This document shows positions 1 to 64,000 of a stretch of DNA of 64,000 nt, piece by piece. How positions within the stretch are numbered: position 1 is the first letter of the stretch; each line of letters begins with the position of its first letter. The DNA comes from Candidatus Eisenbacteria bacterium (GTDB lineage Bacteria; Eisenbacteria; RBG-16-71-46), in NCBI GenBank assembly GCA_020847735.1, contig JADLBL010000023.1, positions 208,495-272,494 of the forward strand. Reading direction: 5' to 3'. Under the pieces are notes generated by a model that saw only the letters and a list, made by a program, of their open reading frames with translations, ran no database searches and was not told the origin of the DNA. The position numbers and the translations under genes were made by a program.

Positions 1-1224
1 CTGCGTCCGGAGCTGCGCCTGCTGGCCGTGCAGCAGCGCTTTCGCACGCACTACGACGAGACGGCTGTGGACAGCCAGTTCGTGCGCGGCCGCTTCGTGG
101 CGCAGCGGACCAACGTGGCGCGCGACAAGCTCACGACCTGGTCGCGAAGCCTGCAGCCGGCCGTGCGCTACGGCGCGCTGCGACTCTTCGGCGAATGGCG
201 CAGGGAGAACACCAGCGGCCCGCGCTCGACGAACCTGGTGGTGCGCAACGCCGCGGGCACCGTCACCTCCGACACCGAGACTCCCTCCGAGAGCGTTCCG
301 CCGGCCCGCCGCGAGGCGCTCGCCGGGGGTGCGGCGGCCGCGGCGACCTGGCGCGGGTTGCGGCTCGAGGGCAGCGTCCGCCACGACTGGCTGCGCTCGC
401 GGGCCGACTCGACGATCTACAGCTTCACGCCGGTCCTCGACGTGACCGACCGGCGGACGAGCGGCGATGTCGGGCTGTCGCGCGCGTTCGGCGCCTGGAC
501 GCCGTACGCGCGGCTCGCGACCGGATTCCGCGCCCCGAACCTCGAGGAGCGCTACTTCAACAGCAGCGTGCACGGCGGCCTGCGCGTGTTCGGCAACCCC
601 GACCTGCGCGCCGAGAACTCGGGCACCGCCGAGATCGGCCTGCGCTCCGGCGAAACGCTGGCGGGGCATCTGCGCGCGTTCCGAGTCTCGGTCTACCGCT
701 CGGACGTGGACGACATGATCACGCTCAAGTACATCGGGCAGCTCTACCTCGTGCCGCGCTTCCAGTTCACGAACATCCATCGGGCGCGCCTCGAGGGAAT
801 CGAGACCGAGGCCGACCTGCGCCTGGGACGTGTTCAGGCGCAACTGGGCGCCGGCTTCCCGCGCGGACGCGATCGGGAAACGGGCGAGCCGCTCAACGAC
901 GTCGGCGCCGCGCGCGCGACGCTCGACCTGCGCACCGCGGCGCCGCGCTTCATCCCGATGGGGCTGCTGTCGCTGCGGGTGCGCTGGACGAACGCCACGC
1001 GCGGCACCGAGGACGTGCTGGCGCGGCCGGCCTTCTGGACGGCCTCCGCCGAAGCGAGCGGGGGCTGGTCGAACCTGCGCCTGACGCTCGCCGTCCGAAA
1101 TCTCACCAACACGCGCTACCAGGAGCCCCTGAGCTTCCTCGACGAGCCCGGCCGCACGTTCACGCTGGCCGCTCGCTGGGACGGCGAGATCAGCGGACTT
1201 TCGACGCACCGGAGATCCCGATGA
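1..1224 (+). CDS. TonB-dependent receptor, C-terminal part (5' end outside window)
   Basis: The reading frame is open to the left edge, so only about the last 407 residues of an outer-membrane barrel are present; a GTG at 28 is internal, not a start. It contains the receptor signature ATGFRAPNLEERYF followed by FGNPDLRAENSGTAEIG, and ends with a typical last-strand region (RNLTNTRYQEPLSFLDEPG, then a short aromatic end). TonB receptors import siderophores, cobalamin or other scarce ligands across the outer membrane using TonB-ExbBD energy. The plug domain and TonB box are off the window, so the substrate cannot be named. The stop overlaps an ATG at 1221, but the next gene more likely starts at 1389. 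Confidence 0.9.
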   Translation: MRPELRLLAVQQRFRTHYDETAVDSQFVRGRFVAQRTNVARDKLTTWSRSLQPAVRYGALRLFGEWRRENTSGPRSTNLVVRNAAGTVTSDTETPSESVPPARREALAGGAAAAATWRGLRLEGSVRHDWLRSRADSTIYSFTPVLDVTDRRTSGDVGLSRAFGAWTPYARLATGFRAPNLEERYFNSSVHGGLRVFGNPDLRAENSGTAEIGLRSGETLAGHLRAFRVSVYRSDVDDMITLKYIGQLYLVPRFQFTNIHRARLEGIETEADLRLGRVQAQLGAGFPRGRDRETGEPLNDVGAARATLDLRTAAPRFIPMGLLSLRVRWTNATRGTEDVLARPAFWTASAEASGGWSNLRLTLAVRNLTNTRYQEPLSFLDEPGRTFTLAARWDGEISGLSTHRRSR

Positions 1225-1388
1225 TCCTTATTGACTCGACCTGTCGTCCGAAGCCGCGCGAGCTCGACGCTGCCGCGCACTCCGCGCCCGCCGGCTCCGC
1301 TCACGCCGTGCGCCGGCCTTCGGAGCGTTGTCCCGGGGCCGCGACGCGGTTGCGGACCATTCGCGGTTCACGGAATACCCATTGGAAC

Positions 1389-3326
1389 GTGCGTGCCAGG
1401 TCCCTGCTTCTCGCTCTCGCACTGGCGACCGGCGTTTCGGCGCCGGCCGCCGCACGCACTTCCGCCAACCCGCCGGGCCGCCTCGTGCGGGCGCCCGGGG
1501 CAGACCTGTCCCAGCCGCTGCGCGCGAGCGCGGTGACGGCGCAGGCCGTCGGCCTCGCGGCCGGGGCCGTGCAGCTCGACTCGGTCTGGTACGACCTGCA
1601 GGACATGGGCTCGATGGGCGAACACGTCGTCGTCGGCCCCGACGGCCGCGTGCACGTCTCGTGGCAGGACGAGTTCTGCGAGCTCGGCGGCCAGTGCCCT
1701 CCGAACCTGTCGCTGCCGAATCCGTATCCCGAGCGCGGGCAGGCCTACGCCTGGCGCGACGCCTCGGGCACCTGGCACAACCTGGGCAAGGTGAGCGACC
1801 CGGACATCGCGGCGCTGCATTGCTGCGCCAATCCCGATCCGATCGGCGGCTTCGGCAGCCTCACGCTGGCGCCGGGCGGCAAGGTCGCGATCGCCCAGCA
1901 CATCAACGAGGAAAGCTGCGACCTGCGCGCGCAGTTCTATCTTCAGGAAGCCGTCGGCGGCACGGCCTGGTCGGCGCAGCTTCCGTCGTTCGTCACCCCG
2001 AGCGGCAACAGCTTCCTGTTCCCGCAGGTCGCGGCGACGCCCGGCGGCGGATTCACGCTGATGGGCGAGGTGCCGGAAGCCGGCAGCTACGCCGAGGTGA
2101 ACCAGATCGGCGTGAGCTGGTTTCCGTCGGGCAACACGACGTTCAGCTGCTTCAATTTCCAGGGCGGCGCGTGGACCCTGCCCGCGCCGACGTCGCTGTT
2201 CCGCGACGGTTTTCCGGCGTTCCCGGCGATCGCCGCTTCGAGCGACGGGCGGGTCGGCATCGCCGTCGGCGACTTCGGCGGCAACGTCTACCTGATCGAA
2301 TCCTCGAACGGCTCGTTCGCCGCCGGCACGATCACGATTCGCAACCTGACGAACTACACCGACGCGCAGGTGACGGCGGCGGACTCGACCTCGACGCAGT
2401 ATCGCGCCTACATCAATTGCGCGATCGCCTACAACGACACGACGCCCAATGTCGTCTGGAGCGAGCTGCAGGCGCGCCGCGTCGGCGGCGTCGTCCAGTT
2501 CTACGACTGGCACAGCCGGATCCGTCACTGGAACAGCGTCCGCGGGGCCTCGGTCGTGTACCAGGTGCCCGCGGGCGTCGCCGATTCCTACGCGAACATC
2601 GACGAAGGCCTGAACGGCCCGCTGTGCGGCTTCAACTCCATCACCGTGGACTGGCCCCAGGTCGGCTTCTCGGAGGACGGCTCCGAGACCTACATCGCCT
2701 GGCTGCGGTTCGTGGACGGCGAGGTGGACCCGACCGCTGACATGCAGCTCACGGGCATCTGCACCGGCGTCGGCTTCGGCGACATCGCCGCCAGCGTGGC
2801 GCAGGGGCCGGCCGGCGCGTGGAGCGCGCCCGAGAACCTGACCAACACGCCGAAGTGCGACGAGCGGTTCTTCTCGCTCGCGGCGCGCAATCCCGGCGGC
2901 CGGCTGCACCTGATCTACCAGGCCAGCGCGACGGACCAGGCCGGCAGCGCGCTCATCGGCGACCGCGGCGCGGCGCCCGGCAACATTCTCCGCCGCATCG
3001 CCTACCTCGAGAAGCGCCCCGCCGCGAGCGTGCTCGCCGTGACGCCCGGAGCCTCGGGGGCCGGCCCGGCGCTGCGCGTGTGGCCCAATCCCGTCTTCGG
3101 CTCCTCCCGCGTCCGCTTCGAAGCGGCGCCGGGCACGCCGGCCGGCCGGCTCGCCGAGATCTACGGCGTGGACGGACGGCGCATCGCCTCCCTGCCGCTT
3201 TCGTCGGGCAGCGTCCTGTGGGACGTGCGCTCCGCCGGCGGCGGCCGGGTTTCGCCGGGCGTCTACTTCGCCCGGATGTCCGACGACCCCGCTTCGAGCG
3301 CGGTCCGGTTCGTCATCGCTCGATGA
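1389..3326 (+). CDS. Secreted BNR/sialidase-like repeat protein with type IX-type C-terminal domain
   Basis: Predicted 645 residues. I chose GTG 1389 because it puts a compact signal peptide (RARSLLLALALATG, then APAAA) at the N-terminus; the frame is open upstream and ATG 1221, overlapping the receptor stop, is the alternative. The mature part has repeated beta-strand blocks of the kind VVVGPDGRVHVSW and IAASSDGRVGIAVG, as in BNR/sialidase-type propellers, and several Cys residues. The last ~90 residues (LRVWPNPVFGSSRVRFEA to GVYFARM) form a type A sorting or FlgD-Ig-like domain. It is probably exported to the surface, and its position after a TonB receptor suggests joint expression. No catalytic motif was recognised. 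Confidence 0.75.
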   Translation: MRARSLLLALALATGVSAPAAARTSANPPGRLVRAPGADLSQPLRASAVTAQAVGLAAGAVQLDSVWYDLQDMGSMGEHVVVGPDGRVHVSWQDEFCELGGQCPPNLSLPNPYPERGQAYAWRDASGTWHNLGKVSDPDIAALHCCANPDPIGGFGSLTLAPGGKVAIAQHINEESCDLRAQFYLQEAVGGTAWSAQLPSFVTPSGNSFLFPQVAATPGGGFTLMGEVPEAGSYAEVNQIGVSWFPSGNTTFSCFNFQGGAWTLPAPTSLFRDGFPAFPAIAASSDGRVGIAVGDFGGNVYLIESSNGSFAAGTITIRNLTNYTDAQVTAADSTSTQYRAYINCAIAYNDTTPNVVWSELQARRVGGVVQFYDWHSRIRHWNSVRGASVVYQVPAGVADSYANIDEGLNGPLCGFNSITVDWPQVGFSEDGSETYIAWLRFVDGEVDPTADMQLTGICTGVGFGDIAASVAQGPAGAWSAPENLTNTPKCDERFFSLAARNPGGRLHLIYQASATDQAGSALIGDRGAAPGNILRRIAYLEKRPAASVLAVTPGASGAGPALRVWPNPVFGSSRVRFEAAPGTPAGRLAEIYGVDGRRIASLPLSSGSVLWDVRSAGGGRVSPGVYFARMSDDPASSAVRFVIAR

Positions 3327-3374
3327 GCCCCGTGCTCGTTTCGCGATTCATCGTTACTTCCTAAGGAGGCAGCC

Positions 3375-4130
3375 ATGCACCCTGCTCGTACTCTCCTCGC
3401 GCTTGCCGTGACCCTGACCCTTGCCTGCGGCGCCGCGAGCGCCGCGGTCGTGACCGAGGAGCATGTTCCCGGCGGCGTCACGCAGCTCAACTGGCTGACC
3501 GGCTTCGACACCAACCGCCGGCTCGAGGGACTCACTCTGGGCTCGCTCGACCCCGCCTACGCCAACCCCTCGGGCGACCACACCGTCGGCTCGCTCACGA
3601 CCGCGATCCCGGACAGCGGTGGCATCGCGCTGTCGTGCGTGGACCCGCTCGGCCAGGCCGACTACGTGTGGGAAGGCGACGTGTTCACCGGCAACGGCGA
3701 CAGCCGCCGCGGCCTCGTCGTGCGCGCCGACTACGCGTCGAACTTCTCCAACTGCTACGTGTTCGTGCTCTACGCCGGCATGGCCCAGATCCAGTTTCGC
3801 AAACTCGCCGGCCAGACGCCGACCTCGCTCGGCACGTGGATCACCGGCACGCTGCCCGGCGGTATTCCGGCGCTGAACAGCTGGCACCACATGAAGGTTC
3901 AGGCCACCGCGAACCAGTTCCGGCTGTGGTGGGACAACACCGAGCTGACCGCGGGCAACCCGATCACCGACACGAACAGCCCCTACCTGACGGGCTTCGT
4001 CGGCGTGTACAACTTCAACTTCAGCGTCGGCGGCCTGACCGCCCTGTTCGACGACCTCGTGCTCTCGACCGAGCAGGTCGTGCCGGCCGCGAACACGAGC
4101 TGGGGGCGGGTGAAGGCGCTGTACCGCTGA
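3375..4130 (+). CDS. Secreted jelly-roll (LamG/DUF1080-like) protein
   Basis: 251 residues with a strong ribosome site AAGGAGG at 3363-3369 and ATG at 3375. An N-terminal signal peptide (TLLALAVTLTLACGAASA) precedes a single domain rich in beta strands. The pattern YVWEGDVFTGNGDSRRGLVV, then NSWHHMKVQATANQFRLWWD and a C-terminal FDDLVLS, is characteristic of concanavalin-like folds used for carbohydrate binding (LamG, DUF1080). No sorting domain follows, so the protein is probably periplasmic or surface-associated. It lies 48 bases after the preceding secreted protein and is followed by a strong hairpin. The ligand is unknown. Confidence 0.7.
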   Translation: MHPARTLLALAVTLTLACGAASAAVVTEEHVPGGVTQLNWLTGFDTNRRLEGLTLGSLDPAYANPSGDHTVGSLTTAIPDSGGIALSCVDPLGQADYVWEGDVFTGNGDSRRGLVVRADYASNFSNCYVFVLYAGMAQIQFRKLAGQTPTSLGTWITGTLPGGIPALNSWHHMKVQATANQFRLWWDNTELTAGNPITDTNSPYLTGFVGVYNFNFSVGGLTALFDDLVLSTEQVVPAANTSWGRVKALYR

Positions 4131-4155
4131 ACCCCGCGTGACATGCAGCCATCCG

Positions 4156-4185
4156 GCGACCACCCCCGCGAGCGGGGGTGGTCGC
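4156..4185 (+). terminator. Strong hairpin after the jelly-roll gene, no U-tract
   Basis: A perfect 13-14 bp inverted repeat (GCGACCACCCCCGC pairing with its reverse complement) around a CGAG tetraloop begins 26 bases after the stop codon. The bases that follow (TCTGCGATGG) contain no T-run, so it is either an atypical intrinsic terminator or an mRNA-stabilising 3' end. Confidence 0.6.
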
Positions 4186-4230
4186 TCTGCGATGGGGTCC
4201 GGGCGCCACGAAAGGCGTTGGCGACCATCT

Positions 4231-4258
4231 TTGACATCGTGTAGTGCGTTCTTTACAT
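4231..4258 (+). promoter_or_regulatory. Promoter/operator-like element before an HTH remnant
   Basis: TTGACA (4231-4236), a 16-base spacer, then TTACAT (4253-4258). The two halves share GACATCG and TACATCG as near direct repeats, and GTGTAGTGCG lies between them. The layout resembles self-regulated promoters of small Xre-type regulators, but the regulator downstream looks broken. Confidence 0.45.
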
Positions 4259-4261
4259 CGC

Positions 4262-4486
4262 ACGCCGGGCTTTCCCGGTCGTTCGCGGGATACGGAGTGG
4301 ACCTCGAACCAGACTGGCATGATCCTCGTCGGCATCTACGAGCCGTTCCGCTCGACGGGCTGGACCGTCGCCGCCATTGAGGCCGGGAAGTATTCTCCGT
4401 CCCTCGAGTCCGCCTTCCGCATCGCCGACGCGTTCGGGGTCAGGCTCGACGACGTCTTTCAATGGGTCCGGGACAGGAAGGCCTGA
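4262..4486 (+). pseudogene. Degraded small Xre/YozG-like HTH regulator
   Basis: The C-terminal half is a textbook small Xre-family regulator: TVAAIEAGKYSPSLESAFRI followed by ADAFGVRLDDVFQW, the recognition helix and packing helix. Intact relatives are about 65-70 residues and have a first helix-turn region (REERGWTQEELAERLGVSRQ type) directly before TVAAIE. Here that part is replaced by unrelated sequence, with only an EWTSNQ-like vestige. The sole downstream ATG (4319) would give a 55-residue product lacking helices 1-2. The longer frame from GTG 4244 starts inside the promoter-like element, so it is unlikely to be real. I read this as a deletion or replacement-damaged gene; a diverged functional protein cannot be excluded. 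Confidence 0.55.
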
Positions 4487-4518
4487 GAAGTTCACGCGTC
4501 ACGAAAGGAACCGATTCG

Positions 4519-4914
4519 ATGGCGGTCACGTTCTGGAACACGATGGCGGTCGGGAACCTCGAGGTTTCCAGCCGCTTCTACGAAGCCATCGGCTTCAAGA
4601 TCCGCCCGATGCCCGGCGGCGCGGGCGTCGTGGTCTGCCCCGACGCCAGCTCGATGGTCTGCCTGTTCCCGCAAGCGACATTCCGCTCGATGATCCCGGG
4701 CGAGATCTGTGACTCGAAACATGCACAGGAAATCATCCAGAGCGTCACGGCCACCCGGCGGGAGGACGTGGACGCCCTGATCGCCCGCGCGGCGGCCGCG
4801 GGCGGTGGTTCGCTCGGCAACGCGAGGGAGGAGCCGTTCGGATACGTGGGTGGCTTCGCCGATCCCGACGGGCATGTCTGGTCGGTGTTGTGGTTCTCGC
4901 AGCCCGCGGGCTGA
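4519..4914 (+). CDS. VOC family (glyoxalase/bleomycin-resistance fold) protein
   Basis: 131 residues from ATG 4519, preceded by AAAGGAA at 4504-4510. It shows the single-module VOC layout: VTFWNTMAVGNLEVSSRFYE at the start, YEAIGFKI, and FADPDGHVWSVLWF at the end, the last being the classic C-terminal strand pair with a DPDGH turn. VOC proteins act as metal-dependent lyases, isomerases or dioxygenases, or as drug-binding proteins, and usually dimerise. The substrate is not evident. A second VOC gene follows 55 bases downstream, so the two may be co-transcribed. Confidence 0.8.
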   Translation: MAVTFWNTMAVGNLEVSSRFYEAIGFKIRPMPGGAGVVVCPDASSMVCLFPQATFRSMIPGEICDSKHAQEIIQSVTATRREDVDALIARAAAAGGGSLGNAREEPFGYVGGFADPDGHVWSVLWFSQPAG

Positions 4915-4969
4915 GGTCCCGGGCCCGCGCGCGAACGCATGCGGACGTCGGGCCACGATCGGAGGAGAG

Positions 4970-5356
4970 ATGAAGCGGGTCACCGGGGTGGGCGGCATCT
5001 TCTTCAAGGCCGCGAACGCTCCCGCGTTGCGCGAATGGTACAGGCGCCACCTGGGAATCGACGTGCAGGACTGGGGCGGAGCGGCCTTCGACTGGACCGA
5101 CGACGCCGGTCGGCCGGTGGCGGGAACGACGGCCTGGCACATCCATCCGCGGGAGAGCGACGCCTTCGCTCCGAGCGAGTCGCCCTTCATGGTCAACTAT
5201 CGGGTTCGCGACCTCGTCGCATTGCTCGCGGCCCTCAAGCAGGAAGGCTGCAACGTGCTCGAGCGGGTGGACGAATCCGAGTACGGCAAGTTCGCCTGGG
5301 TCATTGACCCGGAGGGGAACAGGGTCGAGCTCTGGGAGCCGCCCGCGGGGCAGTAG
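4970..5356 (+). CDS. VOC family protein
   Basis: 128 residues from ATG 4970, with GGAGGAG at 4961 just upstream. The single VOC module begins VTGVGGIFFKAANAPALREW, has YRRHLGIDVQDWGG and AFDWTDD, and ends FAWVIDPEGNRVELWEPP, the family's closing strand. It is paralogous in style, but not closely similar, to the gene 55 bases upstream. Related proteins are often annotated as glyoxalase or extradiol-type dioxygenase without biochemical support; the sequence does not show which reaction this one has. Confidence 0.8.
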   Translation: MKRVTGVGGIFFKAANAPALREWYRRHLGIDVQDWGGAAFDWTDDAGRPVAGTTAWHIHPRESDAFAPSESPFMVNYRVRDLVALLAALKQEGCNVLERVDESEYGKFAWVIDPEGNRVELWEPPAGQ

Positions 5357-5473
5357 GGAGTAAGCTCCGGTCTCGAAGGCAGTGGCCCCGCCGGGGTTGA
5401 GTCGCGGGGGCCGGCCGGCGGAACGCGTCCGTTCCGCCCGGCTGATTCGAGACGGGCCGCGGGGAGGTGGGCG

Positions 5474-5821
5474 ATGAAGGTCCTGCTGAAGCGTGCGTAC
5501 GAACCGCCGGCGGCATCGGACGGCAAGCGAATCCTGGTGGACCGGCTCTGGCCGCGCGGGATCGCGAAGGCGAAGGCGAAGATCGATCTCTGGCTCAAGG
5601 ACGTCGCCCCGTCCACCGGGCTACGCAAGTGGTTCGGGCACGATCCCGAGAGATGGGCCGAGTTCAGGAAGCGCTACCGCGCCGAGCTCCGGAACAGCCC
5701 GGCGCTCGCGGAGCTCAAGTCGCTCGCCCGAAGGAGCCGGATCACGCTGATCTACGCGGCCCGGGACGAAGTCCACAACGAAGCGCTGCTCCTCAAGCAG
5801 ATCCTGGACCGCAGCGCCTGA
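5474..5821 (+). CDS. DUF488 family protein
   Basis: 115 residues with the family hallmark VDRLWPRGIAKAKAKIDLWL near the N-terminus, APSTGLRKWFGHDPERWAEF in the middle and ITLIYAARDEVHNEAL near the end. Full length for the family (about 115-120 residues). A GGGGAGG site lies 8-14 bases before the ATG. DUF488 proteins are small cytoplasmic proteins of unknown function, often near stress or metal genes. The neighbouring AtuA-like gene is convergent, so this is probably monocistronic or shared with the VOC genes 117 bases upstream. Confidence 0.85.
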   Translation: MKVLLKRAYEPPAASDGKRILVDRLWPRGIAKAKAKIDLWLKDVAPSTGLRKWFGHDPERWAEFRKRYRAELRNSPALAELKSLARRSRITLIYAARDEVHNEALLLKQILDRSA

Positions 5822-5914
5822 CGCGTTCGCGCCCGACGCGCAGCGCGCGGGGTGCGATCGGGGAACCCGTCGTCGGCGCGCTCGCCGGCGCCCGGCGAGC
5901 GCGTGGCCGCGGTC

Positions 5915-7768
5915 TCAGCGCCGGCGCTTCGACTTCGCGCGCCGCGCGGGCGCTCCCGCCCGCCGGGCCGGCGCGCCGTCGGCGGCGTCGCCGCGCCGGG
6001 CGGCCGCGAGCAGCGCCCTCGGCGCGCGCACTTCCATCGCCAGCAGCGCGTGCGAGAGCGTCTTGCCCTGTGCGTCGAGCCGCAGGCTGACCGTGCCGCC
6101 GCCGCCCAGCGATTCGTGCAGCAGGAAGTTGAGCGCCCACAGGTTCGGCACCTCGTGGCGCTCGACCTTGCCGAGGCAGATTCCCTTGAAGCGCCGCTTG
6201 ACGACCGCCGCCGTGAGCGTGCGCGCGAGCCACGGGTAGATCTCGGGACTGCGCGCGACAACGCCGACGTTCGCGGTGTCGCCCTTGTCGCCGCTCCTGC
6301 CGTGCGCGAGCGCCGACAGCGGAACGCGCACGCTGCCCGCGGCTCCCTTCGCCCTCGGCCAGGCCTCCTTCGCCAGCGGCGCGGGCTTCGGCGCCGGAAC
6401 CAGCGGCGTCGGCCAGTCGAGCGCGCGCTCGCCCGCGGCGGTCACGAGGCGCGGCCGCACGAGATCGCGGGGCACGAGCGCCGGCCAGTAGGCGACGACC
6501 TCCTGCGCCTGCGGGCGGCCGCCGGTCACCGCGACGCCCGGCGGGCCGGAAAGGATCACGGCCGGCACCATCTTCGAGAACGCCTCGATCTTCGCGCGAT
6601 CGTCGTCGCGCACCGACAGGCGCAGCAGGACCTCGGGCGCCTCGACGGGCGGCGCGAGCGGGCCCCAGCACGCGGAATGACCGATCAGCTCGGTGTGCGT
6701 GGCGGCGAACGTCAAGCCGAGGCGCTTCCAGAAGAGCGCCGCGAACGCGCGCGCCTTCGCGGCGGCGTCGGGCGCCGAGATGATGAGCGAGCCGCTCGCC
6801 TTCCAGCCGTCGGCGTACGCGGCGCTCACCTTGAGCGAAGCGGGAGCGGGCCGGCCCTTCACGCCCCAGACGCGCACGCGGTCGCGCCCGGCCTGCTCGA
6901 GCCGGATGCTCGCGAAGTCGGCGACCACGTCGGGCGTGATGTAGCCGCGCGGATCGCCCATCTCGTAGACGAGCTGCTCCTTGACGGTGCGCACGGTGAC
7001 CGCGCCGCCGGTGCCGGCGTGCTTGGTCACCACGAAAGAGCCGTCGGCGCTCACCTCGATCAGCGGATAGCCGATCGCCTCGAAGCGCGGAACACGCCGC
7101 CAGTCGGTGAAGTTGCCGCCGGTGGACTGCGCGCCGCACTCGACGATGTGCCCGGCGACGATGCCGGCGGCGAGCCGGTCCCAGTCGTCGGCCGCCCAGC
7201 CGAAGGCGTGGATCATCGGCGCCAGCGTGATGCCGGTGTCCGTGCAGCGACCGGTCACGACGATGCGCGCCCCGCTCGCCAGCGCCTCGACCACCGGCCA
7301 CGCGCCGTAGTAGGCGTTGGCGCTGCTGACGCGTTCCCGTACGCCCGCGAACGGCGCGCCGTCGTCCATGTTGTCGAGCGAGGCGCCGGCGGCGTTCAGC
7401 TCGGCGATGCGGTCCATGAGGTCGTCGCCGACGACGGCCGCGACCTCGAGCGGCAGGTCGCGCTTCGCGGCGGTCTCGAGCAGGGCGTCGCGGCAGGCGA
7501 TCGGATTCACGCCGCCCGCGTTGGTGATGACGCGGACGTCGCGTGCGATCAGCAGCGCGAGCGTGTCCTCGACCTGCTTCACGAAATCGCGGGCGAAGCC
7601 GGCGCGCGGGTCGCGCGCGCGCTGCTTCTGCATGATGGACATCGTGATCTCGGCGAGGAAATCGAGCGTCACGTAGTCCACCGGCCCGAGCTCGACCTGG
7701 CGGCGGAACTGCCCGAGGTCGTCTCCCCAGTAACCGCCGGCGTTGGCGATGCGGATCGTCTCGGGCAT
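5915..7768 (-). CDS. AtuA-like (acyclic terpene utilisation, DUF1446) protein with basic C-terminal tail
   Basis: 617 residues. The N-terminal ~450 residues match the AtuA/DUF1446 family: IRIANAGGYWGDDLGQFRR, DYVTLDFLAEITMSIM, VITNAGGVNPIACRDAL and VVTGRCTDTG. A C-terminal ~100-residue AtuA-like domain follows (VPLSALAHGRSGDKGDTANV to GGGGTVSLRLDAQGKTLSHA). AtuA belongs to a Pseudomonas operon for citronellol/geraniol degradation, but family members also occur with acyl-CoA genes for leucine or isovalerate use and the reaction is not firmly known. The last ~35 residues are an Ala/Arg/Lys-rich tail ending KSKRRR, unusual for an enzyme. Transcribed away from the diguanylate cyclase across a 276-base gap in which I saw no clear promoter pair. 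Confidence 0.85.
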   Translation of the reverse strand: MPETIRIANAGGYWGDDLGQFRRQVELGPVDYVTLDFLAEITMSIMQKQRARDPRAGFARDFVKQVEDTLALLIARDVRVITNAGGVNPIACRDALLETAAKRDLPLEVAAVVGDDLMDRIAELNAAGASLDNMDDGAPFAGVRERVSSANAYYGAWPVVEALASGARIVVTGRCTDTGITLAPMIHAFGWAADDWDRLAAGIVAGHIVECGAQSTGGNFTDWRRVPRFEAIGYPLIEVSADGSFVVTKHAGTGGAVTVRTVKEQLVYEMGDPRGYITPDVVADFASIRLEQAGRDRVRVWGVKGRPAPASLKVSAAYADGWKASGSLIISAPDAAAKARAFAALFWKRLGLTFAATHTELIGHSACWGPLAPPVEAPEVLLRLSVRDDDRAKIEAFSKMVPAVILSGPPGVAVTGGRPQAQEVVAYWPALVPRDLVRPRLVTAAGERALDWPTPLVPAPKPAPLAKEAWPRAKGAAGSVRVPLSALAHGRSGDKGDTANVGVVARSPEIYPWLARTLTAAVVKRRFKGICLGKVERHEVPNLWALNFLLHESLGGGGTVSLRLDAQGKTLSHALLAMEVRAPRALLAAARRGDAADGAPARRAGAPARRAKSKRRR

Positions 7769-8044
7769 GTCGGGGCGGACCTCGGGGTGGGAGTCGGCGG
7801 CCGGAGGCGCGTCGGCGCGATCGGGATGCGCGAGACGCCGGAAACGTCACGCCGACGCTAACGGCGGTTTCGGAGACGGTCAACGTTGCGGACGCACCCG
7901 GGCGGAACCCCGCTTCGGAGTCGAGCCCCGGGGGCCGTCCGCCGATGCACCGGATGTCGCCGGCAGCCGCTTCCGCGCGACGCGGCGTGACCCGCCAACG
8001 GCCGCACGGCAGGGGCAGGGCCGAAGGTTCGAGCGAGGTTCGCG

Positions 8045-9763
8045 ATGATTTCCCGCACGAGGTTCACCCGCTGGCTTCCCGCCGGGTTGCGTCCCCGGCT
8101 CATGCTGCTCATCGCATTCACCGTGGGCAGCTCGATGGCGCTGATGGTCGTCCAGGCCGCGCGGCAGCGCGATGCCGCGATCGGCGCGGCGGCCGCGGAA
8201 GCCGCGCTCATGAGCCGCCTCGCCGCGGTCGCGGCCGACAACCTGCTGGCGCGCTCGCCGCGCCTGGCGGGAACGCTCGCAGACTTCGACTCCGCGAGCG
8301 TGCGTTCTCCCGCGGCGACGCGCCGCAGGCTCGAGCATCTGCTCGCGTACGTCGGCTCGGACGTCGAAGCCGGCCTGCGGAGCGGCGGCCGCGCCCACTC
8401 GCGCCTGCCCGGGCGCACGGCGTTCCTCGTCGTGGACCGCCGCGGCCGGGTCGTGGCGCAGAGGCCGCCGCTGGCGGCACGACGGGGCGATTCGGTGCTG
8501 ACCGCGCCCCCGCTGGCTCCGGGCCGCTGGATCGAGCGCGTCCGCGGCGGCGAGGGGCACCCGCACATCGTGGCGTTCGCGCCGCTGCCGGGAGCGGAGC
8601 CCCCTTCGCTCTACGTGGGCGTCAGCCTCGACCGCGCGGAGATCGTGGCCGGTGCACGACGTGAGTTCGCCAACAACCTCGCCGTGCTGCTGCTGGTCGG
8701 CGCGATCGTCGCCGTCGTCGCCTGGTTCGGCGCCCAGGCGGTCGTCGTGCGCCGGGTCGAGGCGCTGGTCGGGGCGACCGAGCGATTGCGGGAAGGCGAC
8801 CTGTCGGCGCGCACCGGCCTGCCCTACGGTCGTGGCGAGCTGTCGGTGCTGTCGCGCGCGTTCGACGTCATGGCGGCGGCGCTGGAGCGCGGGCTCGAAG
8901 CGCGCGAGCGCGACGAGGCCCGCCTGCGCGCGAGCGAGGCGCACAAGTCGGCGGTGCTCGAAGCGGCGCTCGACGGGCTCATGGTGCTCGACGGCGACGG
9001 GGTGCTGCTCGAATGGAACCCGGCCGCCCGGCGGCTGTTCGGCGCCCGCGAGCCCGGCGACTCGCGGCCGCGCGCCGGCCACCTCCTCCCGGGACTGGAG
9101 CTGCCGGGCGCGAACGAGGCCGGGGACGGGCGGCGGTTCGAGACGGTCGGGTTGCGTGCGGACGGCACCGAGTTCCCCGTCGAGGTCGGCCTGACGCGCA
9201 TCGCCGGCCGCGCGCAGTTCGTGGCCACGGTGCGCGATCTGACCGAGCGCAAGCGCTGGGAGCGGTCCGTCGAAGCGCTGACCTTCGTGGACGACCTGAC
9301 CGGGCTCTTCAACCGCCGCGGGTTCTCGATGTTCGCCGCGCAGCAGCTTCGCCTCGCGGCGCGTTCGGGCCAGCGGGTCGTGATCGTGTCGGCGGACGTG
9401 GACGGCCTCAAGGCCATCAACGACACGTACGGCCACGCCGAGGGGGACCGGGCCATCATCGAGATGGCGGTCCTGCTGCGGCGCAGCTTCCGCGAGACGG
9501 ACGTGGTCGCGCGCTTCGGCGGCGACGAGTTCGTGGTGCTCGCGACCGAAACCGAGTCGAACGGCGCGGACTCGGCGCTGGAGCGGCTTGTGAACCTGCT
9601 CGAGCTGCGGAACTCGGGCGGCGGAACGAGCTGGCCGCTGCGGGCGAGCTTCGGCTGGATCCGCACGGACTCCCGGTCGGCGCCGCCGCTCGGCGAGCTG
9701 ATCGCACGCGCCGACGCGCGCATGTACGAGCATCGCCGGGCCGCCCGCGCCGCAGTTCGGTGA
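8045..9763 (+). CDS. Membrane sensor diguanylate cyclase (HAMP-PAS-GGDEF)
   Basis: 572 residues. Order: short cytoplasmic start, TM1 about 18-37, a ~160-residue periplasmic region, TM2 about 201-222 (NLAVLLLVGAIVAVVAWFG), HAMP about 223-275, PAS about 300-400 (VLEAALDGLMVLDGDGVLLE), then GGDEF about 410-570. The catalytic FGGDEF lies at 491-496, with an intact inhibitory I-site RETD at 483-486, exactly five residues before the motif. It should therefore make cyclic-di-GMP and be feedback-inhibited. No EAL domain is attached. The periplasmic part presumably senses an unknown signal. The upstream ribosome site is weak. Confidence 0.93.
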   Translation: MISRTRFTRWLPAGLRPRLMLLIAFTVGSSMALMVVQAARQRDAAIGAAAAEAALMSRLAAVAADNLLARSPRLAGTLADFDSASVRSPAATRRRLEHLLAYVGSDVEAGLRSGGRAHSRLPGRTAFLVVDRRGRVVAQRPPLAARRGDSVLTAPPLAPGRWIERVRGGEGHPHIVAFAPLPGAEPPSLYVGVSLDRAEIVAGARREFANNLAVLLLVGAIVAVVAWFGAQAVVVRRVEALVGATERLREGDLSARTGLPYGRGELSVLSRAFDVMAAALERGLEARERDEARLRASEAHKSAVLEAALDGLMVLDGDGVLLEWNPAARRLFGAREPGDSRPRAGHLLPGLELPGANEAGDGRRFETVGLRADGTEFPVEVGLTRIAGRAQFVATVRDLTERKRWERSVEALTFVDDLTGLFNRRGFSMFAAQQLRLAARSGQRVVIVSADVDGLKAINDTYGHAEGDRAIIEMAVLLRRSFRETDVVARFGGDEFVVLATETESNGADSALERLVNLLELRNSGGGTSWPLRASFGWIRTDSRSAPPLGELIARADARMYEHRRAARAAVR

Positions 9764-9838
9764 GCCTCGGGGCGCGTCCCGCGTGGTAGTCTGGCGCGCG
9801 AGTTCCCACCCGCGAACGCCCCGAGAGCCCTTCGAGTC

Positions 9839-10414
9839 ATGCGACCCCGTTTCCCGCTGATCCTGCTTGGCGGCTGTCTCGCCGTCGCGCTCGGCTCCTG
9901 CCGGGCGAGCCGCCCCGAGATCCTGGGGCTGGTGCACCCGCGCTCGACGGTGACCGTTCCCGCCGGCGCCGAGCTCGAGGTCCAGGTGGCCGACGTCACG
10001 CGCGAGAACGAGGCCCCGGTGGTGATCGCCCGGCGCCTCTACGGACCGCTCGGCGCGCCGCCGTGGCCGTTCCAGCTGCGCGCCGACAGCCTTTCGGTTC
10101 TCGACCCGCGGCACGCCTACGCCGTGCAGGCCCGCGTGCTGCTTCACGGCAGGCCGCTGTTCGTCAGCAAGCGGCGGACGACCGTGAATCCGGCGCGGCT
10201 CGCCGACACGCTGGAAGTGGTCGTCGAGCCGGTGCCGCGCACCGTGGGCGTGCTGCCCGGCGCGCCCGCGGGTGAAGCGCCCGGGGCGTGGAATCCCCGC
10301 GAACGCCCTGCTACATTGCCGTCTCCCGTTTCCACACGATCCACTGGCCTCGCCGGCGGGCTGGACCCGACCGCCGCGCGCGGGCCGCTCGCCCGGAACA
10401 CGAGGCCCCGATGA
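9839..10414 (+). CDS. YbaY-like lipoprotein
   Basis: 191 residues. The N-terminus RPRFPLILLGGCLAVALGSC is a lipoprotein signal with the lipobox LGSC, so it should be lipidated and anchored on an inner or outer membrane leaflet. The following ~110 residues (STVTVPAGAELEVQVADVTR, VIARRLYGPLGAPPWPFQL, YAVQARVLLHGRPLFVS) match the small beta-sandwich family of YbaY and type III pilotin-like lipoproteins. The last ~50 residues are low-complexity Pro/Ala/Arg and may be poorly conserved. The stop overlaps the BioY start by 4 bases (ATGA), so the two are translationally coupled. A TAGTCT box at 9787-9792 is a possible -10. Confidence 0.75.
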   Translation: MRPRFPLILLGGCLAVALGSCRASRPEILGLVHPRSTVTVPAGAELEVQVADVTRENEAPVVIARRLYGPLGAPPWPFQLRADSLSVLDPRHAYAVQARVLLHGRPLFVSKRRTTVNPARLADTLEVVVEPVPRTVGVLPGAPAGEAPGAWNPRERPATLPSPVSTRSTGLAGGLDPTAARGPLARNTRPR

Positions 10415-10998
10415 CCTCCCTGACTCGCTCGCAGACGCTCGCGGACGCGGCGATGCCGCGCGCCGGAACGCTGCACAACGCCGCGCTCGTCGTGATCGCC
10501 TCGCTGCTCACCGCGGCGGCGGCGCAGCTCGAGATCCGCCTGCCGTGGACGCCGGTGCCGGTCAGCGGCCAGACGTTCGCGGTGCTGCTCGCGGGCGTCG
10601 TGCTCGGCGCGCGGCGCGCGTTCCTCGCCCAGATGCTCTACCTGCTCGAAGGCGCGTGCGGGCTGCCGGTCTTCTCGGGCGGCGCCGCCGGCGCGCTCGT
10701 GATGGCCGGTCCGACCGGCGGCTACCTGGTTTCGTTCCCGTTCGCGGCGTTCGTCACCGGCGCGCTCGCCGAACGCGCGTGGGACCGGCGCCCGGCGACG
10801 ATGTTCCTCGCCATGCTACTCGGCAGCACCGTGATCTTCGCGCTCGGCCTCGCGCAGCTCTCGCGCTTCGTGCCCGCCGATCGGCTGCTGGCGAGCGGCC
10901 TGCTGCCGTTCGTGCCGGGCGACCTCGCCAAGTCCGCGCTCGCGGCGCTGGCGTTTCCGGTCGCGTGGCGGTTCGTCCGGGGGCTGGAGGCGAAGTGA
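10411..10998 (+). CDS. bioY: Biotin transporter S-component BioY
   Basis: 195 residues, about the normal BioY length. Typical features: VTLRLPWTPVPVSG-type element (here IRLPWTPVPVSGQTFAVLLA), GARRAFLAQMLYLLEGACGL, PVFSGG, then MAGPTGGYLVSFPFAAFVTG. These helices build the membrane biotin-binding unit of ECF transporters. No bioM/bioN ATPase genes are adjacent, so it must act alone or use a shared ECF module elsewhere. The start at 10411 is fixed by ATGA overlap with the lipoprotein gene; an upstream in-frame ATG at 10288 lies well inside that gene and is disfavoured. The stop overlaps the next start (GTGA), continuing the operon. Confidence 0.93.
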   Translation: MTSLTRSQTLADAAMPRAGTLHNAALVVIASLLTAAAAQLEIRLPWTPVPVSGQTFAVLLAGVVLGARRAFLAQMLYLLEGACGLPVFSGGAAGALVMAGPTGGYLVSFPFAAFVTGALAERAWDRRPATMFLAMLLGSTVIFALGLAQLSRFVPADRLLASGLLPFVPGDLAKSALAALAFPVAWRFVRGLEAK

Positions 10999-11855
10999 GC
11001 GTCCACACCGTCGCGATTCTCGGCGCGGGACTGATGGGACGGGGCATCGCCTACGTCTCGGCGCTCGGAGGATTCACGACCCGGCTGCACGACGCTTCGC
11101 GGCCGCAGCTCGAAAAGGGCCTCGCCGAGATCGACGCCATCCTCGAGAAGGGCTTCGCCACCGGCAAGGTCGGACACGCGGACGCCATCGCTTCGCGCAA
11201 GCGCCTGTCGGGCGCGGACTCGCTCGAGGCGGCGGTCGCGGAAGCCGACCTTGTGATCGAGGCGGTGCCCGAGCGGATCGAGCTCAAGATCGAGGTCTTC
11301 GCCGAGCTGGACCGGCTCGCGCCGCCGCACGCGATTCTCGCCTCGAACACCTCCTCGCTGTCGGTCACCGAGATGGCCGCGGCCACCCGCCGCGCCCCGC
11401 AGGTCGTGGGAATGCACTTCTTCAATCCGGTGCACCGCATGAAACTGCTCGAGATCGTGCGCGCGCTCGAGACGAGCGAGGCGACGATCGCGGCCTGCGA
11501 AGCGGCCGGCGCGCGCATGGGCAAGGAAAGCGTGGTGGTGCGCGAGTCGCCCGGGTTCGTGACCTCGCGCATCAACGCCATGATCGGCAACGAGGCCTTC
11601 TACATGCTGCAGGAGGGCGTCGCGAGCGCCGCCGACATCGACAAGGCGCTCAAGCTGGGCCTGAACCATCCGATGGGCCCGTTCGAGCTGGTGGACCTGG
11701 TCGGACTCGACACGCGGCTGTCCATCCTGAAGTTCCTGCACCGCTCGCTGGGCGAGAAGTTCCGGCCGTGCCCGTTGCTCGAGCAGTACGTCGCCGCCGG
11801 ACGGCTCGGCCGCAAGTCCGGTCGCGGCGTTTACGAATACGCGCACAAGGGCTGA
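10995..11855 (+). CDS. 3-hydroxyacyl-CoA (3-hydroxybutyryl-CoA) dehydrogenase
   Basis: 286 residues from GTG 10995, which overlaps the BioY stop and has GGAGGCGAA upstream. The Rossmann motif VAILGAGLMGRGIAY (GxGxxG) binds NAD(P). The family signature ILASNTSSLSVTEMAA and VVGMHFFNPVHRMKLLEIV carries the catalytic Ser and His, and the C-terminal domain has SPGFVTSRINAMIGNEAFYM and LGLNHPMGPFELVDLVGLD. Length matches stand-alone enzymes of the Hbd/PaaH group rather than the large fusion proteins. It oxidises L-3-hydroxyacyl-CoA or reduces acetoacetyl-CoA. Thiolase and aldehyde dehydrogenase genes lie within 5 kb downstream on the same strand. Confidence 0.93.
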   Translation: MSVHTVAILGAGLMGRGIAYVSALGGFTTRLHDASRPQLEKGLAEIDAILEKGFATGKVGHADAIASRKRLSGADSLEAAVAEADLVIEAVPERIELKIEVFAELDRLAPPHAILASNTSSLSVTEMAAATRRAPQVVGMHFFNPVHRMKLLEIVRALETSEATIAACEAAGARMGKESVVVRESPGFVTSRINAMIGNEAFYMLQEGVASAADIDKALKLGLNHPMGPFELVDLVGLDTRLSILKFLHRSLGEKFRPCPLLEQYVAAGRLGRKSGRGVYEYAHKG

Positions 11856-11866
11856 AGGGACGCTCC

Positions 11867-12643
11867 ATGGCCACGCGCAAGGCGGCGAAGAAGAAAGCGG
11901 CGGGCAGGCGCGCGTCGAAGAAGCGCGCCGCGAAGCCAGCCCGCCGCGCGGCGAAGAAGCGCGTGACGAAGAAGCGTCCGGCACGTCGCGCCGCCAAACC
12001 CGCCCGCAAGACGGCGCCGAAACGCGCCGCGAAGAAGCGTCCGGCCCGCCGGGCGGCGAAGCGCCTCGTCACGGCCGTCCGCAAGTCCGCGAAGCCGCGC
12101 CCGGCGAGGGTCGCCCGGCGCGCCGGAAGGCCGGGACCCGCCGCGTCGCCGGCGTTCGCCCCCCAGAAGGCCGGCGCCACGGCGAAGGACCTGTTCCTGT
12201 TCGAGCTCGAACGCGCGCGCGTGGCGGTGCTCGCGGCCATCCAGGGGATCGGGGCTGGCACGGCGACGCGCCCCATGGGCGAGGGCCGCTGGTCCATCCA
12301 CGAGCTGGTGCTGCACCTGGCGGTGCGCGACCGCGTGCGGGTCGAGGAGTTCGACTCGCTGCTCGCGGGCCACGCGGCTTCGTGGACGAACGTCTCGCCG
12401 GGCGCCGAACAGGCGGCCGAGAACGAAGCCCATCTCGTGCCGCTGCGCGGGATGTCGTGGGACGAAGCGGTGCGAATGTTGATGACCACGCGGGCGGCGC
12501 TGCTCGAGCGCCTGCAGGCGGTCCCGTCGGAACCCGCCGGGGTGTGGAGCGCATCCCATCCGTTCGGCGCGACCATGCGCCGGCTGCCCGATCACGACCG
12601 CGGGCACGCGGAAGCGATCAAGAAGGCCCGCATCGCGGGCTGA
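11867..12643 (+). CDS. DinB-superfamily protein with histone-H1-like Lys/Arg/Ala N-terminal tail
   Basis: 258 residues from ATG 11867, 11 bases after the dehydrogenase. Residues 1 to ~95 are a tandem array of basic blocks (TRKAAKKKAAGRR, KKRPARRAAKP twice), like bacterial histone-H1-like nucleoid proteins. From about residue 105 a DinB/YfiT-type four-helix domain begins: FLFELERARVAVLAAI, GRWSIHELVLHLAVRDRV with the metal-site type His, and LPDHDRGHAEAIKKA at the end. DinB-like proteins are metal-dependent, often thiol-transferases or hydrolases. The tail suggests DNA or RNA association. The fusion is read directly from one frame with no stop or frameshift. Confidence 0.8.
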   Translation: MATRKAAKKKAAGRRASKKRAAKPARRAAKKRVTKKRPARRAAKPARKTAPKRAAKKRPARRAAKRLVTAVRKSAKPRPARVARRAGRPGPAASPAFAPQKAGATAKDLFLFELERARVAVLAAIQGIGAGTATRPMGEGRWSIHELVLHLAVRDRVRVEEFDSLLAGHAASWTNVSPGAEQAAENEAHLVPLRGMSWDEAVRMLMTTRAALLERLQAVPSEPAGVWSASHPFGATMRRLPDHDRGHAEAIKKARIAG

Positions 12644-12661
12644 GCCATAGGGGGAAGGTTC

Positions 12662-14125
12662 ATGTCGGAAACGCTGGCTCCGGTTCGGCCGGGCAAGCTC
12701 ATCATCGGCGGCGAGGCCGTGGACGCGGCTTCGGGCGCCACGTTCGAGACGCACAATCCGGCGACCGAGGAGCGCATCACCACGGTCGCCGAGGCGGGCG
12801 CCGAGGACGTGGACCGCGCCGTGAAGGCGGCGCGCGCCGCGTTCGAGAGCGGACCGTGGCCGAAGATGAAGCCCGCCGAGCGCGCCCGCGTGCTGCACCG
12901 CCTCGGCGACCTGATCCTCGCGAACGCCGACGAGCTCGCGCGCCTCGAAACCCTGGACAACGGCAAGCCCATCTTCGAATCGCGCCAGATCGACATCCCG
13001 ATGGTGGCCGGCTGCTTCCATTACTTCTCGGGCTGGGCCAGCAAGCTGACCGGAGAGACGACGAACGTCTCGCCCGCGTTCTTCACGTACACGCTGCGCG
13101 AGCCGGTCGGCGTCGTGGGCGCGATCATCCCGTGGAACTTCCCGATGATCATGGTTGGCTGGAAGGCCGCCCCCGCCCTGGCGGCGGGCAACACCGTGAT
13201 CGTCAAGCCGGCCGCCGAGACGCCGCTGTCGGCGATCCGCATCGGCGAGCTGGCGCTCGAGGCCGGCCTGCCGCCGGGCGTGCTCAACATCGTGCCCGGC
13301 CGCGGTTCGGTCGCGGGCGAAGCGCTGGTGCAGCACGCGCACGTGGACAAGATCAGCTTCACCGGCTCGACCGAGGTGGGACAGCACATCATGCGGGCGG
13401 CCGCCGGCTCGGTGAAGAAGCTGACGCTCGAGCTGGGCGGCAAGTCGCCGAACATCGTGTTCGCCGACGCCGATCTCGACGCGGCCGTGCGCGGCGCCAT
13501 GAACGGCATCTTCTACGGCAAGGGCGAGGTCTGCGCCGCGGGTTCCCGGCTGCTCGTCGAAAAGGCGGTGTACGACGACTTCGTGTCGAAGCTCGCCGAG
13601 CGCGCGAAGAAGCTCGTGCCGGCGGACCCGATGGACCCCAGGACCCGCCTCGGCGCGCTCGTCAACGTGAAGCAGATGAACAGCGTGCTCGGCTACGTCG
13701 AGACGGGCGTCCGGGAAGGCGCCAGGCTGGTCGCCGGAGGCGCCCGTCAGCCGGTCAACGGCAAGGGCACGTTCGTCCAGGCGACGGTGCTCGCCGACGT
13801 GAACAACGGCATGCGGGTCGCGCAGGAGGAGATCTTCGGACCGGTGCTGGCGGTGATCCCGTTCGACGGCGCGGACGACGCGGTCGCGAAGGCCAACGAC
13901 GTGTTCTACGGTCTCGCCTCCGGCGTCTGGACGCGCGACGTGAAGAAGGCGCACTCCGTGGCGCGCCGGCTCAAGGCCGGCACGGTCTGGATCAACACCT
14001 ACAATTACTTCGATCCCGGCATGCCGTTCGGGGGCTACAAGGGGAGCGGCTTCGGACGCGACCTCGGCGCCGCGTGCCTGAACGAGTACACTCAATTGAA
14101 GAGCGTCTGGCTGAACCTCGAATAG
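12662..14125 (+). CDS. NAD(P)-dependent aldehyde dehydrogenase
   Basis: 487 residues, full length for the ALDH superfamily. Catalytic Cys291 sits in GEVCAAGSR, general base Glu257 in LTLELGGKSPN, and Asn159 in IIPWNFP. The cofactor-binding ISFTGSTEVG is also present, and it ends with MPFGGYKGSGFGRDLG and YTQLKSVWLNL. Overall it resembles the betaine/retinal/phenylacetaldehyde class that oxidises aldehydes to acids; substrate cannot be fixed from sequence. A GGGGGAAGG site precedes the ATG. It is 18 bases downstream of the DinB gene and 20 upstream of the double-VOC gene, so all are probably one transcript. Confidence 0.95.
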   Translation: MSETLAPVRPGKLIIGGEAVDAASGATFETHNPATEERITTVAEAGAEDVDRAVKAARAAFESGPWPKMKPAERARVLHRLGDLILANADELARLETLDNGKPIFESRQIDIPMVAGCFHYFSGWASKLTGETTNVSPAFFTYTLREPVGVVGAIIPWNFPMIMVGWKAAPALAAGNTVIVKPAAETPLSAIRIGELALEAGLPPGVLNIVPGRGSVAGEALVQHAHVDKISFTGSTEVGQHIMRAAAGSVKKLTLELGGKSPNIVFADADLDAAVRGAMNGIFYGKGEVCAAGSRLLVEKAVYDDFVSKLAERAKKLVPADPMDPRTRLGALVNVKQMNSVLGYVETGVREGARLVAGGARQPVNGKGTFVQATVLADVNNGMRVAQEEIFGPVLAVIPFDGADDAVAKANDVFYGLASGVWTRDVKKAHSVARRLKAGTVWINTYNYFDPGMPFGGYKGSGFGRDLGAACLNEYTQLKSVWLNLE

Positions 14126-14145
14126 GGAAGGATGGCGCGAGCCCC

Positions 14146-15417
14146 ATGGGCCGCCTGCACTGCATCATCCTGCTGACCCCCGAACTCGAACGCCAGAAGG
14201 CGTTCTACGAGCACAAGCTCGGACTCGGCGTCGCCCGGACTTCCCCCGACTGGGTTTCGTTCACGCTGCGCGGCGCGTCGCTGGTGCTGCGCGCGGCTCC
14301 GGCCGGCGCCGCCGCCGAACTCCAGATCGCGATCCTCGCGCAACCCCTCGCCGCGCGCGTCGAGGCGCTGGCCGCCCGGGGCGTGGCGTTCGAGGGTGGC
14401 ATCGAGGACGAGCCCGCGTGCCGGCTCGCGCTGCTGAAGGATCCCGACGGGAACCACGTGCGGCTCGTGGAGCCGAAGGACGCGGAGCCGCAGGCGAACT
14501 GGCCGCGGCTTTCGTACGCGATCGTGAACTCGTCCCGCTTCGCGAGCACCCTGCACTTCTACCGCGAGGTCCTCGGTCTGCGCGTGGTCGAGGAGCACGA
14601 AGGCTGGGTCGAGTTCGACACCGGCCCGACCCGGCTGGTGATCCACGACCGCGACGAGGGCGACTCGCTGACGCTGCACGCCGGGCAGCGCGTGACGTTC
14701 GCGATCGAGGACGAGGACCTGGATGCGTGGGCCGACGAACTGCGCGAGCGCGGCGTCACGTTCGCGGCCGCGCCCATGGAGGCCGACCTCGGCGTGCAGG
14801 CCGAGGTCGAGGACGCCGACGGCTGGTTCGTCGTGCTGCACGGCCCGCCGCCCGAGGAGCCGCGCGAGGAGGAACTCGCCGAGGACTTCCTCGACGACGA
14901 CGACGCGCCGGCGCGCACGCAGATGATCCGCAAGCCCGGCGAGAGTTCGGGCGAGAGCACCAAGAAGCGCCTGACCGCGGGCAAGCTCGCGCGCAAGACC
15001 AGCGAGCGGGCGGCGACCAAGAACTTCGAGGGCCTCTCGCGCCCGCGCGAAGGCGAACGTGGCGGTGCGCCCGGGCGCGGTGAGGGCTCGGCGCCGGGAC
15101 CGCGTCCGGCCGGACCCGGCGGCCCGCCGCGTCCGGGCGGCTTTGGTTCAGGTCCTCGCCCCGCCGGACCCGGCGGCCCGCCGCGTCCGGGCGGATTTGG
15201 TTCAGGTCCCAGACCTGCCGGACCGGGCGGTCCGCCACGACCAGGTGGTTCTGGTTCAGGCCCCAGGCCCGGTGGCCCGGGGGGTCCGTCTCGCTCGGGC
15301 GGCCCTCCCCGTCCCGGCGGCCCGAGGCCGGGCGGACCCGGCGGCCCGCCTCGTCCGGGTGGCCCGCGGCCCGGCGGTCCGTCGCGCCCCGGCGGCTCCA
15401 GTGGCGAGCGCGGCTGA
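14146..15417 (+). CDS. Tandem VOC-domain protein with Gly/Pro/Arg-rich C-terminal tail
   Basis: 423 residues from ATG 14146. Two VOC modules in tandem: first, LHCIILLTPELERQKAFYEH to LLKDPDGNHVRLVEP; second, LSYAIVNSSRFASTLHFYRE to VEDADGWFVVLHGP. Together they could form an intramolecular active site of a glyoxalase or dioxygenase type. An acidic linker (EEPREEELAEDFLDDDD) and a Lys-rich stretch (STKKRLTAGKLARKTSERAA) follow, then about 100 residues of repeats of GPRPAGPGGPPRPGGFGS. Such RG/PG-rich tails are known from nucleic-acid-binding and phase-separating proteins; on a VOC enzyme this is odd. It lies between aldehyde dehydrogenase and thiolase genes. Confidence 0.8.
   Translation: MGRLHCIILLTPELERQKAFYEHKLGLGVARTSPDWVSFTLRGASLVLRAAPAGAAAELQIAILAQPLAARVEALAARGVAFEGGIEDEPACRLALLKDPDGNHVRLVEPKDAEPQANWPRLSYAIVNSSRFASTLHFYREVLGLRVVEEHEGWVEFDTGPTRLVIHDRDEGDSLTLHAGQRVTFAIEDEDLDAWADELRERGVTFAAAPMEADLGVQAEVEDADGWFVVLHGPPPEEPREEELAEDFLDDDDAPARTQMIRKPGESSGESTKKRLTAGKLARKTSERAATKNFEGLSRPREGERGGAPGRGEGSAPGPRPAGPGGPPRPGGFGSGPRPAGPGGPPRPGGFGSGPRPAGPGGPPRPGGSGSGPRPGGPGGPSRSGGPPRPGGPRPGGPGGPPRPGGPRPGGPSRPGGSSGERG
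15109..15324 (+). repeat. 54-bp in-frame tandem repeat, about four copies
   Basis: Copies start at 15109, 15163, 15217 and 15271, exactly 54 bases apart. The first two are nearly identical and the later ones diverge, then break into shorter PGGP units up to 15410. Each encodes 18 residues of Gly/Pro/Arg-rich sequence, so copy-number change keeps the frame. Confidence 0.85.
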
Positions 15418-15473
15418 CGCGCCGACCGCCGCACCTCGCTTCCGACCCCACGTACCGAAAGGACCTTCCCCCG

Positions 15474-16658
15474 ATGAGCCAGCCTCGCGTCCTGCTTGCC
15501 GGCGCCGTCCGAACGCCTATCGGCAGCTTCGGCGGATCGCTGCTGCCGACGAACGCCGCGCACCTCGGCGGGATCGTCGCCGCCACGGCGCTCGAGCGCG
15601 CGGGCGTGCCGGCGGAGTCGGTGGACGAACTGCTCTTCGGCCACGCGCGCCAGGCGGGCAACGGACCCAACATCGCGCGGCAGATCGTGCGGCGCGCGGC
15701 GCTGTCCGACGCCGTGCCCGCCTTCACGATCCACAAGGCGTGCGCGAGCGGCATGCAGGCGATCGTCTCGGCCGCGCAGTCGGTGCGGCTCGGCGACTCC
15801 GACGTGGTCGTGGCCGGCGGCGTCGAGCACATGTCGAGCGTGCCGTTCCTGGTCATGAACGCGCGCTGGGGAAAGAAGCTCGGCGACGAGCCTCTGGTGG
15901 ACTCGATGTATCGCGACGGCTACCTGTGCCCGCTCTGCGATCAGGTGATGGGCGAGACCGCCGAGACGCTCGCCGACGATTACGCGATCCCGCGCGCCGA
16001 ACAGGACGCGTACGCGCTGCGCAGCCACCAGCGCGCCGCGCGCGCGTGGGAGGCCGGCGTCTTCGATACCGAGATCGTGCCCGTGCCGGTGGGGGAGGGC
16101 CGGCGCGCGACCGTCTTCGCGCGCGACGAACACTTCCGTGCCGATGCGAGCCTCGAGTCCATGGCGAAGCTCCGGCCCGTGTTCCGCAAGGACGGCACCG
16201 TCACCGCCGGCAACGCCTCGGCGATCACCGACGGCGCCGCGGCGCTGGCCGTGCTCTCGGAGGCCGCGGCCGCGAAGCACGGCGTGAGCCCGCTCGGCGC
16301 GCTGCTCGGCGCGACGAGCGTCGGCGTGGACCCGGCGCGCATGGGGATCAGCCCGGTGCCGGCCGTCCGCGAGCTGCTCGACAAGCACCGCCTCGCGCTC
16401 GCCGACATTGACGTCGTCGAGCTGAACGAGGCGTTCGCCGCCCAGGTGCTCGCCTGCGATCGGGAGCTGAAGTTCGACCACGAGCGGCTCAACCCCAACG
16501 GCGGCGGAATCGCCCTCGGCCACCCGACCGGCTGCAGCGGCGCCCGGATCGTGGTCGCCCTGCTCCACGAGCTGCGGCGGCGCAAAGGCCGCTACGGCGT
16601 TGCGACGCTTTGCGTCAGCGGCGGCCAGGGTATGGCGGTGCTGGTCGAGCGGGTGTAG
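15474..16658 (+). CDS. Acetyl-CoA C-acetyltransferase (thiolase)
   Basis: 394 residues, standard for biosynthetic or degradative thiolases. The nucleophile Cys90 lies in FTIHKACASGMQAI, His350 in GGGIALGHPTGCSGARI, and the second catalytic Cys380 in LCVSGGQG. VAGGVEHMSSVPF and ELNEAFAAQVLACD are further family signatures. It condenses two acetyl-CoA or cleaves 3-ketoacyl-CoA. An AAAGGA site lies 8-14 bases before the ATG. With the HBD-type dehydrogenase 4.5 kb upstream it supplies two steps of acyl-CoA interconversion; a crotonase-type hydratase lies far away at 52626. Last gene of the metabolic block before the surface locus. Confidence 0.95.
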   Translation: MSQPRVLLAGAVRTPIGSFGGSLLPTNAAHLGGIVAATALERAGVPAESVDELLFGHARQAGNGPNIARQIVRRAALSDAVPAFTIHKACASGMQAIVSAAQSVRLGDSDVVVAGGVEHMSSVPFLVMNARWGKKLGDEPLVDSMYRDGYLCPLCDQVMGETAETLADDYAIPRAEQDAYALRSHQRAARAWEAGVFDTEIVPVPVGEGRRATVFARDEHFRADASLESMAKLRPVFRKDGTVTAGNASAITDGAAALAVLSEAAAAKHGVSPLGALLGATSVGVDPARMGISPVPAVRELLDKHRLALADIDVVELNEAFAAQVLACDRELKFDHERLNPNGGGIALGHPTGCSGARIVVALLHELRRRKGRYGVATLCVSGGQGMAVLVERV

Positions 16659-16860
16659 CGGAGGGCGCCGGCGGCCCCCCCGGGGCGCGGCCGCGCCGCG
16701 GAATTCCCTCGCCAACTTTCGGGACGCGCTCCTAATCTTTATGTGACGAAGTCGTCAGGCAAGCAGTTCCTCCTGATGAACCGACACGTTCGCGCCCGCT
16801 CCGCGGCCTCCCCCCGAGCTGTCGTCCGTGCGCCCTTCGACCCATCCCGGAGGTGCCGGC

Positions 16861-19800
16861 ATGCTCGCTCACGCCCTCGTTCGCACCCGCCCCGGCAGCG
16901 TCCGCGCGGTTCCCGCCATGCTTTCCGCGCTGCTCCTTGCAGCCGCCGGCCCCGCGTACGCGCAGCTCTCCGGCACCTACACGATCGGTGCGGGTGGCGA
17001 CTACGCGACCTTCGCGGCCGCGACCACCGCACTGCAGGCGCAGGGCGTCTCGGGCCCGGTGACGTTTTCCGTGCTCCCCGGCTTCTACAATGAACAGGTG
17101 GTGATTCCCGGCATTTCGGGGTCGAGCGTGACCAACCGGGTGACGTTTCAGTCCGCGCTGGACGCTCCGCCGACCGTCATTCTCCAGTGGAGTCCGCCAA
17201 CGGGCAGCGAGCCGACCGTGGAGTTGAACGGCGCGAGCTGGGTCACCCTTCGAAGACTGACCATCGTCGGGACAACGGATGTGGGCCCGACTTCCGCCGT
17301 GCGGATCAGCGGCACCGCGGAGGGAACCGTCCTGTCGGGTTGCGTGCTCCGGTCCAGCACCCTCACGGGCGGGGCGGCCGTGACCATTGAATCGGGAACG
17401 AGCCTGACCGACGTCGAAGTCTCGGACTGCATGCTCGGTCCCGCTGGATCTGGACTGCTCTCCACCGAAACGCAGTTCCTCGATTGCCGCATTCTGCGCA
17501 ACCGTTTCCTGTCCACGATGGGCCTGATCCTCGACGACTGGCAGGGTGGGGCCGGCGCGCTGCTGATCGCGAACAACTTCTTTCCGAACTCGCAGGTCGC
17601 GATCTATCCGGGACCGTCGTCGGGCGGCCTTCAGTTCGTGTTCAACAGCATCTTCCGCGACGTGACGGGTGACGGACTGGTCATCAGCGGCTCCGGCCCG
17701 AACGGGCTGGCGGTCGTGAAGAACAACATCATCCGCGCCGAGGGCGCCGGGTACGCCTACCTCGTCTCCGACACGGCCATGATCGCCGAGTCCGACTACA
17801 ACGACCTCAGCGCCGGCGGCGTCGCGGTGCTCGCGAACTGGGCCGGAACCAACTGCACGACCCTCTCGGCGCTCCAGGCGGCGGGCGGAAAGGAAGCGCA
17901 CTCGATCAGCGTTCCGCCGTCGTTTGCGGGGGCCACCGATCTGCATACGGCGACGGCCGCCCTGGATGGGGCGGGCAGCCCGATCGCCGGGGTCGCCGAA
18001 GACATTGACGGCGAGCTCCGAGACCCGGTCACTCCGGACATCGGCGCCGACGAGTTCACCGCGGTGACAGGCCTCGCCGGAACCTACACCGTGGGCGCGG
18101 GCGGCGATTACGCGACCATCGCCGCGGCGACGGCGGATCTCTCGAGCAAGGGCGTCTCGGGCCCGACGACGTTCGACGTGCTCAGCGGAACGTACGCGGG
18201 CCAGGTGAACCTTGCCCCCGTCCCGGGCGCCTCGCCCGCGAACCGGGTCACGTTCCGCTCGCAGAGCGGCAACGCCGCGGACGTCACGTTGCAGTTCGAC
18301 CCCGTCAGTACGGCACAGGGCGTGATCCAGATCGCGGACGCGGACTACCTCACGATCTCGACCCTGACCCTCCAGGTCACCCAGGGGTCGGGCTATGGCT
18401 CCGGCCTGACGCTTCAGGGCGTCACCCAGGGCGTACGCATCGAGAGCTGCGTCATCAACGGCCTCGCTTCGAACGGCACCGGGGTTCGTGTCTCCTCCGG
18501 CGTGCACGACAGCCTCGTGATCCGTCAGAACACGATTCCCATGGGCGGCAATGGCATCGCTCTCTTCGCCGCCACCTACACCGGCGTTCGCGTCGAACGG
18601 AATCTGATCGGAACCATGGGCCAGTGGGCGATCGAGCTCGCAGGCTGGACGGGCCCGCCCACCGGAGCGGTCCGCATCGCCAACAACGTGGTCCAGAACG
18701 GCGGCATCCTGATCCAGCAGAACGCGGGGACCAGCAGGGGAGTCGAGATCCTTCACAATTCGGTCTCGCGGGCGACAGCAGCCCCGGTGCTCAGCGTTTC
18801 GACCTCGGGCGGCACGTCCTCGAACGCCATTAGCATCCTGAACAACGTTTTCTCCAACATTGGCGATGGCGTCGTGTTGAACGTGGGAGACCCGACGGCG
18901 ATCGCCGCTTCGGACCACAACTCGCTTCACACGACCGGCGCGGTTCTCGCGTCCTGGGGTGGCTCCAACCACGGTTCGCTTGCCGAACTCCGCGCGACGA
19001 GCGGCAAAGACCTCGCCTCCATCGAAGGCTTCCCCGGGTTCATTGACGCGGCGCTGCACACGCGCTCGTCCTTCCTGAACGCCGCGGCCCAGCCGCTCGC
19101 CGGCGTCACCGAGGACTTCGACGGCGATCCGCGCGATCCCGCGACGCCCGACATAGGCGCCGACGAGTTCGCGACGCCGTACACTCCGCTCGCCGGCACG
19201 TACACGGTGGGTTCAGGGGCGCAGTACAACAACCTCACCAGCGCGGCCGCTGACCTGCTGCTGCGCGGTGTCTCGGGCCCGGTGACGTTCGACCTCTTCA
19301 GCCAGACGTTTCCCGAGCAGCTCAAGTTCTATTCCCCGATCGGAGTCTCGGCCACGAACCGCGTGACGTTCCGCTCCCAGACGGGGGACGCGGCGAGCGT
19401 GACGGTGAACTTCAACCCGAACAGCACCGCCGGGGGCGTCGTGCACCTGAGCGGAGCCGATTACGTCACGCTGTCCGACCTCACGCTGCAGGCGGGAGGA
19501 GCGGGGGTCGGCTCGGGGGTCGCGATCGCCGGCGGGACCGTCGGGGTGCGGGTCCAGCGCTGCGTGATCACCGGCATGCAGACCAGCGGGTACGGTGTGC
19601 TGTTCGCGTCCAATTCGAAGGCCGACAGCGCGGAGGTTTCGGGAAACACGATCGCAGCCTCGAATCGCGGCGTGTTCGCCAACGGCCCGACCTTGACGGG
19701 GGTGCGTATCACAGGCAACTCGATCCGCGACGCGTCGAACGCGGGCATCACAATTTCGTCGTGGACAGGCCCCGCGAGCGGCTCCGTTCGGATCGCGAAC

Positions 19801-22800
19801 AACATGTTGTCGAACGCGGACATCGAACTCGCCTTGGTGTCCACCTCGCTGGGCGCGGAGTGTGCGCACAATACGCTTTACATCCGCTCGCTGAGCGATG
19901 CCTTGACGCTGATTGCCTCGAATACCCTCCCGGGCACGATGCGGATCCAGAACAACATCTTCGCGTGCGAGGGCGGTGGTCGCCCGCTGGTGTCGAACCA
20001 GGCGATCCCTTCAGGGGTCTGTGACTACAACGCTCTGTACACGACCGGTGCGGTGCTGACCTCGATCGTTGCCAACCTCTCGCAGACTCTGGCCGAACAC
20101 CAGGCCGCGAACGCGATTGATCTGAACTCCGTCAGCTTCCACCCCGGACTCGCATCCGCCACGGACCTGCACACGACGCTCTCCGCGCTCGACGGCCGCG
20201 GCACGCCGGTGGCATCGGTCGCCACGGACTTCGACGGCCAGCCGCGGGACCCTTCGACGCCGGACATCGGCGCCGACGAGTTCGCTCCCGGCTCGCCGCT
20301 CTTCACCGGCACCTACACGATCGGCGCGGGGGGCGACTACGCGACCTTTGCTGCGGCGACGTCGGACCTGCTGCTGCGCGGCGTGACGGGCCCGGTCACT
20401 TTCGCGGTGCTCCCGGGTACCTACACCGAGCGCGTGATCGTCCGCGCGGCGGGCGGCATGTCGCCCGCGAACCGCCTGACTTTCGAATCGCAAAACGGCT
20501 CACGCTCGGACGTCACCGTGCAGTACAACACTGCTTCCACCATTCAGGGCGTCTTCGAGCTTCAGGGCGCGAGCTGGACCTCGGTGCGCAACCTGACGCT
20601 GCGGGTCACCCAGGCCTCGGGCAGCGGCTCGGGCGTCCGGCTCACCGGGTTCGTCGAGTCCGCGGCGATTCAAGGTTGCGCCATGACCGGTTTGCAGGCG
20701 AGCGGCTACGGCGTGAACCTGAGCCTCGGCAGAGCGGACTCTCTGCGCGTCACCGACAACCTCGTGGACTCCGGCGTGCGCGGGATCAACCTGGAGACGG
20801 TCACGCTCCGGGGCGTTCAGGTGCTGCGCAACTCGTTCATGAACGGCGGCGCCAGCTCGGTCTACGTGCGCGGGTGGGATGGTCCGGCGGGCGGCGCGCT
20901 ACTCATCGCGAACAACTGGATGTCGTCGCCCCTGGTATTGTACACCAGCGGACCCGGGTCCGTCGGCGTGGAGGCCTATCACAACAGCATCAGCATCACC
21001 TCGGCTACGTACGATGCCTTCGCGCTCAGCACCCTCTCGGGCTCGCCGCCCGTCGGCGCCGTGAAGCTGAAGAACAACGTCGTCGCGTCGTTCGCCGGCG
21101 GCCGCGCCCTGTCCGTGACCTCGCCCGCCTTGCTCGCGGAATGCGACTACAACGACTACTTCACCGCGCACACGACTCTCGCCACGGCGAGCTCCGTGAA
21201 CTACGCCGACCTCGCGGCCTGGCGCGCGTTCAGCGGTTTCGACGCCCACTCGCTCGAAGTGCACCCGGGCTTCGTGGATGTCGTGGACGACCTGCACACG
21301 GCGAGCAGTTTCCTCGACGGCCTCGGCGCGCCGGTGACCGGCGTGACCGAGGACTTCGACGGTCAGACGCGCAGCGCATCGGCCCCCGACATCGGCGCCG
21401 ACGAGTTCACGGCCGTCGCGCCGATCGCGACGGGCGCGTACACGGTCGGGGCCGGGGGCGACTACCCGACGCCGACCGCGATGCTGGACGATCTCTACCA
21501 GCGGGGCGTCGCGGGCCCGGTCACGTTCCAGCTCCTGACGGGCACCTACACCGGGCAGTGGAAACTCCAGACGCCGGCGGGCGCCTCGGCCGCCAACCCG
21601 GTCACGTTCCGCTCGCAGACCGGCAATGCGTCCGACGTGATCCTCGAGTACGCCTCGCTCTCGACCGCGACGGGCATCGTCGAGTTTCGTGGCGCAGATC
21701 ATGTCTCGATCGCCGACCTCACGCTGCGCAAGACCGGGGGTCTCACGCCGTCCTGCGGCGTCTACATCTCCGGCCGGAGCACCACGAGCACGATCGAGGG
21801 TTGTACGCTCGCTGCGCTCGGACTTAGCGGAATCGGGATCAACATCGCCAGCGGCGGCGCCGCCGAGAGCCTGCTGGTGAGCCGCAACACGGTGACGGGG
21901 GTTGGCAACGGGCTCTACGGCAACACCGGGGTCACGGTGACCGGCGTGCGCGTGCTGCGCAACTGGTTCGACGTCGCGTCCTCGACCGGTCTGCCGATCC
22001 ACTTCCAGAACTGGATCGGGCCGGCGACCGGGTCGCTCTACATTGCGAACAACTTCTTCACCGGAAACGGCAGGGTGCTGCTGTCCCAGGGCCCGGCGTC
22101 GGCGGGAGTCGAGTTCAACTTCAACAGCGTGAACGTTTCCAACATCAACGGGGCGCTTTCGCTCCTCGTGGCCTCCGGCGCTCCGCCCGCGGGCTCGGTG
22201 CGGCTCCGGAACAACATCTTCCAGAACCGCAATGTCACCGGTCCGGCGCTGACGGTCGCAAACGGAGCCGCCGTCGCCGTCTCCGACCACAATAATTTCT
22301 ACAAGCCATCCGGCGGAACTCTGGCGAGCTGGTCGCTCTCGACCGTCTCGACGCTGGCCGCGCTGCAGTCCGTGAGCCTGCAGGACGCCCAGTCGGTCAG
22401 CGGCGACCCGCTTTTCACGTCGCTCACCGACCTGCACACGAGCGCGAGCCTGCTGGCGGGAGCGGGAACGCCCGTGGCGGGAATCACCGACGACTTCGAC
22501 GGCCAGCCGCGCGACCCCGCGACTCCGGACATCGGCGCCGACGAAAACACGCCGGCCGGCCCGCCGCTCGCCGGCACGTACACGATCGGCGCTGGCGGAA
22601 GCTACCTGTCGTTCGCCGCCGCCGTGAGCGATCTCGAAACGCGCGGCGTCTTTGCTCCGGTGACGTTCAACGTCCTGCCCGGCGCCTACCCCGAACAGGT
22701 GACACTCAACTCGATCCCCGGCGCGTCTCCGGCCAGCCGCGTCACGTTCCGCTCGCTGACCGGGAACGCGGCCGATGCGACGCTGCAGTTCGCCAACAAC

Positions 22801-25800
22801 CTGAGCTCGAGCGGCGTCCTGCAGCTCTCAGGCGTGTCGCACGTGTCGTTCCGCGACCTGACCATTGCCATGTCCGGACCGCCGAACGCCGCCGGCGCCG
22901 CCGTTTACCTTACGAACTCCGCGGTCGCGGTGTGGATCACGAACTGCGTGCTCGCCGGCTCGTCCTCGTCGGGGCGCGGTCTGCTCGCGGCCGGCGCGAC
23001 GCTCGACAGCGTTCTCATCGAAGGCAACCGGTTCCCGCTGACAGGCGAGTCCATGAACCTGTCGGGGAACCTCAGCGGCGTGCGGGTCATGGGCAACGTT
23101 CTCGAGGGCGTTTCGAACCCCGCGAGCGGAGGCCTGGTCGTGAGCGGGTGGACCGGTCCGGCCACCGGTGCGCTGCTCATCGCGAACAACTTCTGCATCG
23201 GGAACGCGTGGATCAACGTTATCCAGACCGCGGGTTCGAACGGGCTCGAGGTCTACCACAACAGCGTGCGGACCACGGGAAGCCTCGACGCATTCACGCT
23301 GACCATCAGCGGCTCGGCCCCGGCGAACTCGGTCCGGGTCATGGACAACGTGTTCGCGTGCACCGGAACCGGGCGGCCACTCGTGGTCGCGTTGCCCTCG
23401 GTGATCGCCGTCTCGGACTACAACGATCTCCACACCGTTGGGGGGCCCGTGCTCACCCGCTGGGGCGGATCGAACTACGCGACCCTCGCGGCGCACCGGG
23501 CGGGCAGTGGACAGGACGCCCACTCCGTGAGCGGGGACCCGCAGTTCACGTCCGCCAGCGATCTGCACGCGTCCGCCGCGCTGCTCAGCGGTGCGGGCAC
23601 GCCGCTCGCGGCCGTCCCCACGGACATTGATGGTGAAACCCGCAGCCTCAACGCGCCCGACATCGGCGCCGACGAGTTCGCCCTCGCCGCGCCGCTCGCG
23701 GGCGACTACACGGTCGGCACGGCCGGCGACTACGCGACTCCGGCGGCCGCGGCGGCGGACCTGACGCTGCGCGGCGTCTCCGGGCCGGTGAACTTCCTGA
23801 TTCAGTCGGGCACGTACGACGGCACCGTGACGCTGACCACGATCGCGGGGGCGGGTCCCGGCGCGCGCGTCCGCTTCGCCTCGCAGTCGGGCGCCGCCGG
23901 CGATGTCGTGCTGCGCGCGTCCGCGGCGAACTCGGACGGCAGCGACGCCGTGCTCCGCCTGGCCGGCGCCCGTTACGTGGACGTGGAGGCCGTCACGCTC
24001 CGCTCGACCGTGCCGGGAGCGAGCGGCACGCTCGCCTGGCTCGCGTCCGCGACCGACAATGACCGGTTCCTCGGCTGCACCCTCGATCTCGCGCTCGGCG
24101 GCCTGTACGGCATCTACGGATTCTCCGCCGTGATGGACAGCCTCGTGGTCCGCAACTGCACGTTCTCGATGCCCAGCGGCAGCAGCTACGGCTACGGCGT
24201 CTCCGCCGCGGGATTCTCGACCGCACATGGCGCGGTCATCGAAGGCAATGACTTCACCGGGGGCCTCACCGGCATCTACTGGGTGCCGAGCCTGGCGTCG
24301 AACGGCATGATCGTGCGCGACAACACGTGCACGATGGGCAGCAGTGGCACCGGCTTCCTGCTGTCCTTTCTGAACGGCGGCGAAGTGACGGGGAACCGGA
24401 TCGCCAGCGACGGCTACGGGATGAACCTGCAGTACATGGACGGTTCCACGCTGGTGGCGAACAATTTCGTGCAGGCCAGCGGCTACGGGTTCTTCCTGCA
24501 GAGCCCGGCCTCGATCCGTCTCTACCACAACAGCGTGAACCACACCGGGGCGACCGGGAGCGCCGTTCACGTTTCCCCGAGCGCCCTCGGCGCGGTGACG
24601 CTGGTGGACAACGTCCTCGCCGCCACGGGCGGCGGGTACGCCCTCTCGGTCAACGGGCCGCCTTCGCACATCGCGCTCTCGAACTACAACGACCTCTACG
24701 TGACCGGACCGACGCTGGCCCGGTTCAACTTCACCGACTACCCGACGCTCGCCGACCTGCGCGCCGGAACCGGTTTCGAGGCGCAGTCGGCCTCGGCGAA
24801 TCCGTCGTTCGTCTCCGCCACCGACCTGCACGCGCAGGCGGCGGCGCTCGACGGGGCCGGCACGCCGCTGGCCGAAGTGACGACCGACATTGACGGCGAG
24901 CCGCGCAGCCTCACGGCGCCCGACATCGGCGCCGACGAGTTCGCGATCCTGGACGGCGTTCCTCCGGTCGTGACCTTCGAGGCGGGGCCGGCCGACAACG
25001 CGGTGCTTTTCGGCGACACGGCGTCGTACGCATGGTCGGCCACCGACAACCTGACGCCGGGCGACTCCATCACCTACCGCTCGGCGCTCGACGCGCCGTT
25101 TTCCGGCGCCTACGGTTACGAAACCTCGCGTTCGCTCGCCGGCCTGACCGACGGCCCGCACTCGTTCCGCGTCGAGGCGAGGGATCTCGCCGGCGGCATC
25201 AGCGCGCCGATCGCGCGCACGCTGCGCGTGCACCGCACGGCCCCCGACGTGGCCTTCGACAGCCCCGCCGCCGGAGCGTTCACGGGCGCCGCCGTCGGCG
25301 TGACCTGGCACATGATCGCCCGCAGCCTGGTTTCGAACCCCGACAGCATCTTCTTCTCGTCCCGGCTGGACTCGGGCGCTTTCAGCCCGCCCTTGCGCGA
25401 TTCGTCCGCCGCGCTGAGCGGGCTGGCCGAGGGTCCGCATTCGGTCGAGGTGCGGGTCACCGACGAGGCGGGCCTGGCGAACACGCGTTCGCGAGCGTTC
25501 ACCGTGGACCTCACGGCTCCCACCGTTTCGATCACGAGCGGTCCGCCCGAGGGCGGGTACTCGCCCGCAGGCGTCGCCTTCACCTTCTCCTCGACCGACA
25601 ATCTGACTCCCGCGGTCCAGATGCGGTACTCGTACCGCCTCGACGGTGGCGCGTTCACGCCGCCCTCCACGACGGCGGGCGCGAACTACGCCGACCTCGG
25701 GCCCGGACCGCACACGCTCGGCGTCCGCGCCCACGACGCTGCGGACAACGTGAGCGCCGAGGTGGCCCGCCAGTGGACCGTGGACCTTTCGCCGCCCGAG

Positions 25801-28800
25801 ACCCAGATCGCCGGCGGACCGGCGGACGGCGACACCCTGGGCTCGAACAGCGTGACGTTCGACTTCACGGGCACCGACAACCTGACGCCCCTCGCCTCGT
25901 TGCGCTTCCAGGCCCGGCTCGACGGAGCCGGGTTCGACGCGGCCTCGGCCGCCACGAGCCGGAACTACTCCGGCGTGCCGGACGGGCCGCACTCGTTCCA
26001 GGTGCGGGCGGTGGACCTCGCCGGCCTCCCCGACGGCACGCCCGCGGCGCGCACGTTCACGGTGGACGCGCAGGGACCGGCGGTCCTCATCGCCAGTGGG
26101 CCGGCGAACAACGCCTGCGTGGACACGGCCGATGTGGCGTACGCGTGGTCGGCGACCGACGCGGTGACGCCGCCGGCGCAGATCGAGTTCTCGTACCAGC
26201 TGGACGCCACGCCCTTCACGGCCTACGGGCCGGACACGAGCGCCTCGTTCACGTCGCTCGCCGAAGGCCTGCACACGTTCACGCTGCAGGCCCGCGACGG
26301 CAGCGGCCACGTGACGAGCGTCACGCGCTCGATCCGGGTGGACGTGTCGGCTCCGGTCGCGGCCGCGCCGACGACGCGCGTGCTGGACAGCTCGAGGATC
26401 CGCATCCAGTGCACCGCGAGCGACAACTCGGGCGTGACCGGCTTCCGCGTGCAGGTCTCGACCGATCCGGCGTTCGGCTCGCTCGCGGCCGACGTGCAGA
26501 TCGGCGCGAGCGGCACCCATGACTTCATCGGCGTGCCCGGCAGCTCGTACTACGCCCGCTCGCAGGCGTCCGACTGCGCCGGAAACCTGACGGCGTTCAC
26601 GGGCCCTTCGAACGTCGCGATCCTCGCGAGCCTGCCGAACCTGGTGGTCACGAACGTGACCGCGCCGCCGACGGCGACCTCCGGCCAGCCGATCGTGGTG
26701 GACTACACGGTGGCGAACAACGGCGCCGGTCCGACGAGCACGCCGTCGTGGTGGGAATCCGTCTGGCTGTCGCCGACTCCGACCTACGACGCGCAGACGG
26801 CCGTGCTGCTCGGACAGCGGCAGAACGTCACCTTCCTCGGAGTGGGCGAGTCCTACACCGGCTCGGTGACGGGCACCGTGCCCCTCGGCACCAGCGGCAC
26901 GCGTTACGTGCTGGCGACCGCCGATGGCGGCGACGCCGTCCCCGAAACCGACGGCACGGACAACACGTCCGCTTCGGGCGCGGTGGCGGTCGTGCTCGGC
27001 GCCGTCGCCGACCTGGTCGTGACGCAGGTGGTCGCCCCCCCGACGGCGCTCTCGGGCGAAACCGTTACCGTCTCGTGGACGGTGCGCAACGGCGGCGCCG
27101 GCCGCACCGACGCCTCGCAATGGTACGACGCGGTCTTCCTCTCGACGGATGCGACTTTCGACTTCGACGTGCTCGGCGGCCAGAGCATTCGTGCTACCGA
27201 CGACTGGCTCGCACGCACGCAGCACACCGGCGTGCTCGAGGCGGATTCCTCGTACACCGCCAGCCTGCAGGTGACGTTGCCGCCCTACTTCGGCGGCACG
27301 CGCTATCTGATCGTGGCGAGCGACATGAACGCATCCACCGACAACCAGTCCGTGGGTGAGCGCGGGCTCGTGTTCGAGGACCAGCAGGAAATCAACGCGA
27401 CGGCCGGCGCGGCGACCGAGGTGACCCAGCAGCTCCCGCCGGACCTGCGCGTGGACGCGCTCACGACGAACGGGCAGCCGGTCTCGGGCGGCGGGCTCCA
27501 GGCTTCGTTCACGGTCGGCAACCACGGCTTCAACGCGACCGGCGCCGGTGCGTGGACGGACCAGCTCTGGCTGTCCGCCGATTCCCTGCTCGACGTGGCC
27601 GACGTCCTGCTGGGCTCCTACCCGCAGAGCGGCAACCTGGACCTGGACGCGAGCTACTCGCGGAACGTCGTCGTGAACCTTCCCAAGGGCATCAGCGGGC
27701 CGCGGTGGCTGATCGCGAAGCTGGACGTCTACGGCCAGCTCGTGGAGTACCTCGAAAGCAACAACGTCACGCCCCTCGCGCAGCCCGTCAACGTGGCGCT
27801 CTCGCCGTGGCCGAACCTCGCGCCGGTGGCGGTCTCGGTGAGCGACACGGTTCTTGCCGGCGGCTCGGGCACCGCGCAATGGCAGGTTTCGAACGCCGGC
27901 ACCGGGAGCGTCGCCGCTGCCTTCACGGACAACGTCGAACTGGGCACGGGCGCCATCTGGACTTCCAGCGCGCGCGTCTCGGGTTCGCAGCGCGCGAACC
28001 ACGTGCTTCAGCCGGCCGAGTCGTATTCGGCGAGCGCGACGTTCAACGTGCCGGCGTCGTACGCGGGCACGTACTGGGTGTTCGCGCGCACCGACGCGCA
28101 GAACGAGGTGTTCGAGCACACCGACGAGGGCGACAACATCGTGGCCATCGGCACGGTGTATGTGAAGCCCTACCCGGCCATTGATCTCGGGGTCACGAAC
28201 GTCTCCGGGCCGGCCGCCGCCTCGGGCGGCGGGCCGCTGCCGGTGAGCTACTCGGTGGCCAACGGCGGGCAGGGAGCGACGCTCGCCGGCTGGTGGCCCG
28301 AGGAAGTCTGGCTGTCGTCGGACACGTCTTTCAATCCCGCGCAGGACCACCAGGTCGCGACTCCCGGCCACGCCGGCGCACTTGCGGCGGGTGCGGGCTA
28401 CGCGCGTGACGTCAGCGGTACGGTGCCGCAGGGATTGAACGGCGCCTACCACGTGATCGTGCGCTCGGACCCGGGCGGCGCCTCCGGCGACGGCGCGCTG
28501 GCGAACAACACCGCCGTATCGGCGGGCACGGTGCTCGTGACCTCGCCGGCTCCGCCGCAGCTCACCGTGAGCGGCGTGACGGTGGCGGCGAACCTCGACG
28601 CGGGCCAGCCGGCGCTGGTGGGCTGGCAGGTGAACAACGGCGGCGCCGGGGCCGTGCCGAACAGCGAGTGGTACGTCGGCGCCTACCTGTCGCAGGACCC
28701 GTGGCTGGACGGCAGCGACGTCTCGCTCGGCAGCGTGGCCGGGCCGGCCGCGCTCGGCGGCGGCTCGAGCGCTCCGCAGCAGCTCACGGCGACGATGCCG

Positions 28801-31800
28801 GGCTGGGCTTCGGGCGCCTACTACGTGATCGTGCGCGCCGACAACCGCGGCGAAGTGTGGGAAGCCGGCGCCGAGAACGACAACGCCGCGACCGCGCCGA
28901 CGACCCTCACGCTGCCGCCGCCCTCGGATCTCGTCGTGACCGACGTCCTGGTGCCGCCCGCGGCGGTGCCGGGCGAACCGATCACGGTGACCTACACGCT
29001 GGCGAACCAGGGTGCGAACCCGGCGGTGGGCCAGCTGCAGAACGCGGTCTTCATGTCGTCGGACTCGGCGTTCATCTCGAGCGTGGATCCGCTGGTCGGC
29101 GTCGAGATCGTCAACATCAACCTGCCGCCCGGCGGATCACAGCGCTTCACGGCGCGGGCGTCCGCGCGGCCGCTGCAGGTGGACCTCGACGGCAACGTCA
29201 CCGGGACGCTGCCACCACTCTCGCCCGGCTCCTACCACGCGATCGTCCGGGCCAACATCCGCGACAACATCCGCGAGTCCGACGGAGCGAACAACCAGAC
29301 GATCTCGGCGGCGCAGGTGCTGACCGACCTGCCGGCGCTCTCGCTCGGGATCCCGGCCGCCTTCGACCTCGCGGACGGTCAGGCGCGGTTCTGGAAGGTG
29401 AGCGTGCCCGCCGACTTCGATCTCGAGCTGACGCTCTCCAGCGACGTGGCGGACGCGACGAACGAGATGTTCACGGCGTTCGCGCGCACACCCGACGAGA
29501 ACGAGTGGGACTTCAGCGGCCCGGCCGGCTTCACCGCGAACCCGGTGGTGCTGGTTCCGCAGACGCAGGCGGGCACCTACTACCTGATGGTCGTCGCCCG
29601 CGATCTCGGCCAGGTGGCTAGCCTCGAACACCTGACGCTGCTCGCCGAGACGCTGCCGTTCTCGATCACCTCGCACGCGCCGACGGCCGGCGGCGCGGGC
29701 GGACGGGTGACGATGCGCGTGCGCGGCGCCGGCCTGCGCGACACGACGGAGTTCCGGCTCGAGCAATCGGGCGTCGTCAAGGCCCGCGCGCGGCTCGCGA
29801 AGTTCACGAACTCGACCGACGTGCTCGCCCGCTTCGACCTGACGGGCGTCGCCGAGGGTCTGTACGACCTCGTCGCGGCCAACGGCCTGACGACCGTCGT
29901 GATTCCCGGCGGCTTCTCGGTGGAGCCCGCGCGTCCCGTCGAGGTCGCGATCGAGACGGACAACGCCGACGTGTTGCGGCGCAGCGCGACCGCGCCGTTC
30001 ACCGTTCGGCTGCGCAACCCCTCGAACCAGGACGCGCCGGTGGTGCGGGCGCGCGTGCTGTTCCCGGCGACCTCGGCGCTGCGTTCGCTCGAGGCGGATC
30101 CGGGACTGTTCCCGGCCAGCGCGCTGGTGCCGTCGCTCACTCCCGTCGCCGGTGACGCGGCGGTGCTTCACCGTGCCGGCGGTGGCGATTCGCTTCTCGC
30201 GGTGGAGGTCGTCGGTGCGAACCTCGCCCCGGGCGAGTCCCGGGCCCTGACGCTGGGCGTCTCGGGATTCGACAGCAGCCCGTATTCGATCCGCGTGCTG
30301 GCGGACGCGACGACCGTGATCGCCTTCCTCGACCGGCAGCAGGCGGCGCACGAGGCGGCGAGGCGGGCGCTGCTCTCCGATCCGGCCGGGCTGCCGGCGG
30401 ATCTGGTGGCGCTCGCCGGTGACGCCTTCGCGTTTCGCGACACGTCGCTGATCAACACTTACGTCCGCCCGGGCATGCTGGCGGCGAGCGACGTCGAGGA
30501 CTATCTGTTCATCATTGATCACCTCGTCCTGCCGTCGCCGGACTTCGCCCTTCCCGCGGGCCCGCAGACGCTGCTCGACGAACTGGCGGCCGGCGGACCG
30601 TGCGGCGGTGCGGGCGTCGTGCCGGAGTGCGCGCCGGACGTGGCCGTGCCGGGCACGGCGTTGCCCGCGTGCGTCAGCGTCTTCGACGCGGCTGATCTGC
30701 CCGTGCCGGTGGCGGTCGCCGATGGCCGCGTCGCACGCGTCACGGGCGGCACCGCGGCCGGCTTCTCGGTCACGGCCAGCGCGAATGCGCGCGTCGTCGT
30801 CCCGTGCGACCCGAACCTGATGACCGGTCCGGCCGGGTTCGGCACCGAGAAGTGGGTGCGGGGCGCGGCGCCGATGCCGTACCGCGTGGACTTCGAAAAC
30901 CTGCCGGGCGTCGCGTCGGCGCCGGCCCAGGTCGTGCGCATCACGGTTCCGATCGATCCGAACCTCGACCTGACGACGTTCCGGGTGGGCAGCATGGGGT
31001 TCGGCGGCACGCACCAGATCAACGTGCCGGGAGGGCGCACGAGCTACAGTGCGCAAAACGGCTACGCGGACCTCGGTCTCGCGGTGCGGGTCACGGCGGG
31101 CATCAATCTGCAGACGCGGGAAGCGAGCTGGGTGTTCACGACCATAGACCCGGCGACGGGCCAGCAGCCCACCAATCCGTACATCGGCTTCCTGCCCGTG
31201 AACAACCAGTTCGGCGACGGCACCGGATTCGTGACCTACAGCATTCAGCCCTACGCGAACGCCGTCTCGGGCGGCACGGTGCAGGCGCAGGCCTCCATCC
31301 AGTTCGACGTCAACACGCCCATGCCGACGAACATGGCCATGAACCGGGTGGACACCCGGCTGCCTTCGAGCGCCGCGCTCACGGGCATCGAGCAGCTCGA
31401 TGCCTCGCGCGTGCGGGTTCACTGGACCGGCTCGGACGACTCGACCGGGGCGGGCCTGGCAAACGTGACGCTCTACGTGCGCCAGGACGTGGGCGCGTTC
31501 ACACCGGTCGCCCCCCCCACCAGCGGCACGTCGCTGGAGGTGCCGGTCGCGGATGGCCACACGTTCGGGTTCTACACGCTCGCGGCGGACAACGTCGGCA
31601 ACGCCGAGGTCACGAAGTCGGACCCCGAGGCGGCGGTCACCGTCGGCAGCCCGCAGCTCGGCACGGACAACGGGCCGCCGCGCGTCACGCTGCTCCACCA
31701 GAACTTCCCCAATCCGTTCCGCGCCGGCACCCGGGTGCGGTTCGATCTGGCGCGCGACGAAACCGTCACGCTCGACATCTTCGACGTCCAGGGCCGGCTC

Positions 31801-31947
31801 GTGAGCCAGCCCCTGGACGCGAAGCGGCTCGAGGCCGGCAGCCACGTCGTGGACATCACCCGGCTGCCGCGGGGCGCGAGCGTTTACTTCTATCGGCTGC
31901 GGGCCGGGGACTACGAAAAGACCCGCCGCATGGTCCTCATCCCGTAG
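16861..31947 (+). CDS. Giant secreted surface protein: seven beta-helix units, Ig-like, seven CARDB, type IX-type C-terminal domain
   Basis: 5028 residues. ATG 16861 has GGAGGT six bases upstream and opens a signal peptide ending PAYA. Seven ~370-420-residue beta-helix units follow, each opening GTYTIGAGGDYATFAAAT-like and closing TPDIGADEF-like, at residues ~36, 404, 776, 1148, 1522, 1902 and 2278. Next are about five Ig-like modules (2700-3160; ATDNLTPG, DGPHSFRV), one Fn3-like, then seven CARDB modules (~3258-4155; LVVTNVTAPPTATSGQPIVV). Later parts: a pre-peptidase-like domain, a TIG-like domain, a domain opening RVDFENLPGVASAPAQVVRI, an Fn3-like module and the sorting domain (LLHQNFPNPFRAGTRVRFDL). 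Right-handed beta-helices usually bind or cut polysaccharide; no catalytic residues were identified, so adhesion is an equal possibility. TAATCT at 16733-16738 is a candidate -10. Confidence 0.9.
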   Translation: MLAHALVRTRPGSVRAVPAMLSALLLAAAGPAYAQLSGTYTIGAGGDYATFAAATTALQAQGVSGPVTFSVLPGFYNEQVVIPGISGSSVTNRVTFQSALDAPPTVILQWSPPTGSEPTVELNGASWVTLRRLTIVGTTDVGPTSAVRISGTAEGTVLSGCVLRSSTLTGGAAVTIESGTSLTDVEVSDCMLGPAGSGLLSTETQFLDCRILRNRFLSTMGLILDDWQGGAGALLIANNFFPNSQVAIYPGPSSGGLQFVFNSIFRDVTGDGLVISGSGPNGLAVVKNNIIRAEGAGYAYLVSDTAMIAESDYNDLSAGGVAVLANWAGTNCTTLSALQAAGGKEAHSISVPPSFAGATDLHTATAALDGAGSPIAGVAEDIDGELRDPVTPDIGADEFTAVTGLAGTYTVGAGGDYATIAAATADLSSKGVSGPTTFDVLSGTYAGQVNLAPVPGASPANRVTFRSQSGNAADVTLQFDPVSTAQGVIQIADADYLTISTLTLQVTQGSGYGSGLTLQGVTQGVRIESCVINGLASNGTGVRVSSGVHDSLVIRQNTIPMGGNGIALFAATYTGVRVERNLIGTMGQWAIELAGWTGPPTGAVRIANNVVQNGGILIQQNAGTSRGVEILHNSVSRATAAPVLSVSTSGGTSSNAISILNNVFSNIGDGVVLNVGDPTAIAASDHNSLHTTGAVLASWGGSNHGSLAELRATSGKDLASIEGFPGFIDAALHTRSSFLNAAAQPLAGVTEDFDGDPRDPATPDIGADEFATPYTPLAGTYTVGSGAQYNNLTSAAADLLLRGVSGPVTFDLFSQTFPEQLKFYSPIGVSATNRVTFRSQTGDAASVTVNFNPNSTAGGVVHLSGADYVTLSDLTLQAGGAGVGSGVAIAGGTVGVRVQRCVITGMQTSGYGVLFASNSKADSAEVSGNTIAASNRGVFANGPTLTGVRITGNSIRDASNAGITISSWTGPASGSVRIANNMLSNADIELALVSTSLGAECAHNTLYIRSLSDALTLIASNTLPGTMRIQNNIFACEGGGRPLVSNQAIPSGVCDYNALYTTGAVLTSIVANLSQTLAEHQAANAIDLNSVSFHPGLASATDLHTTLSALDGRGTPVASVATDFDGQPRDPSTPDIGADEFAPGSPLFTGTYTIGAGGDYATFAAATSDLLLRGVTGPVTFAVLPGTYTERVIVRAAGGMSPANRLTFESQNGSRSDVTVQYNTASTIQGVFELQGASWTSVRNLTLRVTQASGSGSGVRLTGFVESAAIQGCAMTGLQASGYGVNLSLGRADSLRVTDNLVDSGVRGINLETVTLRGVQVLRNSFMNGGASSVYVRGWDGPAGGALLIANNWMSSPLVLYTSGPGSVGVEAYHNSISITSATYDAFALSTLSGSPPVGAVKLKNNVVASFAGGRALSVTSPALLAECDYNDYFTAHTTLATASSVNYADLAAWRAFSGFDAHSLEVHPGFVDVVDDLHTASSFLDGLGAPVTGVTEDFDGQTRSASAPDIGADEFTAVAPIATGAYTVGAGGDYPTPTAMLDDLYQRGVAGPVTFQLLTGTYTGQWKLQTPAGASAANPVTFRSQTGNASDVILEYASLSTATGIVEFRGADHVSIADLTLRKTGGLTPSCGVYISGRSTTSTIEGCTLAALGLSGIGINIASGGAAESLLVSRNTVTGVGNGLYGNTGVTVTGVRVLRNWFDVASSTGLPIHFQNWIGPATGSLYIANNFFTGNGRVLLSQGPASAGVEFNFNSVNVSNINGALSLLVASGAPPAGSVRLRNNIFQNRNVTGPALTVANGAAVAVSDHNNFYKPSGGTLASWSLSTVSTLAALQSVSLQDAQSVSGDPLFTSLTDLHTSASLLAGAGTPVAGITDDFDGQPRDPATPDIGADENTPAGPPLAGTYTIGAGGSYLSFAAAVSDLETRGVFAPVTFNVLPGAYPEQVTLNSIPGASPASRVTFRSLTGNAADATLQFANNLSSSGVLQLSGVSHVSFRDLTIAMSGPPNAAGAAVYLTNSAVAVWITNCVLAGSSSSGRGLLAAGATLDSVLIEGNRFPLTGESMNLSGNLSGVRVMGNVLEGVSNPASGGLVVSGWTGPATGALLIANNFCIGNAWINVIQTAGSNGLEVYHNSVRTTGSLDAFTLTISGSAPANSVRVMDNVFACTGTGRPLVVALPSVIAVSDYNDLHTVGGPVLTRWGGSNYATLAAHRAGSGQDAHSVSGDPQFTSASDLHASAALLSGAGTPLAAVPTDIDGETRSLNAPDIGADEFALAAPLAGDYTVGTAGDYATPAAAAADLTLRGVSGPVNFLIQSGTYDGTVTLTTIAGAGPGARVRFASQSGAAGDVVLRASAANSDGSDAVLRLAGARYVDVEAVTLRSTVPGASGTLAWLASATDNDRFLGCTLDLALGGLYGIYGFSAVMDSLVVRNCTFSMPSGSSYGYGVSAAGFSTAHGAVIEGNDFTGGLTGIYWVPSLASNGMIVRDNTCTMGSSGTGFLLSFLNGGEVTGNRIASDGYGMNLQYMDGSTLVANNFVQASGYGFFLQSPASIRLYHNSVNHTGATGSAVHVSPSALGAVTLVDNVLAATGGGYALSVNGPPSHIALSNYNDLYVTGPTLARFNFTDYPTLADLRAGTGFEAQSASANPSFVSATDLHAQAAALDGAGTPLAEVTTDIDGEPRSLTAPDIGADEFAILDGVPPVVTFEAGPADNAVLFGDTASYAWSATDNLTPGDSITYRSALDAPFSGAYGYETSRSLAGLTDGPHSFRVEARDLAGGISAPIARTLRVHRTAPDVAFDSPAAGAFTGAAVGVTWHMIARSLVSNPDSIFFSSRLDSGAFSPPLRDSSAALSGLAEGPHSVEVRVTDEAGLANTRSRAFTVDLTAPTVSITSGPPEGGYSPAGVAFTFSSTDNLTPAVQMRYSYRLDGGAFTPPSTTAGANYADLGPGPHTLGVRAHDAADNVSAEVARQWTVDLSPPETQIAGGPADGDTLGSNSVTFDFTGTDNLTPLASLRFQARLDGAGFDAASAATSRNYSGVPDGPHSFQVRAVDLAGLPDGTPAARTFTVDAQGPAVLIASGPANNACVDTADVAYAWSATDAVTPPAQIEFSYQLDATPFTAYGPDTSASFTSLAEGLHTFTLQARDGSGHVTSVTRSIRVDVSAPVAAAPTTRVLDSSRIRIQCTASDNSGVTGFRVQVSTDPAFGSLAADVQIGASGTHDFIGVPGSSYYARSQASDCAGNLTAFTGPSNVAILASLPNLVVTNVTAPPTATSGQPIVVDYTVANNGAGPTSTPSWWESVWLSPTPTYDAQTAVLLGQRQNVTFLGVGESYTGSVTGTVPLGTSGTRYVLATADGGDAVPETDGTDNTSASGAVAVVLGAVADLVVTQVVAPPTALSGETVTVSWTVRNGGAGRTDASQWYDAVFLSTDATFDFDVLGGQSIRATDDWLARTQHTGVLEADSSYTASLQVTLPPYFGGTRYLIVASDMNASTDNQSVGERGLVFEDQQEINATAGAATEVTQQLPPDLRVDALTTNGQPVSGGGLQASFTVGNHGFNATGAGAWTDQLWLSADSLLDVADVLLGSYPQSGNLDLDASYSRNVVVNLPKGISGPRWLIAKLDVYGQLVEYLESNNVTPLAQPVNVALSPWPNLAPVAVSVSDTVLAGGSGTAQWQVSNAGTGSVAAAFTDNVELGTGAIWTSSARVSGSQRANHVLQPAESYSASATFNVPASYAGTYWVFARTDAQNEVFEHTDEGDNIVAIGTVYVKPYPAIDLGVTNVSGPAAASGGGPLPVSYSVANGGQGATLAGWWPEEVWLSSDTSFNPAQDHQVATPGHAGALAAGAGYARDVSGTVPQGLNGAYHVIVRSDPGGASGDGALANNTAVSAGTVLVTSPAPPQLTVSGVTVAANLDAGQPALVGWQVNNGGAGAVPNSEWYVGAYLSQDPWLDGSDVSLGSVAGPAALGGGSSAPQQLTATMPGWASGAYYVIVRADNRGEVWEAGAENDNAATAPTTLTLPPPSDLVVTDVLVPPAAVPGEPITVTYTLANQGANPAVGQLQNAVFMSSDSAFISSVDPLVGVEIVNINLPPGGSQRFTARASARPLQVDLDGNVTGTLPPLSPGSYHAIVRANIRDNIRESDGANNQTISAAQVLTDLPALSLGIPAAFDLADGQARFWKVSVPADFDLELTLSSDVADATNEMFTAFARTPDENEWDFSGPAGFTANPVVLVPQTQAGTYYLMVVARDLGQVASLEHLTLLAETLPFSITSHAPTAGGAGGRVTMRVRGAGLRDTTEFRLEQSGVVKARARLAKFTNSTDVLARFDLTGVAEGLYDLVAANGLTTVVIPGGFSVEPARPVEVAIETDNADVLRRSATAPFTVRLRNPSNQDAPVVRARVLFPATSALRSLEADPGLFPASALVPSLTPVAGDAAVLHRAGGGDSLLAVEVVGANLAPGESRALTLGVSGFDSSPYSIRVLADATTVIAFLDRQQAAHEAARRALLSDPAGLPADLVALAGDAFAFRDTSLINTYVRPGMLAASDVEDYLFIIDHLVLPSPDFALPAGPQTLLDELAAGGPCGGAGVVPECAPDVAVPGTALPACVSVFDAADLPVPVAVADGRVARVTGGTAAGFSVTASANARVVVPCDPNLMTGPAGFGTEKWVRGAAPMPYRVDFENLPGVASAPAQVVRITVPIDPNLDLTTFRVGSMGFGGTHQINVPGGRTSYSAQNGYADLGLAVRVTAGINLQTREASWVFTTIDPATGQQPTNPYIGFLPVNNQFGDGTGFVTYSIQPYANAVSGGTVQAQASIQFDVNTPMPTNMAMNRVDTRLPSSAALTGIEQLDASRVRVHWTGSDDSTGAGLANVTLYVRQDVGAFTPVAPPTSGTSLEVPVADGHTFGFYTLAADNVGNAEVTKSDPEAAVTVGSPQLGTDNGPPRVTLLHQNFPNPFRAGTRVRFDLARDETVTLDIFDVQGRLVSQPLDAKRLEAGSHVVDITRLPRGASVYFYRLRAGDYEKTRRMVLIP
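16966..24954 (+). repeat. Seven tandem units coding for beta-helix domains, about 1.1 kb each
   Basis: Unit starts are near 16966, 18070, 19188, 20300, 21424, 22564 and 23692, giving spacings of about 1.10-1.14 kb; the seventh runs about 1.26 kb. Every unit closes with codons for DIGADE(F/N). Units are clearly homologous at protein level but diverged at DNA level, so this is an old expansion, not a recent duplication or an assembly artefact. Confidence 0.85.
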
Positions 31948-31956
31948 TAGCTTCCA

Positions 31957-31990
31957 TGGGCCGGCGCCATCCACCGGTGGCGCCGGCTCG
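31957..31990 (+). terminator. GC-rich hairpin after the giant gene, no U-tract
   Basis: GCCGGCGCCA (31960-31969) pairs perfectly with TGGCGCCGGC (31978-31987) around an 8-base loop, extended by wobble pairs on both sides. It starts about 10 bases after the stop. No T-run follows. Confidence 0.55.
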
Positions 31991-32167
31991 GGTCGTGCGC
32001 AGCATGCGCTTCCGAGAGGGACCTGAACCTCGACCGGACGACGTTCCACGCGAGGAGCTCGGGGTTTGACGGCACACGCCGGATCCACGCGTTCGCGGCA
32101 CGCTCCAGCGACCGTTCGACCGCGAAGCTTCGGGCCGGGGCCATTCGCCAGGAGGCCGGGAGGGCAG

Positions 32168-35100
32168 TTGGCCCGCAGGAATCCGCAGCATTGCGAGCAG
32201 CCGCCCGGGATCGGGTCGCGGGCCAGGGACGTCGCGGCCGCCCTGCTGGCGCTTTGCCTGATGCCCGCGCCGGCCGCGGCGGAATGGCAGAACTTCAAGT
32301 CAGCCGCGGGCGGTCTGGCGAGCAACGCCGTCCGCTGCCTCCTCGAGGACCGGGACGGTTCGGTCTGGGTGGGCACCGACGCGGGAGCCTGTCGTTTCGA
32401 CGGCACGCGCTGGGCGACCCAGCTGGACTCGCTGCCCGATCGGAGGGTGTCCTCGCTGCTTCGCGACCGGCAGGGCCGATTGTGGTTCGGAACGGTCGCG
32501 GGGGTCGCGGTGCTCGATGGCGGCGCCTGGCGACGCTACGACGCTTCGAGTCCCGAGCTGCCGGATCCGACGATCAACGCCCTGTGCGAGGACCACCGCG
32601 GGGACGTCTGGCTCGGCACCGGGGGAGGACTCGTGCGCCATCAGCCCGGCACCGGCACATGGACGACTCTCACCCCGTCCACCAGCGGGCTGGTGGACCC
32701 GCGTGCCAACCACCTGCTCGAGGATCGGCAGCACCGCCTGTGGATCGGCACGCCGCTGGGGCTCAGCATGCTCGATTCGACGCGGACCCAGTGGACGACC
32801 TTTCGTTCGGACCCCGGCGCGCTCGGCCGGGACAGCGTCCTTTCGCTGGGTGAAGATCCCGGTGGCAACGTCTGGGTGGGCACGGACCAGGGCGTCTGGC
32901 GATACGGCGCCGCCGGCTGGGATCACTGGACGGGCGCCGATGGCCTGCCCGGCAACGTGATCCTGAGCATCGCCGCCGACCGATCCGGACGCATCTGGCT
33001 GGGAGGTCTCAACGGCGTGTCGCATGGCGACGGCGTCACTTTTCGCTACGACAACCGCACTTCCGATGGCCAGCTCGTCGGGCCGGTCGCCTCCCTGCTC
33101 GTGGACGGTTCGGGCAACGTCTGGATGGGCGGGCTCACCTACGAGTATCTCGGCGTCACGTCGCAGGGCGTGTTCCGCTTCGACGGCGTGGCGTGGCGCA
33201 ACTACTTCTTCACCGACCCCTCGGCCGGCTGCTTCGCCCAGCCATCGCCGAACATTCCCACGTCGTACCCGCTGCCCGGGAACTGCATGACCGCGGGACT
33301 GCAGGACCGCGCGGGCGAGTTGTGGTTCGGGACGCTCGACACGGGTCTCGCGCGGCTCGGACGCGCCGGGAACTGGTCCACGCTGCGTCGCGGCTTCGCG
33401 CGGCCTCTGCCGGACTCGATCTCGGCGATGGTCGAGGACCGGCAGGGCACGCTGTGGTTCGCCTCGCCGGGCTCCGGCCTCGTGGCGCTCGACTCGACAC
33501 GCACCGCGTGGACGCCGCACTCGCAGGCGAGCGGCCTTCCGTCGGACGACGTGCGGACGTTGTTCGTGGACGGCGCGGGCGAGCTGTGGGCGGGCACCGC
33601 GTCGGGTGCGGCCCGTCGCGCCGTCGGCGGATGGACCCGCTACGCCCTCGGCGGCCCGCCCGCCGAAGTGCAGCGCTTCGCCGAGGACGCGACGGGCCGG
33701 CTCTGGGTGCTCACGCTTCAGGGTCTGTGGTCCGTGGACCCCGCGCGCACGCAGGTGAAACAGTGGACGACGGCCGACGGTCTGCCCGACGACTATCCGA
33801 CCGCGCTGCTCGCCGCGAGGAACGGCGCGATGTGGTTCGGGACGACCGCGGGCGTCTCACGCTTCGATCAGGGCACATGGACGAGCTGGCCCGGCACCTC
33901 CGTCAGCGCGCTTCGTGAGGCCCCGAACGGCGACGTCTGGGCCGGCACCTCGCTCGACGCGCGCAGGTGGAACGGTTCGTCGTGGGAAGTCCATTCCTGG
34001 CCGCAGGCGGTGCCGGGTACGCCGGTGAAGGACATCGCATTCGAACCCAACGGCACGGTGTGGGCCGCGACTCCCGCCGGCGTCGGGCGCTACGACGGCC
34101 GCTCGTGGAAGAAACTCGACAGTCGCGGCAACGGGCTCACCGTGGACGAGATCGTCGGCGTGGTGACCGACACCCAGCAGCGCATGTGGGTGCTCGGGCT
34201 GTCGGGCCTCGCCGAGTACGAGCCGGACCTGGCGGCGCCGCAGACCGTGTTCGTCAACACGAACGAGAGGGTCTCGCCCTCGCGCAACGTTTCGCTCGTC
34301 TTCGGCGCGGCCTACGGCGAGCTGGCCGACCTCGAGTACATGAGCCAGTGGGACGGCCAGCCGTGGTCGGACTGGACCGCCGACAACACCTGGTACCGCC
34401 AGGGCGTCGCCGACGGCCCTCACACGTTCTCGGTGCGCTCGCGCGACTGGGCGGGCAACGTGGATCCCACACCCGCGACCTACGCCTTCGAGATTGACGC
34501 CACCCCGCCCGCCGCCGAGATCCTCGCGCCCGCCGCCGGCCTGCCGGTGAGGGGCACGTGCGCGATCGTCGGCAGCACGGCCGACGCGCGCTTTCTTCAC
34601 GCGGCGGTCGAGGCCCGCCCGCTGGGCGCCGCGACGTGGACCTACACGCTCGCCAGCGGCGACGTGCCGGTCACGGGAGACACGCTGGCGATATGGGACA
34701 CCTCGGCGCTGCCGGATGGCGACTGGGAGATTCGCGTCGCGGTGGACGACACGCTCGGCCTGACCGGCGTCGCGCGCATCCGGGTGATCGTGGACAACGT
34801 CGCGCCGTTCGCGAACGTCACCTCGCCGGTGCGGCTCGTGGCGGGCGAGGGCGGCGACGTCTTCACCACGAACGCCGAAGCGCATCTGTACTTCCCGCCG
34901 AACGCCTTCGACGCCGATCCGGTCGTGAACGTGGATTCGGTCACGGCAGGCGGCGCTCCCGACACGCTTCCGGGCGGCGCACTTCGCCGCGGGCCGGCAT
35001 GGTCCATCGGCTGGACGGGCGGTGCGCTGCGCAAGGACGGCGTGCTCGAACTGCGGCCGTGGGCCGGTGGCGGCGATCTCGCGGTCTGGCGCCGGCAGGG

Positions 35101-35521
35101 AGCGGGCGCGTGGGAGCGGCTCGGCGGCTCGCCGCAGGACGGCGGCGCGCTCGCGCTGACGCTCTCGGGCCCGGGCCAGTACGCGCTGTTCGCGCAGCCG
35201 CCCGCGGCGGCGCCGGGCGGCGGACTCACGGCGCTCACGCTCACGCCGCGCGCGTTCTCGCCGCGCGGCGGCTTCGCGACGAGCGAGGTGGCGATCGGCT
35301 TCTCGCTCGCGCGCCCGGGCGCCGCGACGGTCAAGCTCTACAACCGCGCCGGCCGGCTCGTGCGCGTGATCGCGAGCGGCATGGGCGCGGTGGCGGGCGG
35401 GAACCTGGTGCGCTGGAACGGCCGCGATGACGACGGGCGCCTGGTGGACGCCGGGCTCTACCTGGTGACGGTCGAAGCCCTCGGCGGGACGCTCACGAAG
35501 CCGCTGGCGGTGGTGCAGTGA
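32168..35521 (+). CDS. Secreted two-component-regulator-type propeller protein with FlgD-Ig-like C-terminus
   Basis: 1117 residues from TTG 32168, preceded by GGGAGGG; this start gives a normal signal peptide ending LMPAPAAA. TTG 32066, with a well-spaced GAGGAG, is the alternative but adds a 34-residue leader. Residues ~40-690 hold repeated propeller blades of the form NAVRCLLEDRDGSVWVGTD, as in sensors of hybrid two-component systems, but no kinase follows. A Y_Y_Y/Ig-like region (DGPHTFSVRSRDWAGNVDP) and more beta domains lead to a FlgD-Ig-like end (FSPRGGFATSEVAIGFSLAR, GRDDDGRLVDAGLYLVTV). It is probably a surface or exported propeller. The stop overlaps the PorV-like start (GTGA), so the pair is translationally coupled. 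Confidence 0.8.
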   Translation: MARRNPQHCEQPPGIGSRARDVAAALLALCLMPAPAAAEWQNFKSAAGGLASNAVRCLLEDRDGSVWVGTDAGACRFDGTRWATQLDSLPDRRVSSLLRDRQGRLWFGTVAGVAVLDGGAWRRYDASSPELPDPTINALCEDHRGDVWLGTGGGLVRHQPGTGTWTTLTPSTSGLVDPRANHLLEDRQHRLWIGTPLGLSMLDSTRTQWTTFRSDPGALGRDSVLSLGEDPGGNVWVGTDQGVWRYGAAGWDHWTGADGLPGNVILSIAADRSGRIWLGGLNGVSHGDGVTFRYDNRTSDGQLVGPVASLLVDGSGNVWMGGLTYEYLGVTSQGVFRFDGVAWRNYFFTDPSAGCFAQPSPNIPTSYPLPGNCMTAGLQDRAGELWFGTLDTGLARLGRAGNWSTLRRGFARPLPDSISAMVEDRQGTLWFASPGSGLVALDSTRTAWTPHSQASGLPSDDVRTLFVDGAGELWAGTASGAARRAVGGWTRYALGGPPAEVQRFAEDATGRLWVLTLQGLWSVDPARTQVKQWTTADGLPDDYPTALLAARNGAMWFGTTAGVSRFDQGTWTSWPGTSVSALREAPNGDVWAGTSLDARRWNGSSWEVHSWPQAVPGTPVKDIAFEPNGTVWAATPAGVGRYDGRSWKKLDSRGNGLTVDEIVGVVTDTQQRMWVLGLSGLAEYEPDLAAPQTVFVNTNERVSPSRNVSLVFGAAYGELADLEYMSQWDGQPWSDWTADNTWYRQGVADGPHTFSVRSRDWAGNVDPTPATYAFEIDATPPAAEILAPAAGLPVRGTCAIVGSTADARFLHAAVEARPLGAATWTYTLASGDVPVTGDTLAIWDTSALPDGDWEIRVAVDDTLGLTGVARIRVIVDNVAPFANVTSPVRLVAGEGGDVFTTNAEAHLYFPPNAFDADPVVNVDSVTAGGAPDTLPGGALRRGPAWSIGWTGGALRKDGVLELRPWAGGGDLAVWRRQGAGAWERLGGSPQDGGALALTLSGPGQYALFAQPPAAAPGGGLTALTLTPRAFSPRGGFATSEVAIGFSLARPGAATVKLYNRAGRLVRVIASGMGAVAGGNLVRWNGRDDDGRLVDAGLYLVTVEALGGTLTKPLAVVQ

Positions 35522-38127
35522 AGGGAAGCCCCGGGTCGGACGCGCCCCGGCTCTCCGCGGTGGGCACGACCGCGAGGGCGCCGCTTGCGCGCGCACGCCG
35601 CCGCGCGACGTGGAGCCTGATGGCCGCGCTGGGCCTGCTGGCGGCCCCGCCCGCCGGCGCCTCGCCCAGCTACCAGGTGCCGATCGGTGCGCGCGCGATC
35701 GGCATGGGCGGCGCCTTCACGTCCATCGCCGACGACGCGACGGCGCTCTTCTGGAACCCGGCGGGCCTCGCGCGGATCGGGCATCAGGAGATCGCCGCCT
35801 CGCACGCGAACCTGTTCCAGAGCGGCGTGCGCGACAACCTCGGTTCGTTCGTCGTGCCGCTTTCGCCCGATCAGGCGCTGGCGCTCGACTGGTACCACTC
35901 GGGCTACGACGACGGCGAGCTCGGCTTCGGCGAGAACCGCGTGACGCTCGGCTGGTCGCTCAAGGTCGCGCCCGGCGTGTGGGCGGGGCTCGGCGGCAAG
36001 CTGCTCACGCGCACGACCGACCTCGACGGCGCGTCGCTCGGTTCGGCACGCGGACTCGGCGCCGACGCGGGCGTCCTGGTCGTGCCCGCCGAGCGCTGGC
36101 GGGTCGGGCTGGTCGCGCAGGATCTGCTGAACACGCGCGTGCGCGAGAGCGAGGGCGGCGAGGAGACCGCCTACCCGCGCAACGTACGCGCCGGCGTGTC
36201 GTACGCGTGGGGCCGCTGGGGCACGGTAGCGCTCGACGTGGACGACCGCTGGCACCTGGGACTCGAGGCGACGCCGCACGAACTGCTCGCGGTGCGGCTC
36301 GGGCTCGAGGACGACCGCAAGGGGCCCGAGCCGCCGACGCCGGCGTTCGGGCTCGGCCTGCACGCGGGACTGCTGCGCGTGGACTGGGCGCGCACGCTGC
36401 CGCCGACGCTGGAAGCGACCGACCATTTCGCGGTGGCCTTCGAGTTCAACTTCAATCCGGCGCAGGTGCGGCTCGAGAAGGTGCAGGTGAACGACCTCTA
36501 CACGTCGCTCTACAAGAGCTACGCGCGCGAGCCGATCGGCAGCGTGCAGGTGCGCAACCTCCAGGACCGTCCGCTCACCACGCGCCTGAGCGTGTTCGTA
36601 CCGGAGCTGATGTCGGCGCCGAGCGAACAGGAGATCGTGCTGCGCCCGCGCGTTTCGCAGGAGGTGCCGCTCACCGCGGTGTTCGACGAGCGCGTGCTCG
36701 CGCAGCGGGGCGATCAGCCCGTGCAGGTGCAGGTCAGCGCCAGCTACCAGAGCCGCCGGCTGGTGCGGCGCGAGAAGGCCGCGGCGCGCACGGTCGCCTA
36801 CGCCCCCGGCGCCATCGACTGGAGCGCGGGCATGGCGCAGGCGGCGGCGTTCGTCACCCCGCGCGACCCGGCCGTGGACGAGCTGGCCCGGCAGGCGAGC
36901 CGCATCGCCGCGCTGCGCGAGGATCGCGCCTTCGGCAGCCGCAACGTCGCCTTCGCCGCGGCGATGACCGACGCGCTCGCCGAGATGGGCATGGCGTACG
37001 TGCCCGATCCGGCGAACCCGTTCGCGACGACGTCCGAGACCCCGCACGCGGTGGACACGATCCACTACCCGTTCCAGACGCTCGAACGTCTGAGCGGCGA
37101 CTGCGACGACACCACCGTGCTGCTCGCCTCGCTGCTCGGCAACGTCGGCGTGAACACGCGGTTCGTGGACGCGCCGGGGCACATCTTCCTGCTCGTGGAC
37201 ACGGGACTCCATCCCCGCAACCGCGCGGCGCTCGGCGTGGACAGCTCGATGACGGTCGTGGCCGACGAGCAGCTCTGGCTGCCGCTCGAGACGACGGCGG
37301 TGGGCAGGGGTTTCGCCGAAGCCTGGCGCATGGGCGCCGAGGAGGTCGCGAGCTGGTCGGCGCGCGGGCAGATCGGCTACGTGGACGTGACCGAATCGCA
37401 GGAACGCTACGAACCGGTGCTGCCGCCGGGTGAGCGACAGGTGCGGACGCTCGACGAGGCGCGATTCGGCGAGCGGCTGGCGGCCGAGGCCGCGACCCTC
37501 TCGAAGCTGCGCGACGAGTACTTCGCCGCCCACTTCGGCGGCGCCGCGCGCGATCTGGAGGCCTCGGCGGAGGCGCTCAACGAGCTGGCGCGCGTCTTCC
37601 TGGACGGCGGCGACCTCGAGGGCGCTCGCGGACAGCTCGAGCAGGCGTTGCGCAAGGCTCCGCAGTCGGTGATGGCGCACAACAACCTCGGCGTGGTGTT
37701 GGCCGCGCTCGACAGCCTGCCGCAGGCCGAGGAGCACTGGCGCACGGCGCTGGCGCTGGGCGGTTCGGACGCTGGCGTCCGGATCAACCTCGGACTTTCG
37801 CGCCTGGTCCGCGGGGACTCCTCGGCGGCCGCCGGGCTGCTGGCGCGGGGCCTGGCGGACGCGGGCGGCTACGACGCGGCCTGCCGCCTGACGGGACTGG
37901 CGCCCAGCGACTCGCTGGACCGGGCGAGCGGCCCGGGGAGCGGCGACGAGGCCCTGCGGGCGCGACTGCGGGCGGCGCTGCGGCGCGCCGGGGCCCGGGC
38001 GGCGGCGAGCCCCGGAACGCGGGCCGCAGCCGGCGCCCGCCCGGGACGGGAGCCGGCCGCGCCGCAGGACCAACCTGGAGCGGGGATCCCGGGTATTTAC
38101 CGTTACATGTTCTGGGTCGAGCGTTAG
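35518..38127 (+). CDS. PorV/PorQ-like outer-membrane barrel fused to transglutaminase-like and TPR domains
   Basis: 869 residues from GTG 35518, overlapping the previous stop. A long Arg-rich n-region precedes a signal peptide (LMAALGLLAAPPAGA). Residues ~50-320 match PorV/PorQ: GARAIGMGGAFTSIADDATA, LFWNPAGLARIG, then amphipathic strands. About 320-450 looks like a beta-sandwich. About 500-620 has a transglutaminase-type core, GDCDD with Cys529, PGHIFLL with His555, then LWLPLETT as candidate third residue. About 660-800 is TPR-like (NLGVVLAALDSLPQAEEHW). PorV is the type IX shuttle that brings cargo to the attachment complex; a fused cysteine-protease or transglutaminase fold could process or cross-link it. 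That role is inference. Confidence 0.8.
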   Translation: MKGSPGSDAPRLSAVGTTARAPLARARRRATWSLMAALGLLAAPPAGASPSYQVPIGARAIGMGGAFTSIADDATALFWNPAGLARIGHQEIAASHANLFQSGVRDNLGSFVVPLSPDQALALDWYHSGYDDGELGFGENRVTLGWSLKVAPGVWAGLGGKLLTRTTDLDGASLGSARGLGADAGVLVVPAERWRVGLVAQDLLNTRVRESEGGEETAYPRNVRAGVSYAWGRWGTVALDVDDRWHLGLEATPHELLAVRLGLEDDRKGPEPPTPAFGLGLHAGLLRVDWARTLPPTLEATDHFAVAFEFNFNPAQVRLEKVQVNDLYTSLYKSYAREPIGSVQVRNLQDRPLTTRLSVFVPELMSAPSEQEIVLRPRVSQEVPLTAVFDERVLAQRGDQPVQVQVSASYQSRRLVRREKAAARTVAYAPGAIDWSAGMAQAAAFVTPRDPAVDELARQASRIAALREDRAFGSRNVAFAAAMTDALAEMGMAYVPDPANPFATTSETPHAVDTIHYPFQTLERLSGDCDDTTVLLASLLGNVGVNTRFVDAPGHIFLLVDTGLHPRNRAALGVDSSMTVVADEQLWLPLETTAVGRGFAEAWRMGAEEVASWSARGQIGYVDVTESQERYEPVLPPGERQVRTLDEARFGERLAAEAATLSKLRDEYFAAHFGGAARDLEASAEALNELARVFLDGGDLEGARGQLEQALRKAPQSVMAHNNLGVVLAALDSLPQAEEHWRTALALGGSDAGVRINLGLSRLVRGDSSAAAGLLARGLADAGGYDAACRLTGLAPSDSLDRASGPGSGDEALRARLRAALRRAGARAAASPGTRAAAGARPGREPAAPQDQPGAGIPGIYRYMFWVER

Positions 38128-38207
38128 CGTGTGCCGGAGGACGGCCCGCTCCGCCCGGCCGTAGGAACCGACCCTCGAAGCGAACCTTTCACGCGAAGGA
38201 GACTCCG

Positions 38208-38867
38208 ATGGCACTCGAGAAGCTCCGCCACGGGCCGTGGCTTCCGGCCCTCGCCCTGCTGTGGGCGTGCGGCTGCCCGGGCACCGCCTTCGCGGGCCCT
38301 TCCGCGGCCGAACGCGCGGACATGGGCGTCTCGCTCGCGATGAGCGGCGAGCTCTCACGCGCCGAGTCGCTGTTCGTGTCCATGCTCTCGGACACGCGCG
38401 GCGATGCGCGCGCGCTCAACAACCTCGGGAACCTGAAGCTGCTGTCGGGCGACCTCGGCGTCGCGCTCGCGTTCTACGATCGTGCCGCGCGGGGCGACTC
38501 CGCCGACGCCGGCATCCAGCTCAATCGCGCGACCGCGCTGCTGCTGATGGGCGACGACGCGCGCGCGAACGAGGCGGCGGCGGCCGGCGTGCGCCTCGCG
38601 GGCGGGCTCGAGCAGGCGCAGACGCTGCTCGGCCTGAAGAGCGACGCGCCGGCCGGGCGCGCCGACAAGAAGGCGTTCGTCAACCGTGGCGAGATCCGGG
38701 CAATGCTGAAGAACGCCGCCGCGGGAGTGCCGAACGCGGCGCCGAAGCCCGCCGCGGGCACCGGGGCCGCGACCGCGAAGCCGAAGAGCGGAACCGCGTG
38801 GCGCTCCGCCGGACCCCGGGCCGCGGACCAGAGCGACGCGGCCAACGTGCTGTACTGGAAGCACTGA
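38208..38867 (+). CDS. Small secreted TPR protein
   Basis: 219 residues; GAAGGAGA lies 6-13 bases before ATG 38208. A signal peptide (LPALALLWACGCPGTAFA) precedes about three TPR units: RADMGVSLAMSGELSRAESL, ARALNNLGNLKLLSGDLGVA, GIQLNRATALLLMGDDARAN. A Pro/Ala/Lys-rich linker leads to a conserved-looking last segment, ANVLYWKH, whose aromatic-basic ending resembles IYRYMFWVER at the end of the upstream PorV fusion. It probably works in the periplasm as a scaffold for the fusion protein or for export, since both are in one operon (81-base gap). Lipidation at the internal CGC is possible but no clear lipobox is seen. Confidence 0.75.
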   Translation: MALEKLRHGPWLPALALLWACGCPGTAFAGPSAAERADMGVSLAMSGELSRAESLFVSMLSDTRGDARALNNLGNLKLLSGDLGVALAFYDRAARGDSADAGIQLNRATALLLMGDDARANEAAAAGVRLAGGLEQAQTLLGLKSDAPAGRADKKAFVNRGEIRAMLKNAAAGVPNAAPKPAAGTGAATAKPKSGTAWRSAGPRAADQSDAANVLYWKH

Positions 38868-38878
38868 CCGCCCAGCCC

Positions 38879-40900
38879 GTGGCCGATCGGATCACGCACC
38901 ACGAACGACTGCCCGTTCGCCTCGGCGCCGCGCTCGGCCTGGGCTGCGCGGCGCTGCTCGGTGTGCTGTGGCTGCTCGGCGCGTTCCACCCCTTCGACCT
39001 GCGCTTTCAGGACGCGCGCTACCGGCTGCGCGGCAACCGCCCGGCCTCGGACCGCATCGCGCTCGTCGAGATTGACGACGCGACGCTCGAGGCGTACCGG
39101 GGCGAATGGCCGCTGCCGCGCTCGACCTACGCCGTCCTGATTGATGCGCTCGAGGGCGCCGGCGCGCAGGCCGTGGGCTTCGACCTGCTGTTTCTCGGCG
39201 AGAATGGCGCCGACCCGCTCAGCGATCGGTTGCTCGCGGCGGTCACCGGATCGCACGAAAACGTCGTGCACGCGATCTCGTTCCTGCGCGACGACGCCTC
39301 GCTGGGAGGGCAGGAGGCCGGCAGCGCCGCGGCGCGCGCGGCGCTCATCCGTCATGGCCGACCCGTGACCCGCCAGCGTCTGCCCCTCGCGCGGCAGGTC
39401 TCGCTGCCCTACGAGGCGCTGCTCGAGGCCTCGCCGGGGCTCGGGCACACGGCGGTCGCGGTGGATGGCGACGGCGTCGCGCGGCGCGTGCCGCTGTTCG
39501 CGCGCTTCGGCGAGTGGGCGTATCCGTCGCTCGCGATCCGCCTCGTCGAGGCGGCGGCGCGCGCGGACACGACGCTGCCCCAGTTCGAGCTGGCCGAGGA
39601 CGGAATCCGTCTGCACCGCGGGCACGCGCAGGTGCGCGTGCCGGTGGACGGCGAGGGCTCGGCGTCCATCGTCTTCGCCGGCGATCGCGGTTCGTTCGCC
39701 CACCGCTACCCGCTGCTCCAGGCGCTGCAGTGGTACCGCGACGGGGATTCGACATCGCTGCGGCGCGCCTTCGCGGGCAAGCTGGTGCTGGTCGGAGTGA
39801 CGGCGGTCGAGCAGGTCGCGACCGATCTCGGAGCGACGCCGTTCTCGGCCGCCACACCGCTCGTCTACATTCACGCCAACGCCGTCAACGCCGCGATCGA
39901 AGGCCGATTTCTTGACCGGCTCTCCGGCTGGACGCTGCTGCCGCCGCTGCTGCTCGCCGGCCTGCTGCTCGGCGCCGCGCTCTCGGGGCTGCCGCTCGCG
40001 CGCTCGGCGCTGCTGGCCGGCGGCGCGGTCGTCGCGATCGCCGGGCTCGACATGGGCCTGTTCCTGTTCGCCGACCTCGACGTGCCGCCCACGGCGGCGC
40101 TGCTGCTGCCGCCGCTCGCGTGGATCGTGATCGAGGGCTGGCGGCGCACCCGCGCCGAACAGCACGTGCGCGAACGCGCGAAGGAACTCCAGGTCGCGCG
40201 TGACATCCAGCAGCACCTGCTGCCCGCCGGCCCCCCCGACGTTCCCGGCCTCGACTGCTGGGGAATCAACGTGCCCGCGGAGGCGATCGGCGGCGATTAC
40301 TACGATTGGGTTCCGATCGGCGGGGACCGCCTGGCGGTGGTGGTCGGCGACGTTTCGGGCCACGGCGTGCCCGCGGCGCTGCTGATGAGCCACCTGCGAG
40401 CGTCGTTCCACGCCGAGGCGCGGTCCGGCGTCGCGCCGCGCGACGTGCTGGGAGCCGTGCACGCATCGCTGTGCCGCGCGGCGACGCGCGGCAGGTTCGC
40501 GACGTTCTTCATGGCGCTGCTCCCGCGCGAAGGCCACGAGCTGATCTGGTGCAGCGCCGGCCACAACCCGATGCTGCTCGTGCGCGAGGGCGCGATGGAG
40601 GAACTTGGCGCGACCGGCCTGCCGCTCGCGATGGTCGAGGGCATGGGCTACACCGAAGAGCGGCGCGGATTCCGTCCGGGCGACGTGCTCGTGCTCTACT
40701 CCGACGGCATCCCGGAGGCTCCGAAGGGCAGGGAGTTCTACGGCGAGGAACGGCTCAAGGCCGTGGTCGCCGCGCGCGTCGCCGCGGGGGACGGCGCGGA
40801 GGCGATCGGCCGTGCGCTGCTGGCGGACGTCACCTCCTACGCGGGCGCGGGCCTCACGGCGGACGACGTGACGATCGTGGTGGTGAGGAGGACGGCGTGA
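38879..40900 (+). CDS. CHASE2-domain membrane protein with SpoIIE-type PP2C phosphatase
   Basis: 673 residues from GTG 38879, 11 bases after the TPR gene; the frame is open further upstream but only as overlap. TM1 is about 11-33. A CHASE2 extracytoplasmic sensor follows (FDLRFQDARYRLRG, RIALVEIDDATLEAYRGEW, GAQAVGFDLLF), then about three membrane helices (~340-400). The cytoplasmic C-terminus is a SpoIIE/PP2C serine phosphatase with EAIGGDYYDW, VVVGDVSGHGVPAALLMSHL and LTADDVTIVVV, which supply the metal-binding aspartates. SpoIIE phosphatases dephosphorylate STAS antagonists, and an RsbV/RsbW-like pair lies at 48269-48954. A link is plausible but not proven. Confidence 0.88.
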   Translation: MADRITHHERLPVRLGAALGLGCAALLGVLWLLGAFHPFDLRFQDARYRLRGNRPASDRIALVEIDDATLEAYRGEWPLPRSTYAVLIDALEGAGAQAVGFDLLFLGENGADPLSDRLLAAVTGSHENVVHAISFLRDDASLGGQEAGSAAARAALIRHGRPVTRQRLPLARQVSLPYEALLEASPGLGHTAVAVDGDGVARRVPLFARFGEWAYPSLAIRLVEAAARADTTLPQFELAEDGIRLHRGHAQVRVPVDGEGSASIVFAGDRGSFAHRYPLLQALQWYRDGDSTSLRRAFAGKLVLVGVTAVEQVATDLGATPFSAATPLVYIHANAVNAAIEGRFLDRLSGWTLLPPLLLAGLLLGAALSGLPLARSALLAGGAVVAIAGLDMGLFLFADLDVPPTAALLLPPLAWIVIEGWRRTRAEQHVRERAKELQVARDIQQHLLPAGPPDVPGLDCWGINVPAEAIGGDYYDWVPIGGDRLAVVVGDVSGHGVPAALLMSHLRASFHAEARSGVAPRDVLGAVHASLCRAATRGRFATFFMALLPREGHELIWCSAGHNPMLLVREGAMEELGATGLPLAMVEGMGYTEERRGFRPGDVLVLYSDGIPEAPKGREFYGEERLKAVVAARVAAGDGAEAIGRALLADVTSYAGAGLTADDVTIVVVRRTA

Positions 40901-40922
40901 GGCCGCGGGAACGCCTGGACGG

Positions 40923-41309
40923 ATGGCCGCGATGAGAGCCCACTTCATTCTCTACGTGACGGACCCGAAGCGGGCACGCGACTTCTACGCCGCCGTCCTC
41001 GATTCGCCGCCGCGGCTCGACGTTCCCGGCATGACGGAGTTCGACCTCGGCGGCGACGCGGTGCTGGGCCTGATGCCCGAGTCCGGCATCCGCCGGCTGC
41101 TCGGGCCCGCCCTTCCCGATCCCGCCGGCGCACGCGGAGTTCCCCGCGCGGAGCTCTATCTCGTGGTGCCGTCGCCCGCGGCCGCCCATTCCCGCGCGCT
41201 CGCGGCCGGTGCGCGCGAACTGAGCCCGCCGCTGCCGCGCGACTGGGGCGCGATGGTCTCGTACTGTCTCGACCCGGACGGCCACGTGGTGGCGTTCGCG
41301 GGGAAGTGA
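40923..41309 (+). CDS. VOC family protein
   Basis: 128 residues from ATG 40923; ATG 40932 gives 125 residues and is equally possible. Single VOC module: HFILYVTDPKRARDFYAAVL at the start, DLGGDAVLGLMPESGI, and VSYCLDPDGHVVAFA at the end. It follows the phosphatase gene by 22 bases and is convergent with the PrsW-like gene, whose stop lies 13 bases away. Substrate unknown; this is the fourth VOC gene in the window. Confidence 0.75.
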   Translation: MAAMRAHFILYVTDPKRARDFYAAVLDSPPRLDVPGMTEFDLGGDAVLGLMPESGIRRLLGPALPDPAGARGVPRAELYLVVPSPAAAHSRALAAGARELSPPLPRDWGAMVSYCLDPDGHVVAFAGK

Positions 41310-41321
41310 CGGGGCCTCCCG

Positions 41322-42338
41322 CTATCCCGCGCTCGCCCGCCGGAGCAGCAGGATCTGCCACAGGTCGCGGCGGCTTCGCTGGCGAAGCGGAAGCATCGCG
41401 AGGCAGCCGGTCGGGCCGACCGACTTCTCGAGGTAGGCCATCTCCAGCAGGTTCTCGCGCACGCTGTCGTCCACCGGCACTTCCACGCCGGCGGAGCGGG
41501 CGATGAGCATGCCCTTGGCGCGCAGCGAGAGCTCCAGATGGATGGTCAGCAGGCAGAACAGGTCCGCCACCACCAGCGGCTCGAAGCGCGTGCGGAGCGT
41601 CTCGAGGTAGCGGCCGACGGGGGTCTCGCCCACGGCGCCGTCGAGAATGGATTCGAGCATCTCGACCTCGCCGTCGAAGCCGCCGGCGAGCCAGTCGCGG
41701 GTGGCGCGGTCGCTGTACTCGAAGGCGGCCAGCAGCAGCACGGGGCTGGTCGCGAGCAGGATGGCGGTCGTGACCAGCGGCGTGGCGCTGAGCTGGTTGA
41801 ACGTGGCGTGCACGACGATCGCCAGCACGATGCCGGGCAGGAACGCGAGCATCCCCGCACCCGTCCAGCGGTCCGAAAGCCCCTTGCCGAAGATCGCGAA
41901 CAGGGCCGTCGCGGTGCCGTGCATGATGGCGGTGCCGAGGCCACGGACGAGCCACAGCGCGATCGAAGGGTCGTGCAGTGCGTTCGCGTAGTAGAGGTTT
42001 TCGGCGAGCGCGAACCCGGTGCCGACCGCGAAGCCGACCACGGCCGCGTCCACGACGAACCCGACGCGGTCGGTGCTGACGAGCCAGACGACGAGCAACG
42101 CCTTGAGCACCTCCTCGACGACGGGCGCGGCCCAGGCGCGCAGGATGCCCGAGGGCACGTGCAAGGTGTCGAGCAGCATGCTGTTCGCGCCGAAGGCCGC
42201 CAGCGCGGCCACGACCCCGCCGGCGATGGCCAGCACCAGCAGGGTGCGATGGACGAGCTTGTAGCTGTCCATCAGCCGCAGCCCGAGCAAGAAGACGACG
42301 ACCGGCACGAACCCCGCGAGAAGGCTCCAGAAGTTCAT
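41322..42338 (-). CDS. PrsW-family intramembrane glutamic protease
   Basis: 338 residues with about eight hydrophobic segments in the first 230, then a cytoplasmic-looking helical tail. The PrsW/CPBP motifs are all visible: APVVEEVLKA with Glu75-Glu76 and Lys79, ALAENLYY with Glu113, His140 in IMHGTATALFAIFGKG, and His177 in VVHATFNQL. In Bacillus subtilis PrsW makes the first cut of the anti-sigma factor RsiW, releasing SigW. Here an ECF sigma and anti-sigma pair is 4.5-6 kb upstream on the same strand, which makes a similar job attractive. The start is 2 bases after the peptidase stop, so it is co-expressed with that gene. The C-terminal ~100 residues are not part of the core fold. Confidence 0.85.
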   Translation of the reverse strand: MNFWSLLAGFVPVVVFLLGLRLMDSYKLVHRTLLVLAIAGGVVAALAAFGANSMLLDTLHVPSGILRAWAAPVVEEVLKALLVVWLVSTDRVGFVVDAAVVGFAVGTGFALAENLYYANALHDPSIALWLVRGLGTAIMHGTATALFAIFGKGLSDRWTGAGMLAFLPGIVLAIVVHATFNQLSATPLVTTAILLATSPVLLLAAFEYSDRATRDWLAGGFDGEVEMLESILDGAVGETPVGRYLETLRTRFEPLVVADLFCLLTIHLELSLRAKGMLIARSAGVEVPVDDSVRENLLEMAYLEKSVGPTGCLAMLPLRQRSRRDLWQILLLRRASAG

Positions 42339-42340
42339 CG

Positions 42341-45319
42341 TCAGAGAATCTTCAGCGAAACCATGCCCTCGCGGGAAGGTCTTTCTCCCTTCTCGTACGC
42401 CTGCGCCCAGCCGAACGACAGCGTCAGCGGCGTCTGGGTCAGGAGCTGGAACCGCACGTCCACCTGCGCGCCCGCGTTGGCGAGCCGGCGGCGCGAGGGC
42501 GCGTCGTCGAGGTTGGTGGCGAGCACGCCGCCGAAGAACGACAGGCGAGCCCAGCTCGCGTACAACGCGAGCGTCCCGGCGCGGCGGAAGCGCAGCGCCG
42601 GCAGGTTCCAGTCGAGCATCGTGCGCGCGAAGTTGGTTCCGGCGACGGCGTCGAGGTCGGTGCCGGGGAAGCTGTAGGCGTCGCGGTAGCGCTTGGGCTC
42701 TCCGTGGTCGAGCCAGTTGTTGCCGAAGCCGCCGAAGTAGAAGTTGGCGAACGGCTCCTCGCGCTCGCCGGTGGCGTAGCCGGCCGCGGAGCGCAGCCAC
42801 AGCGACGAGTTGCGCAGCCCCGGCACGGGATGGCCGACCGACAGGCCGCCGTCGGCGAACCAGTAGCCGCGCCACAGCACGGCGCCCTGACGCACGAAGC
42901 GCACGCCGTTCTCGCGCACGCCGCCCCACGCGTCCACGCCCTTCACGAAGTCGGGAGCGCCCATGGAGGTGCGCAGGTTCGTCCAGTGCAGCTCGCTGCC
43001 GCCGGACAGCAGCTGGTCGAAGCCGGCGGACGTCGCGACGTTCTGGTGATCGGGCAGCCGCTCGAGTCCGCCCCAGTGGCTGACGTCCATGGACCATTCC
43101 AGGGATCGCGGCTTGTCGTGGACGAGCGCGCGGTGCCAGGAGAGCGACGTGCCGAAGCCCTTGCGGCTCGTCTTGGTCGGGCCGACGAGGTCGTAGAACG
43201 ACGCGGGGTTCCAGCGCAGCGTGAGCGCGAGGTCGTACCGCTTGTAGCGCGCGGTCAGGTGCAGTCGCTGGTCGTCGGGCACGTCGCGCTGCGGCGTCCA
43301 CGACGCGTCGAGGCCGAACTCGTGGAAGAACAGCGGGTCGGTGAAGTCGGCGTGCCAGCCGACGGCGACCCGGTCCTTGTAGGCGCCGACGATCGGATAC
43401 GCGGTCGTCATCGCGACGTGCGCGATGCCGCTGTACGTCTTCGGAGCCGAGCGCACGGGATCGAGCTGGATCCGGGAGGGGGGCGGCACGGCCCAAGACT
43501 TCAGGACCGGGCGCTTCTCCACGAGCTGCTCGCCGAGAAAGCGGATCGAGCTGACGTCGGTGAGCGGCCGCGGCACGAAGCGCGCGGGCCGGAAGCCCCG
43601 GCCGCTGTAGTGGAAGACCAGCAGCGACTCCTCGCCGGTCGGGACCGGGCGGAAGAAGCCGGTTTCCGAGTTCGAAACCACGTCCATCGAGTCGCGATCG
43701 AGGTCGTAGCGGAAGATGTTCGAGACGCCCGTGTAGTACGAGCTGCCCCACAGCGCGCGACCCGAGGGGTCGAACGTGAAGCCCGCGGGGGGCGCGGTGC
43801 CGAAGTCCCACAGGGTGCGCGAGGCCGTGTCGCCGGCCGCCAGCGAGGCGACGTCGAGCAGGCGCAGCGTCTGGCGGCCGCTGATCTCGGCGAACGACGC
43901 GGCGAGCGTGCGGCCGTCGGGCGAGACGTCGAGGTCGAGGGCGTCGAGCCCGTAGGGCAGCGCCCAGACGAGCTGCCAGTTGCGGTACGGCGCTTCGAGC
44001 CGCACGAACGCCGAGATGCCGTTCAGGTGCCGCACGCCCCACAGCACCCGGTTCGCGCGGTCGAACGCGAGGTCGCCGATGCGCGCGTCGCGGATCAGCA
44101 GCCGGTCGCGGCCGTCCGCCAGGTCGTATTCGCGCAGGTCGCGCCAGTCGTTGTTGTCGGTCGTGTAGTAAAGCCGGCGCGCGGCGGGGTCGAACGCCAG
44201 CGAGGTGACGAAGTAGAGCGCCGGTCCTTTGACCTCCTGCAGCACGCGCTCGGGCCCGCCGTCGAGCGGGATCGCCGCCAGGTGCGCGAGCGCGCCCGGA
44301 TGGAAGACGGCGGCGAGAATGGACCGGCTCACGGTGTCCACGTAGGCGCGCGAGACCGAGCCCAGCGCCAGCGGGGAGAGGTCGCGGTACGCCGTGGTGG
44401 GGTGCTGTCTCACCTGCGCGAGGTTGGCCGTCTGGAACTCGTGTTCGAAGCGGATCCAGTCGCTCCAGGCGTCGTTGAGCGACCTGCCGAACACGTGCCG
44501 GAACTGGCTGGCGAAGTAGCGGCGGCTTCCCGGTCCTCGCCCGACCCACTCCAGCACCTTCTCCGGCGAATATTCCCAGGCCAGCCAGGTCATGAAGCGC
44601 GTGCCGTAAAGATACGAGTTCGCGCCCACCTGGAAGTCCACCCGGGTGCCTTCGGACTCGAGGCCGAGCGGATCGTAGAAATGCGCGCTGTCGCGGACCA
44701 TCGCGCGGAACACCATCTCGTCGTAGGGACCCTGCGCGCGGCCGATTCCGCCGGCCATCCACGTTTCCATGAACGTGGCGATGCCTTCGTGGTACCAGCG
44801 CGGCGCTGCGCGGCGCGGAACGGTGAGGTTGCCGTACAGGATCGTCTCGGGGTGCTCGTCGGTCTCGCGCACCTTGCCGTGGAAGAATCCGCGGTAGAGC
44901 GGGTCCGCGCCGCCCGCTCCATCGAGCGCGAGCACGTGGACGACCTCGTGGTTCATGGTGAAGTGGATGCGCTCGTTGGAGGGACCCGTCTCGTAGACGA
45001 AGCTCGACGGGGCGATGTGCAGCACCATGCTGTTGCGCGGGTTCACCCACACGCCCGCGTTCCCGTAGTCGGTGAAGTCGTCGAGCATCACATTGACCGG
45101 GTCCGAGGGCGTGTAGCCCCAGAGCTTCTTGTGGAAGCGCATGCTGTTCTCGAAGCAGCGCGCGGTGTAGGGCGCGATGAACGACAGCAGCGGGGCCGGG
45201 TAGGTCAGGCGCAGGTCGTCGGCCTCGATCAGCTCCACCTGCGCGCGCGCCGCCGACGCGAGCGCCAGCAGCGGGAGCAGGCAGCAGAGCGCGAACGCGC
45301 GGCGCACCGGGCGGGGCAT
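42341..45319 (-). CDS. Secreted gluzincin-like metallopeptidase with beta-propeller and outer-membrane barrel
   Basis: 992 residues. A signal peptide (LCCLLPLLALASAARA) is followed by a peptidase-MA-like domain: His124-Glu125-x-x-His128 in NHEVVHVLALDG, and WYHEGIATFME with Glu178 as probable third zinc ligand. Residues ~300-620 form TolB/WD40-like propeller blades (VTSLAFDPAARRLYYTTDNN, LDVSPDGRTLAASFAEISG). The C-terminal ~350 residues alternate aromatic and polar positions as in an outer-membrane barrel (LHLTARYKRYDLALTLRWNP) and end in a short strand region finishing KIL. It is likely a surface-anchored protease. Two bases separate it from the PrsW gene. Confidence 0.8.
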   Translation of the reverse strand: MPRPVRRAFALCCLLPLLALASAARAQVELIEADDLRLTYPAPLLSFIAPYTARCFENSMRFHKKLWGYTPSDPVNVMLDDFTDYGNAGVWVNPRNSMVLHIAPSSFVYETGPSNERIHFTMNHEVVHVLALDGAGGADPLYRGFFHGKVRETDEHPETILYGNLTVPRRAAPRWYHEGIATFMETWMAGGIGRAQGPYDEMVFRAMVRDSAHFYDPLGLESEGTRVDFQVGANSYLYGTRFMTWLAWEYSPEKVLEWVGRGPGSRRYFASQFRHVFGRSLNDAWSDWIRFEHEFQTANLAQVRQHPTTAYRDLSPLALGSVSRAYVDTVSRSILAAVFHPGALAHLAAIPLDGGPERVLQEVKGPALYFVTSLAFDPAARRLYYTTDNNDWRDLREYDLADGRDRLLIRDARIGDLAFDRANRVLWGVRHLNGISAFVRLEAPYRNWQLVWALPYGLDALDLDVSPDGRTLAASFAEISGRQTLRLLDVASLAAGDTASRTLWDFGTAPPAGFTFDPSGRALWGSSYYTGVSNIFRYDLDRDSMDVVSNSETGFFRPVPTGEESLLVFHYSGRGFRPARFVPRPLTDVSSIRFLGEQLVEKRPVLKSWAVPPPSRIQLDPVRSAPKTYSGIAHVAMTTAYPIVGAYKDRVAVGWHADFTDPLFFHEFGLDASWTPQRDVPDDQRLHLTARYKRYDLALTLRWNPASFYDLVGPTKTSRKGFGTSLSWHRALVHDKPRSLEWSMDVSHWGGLERLPDHQNVATSAGFDQLLSGGSELHWTNLRTSMGAPDFVKGVDAWGGVRENGVRFVRQGAVLWRGYWFADGGLSVGHPVPGLRNSSLWLRSAAGYATGEREEPFANFYFGGFGNNWLDHGEPKRYRDAYSFPGTDLDAVAGTNFARTMLDWNLPALRFRRAGTLALYASWARLSFFGGVLATNLDDAPSRRRLANAGAQVDVRFQLLTQTPLTLSFGWAQAYEKGERPSREGMVSLKIL

Positions 45320-45347
45320 GGGGATGGGCCTCCGGGAGGAACGACGA

Positions 45348-45384
45348 AGCGCGGACCCTCGGCGAACAGCCTCGGGTCCGCGCT
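45348..45384 (-). terminator. Hairpin between the repeat-protein gene and the metallopeptidase gene
   Basis: AGCGCGGACCC (45348-45358) pairs with GGGTCCGCGCT (45374-45384), and the 15-base loop itself holds a GGC-GAACA-GCC tip. It would end transcripts of the upstream (minus-strand) repeat-protein gene. No U-tract on either strand. Confidence 0.5.
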
Positions 45385-45426
45385 CGGCGGGAGCGGCCGG
45401 GGAGAGCAGGCCGCCCCCCGCCGGGT

Positions 45427-46704
45427 TCAGTTGGCCGTCGAGAACTTGCCGGCGTCGATCATCCTCGCCAGGTCGTTGAAGCGCACCGCCGCGTCGGCCA
45501 TGCGGCTCGCGTCCGTCAGCCGGGCGAACGACGTCGCGCTCCGCGCCAGGTCGCGTACGCGGGCCTCGACGCTGACGAGCTTCGCGGCGTCCGCGGCCTT
45601 CGCCAGGTCGAGCGACGCACGGGCCAGGTCGCGCATGCCGGCGTCCACCGTCGCGGCCTTGTCGGCGCTGCGGCGGCGGGCCAACTCCTCCGCGCGGGCG
45701 GCCACGTCACGGGCCTGCTTCGCCACGTCCGCCTGCTTCGCCGCGTCGGCCGCCTTCTCGAGGTCCCGGGCCTGGGCCGCGACCTCGCTCATGCGTTCGA
45801 GCGCGATGTTGGCGCGGGCGGCATCGGAGCAGCGGGCGAAGGCGTCCGCACGGCTCGCGAACGCGATCATCCGGTCGGCGGAGACGAGCTTCGCGAGATC
45901 CTCGGACCGCGAGAGCGCCGAGGCGGCCTTCGCCACGTCGGCGATCATCTTCTCGGTGTCCACGGACTTGCCGGCGGTCTTCATGCGGGCGAGCTCCTCG
46001 GAGCGGGCGGCCAGGTCACGGGCGCGCTTCGCCGCGTCCACCTGCTTCGCCGCGTCCGCGGACTTCTCGAGGTCGCGGGCCGAAGCGGCCAGCTCCTCGG
46101 CGCGAGCCGCGGTCACGATCATGCGCGAGGCGTCGGAGTAGCGTGCGAACGCTTCCGTGCAACGCGCCAGGTCGGCGAGCTTCTCGGCATCCACGGCCTT
46201 GGCGACGTCCGTCATGCGCGCGAGGTCGAGCGAGGCCTTCGAGAGGTCCGCCACCATCTTGTCCGCGTCCACCATGCGGGCGAAGTCCTTCGCCTTCGCG
46301 AGGGCTTCGGCGCGGCTGGCGACGTCGAGCGCGCGGGCCGACACGTCCGTCAGCTTCGCGGCGTCGGCCGCCTTGCCGACGTCGCGCGCGGCGCGGGCGA
46401 GGTCGGTGGCGCGGGCCTGGGCCGAGACGAAGCGGTCGAGTCCGCCGTCCACGACGGCCTTGCGGAACTCGGCGTCCGTCTGCATGCGGTGGAACAGGTC
46501 GCTCTGGATGAACGCCTGCGTCTGCGGGTCGTTCAGCTCCACGTCGTTCGGGGTGATCTGCTGCGCCTGGTAGCGCTTCGCGGCGCCGATCGTGCCTTCG
46601 GTACCCTTCGGGGGGTAGCCCAGGACGCCCTTCCATGCGAGGAACCCGACGGCGGCTGCCAGGACGATGACCCCGGCGACGATCGAATTGCGATTGCTGG
46701 CCAT
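45427..46704 (-). CDS. Membrane-anchored Ala/Asp/Lys-rich helical protein with three 103-residue repeats
   Basis: 425 residues, not recognised as a known family. One N-terminal membrane segment (SIVAGVIVLAAAVGFLAWKG, residues 7-26) anchors it, with the rest probably periplasmic. A short folded part (QTQAFIQSDLFHRMQTDAEF, ~61-80) leads to three repeats starting at residues 106, 209 and 312, each opening ARD(V/L)(G/E)KxADAAK and spaced by exactly 103 residues. The composition (Ala, Asp, Lys, Arg, Met, no Pro or Gly blocks) predicts continuous helix or coiled coil, roughly 45 nm if fully helical. A GGAGAGGAGG site precedes ATG. It sits between an anti-sigma gene and a secreted protease. It might sequester ligands, span the periplasm, or act as a target of the protease; none is shown. 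Confidence 0.75.
   Translation of the reverse strand: MASNRNSIVAGVIVLAAAVGFLAWKGVLGYPPKGTEGTIGAAKRYQAQQITPNDVELNDPQTQAFIQSDLFHRMQTDAEFRKAVVDGGLDRFVSAQARATDLARAARDVGKAADAAKLTDVSARALDVASRAEALAKAKDFARMVDADKMVADLSKASLDLARMTDVAKAVDAEKLADLARCTEAFARYSDASRMIVTAARAEELAASARDLEKSADAAKQVDAAKRARDLAARSEELARMKTAGKSVDTEKMIADVAKAASALSRSEDLAKLVSADRMIAFASRADAFARCSDAARANIALERMSEVAAQARDLEKAADAAKQADVAKQARDVAARAEELARRRSADKAATVDAGMRDLARASLDLAKAADAAKLVSVEARVRDLARSATSFARLTDASRMADAAVRFNDLARMIDAGKFSTAN
45463..46389 (-). repeat. Three in-frame 309-bp repeats
   Basis: Read on the minus strand the units are 46389-46081, 46080-45772 and 45771-45463. The 103-codon period is exact between all three starts, while the sequences differ clearly (for example ARDLEKSADAAKQVDAAKRA versus ARDLEKAADAAKQADVAKQA). 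The second and third units are the closest pair. Confidence 0.8.
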
Positions 46705-46817
46705 GGATGGACCCTCCTCTCCCTGCGGTTCGTGATCGAACGTTTCTCTGAACGGTGGCCGAAGGAATGACCCGACGCTGCGGCCGAAGTTGGGCGGCGG
46801 GCCCGAAAATGTTCAGG

Positions 46818-47585
46818 TCAGCGGGAGGGGCTCAGCCCGCGCAGCCTGACTTCCCCGGCCGCCAACCGGCCGTCGGGGAGGGTGACGCTCACGCGAACGG
46901 TGGCCTGGGTATCCGGGGCCGTGCCCTCGGCGACGACGAGGGCATTCGCGGGCAGGTTCGCTTCGACTCTGGGGGAAGGCGTGGGGGCGTCCGGGGCGAG
47001 GCTCAAGAGGGCGCCGGACGACAGGGTTTCGAGGACGATCCGGACCGGCGAGTTCCCCGCCTTGATCCGGAGCTGGAAGCCGGTGGCCGAGGGACTCCAG
47101 CGCACGAGCACGGCGCTGTCGCCCGGCCCGATCCGCACCAGGTCCGAAGCGCCCGACATCGCGCCGCTCGCCAGCCCGCCTCCCGCCGGCTGGCCGGCGC
47201 CACGCCAGCTCGCGTAGGCGAAGAACACCGCGACCAGCGCGGCCGCCGCCGGAAGCGCGACCCGCAGCCAGGCGAACGTGGACCGGCGCGGGAGCGTCAG
47301 GGGCTTCGAGGGCCGCGGCGAAGCCGACTGGCCGGTACGCGCCGCGGCGGGCGCCCACGCGGGGGCAGCCCCGCGAACGGCGCGCAGTACCTCGTCCCGC
47401 AGGCCGGCCGGTGGCTCCGCCGCCCGGACGCCCGCGAGCGCCTGGAACACCCTCGAGAGCTCGTCGTACCGCCCGCGGGCGGCCGGGTCCGCGGCCATGC
47501 GCGACTCGAGCCGTTCGCGCTCGGCCGCGCTCGCGTCGCCTTCCAGCGTCCGCTGGATCAGATCGTCGAGGAGTTCGTCGCTCAC
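46818..47585 (-). CDS. Transmembrane anti-sigma factor (no zinc motif)
   Basis: 255 residues from GTG 47585, overlapping the sigma-factor stop (GTGA). The N-terminal ~70 residues are the typical small helical anti-sigma region, DDLIQRTLEGDASAAERERL then ESRMAADPAARGRYDEL, lacking the HxxxCxxC zinc motif of ZAS proteins. A basic linker, one membrane segment (LRVALPAAAALVAVFFAYAS, ~107-127) and a ~120-residue periplasmic domain with beta strands follow. It should hold the adjacent ECF sigma at the membrane until a signal leads to proteolysis or release. The PrsW-like protease downstream is a candidate releasing enzyme. Confidence 0.85.
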   Translation of the reverse strand: MSDELLDDLIQRTLEGDASAAERERLESRMAADPAARGRYDELSRVFQALAGVRAAEPPAGLRDEVLRAVRGAAPAWAPAAARTGQSASPRPSKPLTLPRRSTFAWLRVALPAAAALVAVFFAYASWRGAGQPAGGGLASGAMSGASDLVRIGPGDSAVLVRWSPSATGFQLRIKAGNSPVRIVLETLSSGALLSLAPDAPTPSPRVEANLPANALVVAEGTAPDTQATVRVSVTLPDGRLAAGEVRLRGLSPSR

Positions 47586-48115
47586 GACTCGACTCCCATG
47601 GCGGCGAGAATCTCGCCGAGCCGGGTGCGGGCCGAGAACAGGCGCGACTTGACGGTCTTCGCCGGAACGTGCAGCGCGTCGGCGATCTCGTCGTACGACA
47701 GGTCGAGCCAGTGCCTCAGCACGATGACCTCCCGATAGGTGTCCGACAGCTGGTCCACCGCGCGCTCGAGGAGCGCGGACTGCTCACTTCGTTCGGCCTG
47801 CTCGGCCGGGCTGTGCCCCCGGTCCACGAGGTTCTCGTCGAGCGGCTCGGCCTTCCTGCGCCGGGTCGCCCGGTTCAGCGCTTCGTTGACCGCGATCCGG
47901 TACAGCCACGAGAAGAACCGCCGGTTGCGGTCGAACTGGTCCAGGTGCTGCCAGGCTTTCACGAAGACGTTCTGAGTGGCGTCCCGGGCTTCCTCGCGGT
48001 CCCGCAGCATGCGCAGGGCGACGTTGAAGAGCGGCCGCTCGTAGCGGCCCACCAGTTCGCCGAAGGCCTCGGTGTCGCCCGAAAGGCACCTCTGGACCAG
48101 TGCTTCGTCGTCCAT
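47582..48115 (-). CDS. ECF-type RNA polymerase sigma factor
   Basis: 177 residues from ATG 48115 (the frame is open to 48232 but that part is low-complexity). Region 2 reads DDEALVQRCLSGDTEAFGEL, with MLRDREEARDATQNVFVKAW as the core-binding and -10-recognising part. Region 4 reads LSDTYREVIVLRHWLDLSYD and IADALHVPAKTVKSRLF, the -35-binding helix-turn-helix. The two are joined by a short charged linker without region 3. It is coupled to its anti-sigma factor by a 4-base overlap. Probably autoregulated, though I could not identify its own promoter. Confidence 0.93.
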   Translation of the reverse strand: MDDEALVQRCLSGDTEAFGELVGRYERPLFNVALRMLRDREEARDATQNVFVKAWQHLDQFDRNRRFFSWLYRIAVNEALNRATRRRKAEPLDENLVDRGHSPAEQAERSEQSALLERAVDQLSDTYREVIVLRHWLDLSYDEIADALHVPAKTVKSRLFSARTRLGEILAAMGVES

Positions 48116-48268
48116 CAATACACGCCTGTCCGCCCGGAAGTTGGGCGCTGGGGGGAGTTCGGTCCGCAGGGACCGGGCAGTCCGGGCACGACGGGGCGGG
48201 GGCCGGGGCGGGCCCGGGCGGCATATCGCCACACGGGAAAACGCTTTCGGGCGCCTCGGGGGGCGGCG

Positions 48269-48553
48269 CTACTGAATGTCGAGGACCTTGTCGAGGCCCG
48301 CGTAGGCGAACACGTTTCGCACCCGCGGGGTCATTCCGGTCATGCGCAGCGAGGAACCCTGGCCGTTCAGGCGTTTCCAGGTCTGCATGACCACGCTGAT
48401 TCCGGCGCTCGAGATGTATTCGAGCTGGCTGCAGTCCAGCGTCAGGGGCCCGGCGAGCTTCTCGAGCGTCGCCAGCGCCCGATCGGACTCCGCCGCATCG
48501 AGGCGCCCCTGCACCTTCACGAGCCCGCCTTCTTCGATCCGCAACTCGAGCAC
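48269..48553 (-). CDS. STAS-domain anti-sigma factor antagonist (RsbV/SpoIIAA-like)
   Basis: 94 residues from GTG 48553, which shares one base with the upstream kinase stop (TAGTG). The motif LDCSQLEYISSAGISVVMQT contains the serine that is phosphorylated in RsbV/SpoIIAA proteins (DxxYxxSAG type). Partner-switching logic: when unphosphorylated it binds the RsbW-like kinase encoded just upstream. The longer frame to 48625 runs through the kinase C-terminus and is not needed. A SpoIIE-type phosphatase that could reactivate it is encoded at 38879-40900. Confidence 0.9.
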   Translation of the reverse strand: MLELRIEEGGLVKVQGRLDAAESDRALATLEKLAGPLTLDCSQLEYISSAGISVVMQTWKRLNGQGSSLRMTGMTPRVRNVFAYAGLDKVLDIQ

Positions 48554-48954
48554 TAGTCGGTCACTCCCATGACGACGAGCGTCGTTCCCACGCCGTCGCT
48601 CCACTCGTAACGAAAGATGTGGCAAAGCTCGCGGACGAAATGTATCCCCAGGCCGCCCGGCCGTCGCTCCTCGATCGGCAGGTGCACGTTCACGCGCGGC
48701 GCCGCGGTCGGATCGAAGGGTGAGGGCTCGGCGGCACGCAGACGGATACGGAGCTCCCCCGGCGCGCGGGAAAGCTCCACTTCGACATCGCCAGCGCCAC
48801 GACCGTGCCGGACGAGGTTCGTGAAAAGCTCCTCGAGCACGAGATCCACGTCGAAGGCGGCATCCTCCGACATCTTCTCGGCCGCGAGGAACTCGCGCAC
48901 GAACCCGACCAGCTCGGCGAGCGAATCCATTCGACGCGGTACGGCCCGGACCAT
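48553..48954 (-). CDS. RsbW-like anti-sigma serine kinase (GHKL ATPase)
   Basis: 133 residues from ATG 48954 (ATG 48930 is an alternative). HATPase fold: N-box VDLVLEELFTNLVRHGRGAG, then RRPGGLGIHFVRELC as the ATP lid and G-box, and DGVGTTLVVMG at the end. Proteins of this size phosphorylate a STAS partner and bind a sigma or other effector. It is co-transcribed with the STAS gene by a 1-base overlap. Whether its target is the ECF sigma 150 bases downstream or another factor is unknown, because ECF factors are not the usual RsbW clients. Confidence 0.88.
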   Translation of the reverse strand: MVRAVPRRMDSLAELVGFVREFLAAEKMSEDAAFDVDLVLEELFTNLVRHGRGAGDVEVELSRAPGELRIRLRAAEPSPFDPTAAPRVNVHLPIEERRPGGLGIHFVRELCHIFRYEWSDGVGTTLVVMGVTD

Positions 48955-49213
48955 GAGCAGCGGACGATAGGCCTGTCGCCCGGGCCGCTTCAAGGGTTCG
49001 TATGGCCCGGCGAAGCCGGTGGGTCCGGAGGGTAAGCCGCTGTTATGCTGCGGATTGAGTGGTCGGTCGGGGCCACCGGCGGAACTCCGGAGTCCGCCGG
49101 GGCCCGGCGCCGGCCTTTCCCGGCCGGAATCTCCCGACCCGGGGCTCACCCGGCCCGTCCGGGCCCGCCTCCCGGAGCCGGCCCGCTCGAACTTTCCCAG
49201 GAGCCGCCCACCC

Positions 49214-50059
49214 ATGTCCCCGGAAACCGTTCTGCTCGACGTCGCTCGCGGCGTCGCGGTCGTGACGCTGAACCGTCCTGAAAAACTCAACGCCTTCGCC
49301 GGAGACATGCGCGAGCGGCTGATCGCCCGTCTCGACGAGGTCGCCGGGCGCGACGACGTCCGGGTTCTGGTCCTGACCGGCGCGGGCAGGGCATTCTGCG
49401 CGGGGGGCGATGTCGAGCACATGGCGGGTCTCGCCGCGCGCGGGGCGCCCTTCGGCGAGCTCGAGCCGCTGCTCGAGGCGGGTGAGCGCGCGGTGCGCCG
49501 CCTCTCGGCGCTGCCGTTTCCGGTGATCGCGGCGCTCAACGGCGTGGCCGCGGGCGCCGGCGCGAACCTCGCGCTCGCCTGCGACGTGCGGGTCGCCTCC
49601 GCGGCGGCGAAGTTCGGCGAGACGTTCGTGAAGCTGGCGCTGCATCCGGACTGGGGCGGCACCCATCACCTGCCGCGGCTCGTCGGGGTGGCGAAGGCGC
49701 TCGAGCTGTGCTGGAGCGGCGACCTCATCGCGGCCGATGAGGCGCTGCGGCTCGGGCTGGTGCAGCGCCTCTGGCCGGCGGAGAGCTTCGAGCGCGAATG
49801 GCGCGCGTGGGCGGCGAGCCTCGCGGCCGGTCCGCAACTCGCCGTCCGGGCCGCGAAGGCCTCGCTGCGCGCGGCGCCGCTGCGCTCGCTCGAGGAGTGC
49901 CTGGCCGCGGAGCGGATCGCGCAGTCGGCCTGCTGGGGATCGCCCGACGCGGCCGAAGGCGTGCGCGCGTTCGTCGAGAAGCGCCCGGCCGTCTTCGGCG
50001 CGGCGCCGGACGGCGACTTCGAACGGACGCCGAGCCGCGCGTCACGCGCGTTCGAGTAG
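49214..50059 (+). CDS. Enoyl-CoA hydratase/isomerase family protein, PaaG-like active site
   Basis: 281 residues from ATG 49214 (AGGAG at 49199). Crotonase signatures: VVTLNRPEKLNAFAG, AGRAFCAGGDVEHMAG (oxyanion hole) and PVIAALNGVAAGAGANLALA. The two glutamates of true hydratases are absent: the first position is Asn (GANLALACD) and the second motif is FGETFVKLALHPDWGGTHHL, with an Asp before WGG. That pattern matches PaaG-type ring isomerases and dienoyl- or delta-isomerases. So it is more likely an isomerase than a hydratase. A possible -10, TATGCT, is at 49044-49049. Confidence 0.85.
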   Translation: MSPETVLLDVARGVAVVTLNRPEKLNAFAGDMRERLIARLDEVAGRDDVRVLVLTGAGRAFCAGGDVEHMAGLAARGAPFGELEPLLEAGERAVRRLSALPFPVIAALNGVAAGAGANLALACDVRVASAAAKFGETFVKLALHPDWGGTHHLPRLVGVAKALELCWSGDLIAADEALRLGLVQRLWPAESFEREWRAWAASLAAGPQLAVRAAKASLRAAPLRSLEECLAAERIAQSACWGSPDAAEGVRAFVEKRPAVFGAAPDGDFERTPSRASRAFE

Positions 50060-50073
50060 CCCGGCCCGCCTCG

Positions 50074-50988
50074 TCAGCGGGCGACCGGCTCCGAAACGAC
50101 GCGCCAGGTCTTGATCGCCTCGCACACGCCGACCGTGTCGGACGCGGCCAGGCGGCCGATGAGGCGTCCGGCGAACGCGGCGCCCGCGCTGTCCGTGGAC
50201 GCGAGCCGGTACGCGCGCAGCGAACGCAGCGCCTCGGCCGTGCGGCCGCAGCCGGCGAGCGAGCCGGCCCGCCACAGGTAGGGCTCGTCCCACCACGGCG
50301 CCCCGCGCAACGCTTCGTCGAAGAGTCCGACCAGTTCGCCGTGCTCCGCGCGCGCGACCGTGCGCAGCTGCCGGTTGCGGGCGCCGCGTGCCCGCGCGGC
50401 GATCTCCCCGGGAGTGTGCGGCGGAGGTGACATGCGGTGCGCGATCGCGATCACCTGTTCGCGGATCGCCCACTCGTTGGCGACGACGGGGCTCTCGCCG
50501 ACGCGGCCGAGCGCGCCGACCCACGCCGCGAGCGCCATCGGCAGGTCGCCCCGCGCCTCGGCCTTGCGTGCGATCGCGAGCACGTCCGGGTGGAGCGGGA
50601 CCGCGTCGTGGGCGGCGGCCACCGGAACGCGGACCTCGAAGGCCGCGCCGCCCGCCGCGGGCGCGAACACCCACCAGCGCGCCGCGGCTTCGGCCGAAGC
50701 GCGCAGGCGCGCATCGCCGGCGCCGGCGCGCGCGCTGTCCACGAGCCCCGCGGCCGTCACGTGCACGCGCACCGCGACGCTCGCCGGGAGCTTCCCGCCG
50801 AGCAGCGCGGGCGGCACGTCGGCCGGAACGGTGAGCAGGGCTTCGCGCGCCGGCGCGGGCGAATGACGCGCGCCGGGTGCGGACGCAGGAGACCGCGGGG
50901 CCGTGGCGGAGACGGCGACGCCCGCGAGCGCCAGCACGAGGGCGCTCGCGAGCGCGAGCCGGGTGGGAATGGCGGGGGCGGCGGGCAT
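50074..50988 (-). CDS. Secreted protein with TonB-C-like domain
   Basis: 304 residues. N-terminal signal peptide or anchor (LALASALVLALAGVAVSATA). About residues 50-125 resemble the TonB C-terminal fold (LPASVAVRVHVTAAGLVDSA, then AARWWVFAPA), seen also in stand-alone periplasmic proteins. The rest is helical with TPR-like parts (YLWRAGSLAGCGRTAEALRS). There is no proline-rich spacer, so it is not a classical TonB. The promoter-like TAGACT lies ten bases before the ATG. Convergent with the PaaG-like gene. Confidence 0.65.
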   Translation of the reverse strand: MPAAPAIPTRLALASALVLALAGVAVSATAPRSPASAPGARHSPAPAREALLTVPADVPPALLGGKLPASVAVRVHVTAAGLVDSARAGAGDARLRASAEAAARWWVFAPAAGGAAFEVRVPVAAAHDAVPLHPDVLAIARKAEARGDLPMALAAWVGALGRVGESPVVANEWAIREQVIAIAHRMSPPPHTPGEIAARARGARNRQLRTVARAEHGELVGLFDEALRGAPWWDEPYLWRAGSLAGCGRTAEALRSLRAYRLASTDSAGAAFAGRLIGRLAASDTVGVCEAIKTWRVVSEPVAR

Positions 50989-50998
50989 GGTTGCGAAA

Positions 50999-51004
50999 AG
51001 TCTA
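50999..51004 (-). promoter_or_regulatory. -10 box for the TonB-C-like gene, near-leaderless
   Basis: TAGACT on the minus strand, ten bases before ATG 50988. No convincing -35 at 17-18 bases. A transcript from here would have only a few untranslated bases. Confidence 0.4.
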
Positions 51005-51038
51005 CCGGGGCCCGCCCGCGCGCGGTGTCACGCGGCGG

Positions 51039-51968
51039 TCAGGGCTTCTTCACCGCGCGAACCTTGATCGAGACGACGGCCCCGAACGCCTCGCGCTCCT
51101 CGCTGCCTTCCGGATACGAGTCCGCGCCGATGTCGTAACCGGTCCGCTCGACCACCTGCACGTCGCCGAATCCGGCCTCGCGCACGAACCGCAGGTATTC
51201 CGCTTCGGACGAAGCGCCCGCGACGCAGCCCACGTACAGCTCGGCGTTGCGCCGGACGCCGGGGCCCGGCTCCCGCGTCAGCACCAGGTCGCTCACCACG
51301 AGCCGGCCGCCCGGGCGGAGCACGCGCAGCGCTTCACGGAACACCCGCGGTTTGTCGGGCGAAAGGTTGACGACGCAGTTCGAGATCACCACGTCCACGC
51401 TCGCGTCGGCGAGGGGCAGGTGTTCGATCTCGCCGAGCCGGAACTCGACGTTGCCCGCACCCAGCTTCGTTCCGAGGGCGCGCGAGCGCTCGATCATCGC
51501 GGGCGTCATGTCCACGCCGATCGCGCGGCCCGTCGGACCCACCTCGCGCGCGGCGAGGAAGCAGTCGATGCCGGCCCCCGAGCCCAGGTCGAGCACGGTC
51601 TCGCCGGGCTGGAGCGCCGCGTGCGCGATCGGATTGCCGCAGCCGAGCCCGAGGTTCGCGCCCTCGGGGATCGCCGCCGCCTGTTCGGCCGTGTAGCCGA
51701 GCCTCGCGAGCGCGGCTTCGGCGTCGCCGGGGGCCGCGCAGCCGCCGCCGCCGCAGCCGCAGGCCTCGCCCTTCGCGGCGGCGCCGTAGCGTTCGCGCAC
51801 GAGGGTGCGAATGTCGGAGTTCTCCGGGGCGTCGGTCGTGGTCGGCGCGGCCGCGGACCCGCCGGCGGCGGGCAGGGGATCGCAGCAGCGATCCGCGGAC
51901 GTCGTCGGGGCGCAGCAGGGAGAGGCGGGGGCGGTGGCCGGAGGCGGGTTCTTCGTGTCGGTGCTCAT
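51039..51968 (-). CDS. arsM: Arsenite S-adenosylmethionine methyltransferase ArsM
   Basis: 309 residues from ATG 51968, chosen because GAGGAG lies eight bases upstream; GTG 51977 would overlap the arsR stop. Class I methyltransferase core: TVLDLGSGAGIDCFLAA for SAM, then ISNCVVNLSPDKPRVFREAL. Family cysteines are present at Cys110 (GLGCGNP), Cys188 (SNCVVN) and Cys228 (VGCVAGA). Methylates As(III) to di- and trimethyl forms, a resistance or volatilisation step. Before the core there are extra Cys pairs (18-19, 28-29) and CGCGGGGC at 70-77, possible As(III)-loading sites. Co-transcribed with the ArsR-type gene. Confidence 0.95.
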   Translation of the reverse strand: MSTDTKNPPPATAPASPCCAPTTSADRCCDPLPAAGGSAAAPTTTDAPENSDIRTLVRERYGAAAKGEACGCGGGGCAAPGDAEAALARLGYTAEQAAAIPEGANLGLGCGNPIAHAALQPGETVLDLGSGAGIDCFLAAREVGPTGRAIGVDMTPAMIERSRALGTKLGAGNVEFRLGEIEHLPLADASVDVVISNCVVNLSPDKPRVFREALRVLRPGGRLVVSDLVLTREPGPGVRRNAELYVGCVAGASSEAEYLRFVREAGFGDVQVVERTGYDIGADSYPEGSEEREAFGAVVSIKVRAVKKP

Positions 51969-51973
51969 CGCGT

Positions 51974-52291
51974 TCACTCCTCGGAAGTGGGCAGCTCGTT
52001 CACGAGCTTGCGGAAGCGCTTCAGCGTTTTCGGATTCAGGCAGTAGCAGACCCGCGGGCCGTCGATCTCGCCCTGCACCAGGCCGGCGTTCTTCAGCACC
52101 TTCAGGTGCTGCGAGACGGTGGCCTGGGCCAGCGGAAGGGCGCTCACGATCTGTCCGCAGATGCAGGTTCCTTCCGCGGCGAGCTGCCTCAGGATCGCGA
52201 CGCGCGCCGGGTGACCGAGCGCCTTCGCGAACACGGCCAGCTCTTCGTCGGCCGCGGCGATCGGCGCCCTCGCGGATCGGGTGGTGGTCAT
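51974..52291 (-). CDS. arsR: ArsR/SmtB-family metalloid-responsive repressor
   Basis: 105 residues from ATG 52291, with GGAGGAA ten bases upstream; ATGs at 52354 and 52327 lie in or close to the likely operator and are disfavoured. Winged helix: [37 protein letters not shown] (recognition helix) and [16 protein letters not shown] (wing). CxC pairs at Cys43/Cys45 (TCICG) and Cys82/Cys84 (CYC) are the probable As(III) ligands. It should leave the DNA when arsenite binds, releasing arsR-arsM. The stop is 5 bases before the arsM start. Confidence 0.92.
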
Positions 52292-52349
52292 GGCCTTCGG
52301 TTCCTCCGGGTTCAGCGAAGTCGGCGTCATGGCGGCCGCACGATCATCG

Positions 52350-52371
52350 TTCATCGGCAATCTACGATGAA
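52350..52371 (-). promoter_or_regulatory. Candidate ArsR operator
   Basis: Perfect inverted repeat TTCATCG-N8-CGATGAA, 59 bases upstream of the arsR start. CGATCATCG directly beside it (52341-52349) repeats the half-site. Position and symmetry fit a dimeric ArsR repressor site; binding is not shown. Confidence 0.5.
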
Positions 52372-52493
52372 GGGACGAGATTCGTCCAGGGACTTTGCTC
52401 GCCGGACGCAAGACCTTGCCCGGGCCTGACAGACGCGGGGCCTGCGCGGCGCGGGCCGCGGGAGGCGCGGGCGGACCGCGCGAATCCCCGGCA

Positions 52494-52523
52494 TTGACCG
52501 GGTTTTTCGCGGCCTCCTATACT
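52494..52523 (+). promoter_or_regulatory. Sigma-70-type promoter for the enoyl-CoA hydratase gene
   Basis: TTGACC (52494-52499), 18-base spacer, TATACT (52518-52523). One of the best promoter matches in the window; leaves a leader of about 95 bases before ATG 52626. Confidence 0.7.
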
Positions 52524-52625
52524 GCCCGCCGCTCACAGGATCACGCGCGCGCCGGCCCCGCCCGAGGGCGTCCAGGCCCGCGGGCCGCGCCGATTTCCGA
52601 CCCATCCAGCAGGGGGAAGACCGTC

Positions 52626-53429
52626 ATGCAAGCCACGCAGACGATGGTGAACACGTCCGTCAAGAACGGCGTGATGACCCTCGAACTCACGTTCGATCCG
52701 GGCAACTGCTACACGCACGAGATGATGAAGCAGCTCGACGCCGCCATCCTCGAGGCGCGCTTCAACAATGACGTGCAGGCCATCGTGATCCGCGGGGCCG
52801 GCGAGAAGTTCTTCTGCGCGGGCGCCGACATCAACATGCTCAAGAAGGCCGATCCGACCTTCAAGTACTACTTCTGCCTGCACGCCAACGAGACGCTGAA
52901 CCGGCTCGAGCACACGCCCAAGATCGTCATCGCGGCGCTCAACGGCCACACGGTCGGCGGCGGGCTCGAGATCGCGATGGCCGCCGACATCCGCATCGCC
53001 CGCAAGGGCGCCGGCAAGGTCGGCCTGCCCGAGATCAATCTCGGCGTGCTTCCCGGCACGGGCGGCACGCAGCGCCTGGCCCGGCTCGTCAACAAGTCGA
53101 AGGCGATCGAGTTGATGTGCACGGCGGAGGTGTTCGCCTTCGAGAAGGCGCTCGACCTCGGCATCATCAACGACATCTGGGAGACGGCGACCCACCAGGA
53201 GTTCCTCGACAAGGTGCAGACCTACGCCGAGGGCTTCTGCCCGCCGAATCGCGCCTCGAAGGCGGTCGGCCGCATCAAGCGCTCGGTGCAGTCGGGCGCG
53301 GACCTGCCGTTCGAGAGCGCGCTGGCCGTCGAGCGCGAGTTGCAGCAGCTGCTGTTCCAGGGCGACGACGCGAAGGAAGGGCTCGCGGCCTACATCGAGA
53401 AGCGCAAGCCGAATTTCACCGCGAAGTGA
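52626..53429 (+). CDS. Enoyl-CoA hydratase (crotonase family)
   Basis: 267 residues from ATG 52626, with GGGGGAAG a few bases upstream. Crotonase fold with oxyanion-hole motif EKFFCAGADINMLKK and helix IVIAALNGHTVGGGLEIAMA. Both catalytic glutamates of hydratases are present: one in GGGLEIAMAADIRIA, the other in GLPEINLGVLPGTGGTQRL. It should hydrate trans-2-enoyl-CoA to 3-hydroxyacyl-CoA, the step before the HBD-type enzyme at 10995. The N-terminus is slightly unusual, with MVNTSVKNGVMTLELTFDPG. Expressed alone from a strong promoter and closed by a 13-bp hairpin. Confidence 0.92.
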   Translation: MQATQTMVNTSVKNGVMTLELTFDPGNCYTHEMMKQLDAAILEARFNNDVQAIVIRGAGEKFFCAGADINMLKKADPTFKYYFCLHANETLNRLEHTPKIVIAALNGHTVGGGLEIAMAADIRIARKGAGKVGLPEINLGVLPGTGGTQRLARLVNKSKAIELMCTAEVFAFEKALDLGIINDIWETATHQEFLDKVQTYAEGFCPPNRASKAVGRIKRSVQSGADLPFESALAVERELQQLLFQGDDAKEGLAAYIEKRKPNFTAK

Positions 53430-53462
53430 GCCGCGCGGCGCGAGCCGCGGCCGTGGCGGGCG

Positions 53463-53493
53463 ACGGCCCCGGACGCAGGACGTCCGGGGCCGT
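53463..53493. terminator. Strong hairpin between convergent genes
   Basis: Perfect 13-bp stem ACGGCCCCGGACG / CGTCCGGGGCCGT with a CAGGA loop, 34 bases after the hydratase stop and 53 bases from the end of the convergent GNAT gene. Likely serves both strands; only two Ts or none follow. Confidence 0.65.
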
Positions 53494-53545
53494 TCGCATG
53501 CCCGGGCCGTGAGCGCGGACGGTCCGCCGCCCGGCCCGCGCGGAG

Positions 53546-54367
53546 CTATTCCGGCCGCACCCAGCTCGGCCGGTCGTAGGCGACGCGGAAACCGGCGCGC
53601 TGGACGTTGCGCCAGCTGACCGGGTTCAGGTCCGGGTCGTTGGGGCCGGTCTCGGTCGTCGCCAGCCGGCAGCCGGCGGCGCGCGCGTCGTCGAGGCGCG
53701 CGGCGAGCAGCAGCGACTGCGCGCCGCGCCCGCGCGCCTCGGGCAGCGTCGCGCCCCAGCCGAGCCAGGCGACGTCGTCGTGAGCGCGCATCGCGGCACA
53801 GCCGACCGGCGTCTCGCCGTCGAGCGCCAGATAATGACTCCAGCCCGTGCGCCCGACGCTCTCGGCCATCCAGTCGCGGCGCAGCGGCGCGCCCCGCGCG
53901 AGAACCCGGACGAGCAGGCCCGCGAAGACCTCGGCGCGCTCGGGCCGCACGCGTTCGACGCGCAGCGTGCTCTCGACCGGCGCCGGGGGCGAGGTGTCGC
54001 GCACCCACTTCACGTGATGGAAGAAGGTGGAGTACCCGCGCGCCGCGAGGCGTTCGCCGAGGCCCTCGGGTTCGGCTAGGGGCGAAACGTTGAGCGCGTG
54101 GTCCTCGCCGACCTCCGCGAAATGCGCGGCGATGGCGTCGAGCGTCCCGTCGGTGACGGGTTCGAAGAGCCCGAGGCCGATGACGCGGTTGAAGAGCAGC
54201 GACGCCAGCCAGCGCGAGGCGAGCGCGAAGGCGTGACCGAAGTCGCGCTCGGCGAGTCCGAGTCCGTCCCGGGTCTCGCGCGAGGCGGCCGCGAAGGCGT
54301 CGCGCCACGCCTCGATCTCGGCGCGCTCGATCGCGCGCGCCGTGGCGAGGTCCACGTTCGCGCTCAC
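53546..54367 (-). CDS. GNAT-family acetyltransferase
   Basis: 273 residues from GTG 54367, overlapping the stop of the MprF-like gene (GTGA). An N-terminal ~150-residue region (SRWLASLLFNRVIGLGLFEP, VGEDHALNVSPLAEPEGLGE) precedes the GNAT core: YLALDGETPVGCAAM, VAWLGWGATLPEARGRGAQS with the acetyl-CoA loop, and SWRNVQRAGFRVAYDRPSW. The acceptor is unknown. Coupling to a lysyltransferase-like gene suggests a shared envelope substrate, but this is inference. Confidence 0.85.
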   Translation of the reverse strand: MSANVDLATARAIERAEIEAWRDAFAAASRETRDGLGLAERDFGHAFALASRWLASLLFNRVIGLGLFEPVTDGTLDAIAAHFAEVGEDHALNVSPLAEPEGLGERLAARGYSTFFHHVKWVRDTSPPAPVESTLRVERVRPERAEVFAGLLVRVLARGAPLRRDWMAESVGRTGWSHYLALDGETPVGCAAMRAHDDVAWLGWGATLPEARGRGAQSLLLAARLDDARAAGCRLATTETGPNDPDLNPVSWRNVQRAGFRVAYDRPSWVRPE

Positions 54368-56112
54368 GCGGCGCGGCCTTTCACGCCGCCGCCCGGCGGC
54401 GGCGCGGACGCGCGCTCGGGCCGCAGGTAGGAGAGCAGGCCCGCCGGGCTCTGCGCGCGCGCCAGCGACAGCGCGATGCGCGGCAGCGCGAACGCCCCCG
54501 GGTAGACGAGGTAGCGGTCCTCGAACGCGGGATCGAACTTGCGCTTCCACTCGAACAGGCCGCGGAAGTCGTAGAAGCGCTTCAGCCGCTCGATCAGGAA
54601 CGCGCGCGCCGGATCGTCGCTCGCGATCGTCTCGGCGGCTCCGCCCGCGGTCGGAACGCGGACCAGGGCCGACAGCGAGAGCGACATCATCTCGTCGCCG
54701 CGCTCGCGCGCGTGCTCGACGCCACGCACGACCAGCAGCTCCATCACGCCCGAGGGGGCCGAGTGCCGGCGGCGCATCAGGTCGAGCGCCCAGCCGCGCC
54801 GCGCCCACACGGGCGTCCACGTGCAGAACGCCTCGGCGCGCCCGGCGGCGACGTTCCATGCGACCGACACCCACCGTTCGCCGAGCGTGGCCGGCTCGAA
54901 TCGGCCCATGCAGAACCCCTTCTCGCCGCCGGCGCGGCCCTGCATCCATTCGGCCGAGATGGCGCGCATGGGCTCGAGCATCGCGGCCGAGTCGGGATCG
55001 GAGCCGAAGGGCCGCTCGCCGGGCACCCAGTGCCGGACTTCGATTCCCTGGCGCGCGAGTTTGTTCACCGCGCGCCGAACCGTACCGCGGGCCCCCCCTT
55101 CGAGCGTGAAGCCGGCCGGGTGCAGGATCGGGTCCACGCCGATGTGCGCCGCGCTCCAGCCACGTGCGCGGTAGAGCGGCAGTCGTTCGCGGCGCGCCTG
55201 GTAGAACGCGAACTGCCAGTCGCGTTCGCGGCAGAAGCGTTCGAACGCCTCGAGCAGCGGCGGAATCTCCTCCGGCGGTCCCATCGGGTCACCGATCACG
55301 AGGAGCGTGTCGGCTTCGAAATGGTAGGCGATCGCCGCGCGTCCGTTGGCGCTGAAGAAGTGGTCCACGTCGTCGCCGAGCGCGAACGCCGCGACCGTGC
55401 TGTCGCCGTACGCGGCCGCGATCGTGCGCATGCGCTCGACGTCGGCGCGATGCCGGCGGCGGTGCTGCGCCGGGCTGAGCAGCGCGACGACGAAGCCCAC
55501 GAGCAGCGTGATGCCGACGACGCTGATCGAGCCGAGGAACCAGCGCACCGGGCCGTGCGTGCGTTCGACGTCGAGCACCGGCGAGCCGACGCCGAAGAGC
55601 TGGTAGAGCGCCTCCGCCGAGGCGCGGGCGACCGACGCGTCGTGCGGGCTGAAGAGGGCCTCGACGATCCAGCTGCCCGCCACGGCGTAGGCGACGACCG
55701 CCGCCAGCGACATCGCGAGCGGCGCCACCAGGCCGCGGAACGACAGGTCGCGGCTGCGCACCTGGAACGCTTCGGCGTTCATGCCGAGCAGGAACATCAG
55801 TCCGGCCGCGACCGTGGCCTCCTCGAGATCGAAGGCCTTGAGCAGGTTGACCGGGACCGACAGCGCGCACAGGAAGAGCGCGGTCACGAACGCGCGACGC
55901 TTGCCCCGGCGCATGCCGTCGGCGGTCAGAAGCAGCAGTACGCCCGCGAGCAGCGTGAAGGTGCGGCTCGTGTCCAGCACGGCGGTCGGGACCAGGTGAC
56001 GCAGCGCGAGGACTCGTTCCGGCGGACGCGAGAGCAGCGCCGAGAGCAGGTCAACGGCGCCCATGACGGCGACGGCGAGCGCGAGCGCGTGGCGGACGAA
56101 CGTGCGTTTCAT
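54364..56112 (-). CDS. MprF-like membrane protein with DUF2156 aminoacyltransferase domain
   Basis: 582 residues. The first ~215 residues contain about five or six membrane helices (LALAVAVMGAVDLLSALLS, TLLAGVLLLLTADG, VGITLLVGFVVALLSP). The C-terminal ~350 residues are the DUF2156 double-GNAT fold of phosphatidylglycerol lysyltransferases: AAIAYHFEADTLLVIGDPMG, VRRAVNKLARQGIEV, VMELLVVRGVEHARERGDEM, FYDFRGLFEWKRKFDP, then DRYLVYPGAFALPRIALSLA. MprF moves lysine or alanine from tRNA to phosphatidylglycerol and flips the product. The membrane part is shorter than in Staphylococcus MprF, so the flippase half may be absent. Confidence 0.88.
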   Translation of the reverse strand: MKRTFVRHALALAVAVMGAVDLLSALLSRPPERVLALRHLVPTAVLDTSRTFTLLAGVLLLLTADGMRRGKRRAFVTALFLCALSVPVNLLKAFDLEEATVAAGLMFLLGMNAEAFQVRSRDLSFRGLVAPLAMSLAAVVAYAVAGSWIVEALFSPHDASVARASAEALYQLFGVGSPVLDVERTHGPVRWFLGSISVVGITLLVGFVVALLSPAQHRRRHRADVERMRTIAAAYGDSTVAAFALGDDVDHFFSANGRAAIAYHFEADTLLVIGDPMGPPEEIPPLLEAFERFCRERDWQFAFYQARRERLPLYRARGWSAAHIGVDPILHPAGFTLEGGARGTVRRAVNKLARQGIEVRHWVPGERPFGSDPDSAAMLEPMRAISAEWMQGRAGGEKGFCMGRFEPATLGERWVSVAWNVAAGRAEAFCTWTPVWARRGWALDLMRRRHSAPSGVMELLVVRGVEHARERGDEMMSLSLSALVRVPTAGGAAETIASDDPARAFLIERLKRFYDFRGLFEWKRKFDPAFEDRYLVYPGAFALPRIALSLARAQSPAGLLSYLRPERASAPPPGGGVKGRAA

Positions 56113-56241
56113 CGGTGGGCGGGAACGGTATCACAGCGTGCCGGGCCACTCGCGGGGGCGCGGCGTCCGCCGCGGGCGCCGGGGGGTTCCGATCCGGCGC
56201 GGGTTGTCGCCGCCCTGACCCGGCTCCGGCGGGCGCCGTGC

Positions 56242-56247
56242 TACCCT
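56242..56247 (+). promoter_or_regulatory. -10 box before the TPR gene, near-leaderless
   Basis: TACCCT eight bases before GTG 56256. The nearest -35-like CTGACC (56215-56220) is 21 bases away, which is long. Confidence 0.35.
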
Positions 56248-56255
56248 GCCCGCCC

Positions 56256-57578
56256 GTGAAAACCCGCCGCCTGACGCTCGCGGCCGCGTTCGCCGCCCCG
56301 CTCCTCGCCGCGCTGCTCGCGCCCGCCCGCGTGCCGGTGACGCGCGCCGACGTGCCGCCGATCCTGCTGCCGCCGCATCGCGACACGACCGTCTCCATCG
56401 AGTCGGAACCGGCACCGCTGCTGCAACCCGGTCGTCCAGGGCCCGCCGACGCCGAGCGCGTCTCGCGCGAGAAGTTCGCGCGCGAGCAGTACGAGCTGGG
56501 GCGCGCGCTCGAGGCGCAGCGCGTTCCGGCCGCGGCCATCGCCGCGTATCGGAACGCCGTGCGCAACGACCCGAAGCTGCTCGACGCGCACTACCGGATG
56601 GGCCTGCTGTACACGGCGGTGGGCCAGCACCGCGCGGCGGTGAGCGAGTACGCGGCCGAGGTGACGCTCGATCCCGGCAACCGCGTGGCCGCGCGCGCCC
56701 TCGGGCTCGCGCTCGCGAGCGACGGCGACACCGCGAACGCGGTGCGCCAGCTCGAGCTGCTGACGCGCCGCGGCGCGAAGGACGCCGCTTCGTGGAAGGC
56801 GCTCGGCTTCGCCTACGGCCTCGCCCGCCGGCCGGCCGACTCCGAGCGCGCGCTGCGCCACGCGCTGTCGCTCGACGCCCGCGACGCCGGCACCTGGCGC
56901 GATCTCGGACTGGTGCTGTCGCTGCTCGGCCGCGCGCCCGAAGCGCGCGAGGCGTACCGCCGATCGGCGAGGCTGGCGCCCAGGGACGGAAGCGCGTCGC
57001 TCAACGCCGGCAACCTCGAAGCCCGCGAAGGCCGCTGGCCGGCCGCGCTCGCCGACTACCGCGAGGCGGTGTCGCGCGACTCGACGCTCGCTCCCGCGTA
57101 CGCCGGGCAGATCAAGGCGCTCGTCGCGCTCGGGCGCAGCGGGGAGGTCGGCGCGATCTACCGGCGCTGGCTGGCCGTGCGGCCCGACTCGCCGGAGGCG
57201 CGCATCGAGGCGATCCGCTACTTCTCGGCGCGCGATCGCGACGACATCGCGCTCGAGCTTGCGCGCGACGGCGTGCGCGCGAACCCCGCTTCGGGCGAGG
57301 CGCACGTCGCGCTCGGAATGGCGCTCGACGCGACCGGCGACGCCGCGGGCATGCTGACCGAGCTGCGCAGGGCCGAGAAGCTTCTGCGGCAGCCCGAGCA
57401 GCGCGACCGCCTGCGCGCCACGATCGCTTCGCTGCGCGCGCAGGCGCCGGACTCGCTGCGCGCGGTGTACACCGCCGACAGTCTCGCGCACGAGGTGCCC
57501 GGAGCCGCCCGGCGCGACGCGACGCCCGGGACCGCGCCGCCGGGGGGCGCCGCCGCGGACTCGGTCTCGCGCCGCTGA
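56256..57578 (+). CDS. Secreted TPR protein
   Basis: 440 residues from GTG 56256, which opens a signal peptide (RRLTLAAAFAAPLLAALLAP). Frame continues upstream but only as low-complexity. From about residue 75 to 400 there are about eight to nine TPR units, such as YELGRALEAQRVPAAAIAAY, DAHYRMGLLYTAVGQHRAAV and WRDLGLVLSLLGRAPEAREA. TPR arrays hold protein partners; no enzymatic domain is attached. Probably periplasmic. No obvious partner next door: the upstream gene is divergent and ispH follows from its own promoter. Confidence 0.8.
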   Translation: MKTRRLTLAAAFAAPLLAALLAPARVPVTRADVPPILLPPHRDTTVSIESEPAPLLQPGRPGPADAERVSREKFAREQYELGRALEAQRVPAAAIAAYRNAVRNDPKLLDAHYRMGLLYTAVGQHRAAVSEYAAEVTLDPGNRVAARALGLALASDGDTANAVRQLELLTRRGAKDAASWKALGFAYGLARRPADSERALRHALSLDARDAGTWRDLGLVLSLLGRAPEAREAYRRSARLAPRDGSASLNAGNLEAREGRWPAALADYREAVSRDSTLAPAYAGQIKALVALGRSGEVGAIYRRWLAVRPDSPEARIEAIRYFSARDRDDIALELARDGVRANPASGEAHVALGMALDATGDAAGMLTELRRAEKLLRQPEQRDRLRATIASLRAQAPDSLRAVYTADSLAHEVPGAARRDATPGTAPPGGAAADSVSRR

Positions 57579-57587
57579 CCGCGGCTT

Positions 57588-57616
57588 TTGCCGTGCCGCG
57601 GGCCTTCCGCTAGCCT
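57588..57616 (+). promoter_or_regulatory. Promoter for ispH
   Basis: TTGCCG (57588-57593), 17-base spacer, TAGCCT (57611-57616). A small CCGCGGC/GCCGCGG hairpin (57579-57601) overlaps the -35 and may end the TPR transcript. Confidence 0.6.
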
Positions 57617-57660
57617 GACCGGCCGATCCGCTCCGCGGCCGCCCGCACCGAGGTGATCGC

Positions 57661-58680
57661 ATGACTTCGCCGACCCGCACGCTCTACCTCGCGGCGCCCC
57701 GCGGCTTCTGCGCCGGCGTGGACCGCGCCATTGACATCGTCGAGATGGCGCTCGAAGTCCACGGCGCGCCGATCTGGGTGCGGCACGAGATCGTGCACAA
57801 CCGCCACGTCGTGGACGCCCTGCGCGCCAAGGGCGCCGTGTTCACCGACGATCTCGCGGACGTGCCCGCGGGCGCGGTGGTGGTGTTCTCCGCCCATGGC
57901 GTTTCGCCGGCGGTGCGCGCCGAGGCCAAGGCGCGCGGCCTGCGCACGCTGGACGCGACCTGCCCGCTCGTCACCAAGGTGCACCTCGAGGCGCTGCGTT
58001 ACGCGAAACAGGGCTACTCGATCGTGCTCATCGGCCATCGCCAGCACGTCGAGGTCATCGGCACGCTCGGCGAAGCCCCCGAGGCGATCGTCGTGTGCGA
58101 GAGCGTCGCCGAGGTCGAGGCGCTCGCGCTGCCCGATCCCGAAAAGGTCGCGTACATCACGCAGACCACGCTCTCGATCGACGACTGCAACGCGATGGTC
58201 GAGGCTCTGCGCCGGCGCTACCCGAAGGTGAAGGAGCCGGCGAAGGACGACATCTGCTACGCCACCACCAACCGGCAGCACGCGGTGCGGTACATGGCGC
58301 CCCTTTGCCCGACCGTACTCGTCGTCGGCGCGCCGGCCAGCAGCAACGCGAACCGCCTCGTCGAGGTGGCCGCGGGACTCGGCTCGCGGGCCTGGCTGAT
58401 CGAGTCCGCCGCCGACATCCGCCCCGAGTGGCTGACCGGCAACGTCGGCCTGACCGCCGGCGCCTCGACCCCCGAGCACGTCGTGCAGGCGTGCGTCGCG
58501 CGTGTTCGCGAGCTGGGGGACTACCGGGTCGAGGAGTTCCGCCTGGTCGAGGAACGCGTCGTGTTCCCGCTGCCCGGCGAGCTGGCCGCGGCCGCCGAGG
58601 AGCGGGGCATCGAGCTGTCGCCGGGCAACGCCCTCGCGGCGCGGCGCGCCCGCGACGAGATGCGCGTTCGTCATCACTGA
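57661..58680 (+). CDS. ispH: 4-hydroxy-3-methylbut-2-enyl diphosphate reductase
   Basis: 339 residues, full length. The three Cys ligands of the [4Fe-4S] cluster are present: Cys17 in PRGFCAGVDRAIDIV, Cys101 in LDATCPLVTKVH, and Cys199 in DDICYATTNRQHAV. Substrate-binding His at 46 (EIVHNRHVV) and 79 (FSAHGVSP), and the acid Glu131 in GHRQHVEVIGT, are also visible. It makes IPP and DMAPP, the last step of the MEP isoprenoid pathway. Monocistronic, with a clear promoter. The C-terminal ~25 residues are a short extension. Confidence 0.97.
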   Translation: MTSPTRTLYLAAPRGFCAGVDRAIDIVEMALEVHGAPIWVRHEIVHNRHVVDALRAKGAVFTDDLADVPAGAVVVFSAHGVSPAVRAEAKARGLRTLDATCPLVTKVHLEALRYAKQGYSIVLIGHRQHVEVIGTLGEAPEAIVVCESVAEVEALALPDPEKVAYITQTTLSIDDCNAMVEALRRRYPKVKEPAKDDICYATTNRQHAVRYMAPLCPTVLVVGAPASSNANRLVEVAAGLGSRAWLIESAADIRPEWLTGNVGLTAGASTPEHVVQACVARVRELGDYRVEEFRLVEERVVFPLPGELAAAAEERGIELSPGNALAARRARDEMRVRHH

Positions 58681-58705
58681 ACCGGCGCGGCGCCCGGCGG
58701 CCGCG

Positions 58706-58735
58706 TTGCCCGATTCCTCCCGCCTCTTCTAAGGT
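58706..58735 (+). promoter_or_regulatory. Promoter for the LigB-like gene, near-leaderless
   Basis: TTGCCC (58706-58711), 18-base spacer, TAAGGT (58730-58735). ATG 58745 begins nine bases after the -10, leaving at most a few leader bases. Confidence 0.6.
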
Positions 58736-58744
58736 GCATCGGCC

Positions 58745-59536
58745 ATGCTCACGACCGCCGCCCTGCTTGCCCCCAGCGTTCCGACCATGCTCATTGACGA
58801 GCAGCGCGGGGACGTGACCGAGATGATCGAAGCCCTCGAGGCCGCCGGGCGGCGGATGCTGGCCGACGAGCCGGCCGCCATCGTCGCGCTCTCGGCCCGC
58901 TGGGTGGCGCCGGGCGCGTTTCACGCCGACGACGCCCGGCGCCACCGCTCGGTGATCGACCTTCCGGGCTTCGGCGTCGAACCGCGTCACGACGCGGACG
59001 GACAGCCGGCGCTGGCGCGCGCCATCGTCGGGCGCGCGACGAGGAACGGCCTGCGCGCGACGACCGCACGGCGCGGAGCCGACACGGCGATCAGCATTCC
59101 GCTCCATTTCCTCGATCGGTCGCGCGCCCTGCCGGTCGTACCGGTCTCGATCGGCGAGGGCACGCGCGAGGAACACCGCGCCTGGGGCGCGGCGATCCGG
59201 CAGGCGCTCGACGACTGGCCGGAGCGCGTGGCCTTCGTGGTCGGCGGGGCGCTGTCGTGGAATCTGCACGCCTTCAACCTGAAACGCGACGTGCCCGAGT
59301 GCCGGGATCTCGACGAGGGCGTGCTCGAGGCGATGTCGCGACCGGACTGGGACCGCCTCGCGGAGCTCGCGGCGCAGCACGCGGAACGGGCGCGGCCGGA
59401 GGCGGACCTGCGGCACCTCGAAGTGCTGCGCGGCTTCCTCGCGCTCGACAGCGCGCGCGGCGCCGTGCTCGAGCACGAGACCTCACCCGGGATCGGCACC
59501 GCGCTCGTCGAGTTCCAGCTGGGGCGCGCGGACTGA
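58745..59536 (+). CDS. LigB/class III extradiol dioxygenase-like protein (AMMECR1/Memo-type fold)
   Basis: 263 residues. LLAPSVPTMLIDEQRGDVTE at the start and ALEAAGRRMLADEPAAIVAL (search-for-ligand helix), then SIPLHFLDR, PVVPVSI and VAFVVGGALSWNLHA follow the layout of class III extradiol dioxygenase subunit-B-like proteins. Some residues that bind iron in true ring-cleavage enzymes (the HGTP-like motif and early histidines) are not evident, so it may be a Memo-like or non-oxygenase member. Not linked to aromatic degradation genes here. Confidence 0.65.
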   Translation: MLTTAALLAPSVPTMLIDEQRGDVTEMIEALEAAGRRMLADEPAAIVALSARWVAPGAFHADDARRHRSVIDLPGFGVEPRHDADGQPALARAIVGRATRNGLRATTARRGADTAISIPLHFLDRSRALPVVPVSIGEGTREEHRAWGAAIRQALDDWPERVAFVVGGALSWNLHAFNLKRDVPECRDLDEGVLEAMSRPDWDRLAELAAQHAERARPEADLRHLEVLRGFLALDSARGAVLEHETSPGIGTALVEFQLGRAD

Positions 59537-59592
59537 CGACGTCGCGGCCCGCGGGCGCGACCCGCCCGCTGGCCGCTCCGGCGGAACGCGGG

Positions 59593-59598
59593 TAGCCT
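59593..59598 (+). promoter_or_regulatory. -10 box before the glycosyltransferase gene, near-leaderless
   Basis: TAGCCT nine bases before ATG 59608. A weak -35-like CTGGCC is found at 59569-59574 (18-base spacer). Confidence 0.4.
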
Positions 59599-59607
59599 GC
59601 GCGGGCC

Positions 59608-60843
59608 ATGCGCGTCCTGCTCGTCAATGCGTTCCACTGGCTCAAAGGCGGCGTCGAGCGCACCTACTTCGACGAGTCGCGCTGGCTGGCCGCGGCCGGC
59701 CACGAGGTCGCCCATTTCGCCACCCGTCACGACGGCAACGAGCCCAGTCCGACCGCCGAATACTTCGCGCCGCCCGCCGACTTCACCGAAGGCGGCTCGA
59801 CGCTGGCGCAGCTGAAGCAGCTTCCGCGCGTCCTGTGGTCGGCGCCGGCGGCGGCGGCGATGGCCCGGCTCGTCGCCGCCTGGAAACCCGATGTCGCGCA
59901 CCTGCACGCGCCGAGCCGGCACCTGACGCCCAGCATCCTGCGGCCGCTCGAGCGCGCGCGCGTGCCGGTGGTCATGACGCTCCACGACTTCAAGCCGTGG
60001 TGCACGAACCGCATCCTGTTCGCGCACGGCGAGGTGTGCGAGCGCTGCCGCGGCGGCCGGCACTGGCACGCCGTGACGACCGCCTGCGTGCAGGACTCGC
60101 GCGCGAAGAGCGTCGTCGGCTCGGTCGAGGCCTACCTGCACGACGCGCTGAACGCGTACCGTTCGGTGCGGCGCTGGATCGCGCCGTCGCGGTTCGTGTA
60201 CGACAAGGCGCGCGAGAACGGCGTGGACGACGCGCGCCTGCGCGTGCTCTCGCACGGCGTCGAGCCCGCGCGCGGGACGCTCGCGCCGCCCGACGGCACG
60301 CCGGAGCGCTACGCGCTCTTCGCGGGGCGGCTCTCGACCGAAAAAGGCGTGCGGCTGCTGCCCGCGATCGCCGGGGCGATCCGCCCGACGCCGCTGCTCG
60401 TCGCCGGCGAAGGCCCGCTCGCCGGCTGGCTGGCCGCGAACGCACCCGCCGACCTGCGGCTCCTCGGACACCTGAGCGACGCCGCGCTCGCCGGACTGCG
60501 CGCGCGGGCGGCGGCGGTGATCGTGCCGAGCCTGTTCGTCGAGCACTATGGCTACACCGTCGCCGAAGCGTTGCTCGACGCGCGGCCCGTCATCGCGGCG
60601 AAGATCGGCGCGCTGCCCGAGCTGATCGAGCACGAGGGGACGGGGCTGCTCGTCGCGCCCGGCGACGGCCCGGGCTTCGCGGCGGCGGTTCGCCGGGCGC
60701 TGGACGATCCGGCGGCGCCGCGCTGGGGCGCCGCCGGACGCGAACGTGTCGAGCGGATGAGCGCGCCCGCGGCCCACCTGGCGGGACTGCTCGGCATCTA
60801 CCGGGAGGCCCTGGAAGCGCCGGCCACCGGCGAGTGGAGGTGA
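59608..60843 (+). CDS. GT4-family glycosyltransferase
   Basis: 411 residues. N-terminal Rossmann part: VLLVNAFHWLKGGVERTYFD (the GG loop), LAAAGHEVAHFAT and PDVAHLHAPSRH. The middle Cys-rich insert, FKPWCTNRILFAHGEVCERC, is typical of GT4 enzymes from polysaccharide clusters. C-terminal: LFAGRLSTEKGVRLLPAIAG, then SLFVEHYGYTVAEALLDARP with the sugar-nucleotide-binding E-x7-E. It likely transfers a sugar from UDP- or GDP-sugar in surface glycan synthesis, acceptor unknown. The creatininase-like gene begins 2 bases after its stop. Confidence 0.9.
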   Translation: MRVLLVNAFHWLKGGVERTYFDESRWLAAAGHEVAHFATRHDGNEPSPTAEYFAPPADFTEGGSTLAQLKQLPRVLWSAPAAAAMARLVAAWKPDVAHLHAPSRHLTPSILRPLERARVPVVMTLHDFKPWCTNRILFAHGEVCERCRGGRHWHAVTTACVQDSRAKSVVGSVEAYLHDALNAYRSVRRWIAPSRFVYDKARENGVDDARLRVLSHGVEPARGTLAPPDGTPERYALFAGRLSTEKGVRLLPAIAGAIRPTPLLVAGEGPLAGWLAANAPADLRLLGHLSDAALAGLRARAAAVIVPSLFVEHYGYTVAEALLDARPVIAAKIGALPELIEHEGTGLLVAPGDGPGFAAAVRRALDDPAAPRWGAAGRERVERMSAPAAHLAGLLGIYREALEAPATGEWR

Positions 60844-60845
60844 CG

Positions 60846-61547
60846 ATGCGCGTGGACGCGACGAACTGGATGCAGATCGAGAAGTACCTGAAGGCCGACG
60901 ACCGCGCCGTCCTGCCCGTGGGCAGCGTCGAGCAGCACGCCTACCTGAGCCTCGCGACCGACGCGATCCTCGCCGAGCGGCTCGCCGTCGAAGCCGCGGA
61001 GCCGCTCGGCGTGCCGGTCTTTCCAGTCGCCGCCTACGGGATCACACCGAACTTCACCGCCTTCCCGGGCACGCTCTCGCTGCGTGTCGAGACCCTGTGC
61101 GCGATCGTGCGCGACCTGCTCGACGGACTCGAGGCGCAGGGGTTCCGGCGCGTGCTGGTGGTGAACGGGCACGGCGGCAACGCGCCGGCGCAGGGTTTCG
61201 TCGCCGAATGGCTCGCGGGCCGGCCGCACATGCGCGTACGCTGGCACAACTGGTGGAACGCGCCGCAGGTGTGGGCGAAGGTGGTCGCGACCGACCCGCT
61301 GGCTTCGCACGCCTCGTGGATGGAGAACTTTCCGTGGACGCGCATCGAGGGCGTCGCGCTGCCGAAGGAGCCGAAGGCCGAGGTGCCGTTCGCGCAATGG
61401 CTGCACCTGGGACCGAAGGAGATCCGTGAGCGGCTCGGCGACGGCTGCTTCGCCGGACGCTACGAACGGGCCGACGACGAGATGTACGCGATCTGGCGCG
61501 TCGCGATCGAGGAGACGCGGGCGCTGATCGCGCAGGGCTGGGATTGA
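60846..61547 (+). CDS. Creatininase-family amidohydrolase
   Basis: 233 residues from ATG 60846 with GGAGG at 60836-60840. Metal-site motifs: VLPVGSVEQHAYLSLATDAI (Glu and His), ITPNFTAFPGTLSLR, and VLVVNGHGGNAPA. It ends FPWTRIEGVALPKEP and LAGRYERADDEMY-like (here CFAGRYERADDEMYAIW). The family includes creatininase and mycofactocin- or riboflavin-associated amidohydrolases, so the reaction here is not known. Translation is coupled to the glycosyltransferase. Confidence 0.88.
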   Translation: MRVDATNWMQIEKYLKADDRAVLPVGSVEQHAYLSLATDAILAERLAVEAAEPLGVPVFPVAAYGITPNFTAFPGTLSLRVETLCAIVRDLLDGLEAQGFRRVLVVNGHGGNAPAQGFVAEWLAGRPHMRVRWHNWWNAPQVWAKVVATDPLASHASWMENFPWTRIEGVALPKEPKAEVPFAQWLHLGPKEIRERLGDGCFAGRYERADDEMYAIWRVAIEETRALIAQGWD

Positions 61548-61612
61548 GTCGCGCCCGGGACACGAGCGCGACGGTCGCAAGGCTCCCCGAACTTCGACGA
61601 CGAGGAGGACCC

Positions 61613-62254
61613 ATGAACCGCTGGACCCGTTACCCGCTCGCCGCGCTCTGTGGCCTCGCGCTGCTGTCGGCCGCGCCGGCATTCGCCGACGAACCTTCGG
61701 CGCACGCCGCGGCCACGCCCGAGGTCGCGGGCATCCGCGGCGAGATCATCGCCAACCTGAAGGACGCGAGCGGAAAGGTGATCGAGCTGGCCGGCGCCGT
61801 TCCGGCCCGCAAGTGGGGCTGGCGGCCCGCAAAGGGGGTGCGCTCCGTGGGTGAGGCCTACCTGCACATCGCGCAGGCCAACTACCTGCTCAGTTCGTTC
61901 CTCGGCGCGAAACCGCCGCTGTCCGAGGCCGTGCTCTCGAAGCTCGACACCACGCCGACCACCGTCGAGCGCACGTTGCAATTGCTGAAGGACTCGTTCG
62001 CGTTCGCCGAGCGGACCATCGCCGACACGCCCGACTCCGAGCTCGCCGCGACCGCCAGCTTCTTCGGGCAGCCAATGACCAAGGAGGCGATCATGCTGGC
62101 CATGGCGACGCACACGCACGAACACCTCGGCCAGTCCATCGCCTACGCGCGCATGAACGGCGTCGTGCCGCCGTGGACCGCGCGCGAGCAGGCCGCCGCC
62201 GCGAAGCGCGCGGCCGAGAAGGCGAAGGGAAGCGGCGCGCAGGGCGGACGCTGA
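61613..62254 (+). CDS. Secreted DinB-family protein
   Basis: 213 residues from ATG 61613 with GAGGAGG upstream. A signal peptide (RYPLAALCGLALLSAAPAFA) precedes a DinB-type four-helix domain: ARKWGWRPAKGVRSVGEAYL, then LHIAQANYLLSSFLG and MATHTHEHLGQSIAYARMNG, with His in the two metal-binding positions. Exported DinB proteins are common in soil bacteria; their substrate is unknown. The tail is Ala/Lys-rich. The longer frame from 61544 is disfavoured because it lacks a signal peptide start and ribosome site. Confidence 0.85.
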   Translation: MNRWTRYPLAALCGLALLSAAPAFADEPSAHAAATPEVAGIRGEIIANLKDASGKVIELAGAVPARKWGWRPAKGVRSVGEAYLHIAQANYLLSSFLGAKPPLSEAVLSKLDTTPTTVERTLQLLKDSFAFAERTIADTPDSELAATASFFGQPMTKEAIMLAMATHTHEHLGQSIAYARMNGVVPPWTAREQAAAAKRAAEKAKGSGAQGGR

Positions 62255-62299
62255 CGCGAGCGGCGGGCGCCGGTCGAAGCCGGACCCGGAGCGGAGCCA

Positions 62300-62320
62300 C
62301 GGCGGGCGGGGCGCCCGCCG
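62300..62320. terminator. Hairpin between convergent genes
   Basis: 8-bp stem CGGCGGGC / GCCCGCCG with loop GGGGC, between the secreted DinB gene and the convergent AhpD-like gene. No T-run. Confidence 0.45.
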
Positions 62321-62327
62321 CGACCGC

Positions 62328-62897
62328 TCAGCGCTGCGCGCCGAAGGCCCACGGCTCGCGGCCGGCCTCCAGCTCGACCCCGAGCGCGAGCACCACGCGG
62401 TTGATGAACGAGTACCAGGCCGCGATCGCCACCGCGCGCACGATGGCCTCGTCGGTGAAACCGTACTCGCGCACGCGCTCGAGGTCGGCGACGCCGCGTT
62501 CGTCCGGCTCGCAGGTGAGCGCGACCGCCATGTCGAGCAGCACCCGGTCGCGCGCCGCGAGGTTGGCCTCGCGGTAGTCGCGCGCCACTCCGCGGGCCAG
62601 TTCGTCGCCCGAGAGCTTCGCGAGCTTCGGCCCGTGGTGCGCGACGCAGTAGCCGCAGCCGTTGGTCGCGGAGACGACGACGGCGATCAACTCGACCTGC
62701 GCCGCCGTGAGCGGCGATGGCTCCGTGGTGAGCGCGACGTACGAAGCGTGGGCGGACTCGAGCGCCGCCGGGCTCAGTGCCAGCGCCTGCCAGACGTTCG
62801 AGACACGCCCCGACGAGCTGCGGGACGCGATGCGCTCGTACACACCTCGCAGCTCGGGCGGGGCCGATTCGGGGGCGATGCTGCGGGTCCAGCTCAT
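62328..62897 (-). CDS. AhpD-like/peroxidase-related (carboxymuconolactone decarboxylase family) protein
   Basis: 189 residues with GAGGAGG before the ATG. The redox motif CGYC at 81-84 with His88 (NGCGYCVAHHGPKLAKL) is the AhpD signature, in a helical CMD domain; the end matches the peroxidase-related uroporphyrinogen-type group (FTDEAIVRAVAIAAWYSFIN, RVVLALGVELE). AhpD relatives reduce peroxides using a partner reductase. TAACCT (minus strand, 62933-62928) is a possible -10. Next gene convergent. Confidence 0.9.
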   Translation of the reverse strand: MSWTRSIAPESAPPELRGVYERIASRSSSGRVSNVWQALALSPAALESAHASYVALTTEPSPLTAAQVELIAVVVSATNGCGYCVAHHGPKLAKLSGDELARGVARDYREANLAARDRVLLDMAVALTCEPDERGVADLERVREYGFTDEAIVRAVAIAAWYSFINRVVLALGVELEAGREPWAFGAQR

Positions 62898-63138
62898 GAC
62901 GACCTCCTCCTTGTGCTTGAGCCGCGCAGGTTAGCCCGGACCCTTCGCGAGCCGCCAGCCGGCGAGCGGGCGCACAAGAAAGAAGGGCCCGTCCGGGCGC
63001 GCACCGGCGGCAGGGCGCTTCGCGGGAGCGGCCTCCCGGCCCGGCACCGGCGGCACGGCGAGCGCCGGCCCGCGCCGGCGCGGCGCGGACCGACGCGGGG
63101 CTTGACCCGCCCGTGATGCCGGGCGCACGCGCACGCGC

Positions 63139-63144
63139 TACATT
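63139..63144 (+). promoter_or_regulatory. -10 box, leaderless candidate
   Basis: TACATT six bases before ATG 63151, so transcription would start at or next to the A of the start codon. No good -35 at 17-18 bases. Confidence 0.4.
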
Positions 63145-63150
63145 CCGCGC

Positions 63151-63663
63151 ATGGCCGAATCGTCGCCGCCCACGCCGCCCGGCTCGCCGGATCCGCGCGC
63201 GTCGCCCCAGTCGTCGGGCTTCCGGCGGCTGGTCGTGATGCTCGCGATCGTCGCCTCGCTCGCCGCCGCCGCGGTCGTGTACCGCGACTCGTACCGGCAC
63301 GACGATTCGCACGTCCCGCCGCTCGTGTCGCTCGCGCCGGACGACAGCCTCGCGCGCGCGCGCCGCCTGGCCGGCGTGGACAGCACGAAGAAGAACGAAT
63401 GGGTGGACGAGATCCCGTCGGCCGATCTGACCAGTCTCGATCCCGCCCGGGTGGAGATCTTCCTGCGCTTCGCCAACGCCCGGCACTGCACCTGCGGATG
63501 CGGCTTCACGCTGGCCGCCTGCCGGCGCTTCGATCCGACCTGCGAGATCAGCGGACCGCTCGTCGCGGCGCTGCTCGATTCGGTCTCGCGCGGCCTCGTC
63601 GCCGACGTGCGAGGCCTGCGAAAACGCCCGGAATCCGCGGCCGCGGCGGCCGCATCCGAGTGA
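63151..63663 (+). CDS. Single-pass membrane protein with CTCGCGF cysteine motif
   Basis: 170 residues. A short Pro/Ser-rich N-terminus, one membrane helix (LVVMLAIVASLAAAAVVYR, ~27-45), then an extracytoplasmic part. The distinctive element is ARHCTCGCGFTLAACRRFDP followed by TCEIS: CxCxC plus two further Cys. Related motifs (CTCGCG, CYCGCG) occur in small exported proteins thought to bind metals or pass electrons, but I know no proven function. About 110 bases downstream a superoxide-dismutase-like gene begins under its own promoter. Confidence 0.7.
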   Translation: MAESSPPTPPGSPDPRASPQSSGFRRLVVMLAIVASLAAAAVVYRDSYRHDDSHVPPLVSLAPDDSLARARRLAGVDSTKKNEWVDEIPSADLTSLDPARVEIFLRFANARHCTCGCGFTLAACRRFDPTCEISGPLVAALLDSVSRGLVADVRGLRKRPESAAAAAASE

Positions 63664-63674
63664 CACGGGGATTG

Positions 63675-63704
63675 TTGACACCCTCGCGAAGCGACCCCTA
63701 GTCT
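63675..63704 (+). promoter_or_regulatory. Sigma-70-type promoter before the superoxide-dismutase-like gene
   Basis: TTGACA (63675-63680), 18-base spacer, TAGTCT (63699-63704). Consensus -35; leader about 62 bases to ATG 63773. No operator seen. Confidence 0.7.
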
Positions 63705-63772
63705 CGCGGTCCGATCCCACCGAGACACCGCCGGGGCCGCCCCGTCATTCCCTCTCGCAACGGAGGTTCGAC

Positions 63773-64000
63773 ATGGCCTGGAAGGAACTGACGCCCAGGA
63801 CGTTCGCGTCCATCCGCGAACTGAACGGCATCTCGCAGCGCACGCAGGAAGAGCACTACGAGCTGTACAAGGGCTACATCGCCAAGACCAACGAGATCCA
63901 GAAGAAGCTCGACACCGTGGATCGCTCGACCGCGAACCAGACCTACAGCGACCTGCGCTCGCTGCGCGTCGAGCTGTCGTTCGCGATCGGCGGCGTGAAG
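63773..64000 (+). CDS. Superoxide dismutase-like (Fe/Mn family) protein, 3' end outside window
   Basis: 76 residues visible before the window ends; CGGAGG lies a few bases before the ATG. The segment ISQRTQEEHYELYKGYIAKT aligns with the N-terminal helical hairpin of Fe/Mn superoxide dismutases, where a His in a similar position binds the metal, and LRVELSFAIGGVK resembles the second helix leading to the next metal His. The canonical HHxxH pattern is replaced by EEHY. This matches a divergent SOD-like group known from metagenomic phyla. The rest of the gene is needed to confirm the metal ligands. Confidence 0.6.
   Translation, partial: MAWKELTPRTFASIRELNGISQRTQEEHYELYKGYIAKTNEIQKKLDTVDRSTANQTYSDLRSLRVELSFAIGGVK

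Follow-up and report, generated by a model that had tools for sequence, protein, structure and literature searches.

The window analyzed here, a 64,000-nucleotide stretch of a Candidatus Eisenbacteria genome, contains on its minus strand an open reading frame (45427..46704, ATG start) encoding a repeat protein of 425 aa, designated REP. A transmembrane anchor is predicted at residues 6-26 (46627..46689, minus strand; hydropathy 2.06), where the N-terminal hydrophobic segment peaks, in agreement with the membrane anchoring proposed in an earlier sequence-only reading of this DNA; we infer that the short N-terminus lies inside. The position of the anchor is conserved in alignment A1, which covers the first ~95 residues of REP and by which the REP family was defined. 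It is followed by a conserved juxtamembrane motif, KGTEGTIGAAKRYQAQQITPNDVEL (residues 33-57; 46534..46608, minus strand), identified in A1, with I39, G40, A42, D54 and V55 invariant in 15 sequences of this alignment. Next come four degenerate 9-residue units (residues 59-94; 46423..46530, minus strand; DPQTQAFIQ/SDLFHRMQT/DAEFRKAVV/DGGLDRFVS), recognized from A1 and by lag analysis, within which F71 and F80 are conserved nine residues apart. These first ~94 residues constitute the conserved part of the protein. Searches of Pfam, NCBIfam and PDB sequences with REP gave only chance-level matches, so the earlier statement that no family could be recognized was correct; REP carries no Pfam or NCBIfam domain, and hence no projecting functional end domain was found.

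Outside the conserved part, repeat analysis delimited three units of 103 residues, all on the minus strand: residues 106-208 (46081..46389), 209-311 (45772..46080) and 312-414 (45463..45771), which open with ARDVGKAADAAK, ARDLEKSADAAK and ARDLEKAADAAK, respectively. Self-comparison of REP at a lag of 103 revealed 42.3% identity over 227 positions, against a mean of 13.5% and a maximum of 22% in 2000 shuffles, and the repeat starting at residues 106, 209 and 312, noted from the sequence earlier, is therefore real. Identity drops to 8% at lag 102 and to 14% at lag 104, which indicates that no slippage has occurred in the 103-residue register. An inner repeat, overlooked in the sequence-only reading, was detected at lag 26 (29% identity, shuffle maximum 20%), and each 103-residue unit splits into four subunits of ~26 residues (26+26+26+25). 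For the motif D..[KR] we counted 27 occurrences against an expected 6.8, and none of 2000 shuffles exceeded 14; the charge, Asp and Lys/Arg spectra each peak at 6.45 residues (103/16 = 6.44), and the dominant hydrophobic period is 3.22 (103/32), with a power of 40 compared with a 95% shuffle limit of 8.4. The 103-residue period thus seems to be the beat arising from a charge ladder with 6/7-residue steps rather than an independent domain size. The argument that a length which is no multiple of 7 or 11 points to a folded bundle fails, because 103 equals 16 units of 6.44. A heptad or hendecad coiled-coil rod (period 3.5 or 3.67) was also considered for the window protein and is ruled out by the hydrophobic period of 3.22.

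The composition of REP (0% Pro, 1.2% Gly, 29% Ala) fits the helical character originally proposed for it, as does a single-sequence AlphaFold2 model, which is all-helical but weak (pLDDT 58, pTM 0.42), its best segments being helices with pLDDT 84-87. A Foldseek search with this model gave no match below E 1.3.

The copies within the window gene share 50-60% nucleotide identity. Taking the codon usage of each gene as the baseline, we asked how often repeated residues share a codon; in the window gene, identical codons at shared residues numbered 31, 22 and 30, against 30.5, 23.2 and 25.8 expected. An excess of identical codons was likewise absent from many relatives (L024, L054, L056, L059, L090). 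Codon sharing was above chance in L047, L050, L051, L053, L087, L091 and L095, and z values of 4-5 in L047, L087, L091 and L095 show that the test is able to detect recent duplication. Recent DNA duplication of the window copies, with same-residue codons at chance, was rejected. Since residues repeat strongly while codons stand at chance, the repeats are kept at the protein level in the window gene and in similar relatives; judged by this synonymous saturation, the window copies are old, and residues rather than DNA have been retained.

A single-sequence search with the window REP identified relatives in 16 of 59 related genomes. With A1 the REP N-terminus was found in 16/47 genomes of the class (Candidatus Eisenbacteria) and in 19 of the 347 genomes sampled from the Acidobacteria phylum; REP is also present in MAGs labelled Gemmatimonadetes and Rokuibacteriota. 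The window protein matches the A1 model at 1e-36, being itself a row of A1, and has the family signature, a transmembrane anchor followed by EGTIGAAxRY...DVxL...LQSDxFHK. As defined by this aligned N-terminus, REP is an unnamed family found across several phyla. One contig titled Bifidobacterium breve (L025, 1636-2649) carries sigma and REP genes of this family; its label is surely wrong, and the 9 kb downstream yielded no protease gene. The second REP gene of genome G409 (L089) has no cluster genes nearby, and in an Acidobacteria genome (L091) two REP genes with differing tails (6584-7663 and 8928-9779) occur in one cluster, the first of them between the sigma gene and an anti-sigma match.

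The tails that follow the conserved N-terminus are unrelated and differ in almost every lineage. A 9-residue lag is the majority form, significant (z > 4) in 25 of 38 tails, with units such as DPGFQRALA (L016), SKQAVREAL (L024) and ANPNFQSVL (L092); other tails have lags of 7, 10, 11, 12 or 18, for example AVDAAKA (7), VPTENGKTIL (10), LPDADGGRQIK (11) and VAVDIDAQKRSN (12). The window tail has no 9-residue lag (z = -0.8), and nonamers are confined to residues 59-94. None of the homologues recovered has a 103-residue repeat, the highest other value being 20% in L048, in which 9-mer harmonics are present. The length constraint earlier deduced from the exact period therefore holds within the window REP, whose copies keep register, but not across the family, whose lags and lengths vary, and spacing this variable among homologues removes the structural meaning ascribed to the period.

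Tail lengths range from 93 to 857 aa and their Pro plus Gly content from 0 to 24%, some members being Pro/Gly-rich or Phe-rich; no complete member lacks a tail, and no conserved C-terminal binding module exists across clades. In one genus (G023, G037, G039, G041) the differences in tail length, 66 and 33 residues, are whole 11-residue units, although repeat numbers may be miscounted in draft genomes. A member of the window's own genus (G004) has an LDAKA-type tail, yet its adjoining protease is 66% identical. REP is of more interest than the structural claim about its 103-residue period, since its place in the cluster is conserved and the unit of its tail is replaceable.

The neighbors of REP on the minus strand include genes for a predicted anti-sigma factor with one transmembrane segment by hydropathy (46818..47585), whose identity is weakly supported by an NCBIfam anti-sigma match (E 6.3e-10, below the model cut-off), and an ECF sigma factor (47582..48115, start probably at 48115; Pfam Sigma70_r2 1e-16, r4_2 2.5e-16), which matched the NCBIfam sigma70-ECF model at 4.5e-32 and for which the SigW model (9e-37) was among the best. 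A STAS domain protein resembling RsbV (48269..48625; Pfam STAS_2 1.2e-14) and an RsbW-like HATPase (48553..48954, start probably at 48954; HATPase_c_2 1.4e-17) are encoded on the same strand. On the other side of REP, also on the minus strand, lie genes for a metalloprotease-like envelope protein (42341..45319) with a signal peptide, an HEVVH/WYHEGIA motif and a predicted TolB-like propeller, and for a PrsW-family intramembrane protease (41322..42338; Pfam PF13367, 3.4e-20). A CHASE2-SpoIIE phosphatase gene on the plus strand (38237..40900; SpoIIE 2.2e-48, CHASE2 1.4e-46) may be part of a partner switch. SpoIIE-type phosphatase genes also occur near the cluster in eight Acidobacteria loci (L090, L093, L094, L095, L096, L099, L100, L102).

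The 992-aa metalloprotease-like protein gave no Pfam or NCBIfam match; its predicted class is based on the HExxH signature and downstream Glu (EGxA), which are invariant. An AlphaFold2 model built from 7 sequences was weak and only partly confident; with it Foldseek found a TolB propeller (E 2.6e-11), in a region where pLDDT is mostly about 65-90. Long strands at residues 636-830 of this model only suggest a C-terminal barrel, and no barrel was present among the top 50 PDB matches.

The window gene order (sigma/anti-sigma, REP, metalloprotease, PrsW) matches that of the family. Of 39 loci, 33 have the metalloprotease gene directly after REP on the same strand, usually with the PrsW gene behind it (three of the remaining six loci are cut off by the end of the contig or fetched stretch before the protease position); in L096 and L099 a PrsW homologue is instead located before the sigma gene, on the opposite strand. 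All 16 REP-bearing genomes of the class also have the metalloprotease (Fisher p 3e-9), and three protease-bearing genomes (G018, G019, G029) contain REP-like tails cut at contig ends. In some Acidobacteria the REP-protease order persists although the sigma gene has another location (L093, L094) or could not be detected next to REP (L092, L095). No site-2 protease is encoded in the cluster. As annotated here, the combination of HATPase kinase, STAS protein, SigW-like ECF sigma, anti-sigma, REP, metalloprotease and PrsW is an undescribed one, and our literature search found no paper that links Eisenbacteria, ECF and anti-sigma.

An ECF-type promoter-like site, CAACTT-N15-GTCAT, was found by motif search upstream of the REP operon (46767..46792, minus strand), and a related one with a spacer one base longer, CAACTT-N16-GTATT, upstream of the sigma gene (48117..48143, minus strand). 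The motif AAC[CT]T-N15-GT is present upstream of REP in 17 of 39 regions, against 0.4 expected and 0-4 for other spacings; it was derived from 6-mers enriched in these same upstream regions, so discovery and count share one set. An allied motif lies ~27-42 bases upstream of the aligned sigma start in 22/31 loci (1.0 expected). An exact search of eight genomes for CCAACCT-N15-GTATT revealed five sites (controls zero), four of them before REP and the fifth, in G025, before an ECF sigma gene at a contig end; the single exact match to CCAACTT-N15-GTCAT in the window genome is the REP site. The classical motif AAC-N15-18-CGT was not clearly enriched before REP (6/39 regions versus 3.9). When one mismatch was allowed, scanning the window genome for further regulon members gave 3 sites compared with 2 in the control, and therefore none are claimed. 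On the simplest reading of these sites, the cluster sigma would drive its own gene and the REP operon.

Several known systems resemble parts of this arrangement. In Bacillus subtilis, PrsW is the site-1 protease of RsiW, the anti-sigma factor of SigW (PMC3498285). The window cluster shares with SigW-RsiW-PrsW an ECF sigma near the SigW models, a membrane anti-sigma and a PrsW-family protease, but it adds the HATPase/STAS pair, the HExxH envelope protease and the repeat protein, it has no site-2 protease, and its promoter motif is not alike. The STAS and HATPase_c_2 pair, with a SpoIIE phosphatase nearby in the window, is reminiscent of SigB-type partner switching (RsbU/P-RsbV-RsbW), except that here the pair stands beside an ECF sigma with a membrane anti-sigma of its own. 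Periscope proteins (PMC8201768) are likewise membrane- or wall-anchored, with tandem repeats whose copy number varies between relatives by whole units. REP differs in that lineages replace the very sequence of the unit and that many members, including the window gene, have not retained identity at the DNA level; it is also predicted to be periplasmic, and no projecting functional end domain was found in it. The 9-residue period of most REP relatives recalls RTX nonapeptide repeats; however, the GGxGxD calcium motif was not seen on inspection of the tails read, the units being Phe/Leu-rich (e.g. DPGFQRALA). Group 3 LEA proteins share Ala/Lys/Asp-rich, helical-type repeats with the window REP, whose period is 6.44/26/103, not 11, and which has a membrane anchor and relatives unlike LEA proteins.

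By analogy with the SigW system, the cluster may be an envelope-stress circuit with regulated proteolysis. Our preferred but tentative proposal, which we rate somewhat short of an even chance, is that REP is a tethered periplasmic arm in an ECF/PrsW circuit of this kind that amplifies itself, and that it may be a substrate of the proteases. REP would be a single-pass inner-membrane protein with a repetitive tail projecting into the periplasm, and the first gene of a REP-metalloprotease-PrsW operon that the neighboring SigW-like sigma would turn on along with its own gene. The tail would serve as an envelope-exposed arm and might be sacrificed as a substrate in a relay of regulated proteolysis, in which the exported HExxH protease would handle or cleave it, PrsW would cut the membrane-tethered stumps and/or the anti-sigma, and the freed sigma would yield more REP, metalloprotease and PrsW. 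Several points speak against this proposal: the protease is conserved and its supposed substrate is not, so that the cut would have to be either juxtamembrane, in the conserved part, or unspecific; the cluster lacks a site-2 protease; and in L092-L095 the sigma gene was not found beside REP. The tail would have to be repetitive and accessible without requiring one fixed sequence, which would explain why lineages swap the unit (9, 10, 11 or 12 aa; 26/103 in the window).

The assignment of REP to the output of the response fits nearly as well, and we consider it possible, if doubtful: the ECF response would make a periplasmic repeat polymer (a shield, scaffold or stalk) and an envelope-remodelling metalloprotease, with PrsW providing feedback. 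The location of REP and the protease downstream of a sigma-type promoter, the REP-protease linkage that outlasts the sigma linkage in L092-L095, and the whole-unit length changes of the 11-mer tails are all consistent with such an output; the company of PrsW and anti-sigma in most loci and the absence of a recognized adhesive or enzymatic domain from REP argue against it. The conserved anchor, the repeat-rich tail and the immediate linkage to a gene for a predicted envelope protein could also suggest a tether or ruler across the periplasm that keeps the protease at the inner membrane. This is unlikely: the range of tail lengths rules out a strict ruler, and a common C-terminal binding module is lacking across clades.

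Very unlikely, in our view, is that the tail is a product of replication slippage with little function, i.e. a neutral low-complexity expansion. Whole-unit differences in copy number are as expected of slippage, and the above-chance codon sharing of seven loci is a sign of recent duplication, but in the window gene and the five relatives named with it strongly repeated residues are encoded by codons at chance, so that selection is holding the amino acids, and every complete member has a tail. Least probable of all is a disordered, LEA-like polyampholyte (Ala/Asp/Lys-rich) that protects the envelope on drying. The Ala content of the window protein, its alternation of Asp and Lys/Arg about every 3.2 residues and the weak AlphaFold confidence would agree with this role, against which the helical best segments of the model speak; as the Pro plus Gly range of the family extends to Pro/Gly-rich and Phe-rich members, it is not the family function.

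The tethered-arm proposal can be extended, with more doubt than we attach to either the arm or the output role, to a conserved signaling slot in which repetitiveness itself, not sequence or fold, is selected, REP acting as a lineage-replaceable fuse or antenna in a self-driving ECF/PrsW circuit. These data add a protein family that has no name as yet, together with a regulatory cluster that is conserved across several phyla rich in uncultured members and has a testable promoter. They raise the question of how one operon slot can be kept across phyla with unit length and chemistry changing between close relatives, and with the REP repeats under protein-level selection within lineages. If the tail is truly a sensor or a protease substrate, it would represent a new input module for ECF signaling.

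Inspection of the rest of the window revealed a 5039-aa frame on the plus strand (16828-31947), in which blocks resembling parallel beta-helices and CARDB recur and whose C-terminus has a sorting-type tail, as well as adjoining arsenite methyltransferase-like and ArsR repressor-like genes on the minus strand (51039-52411).
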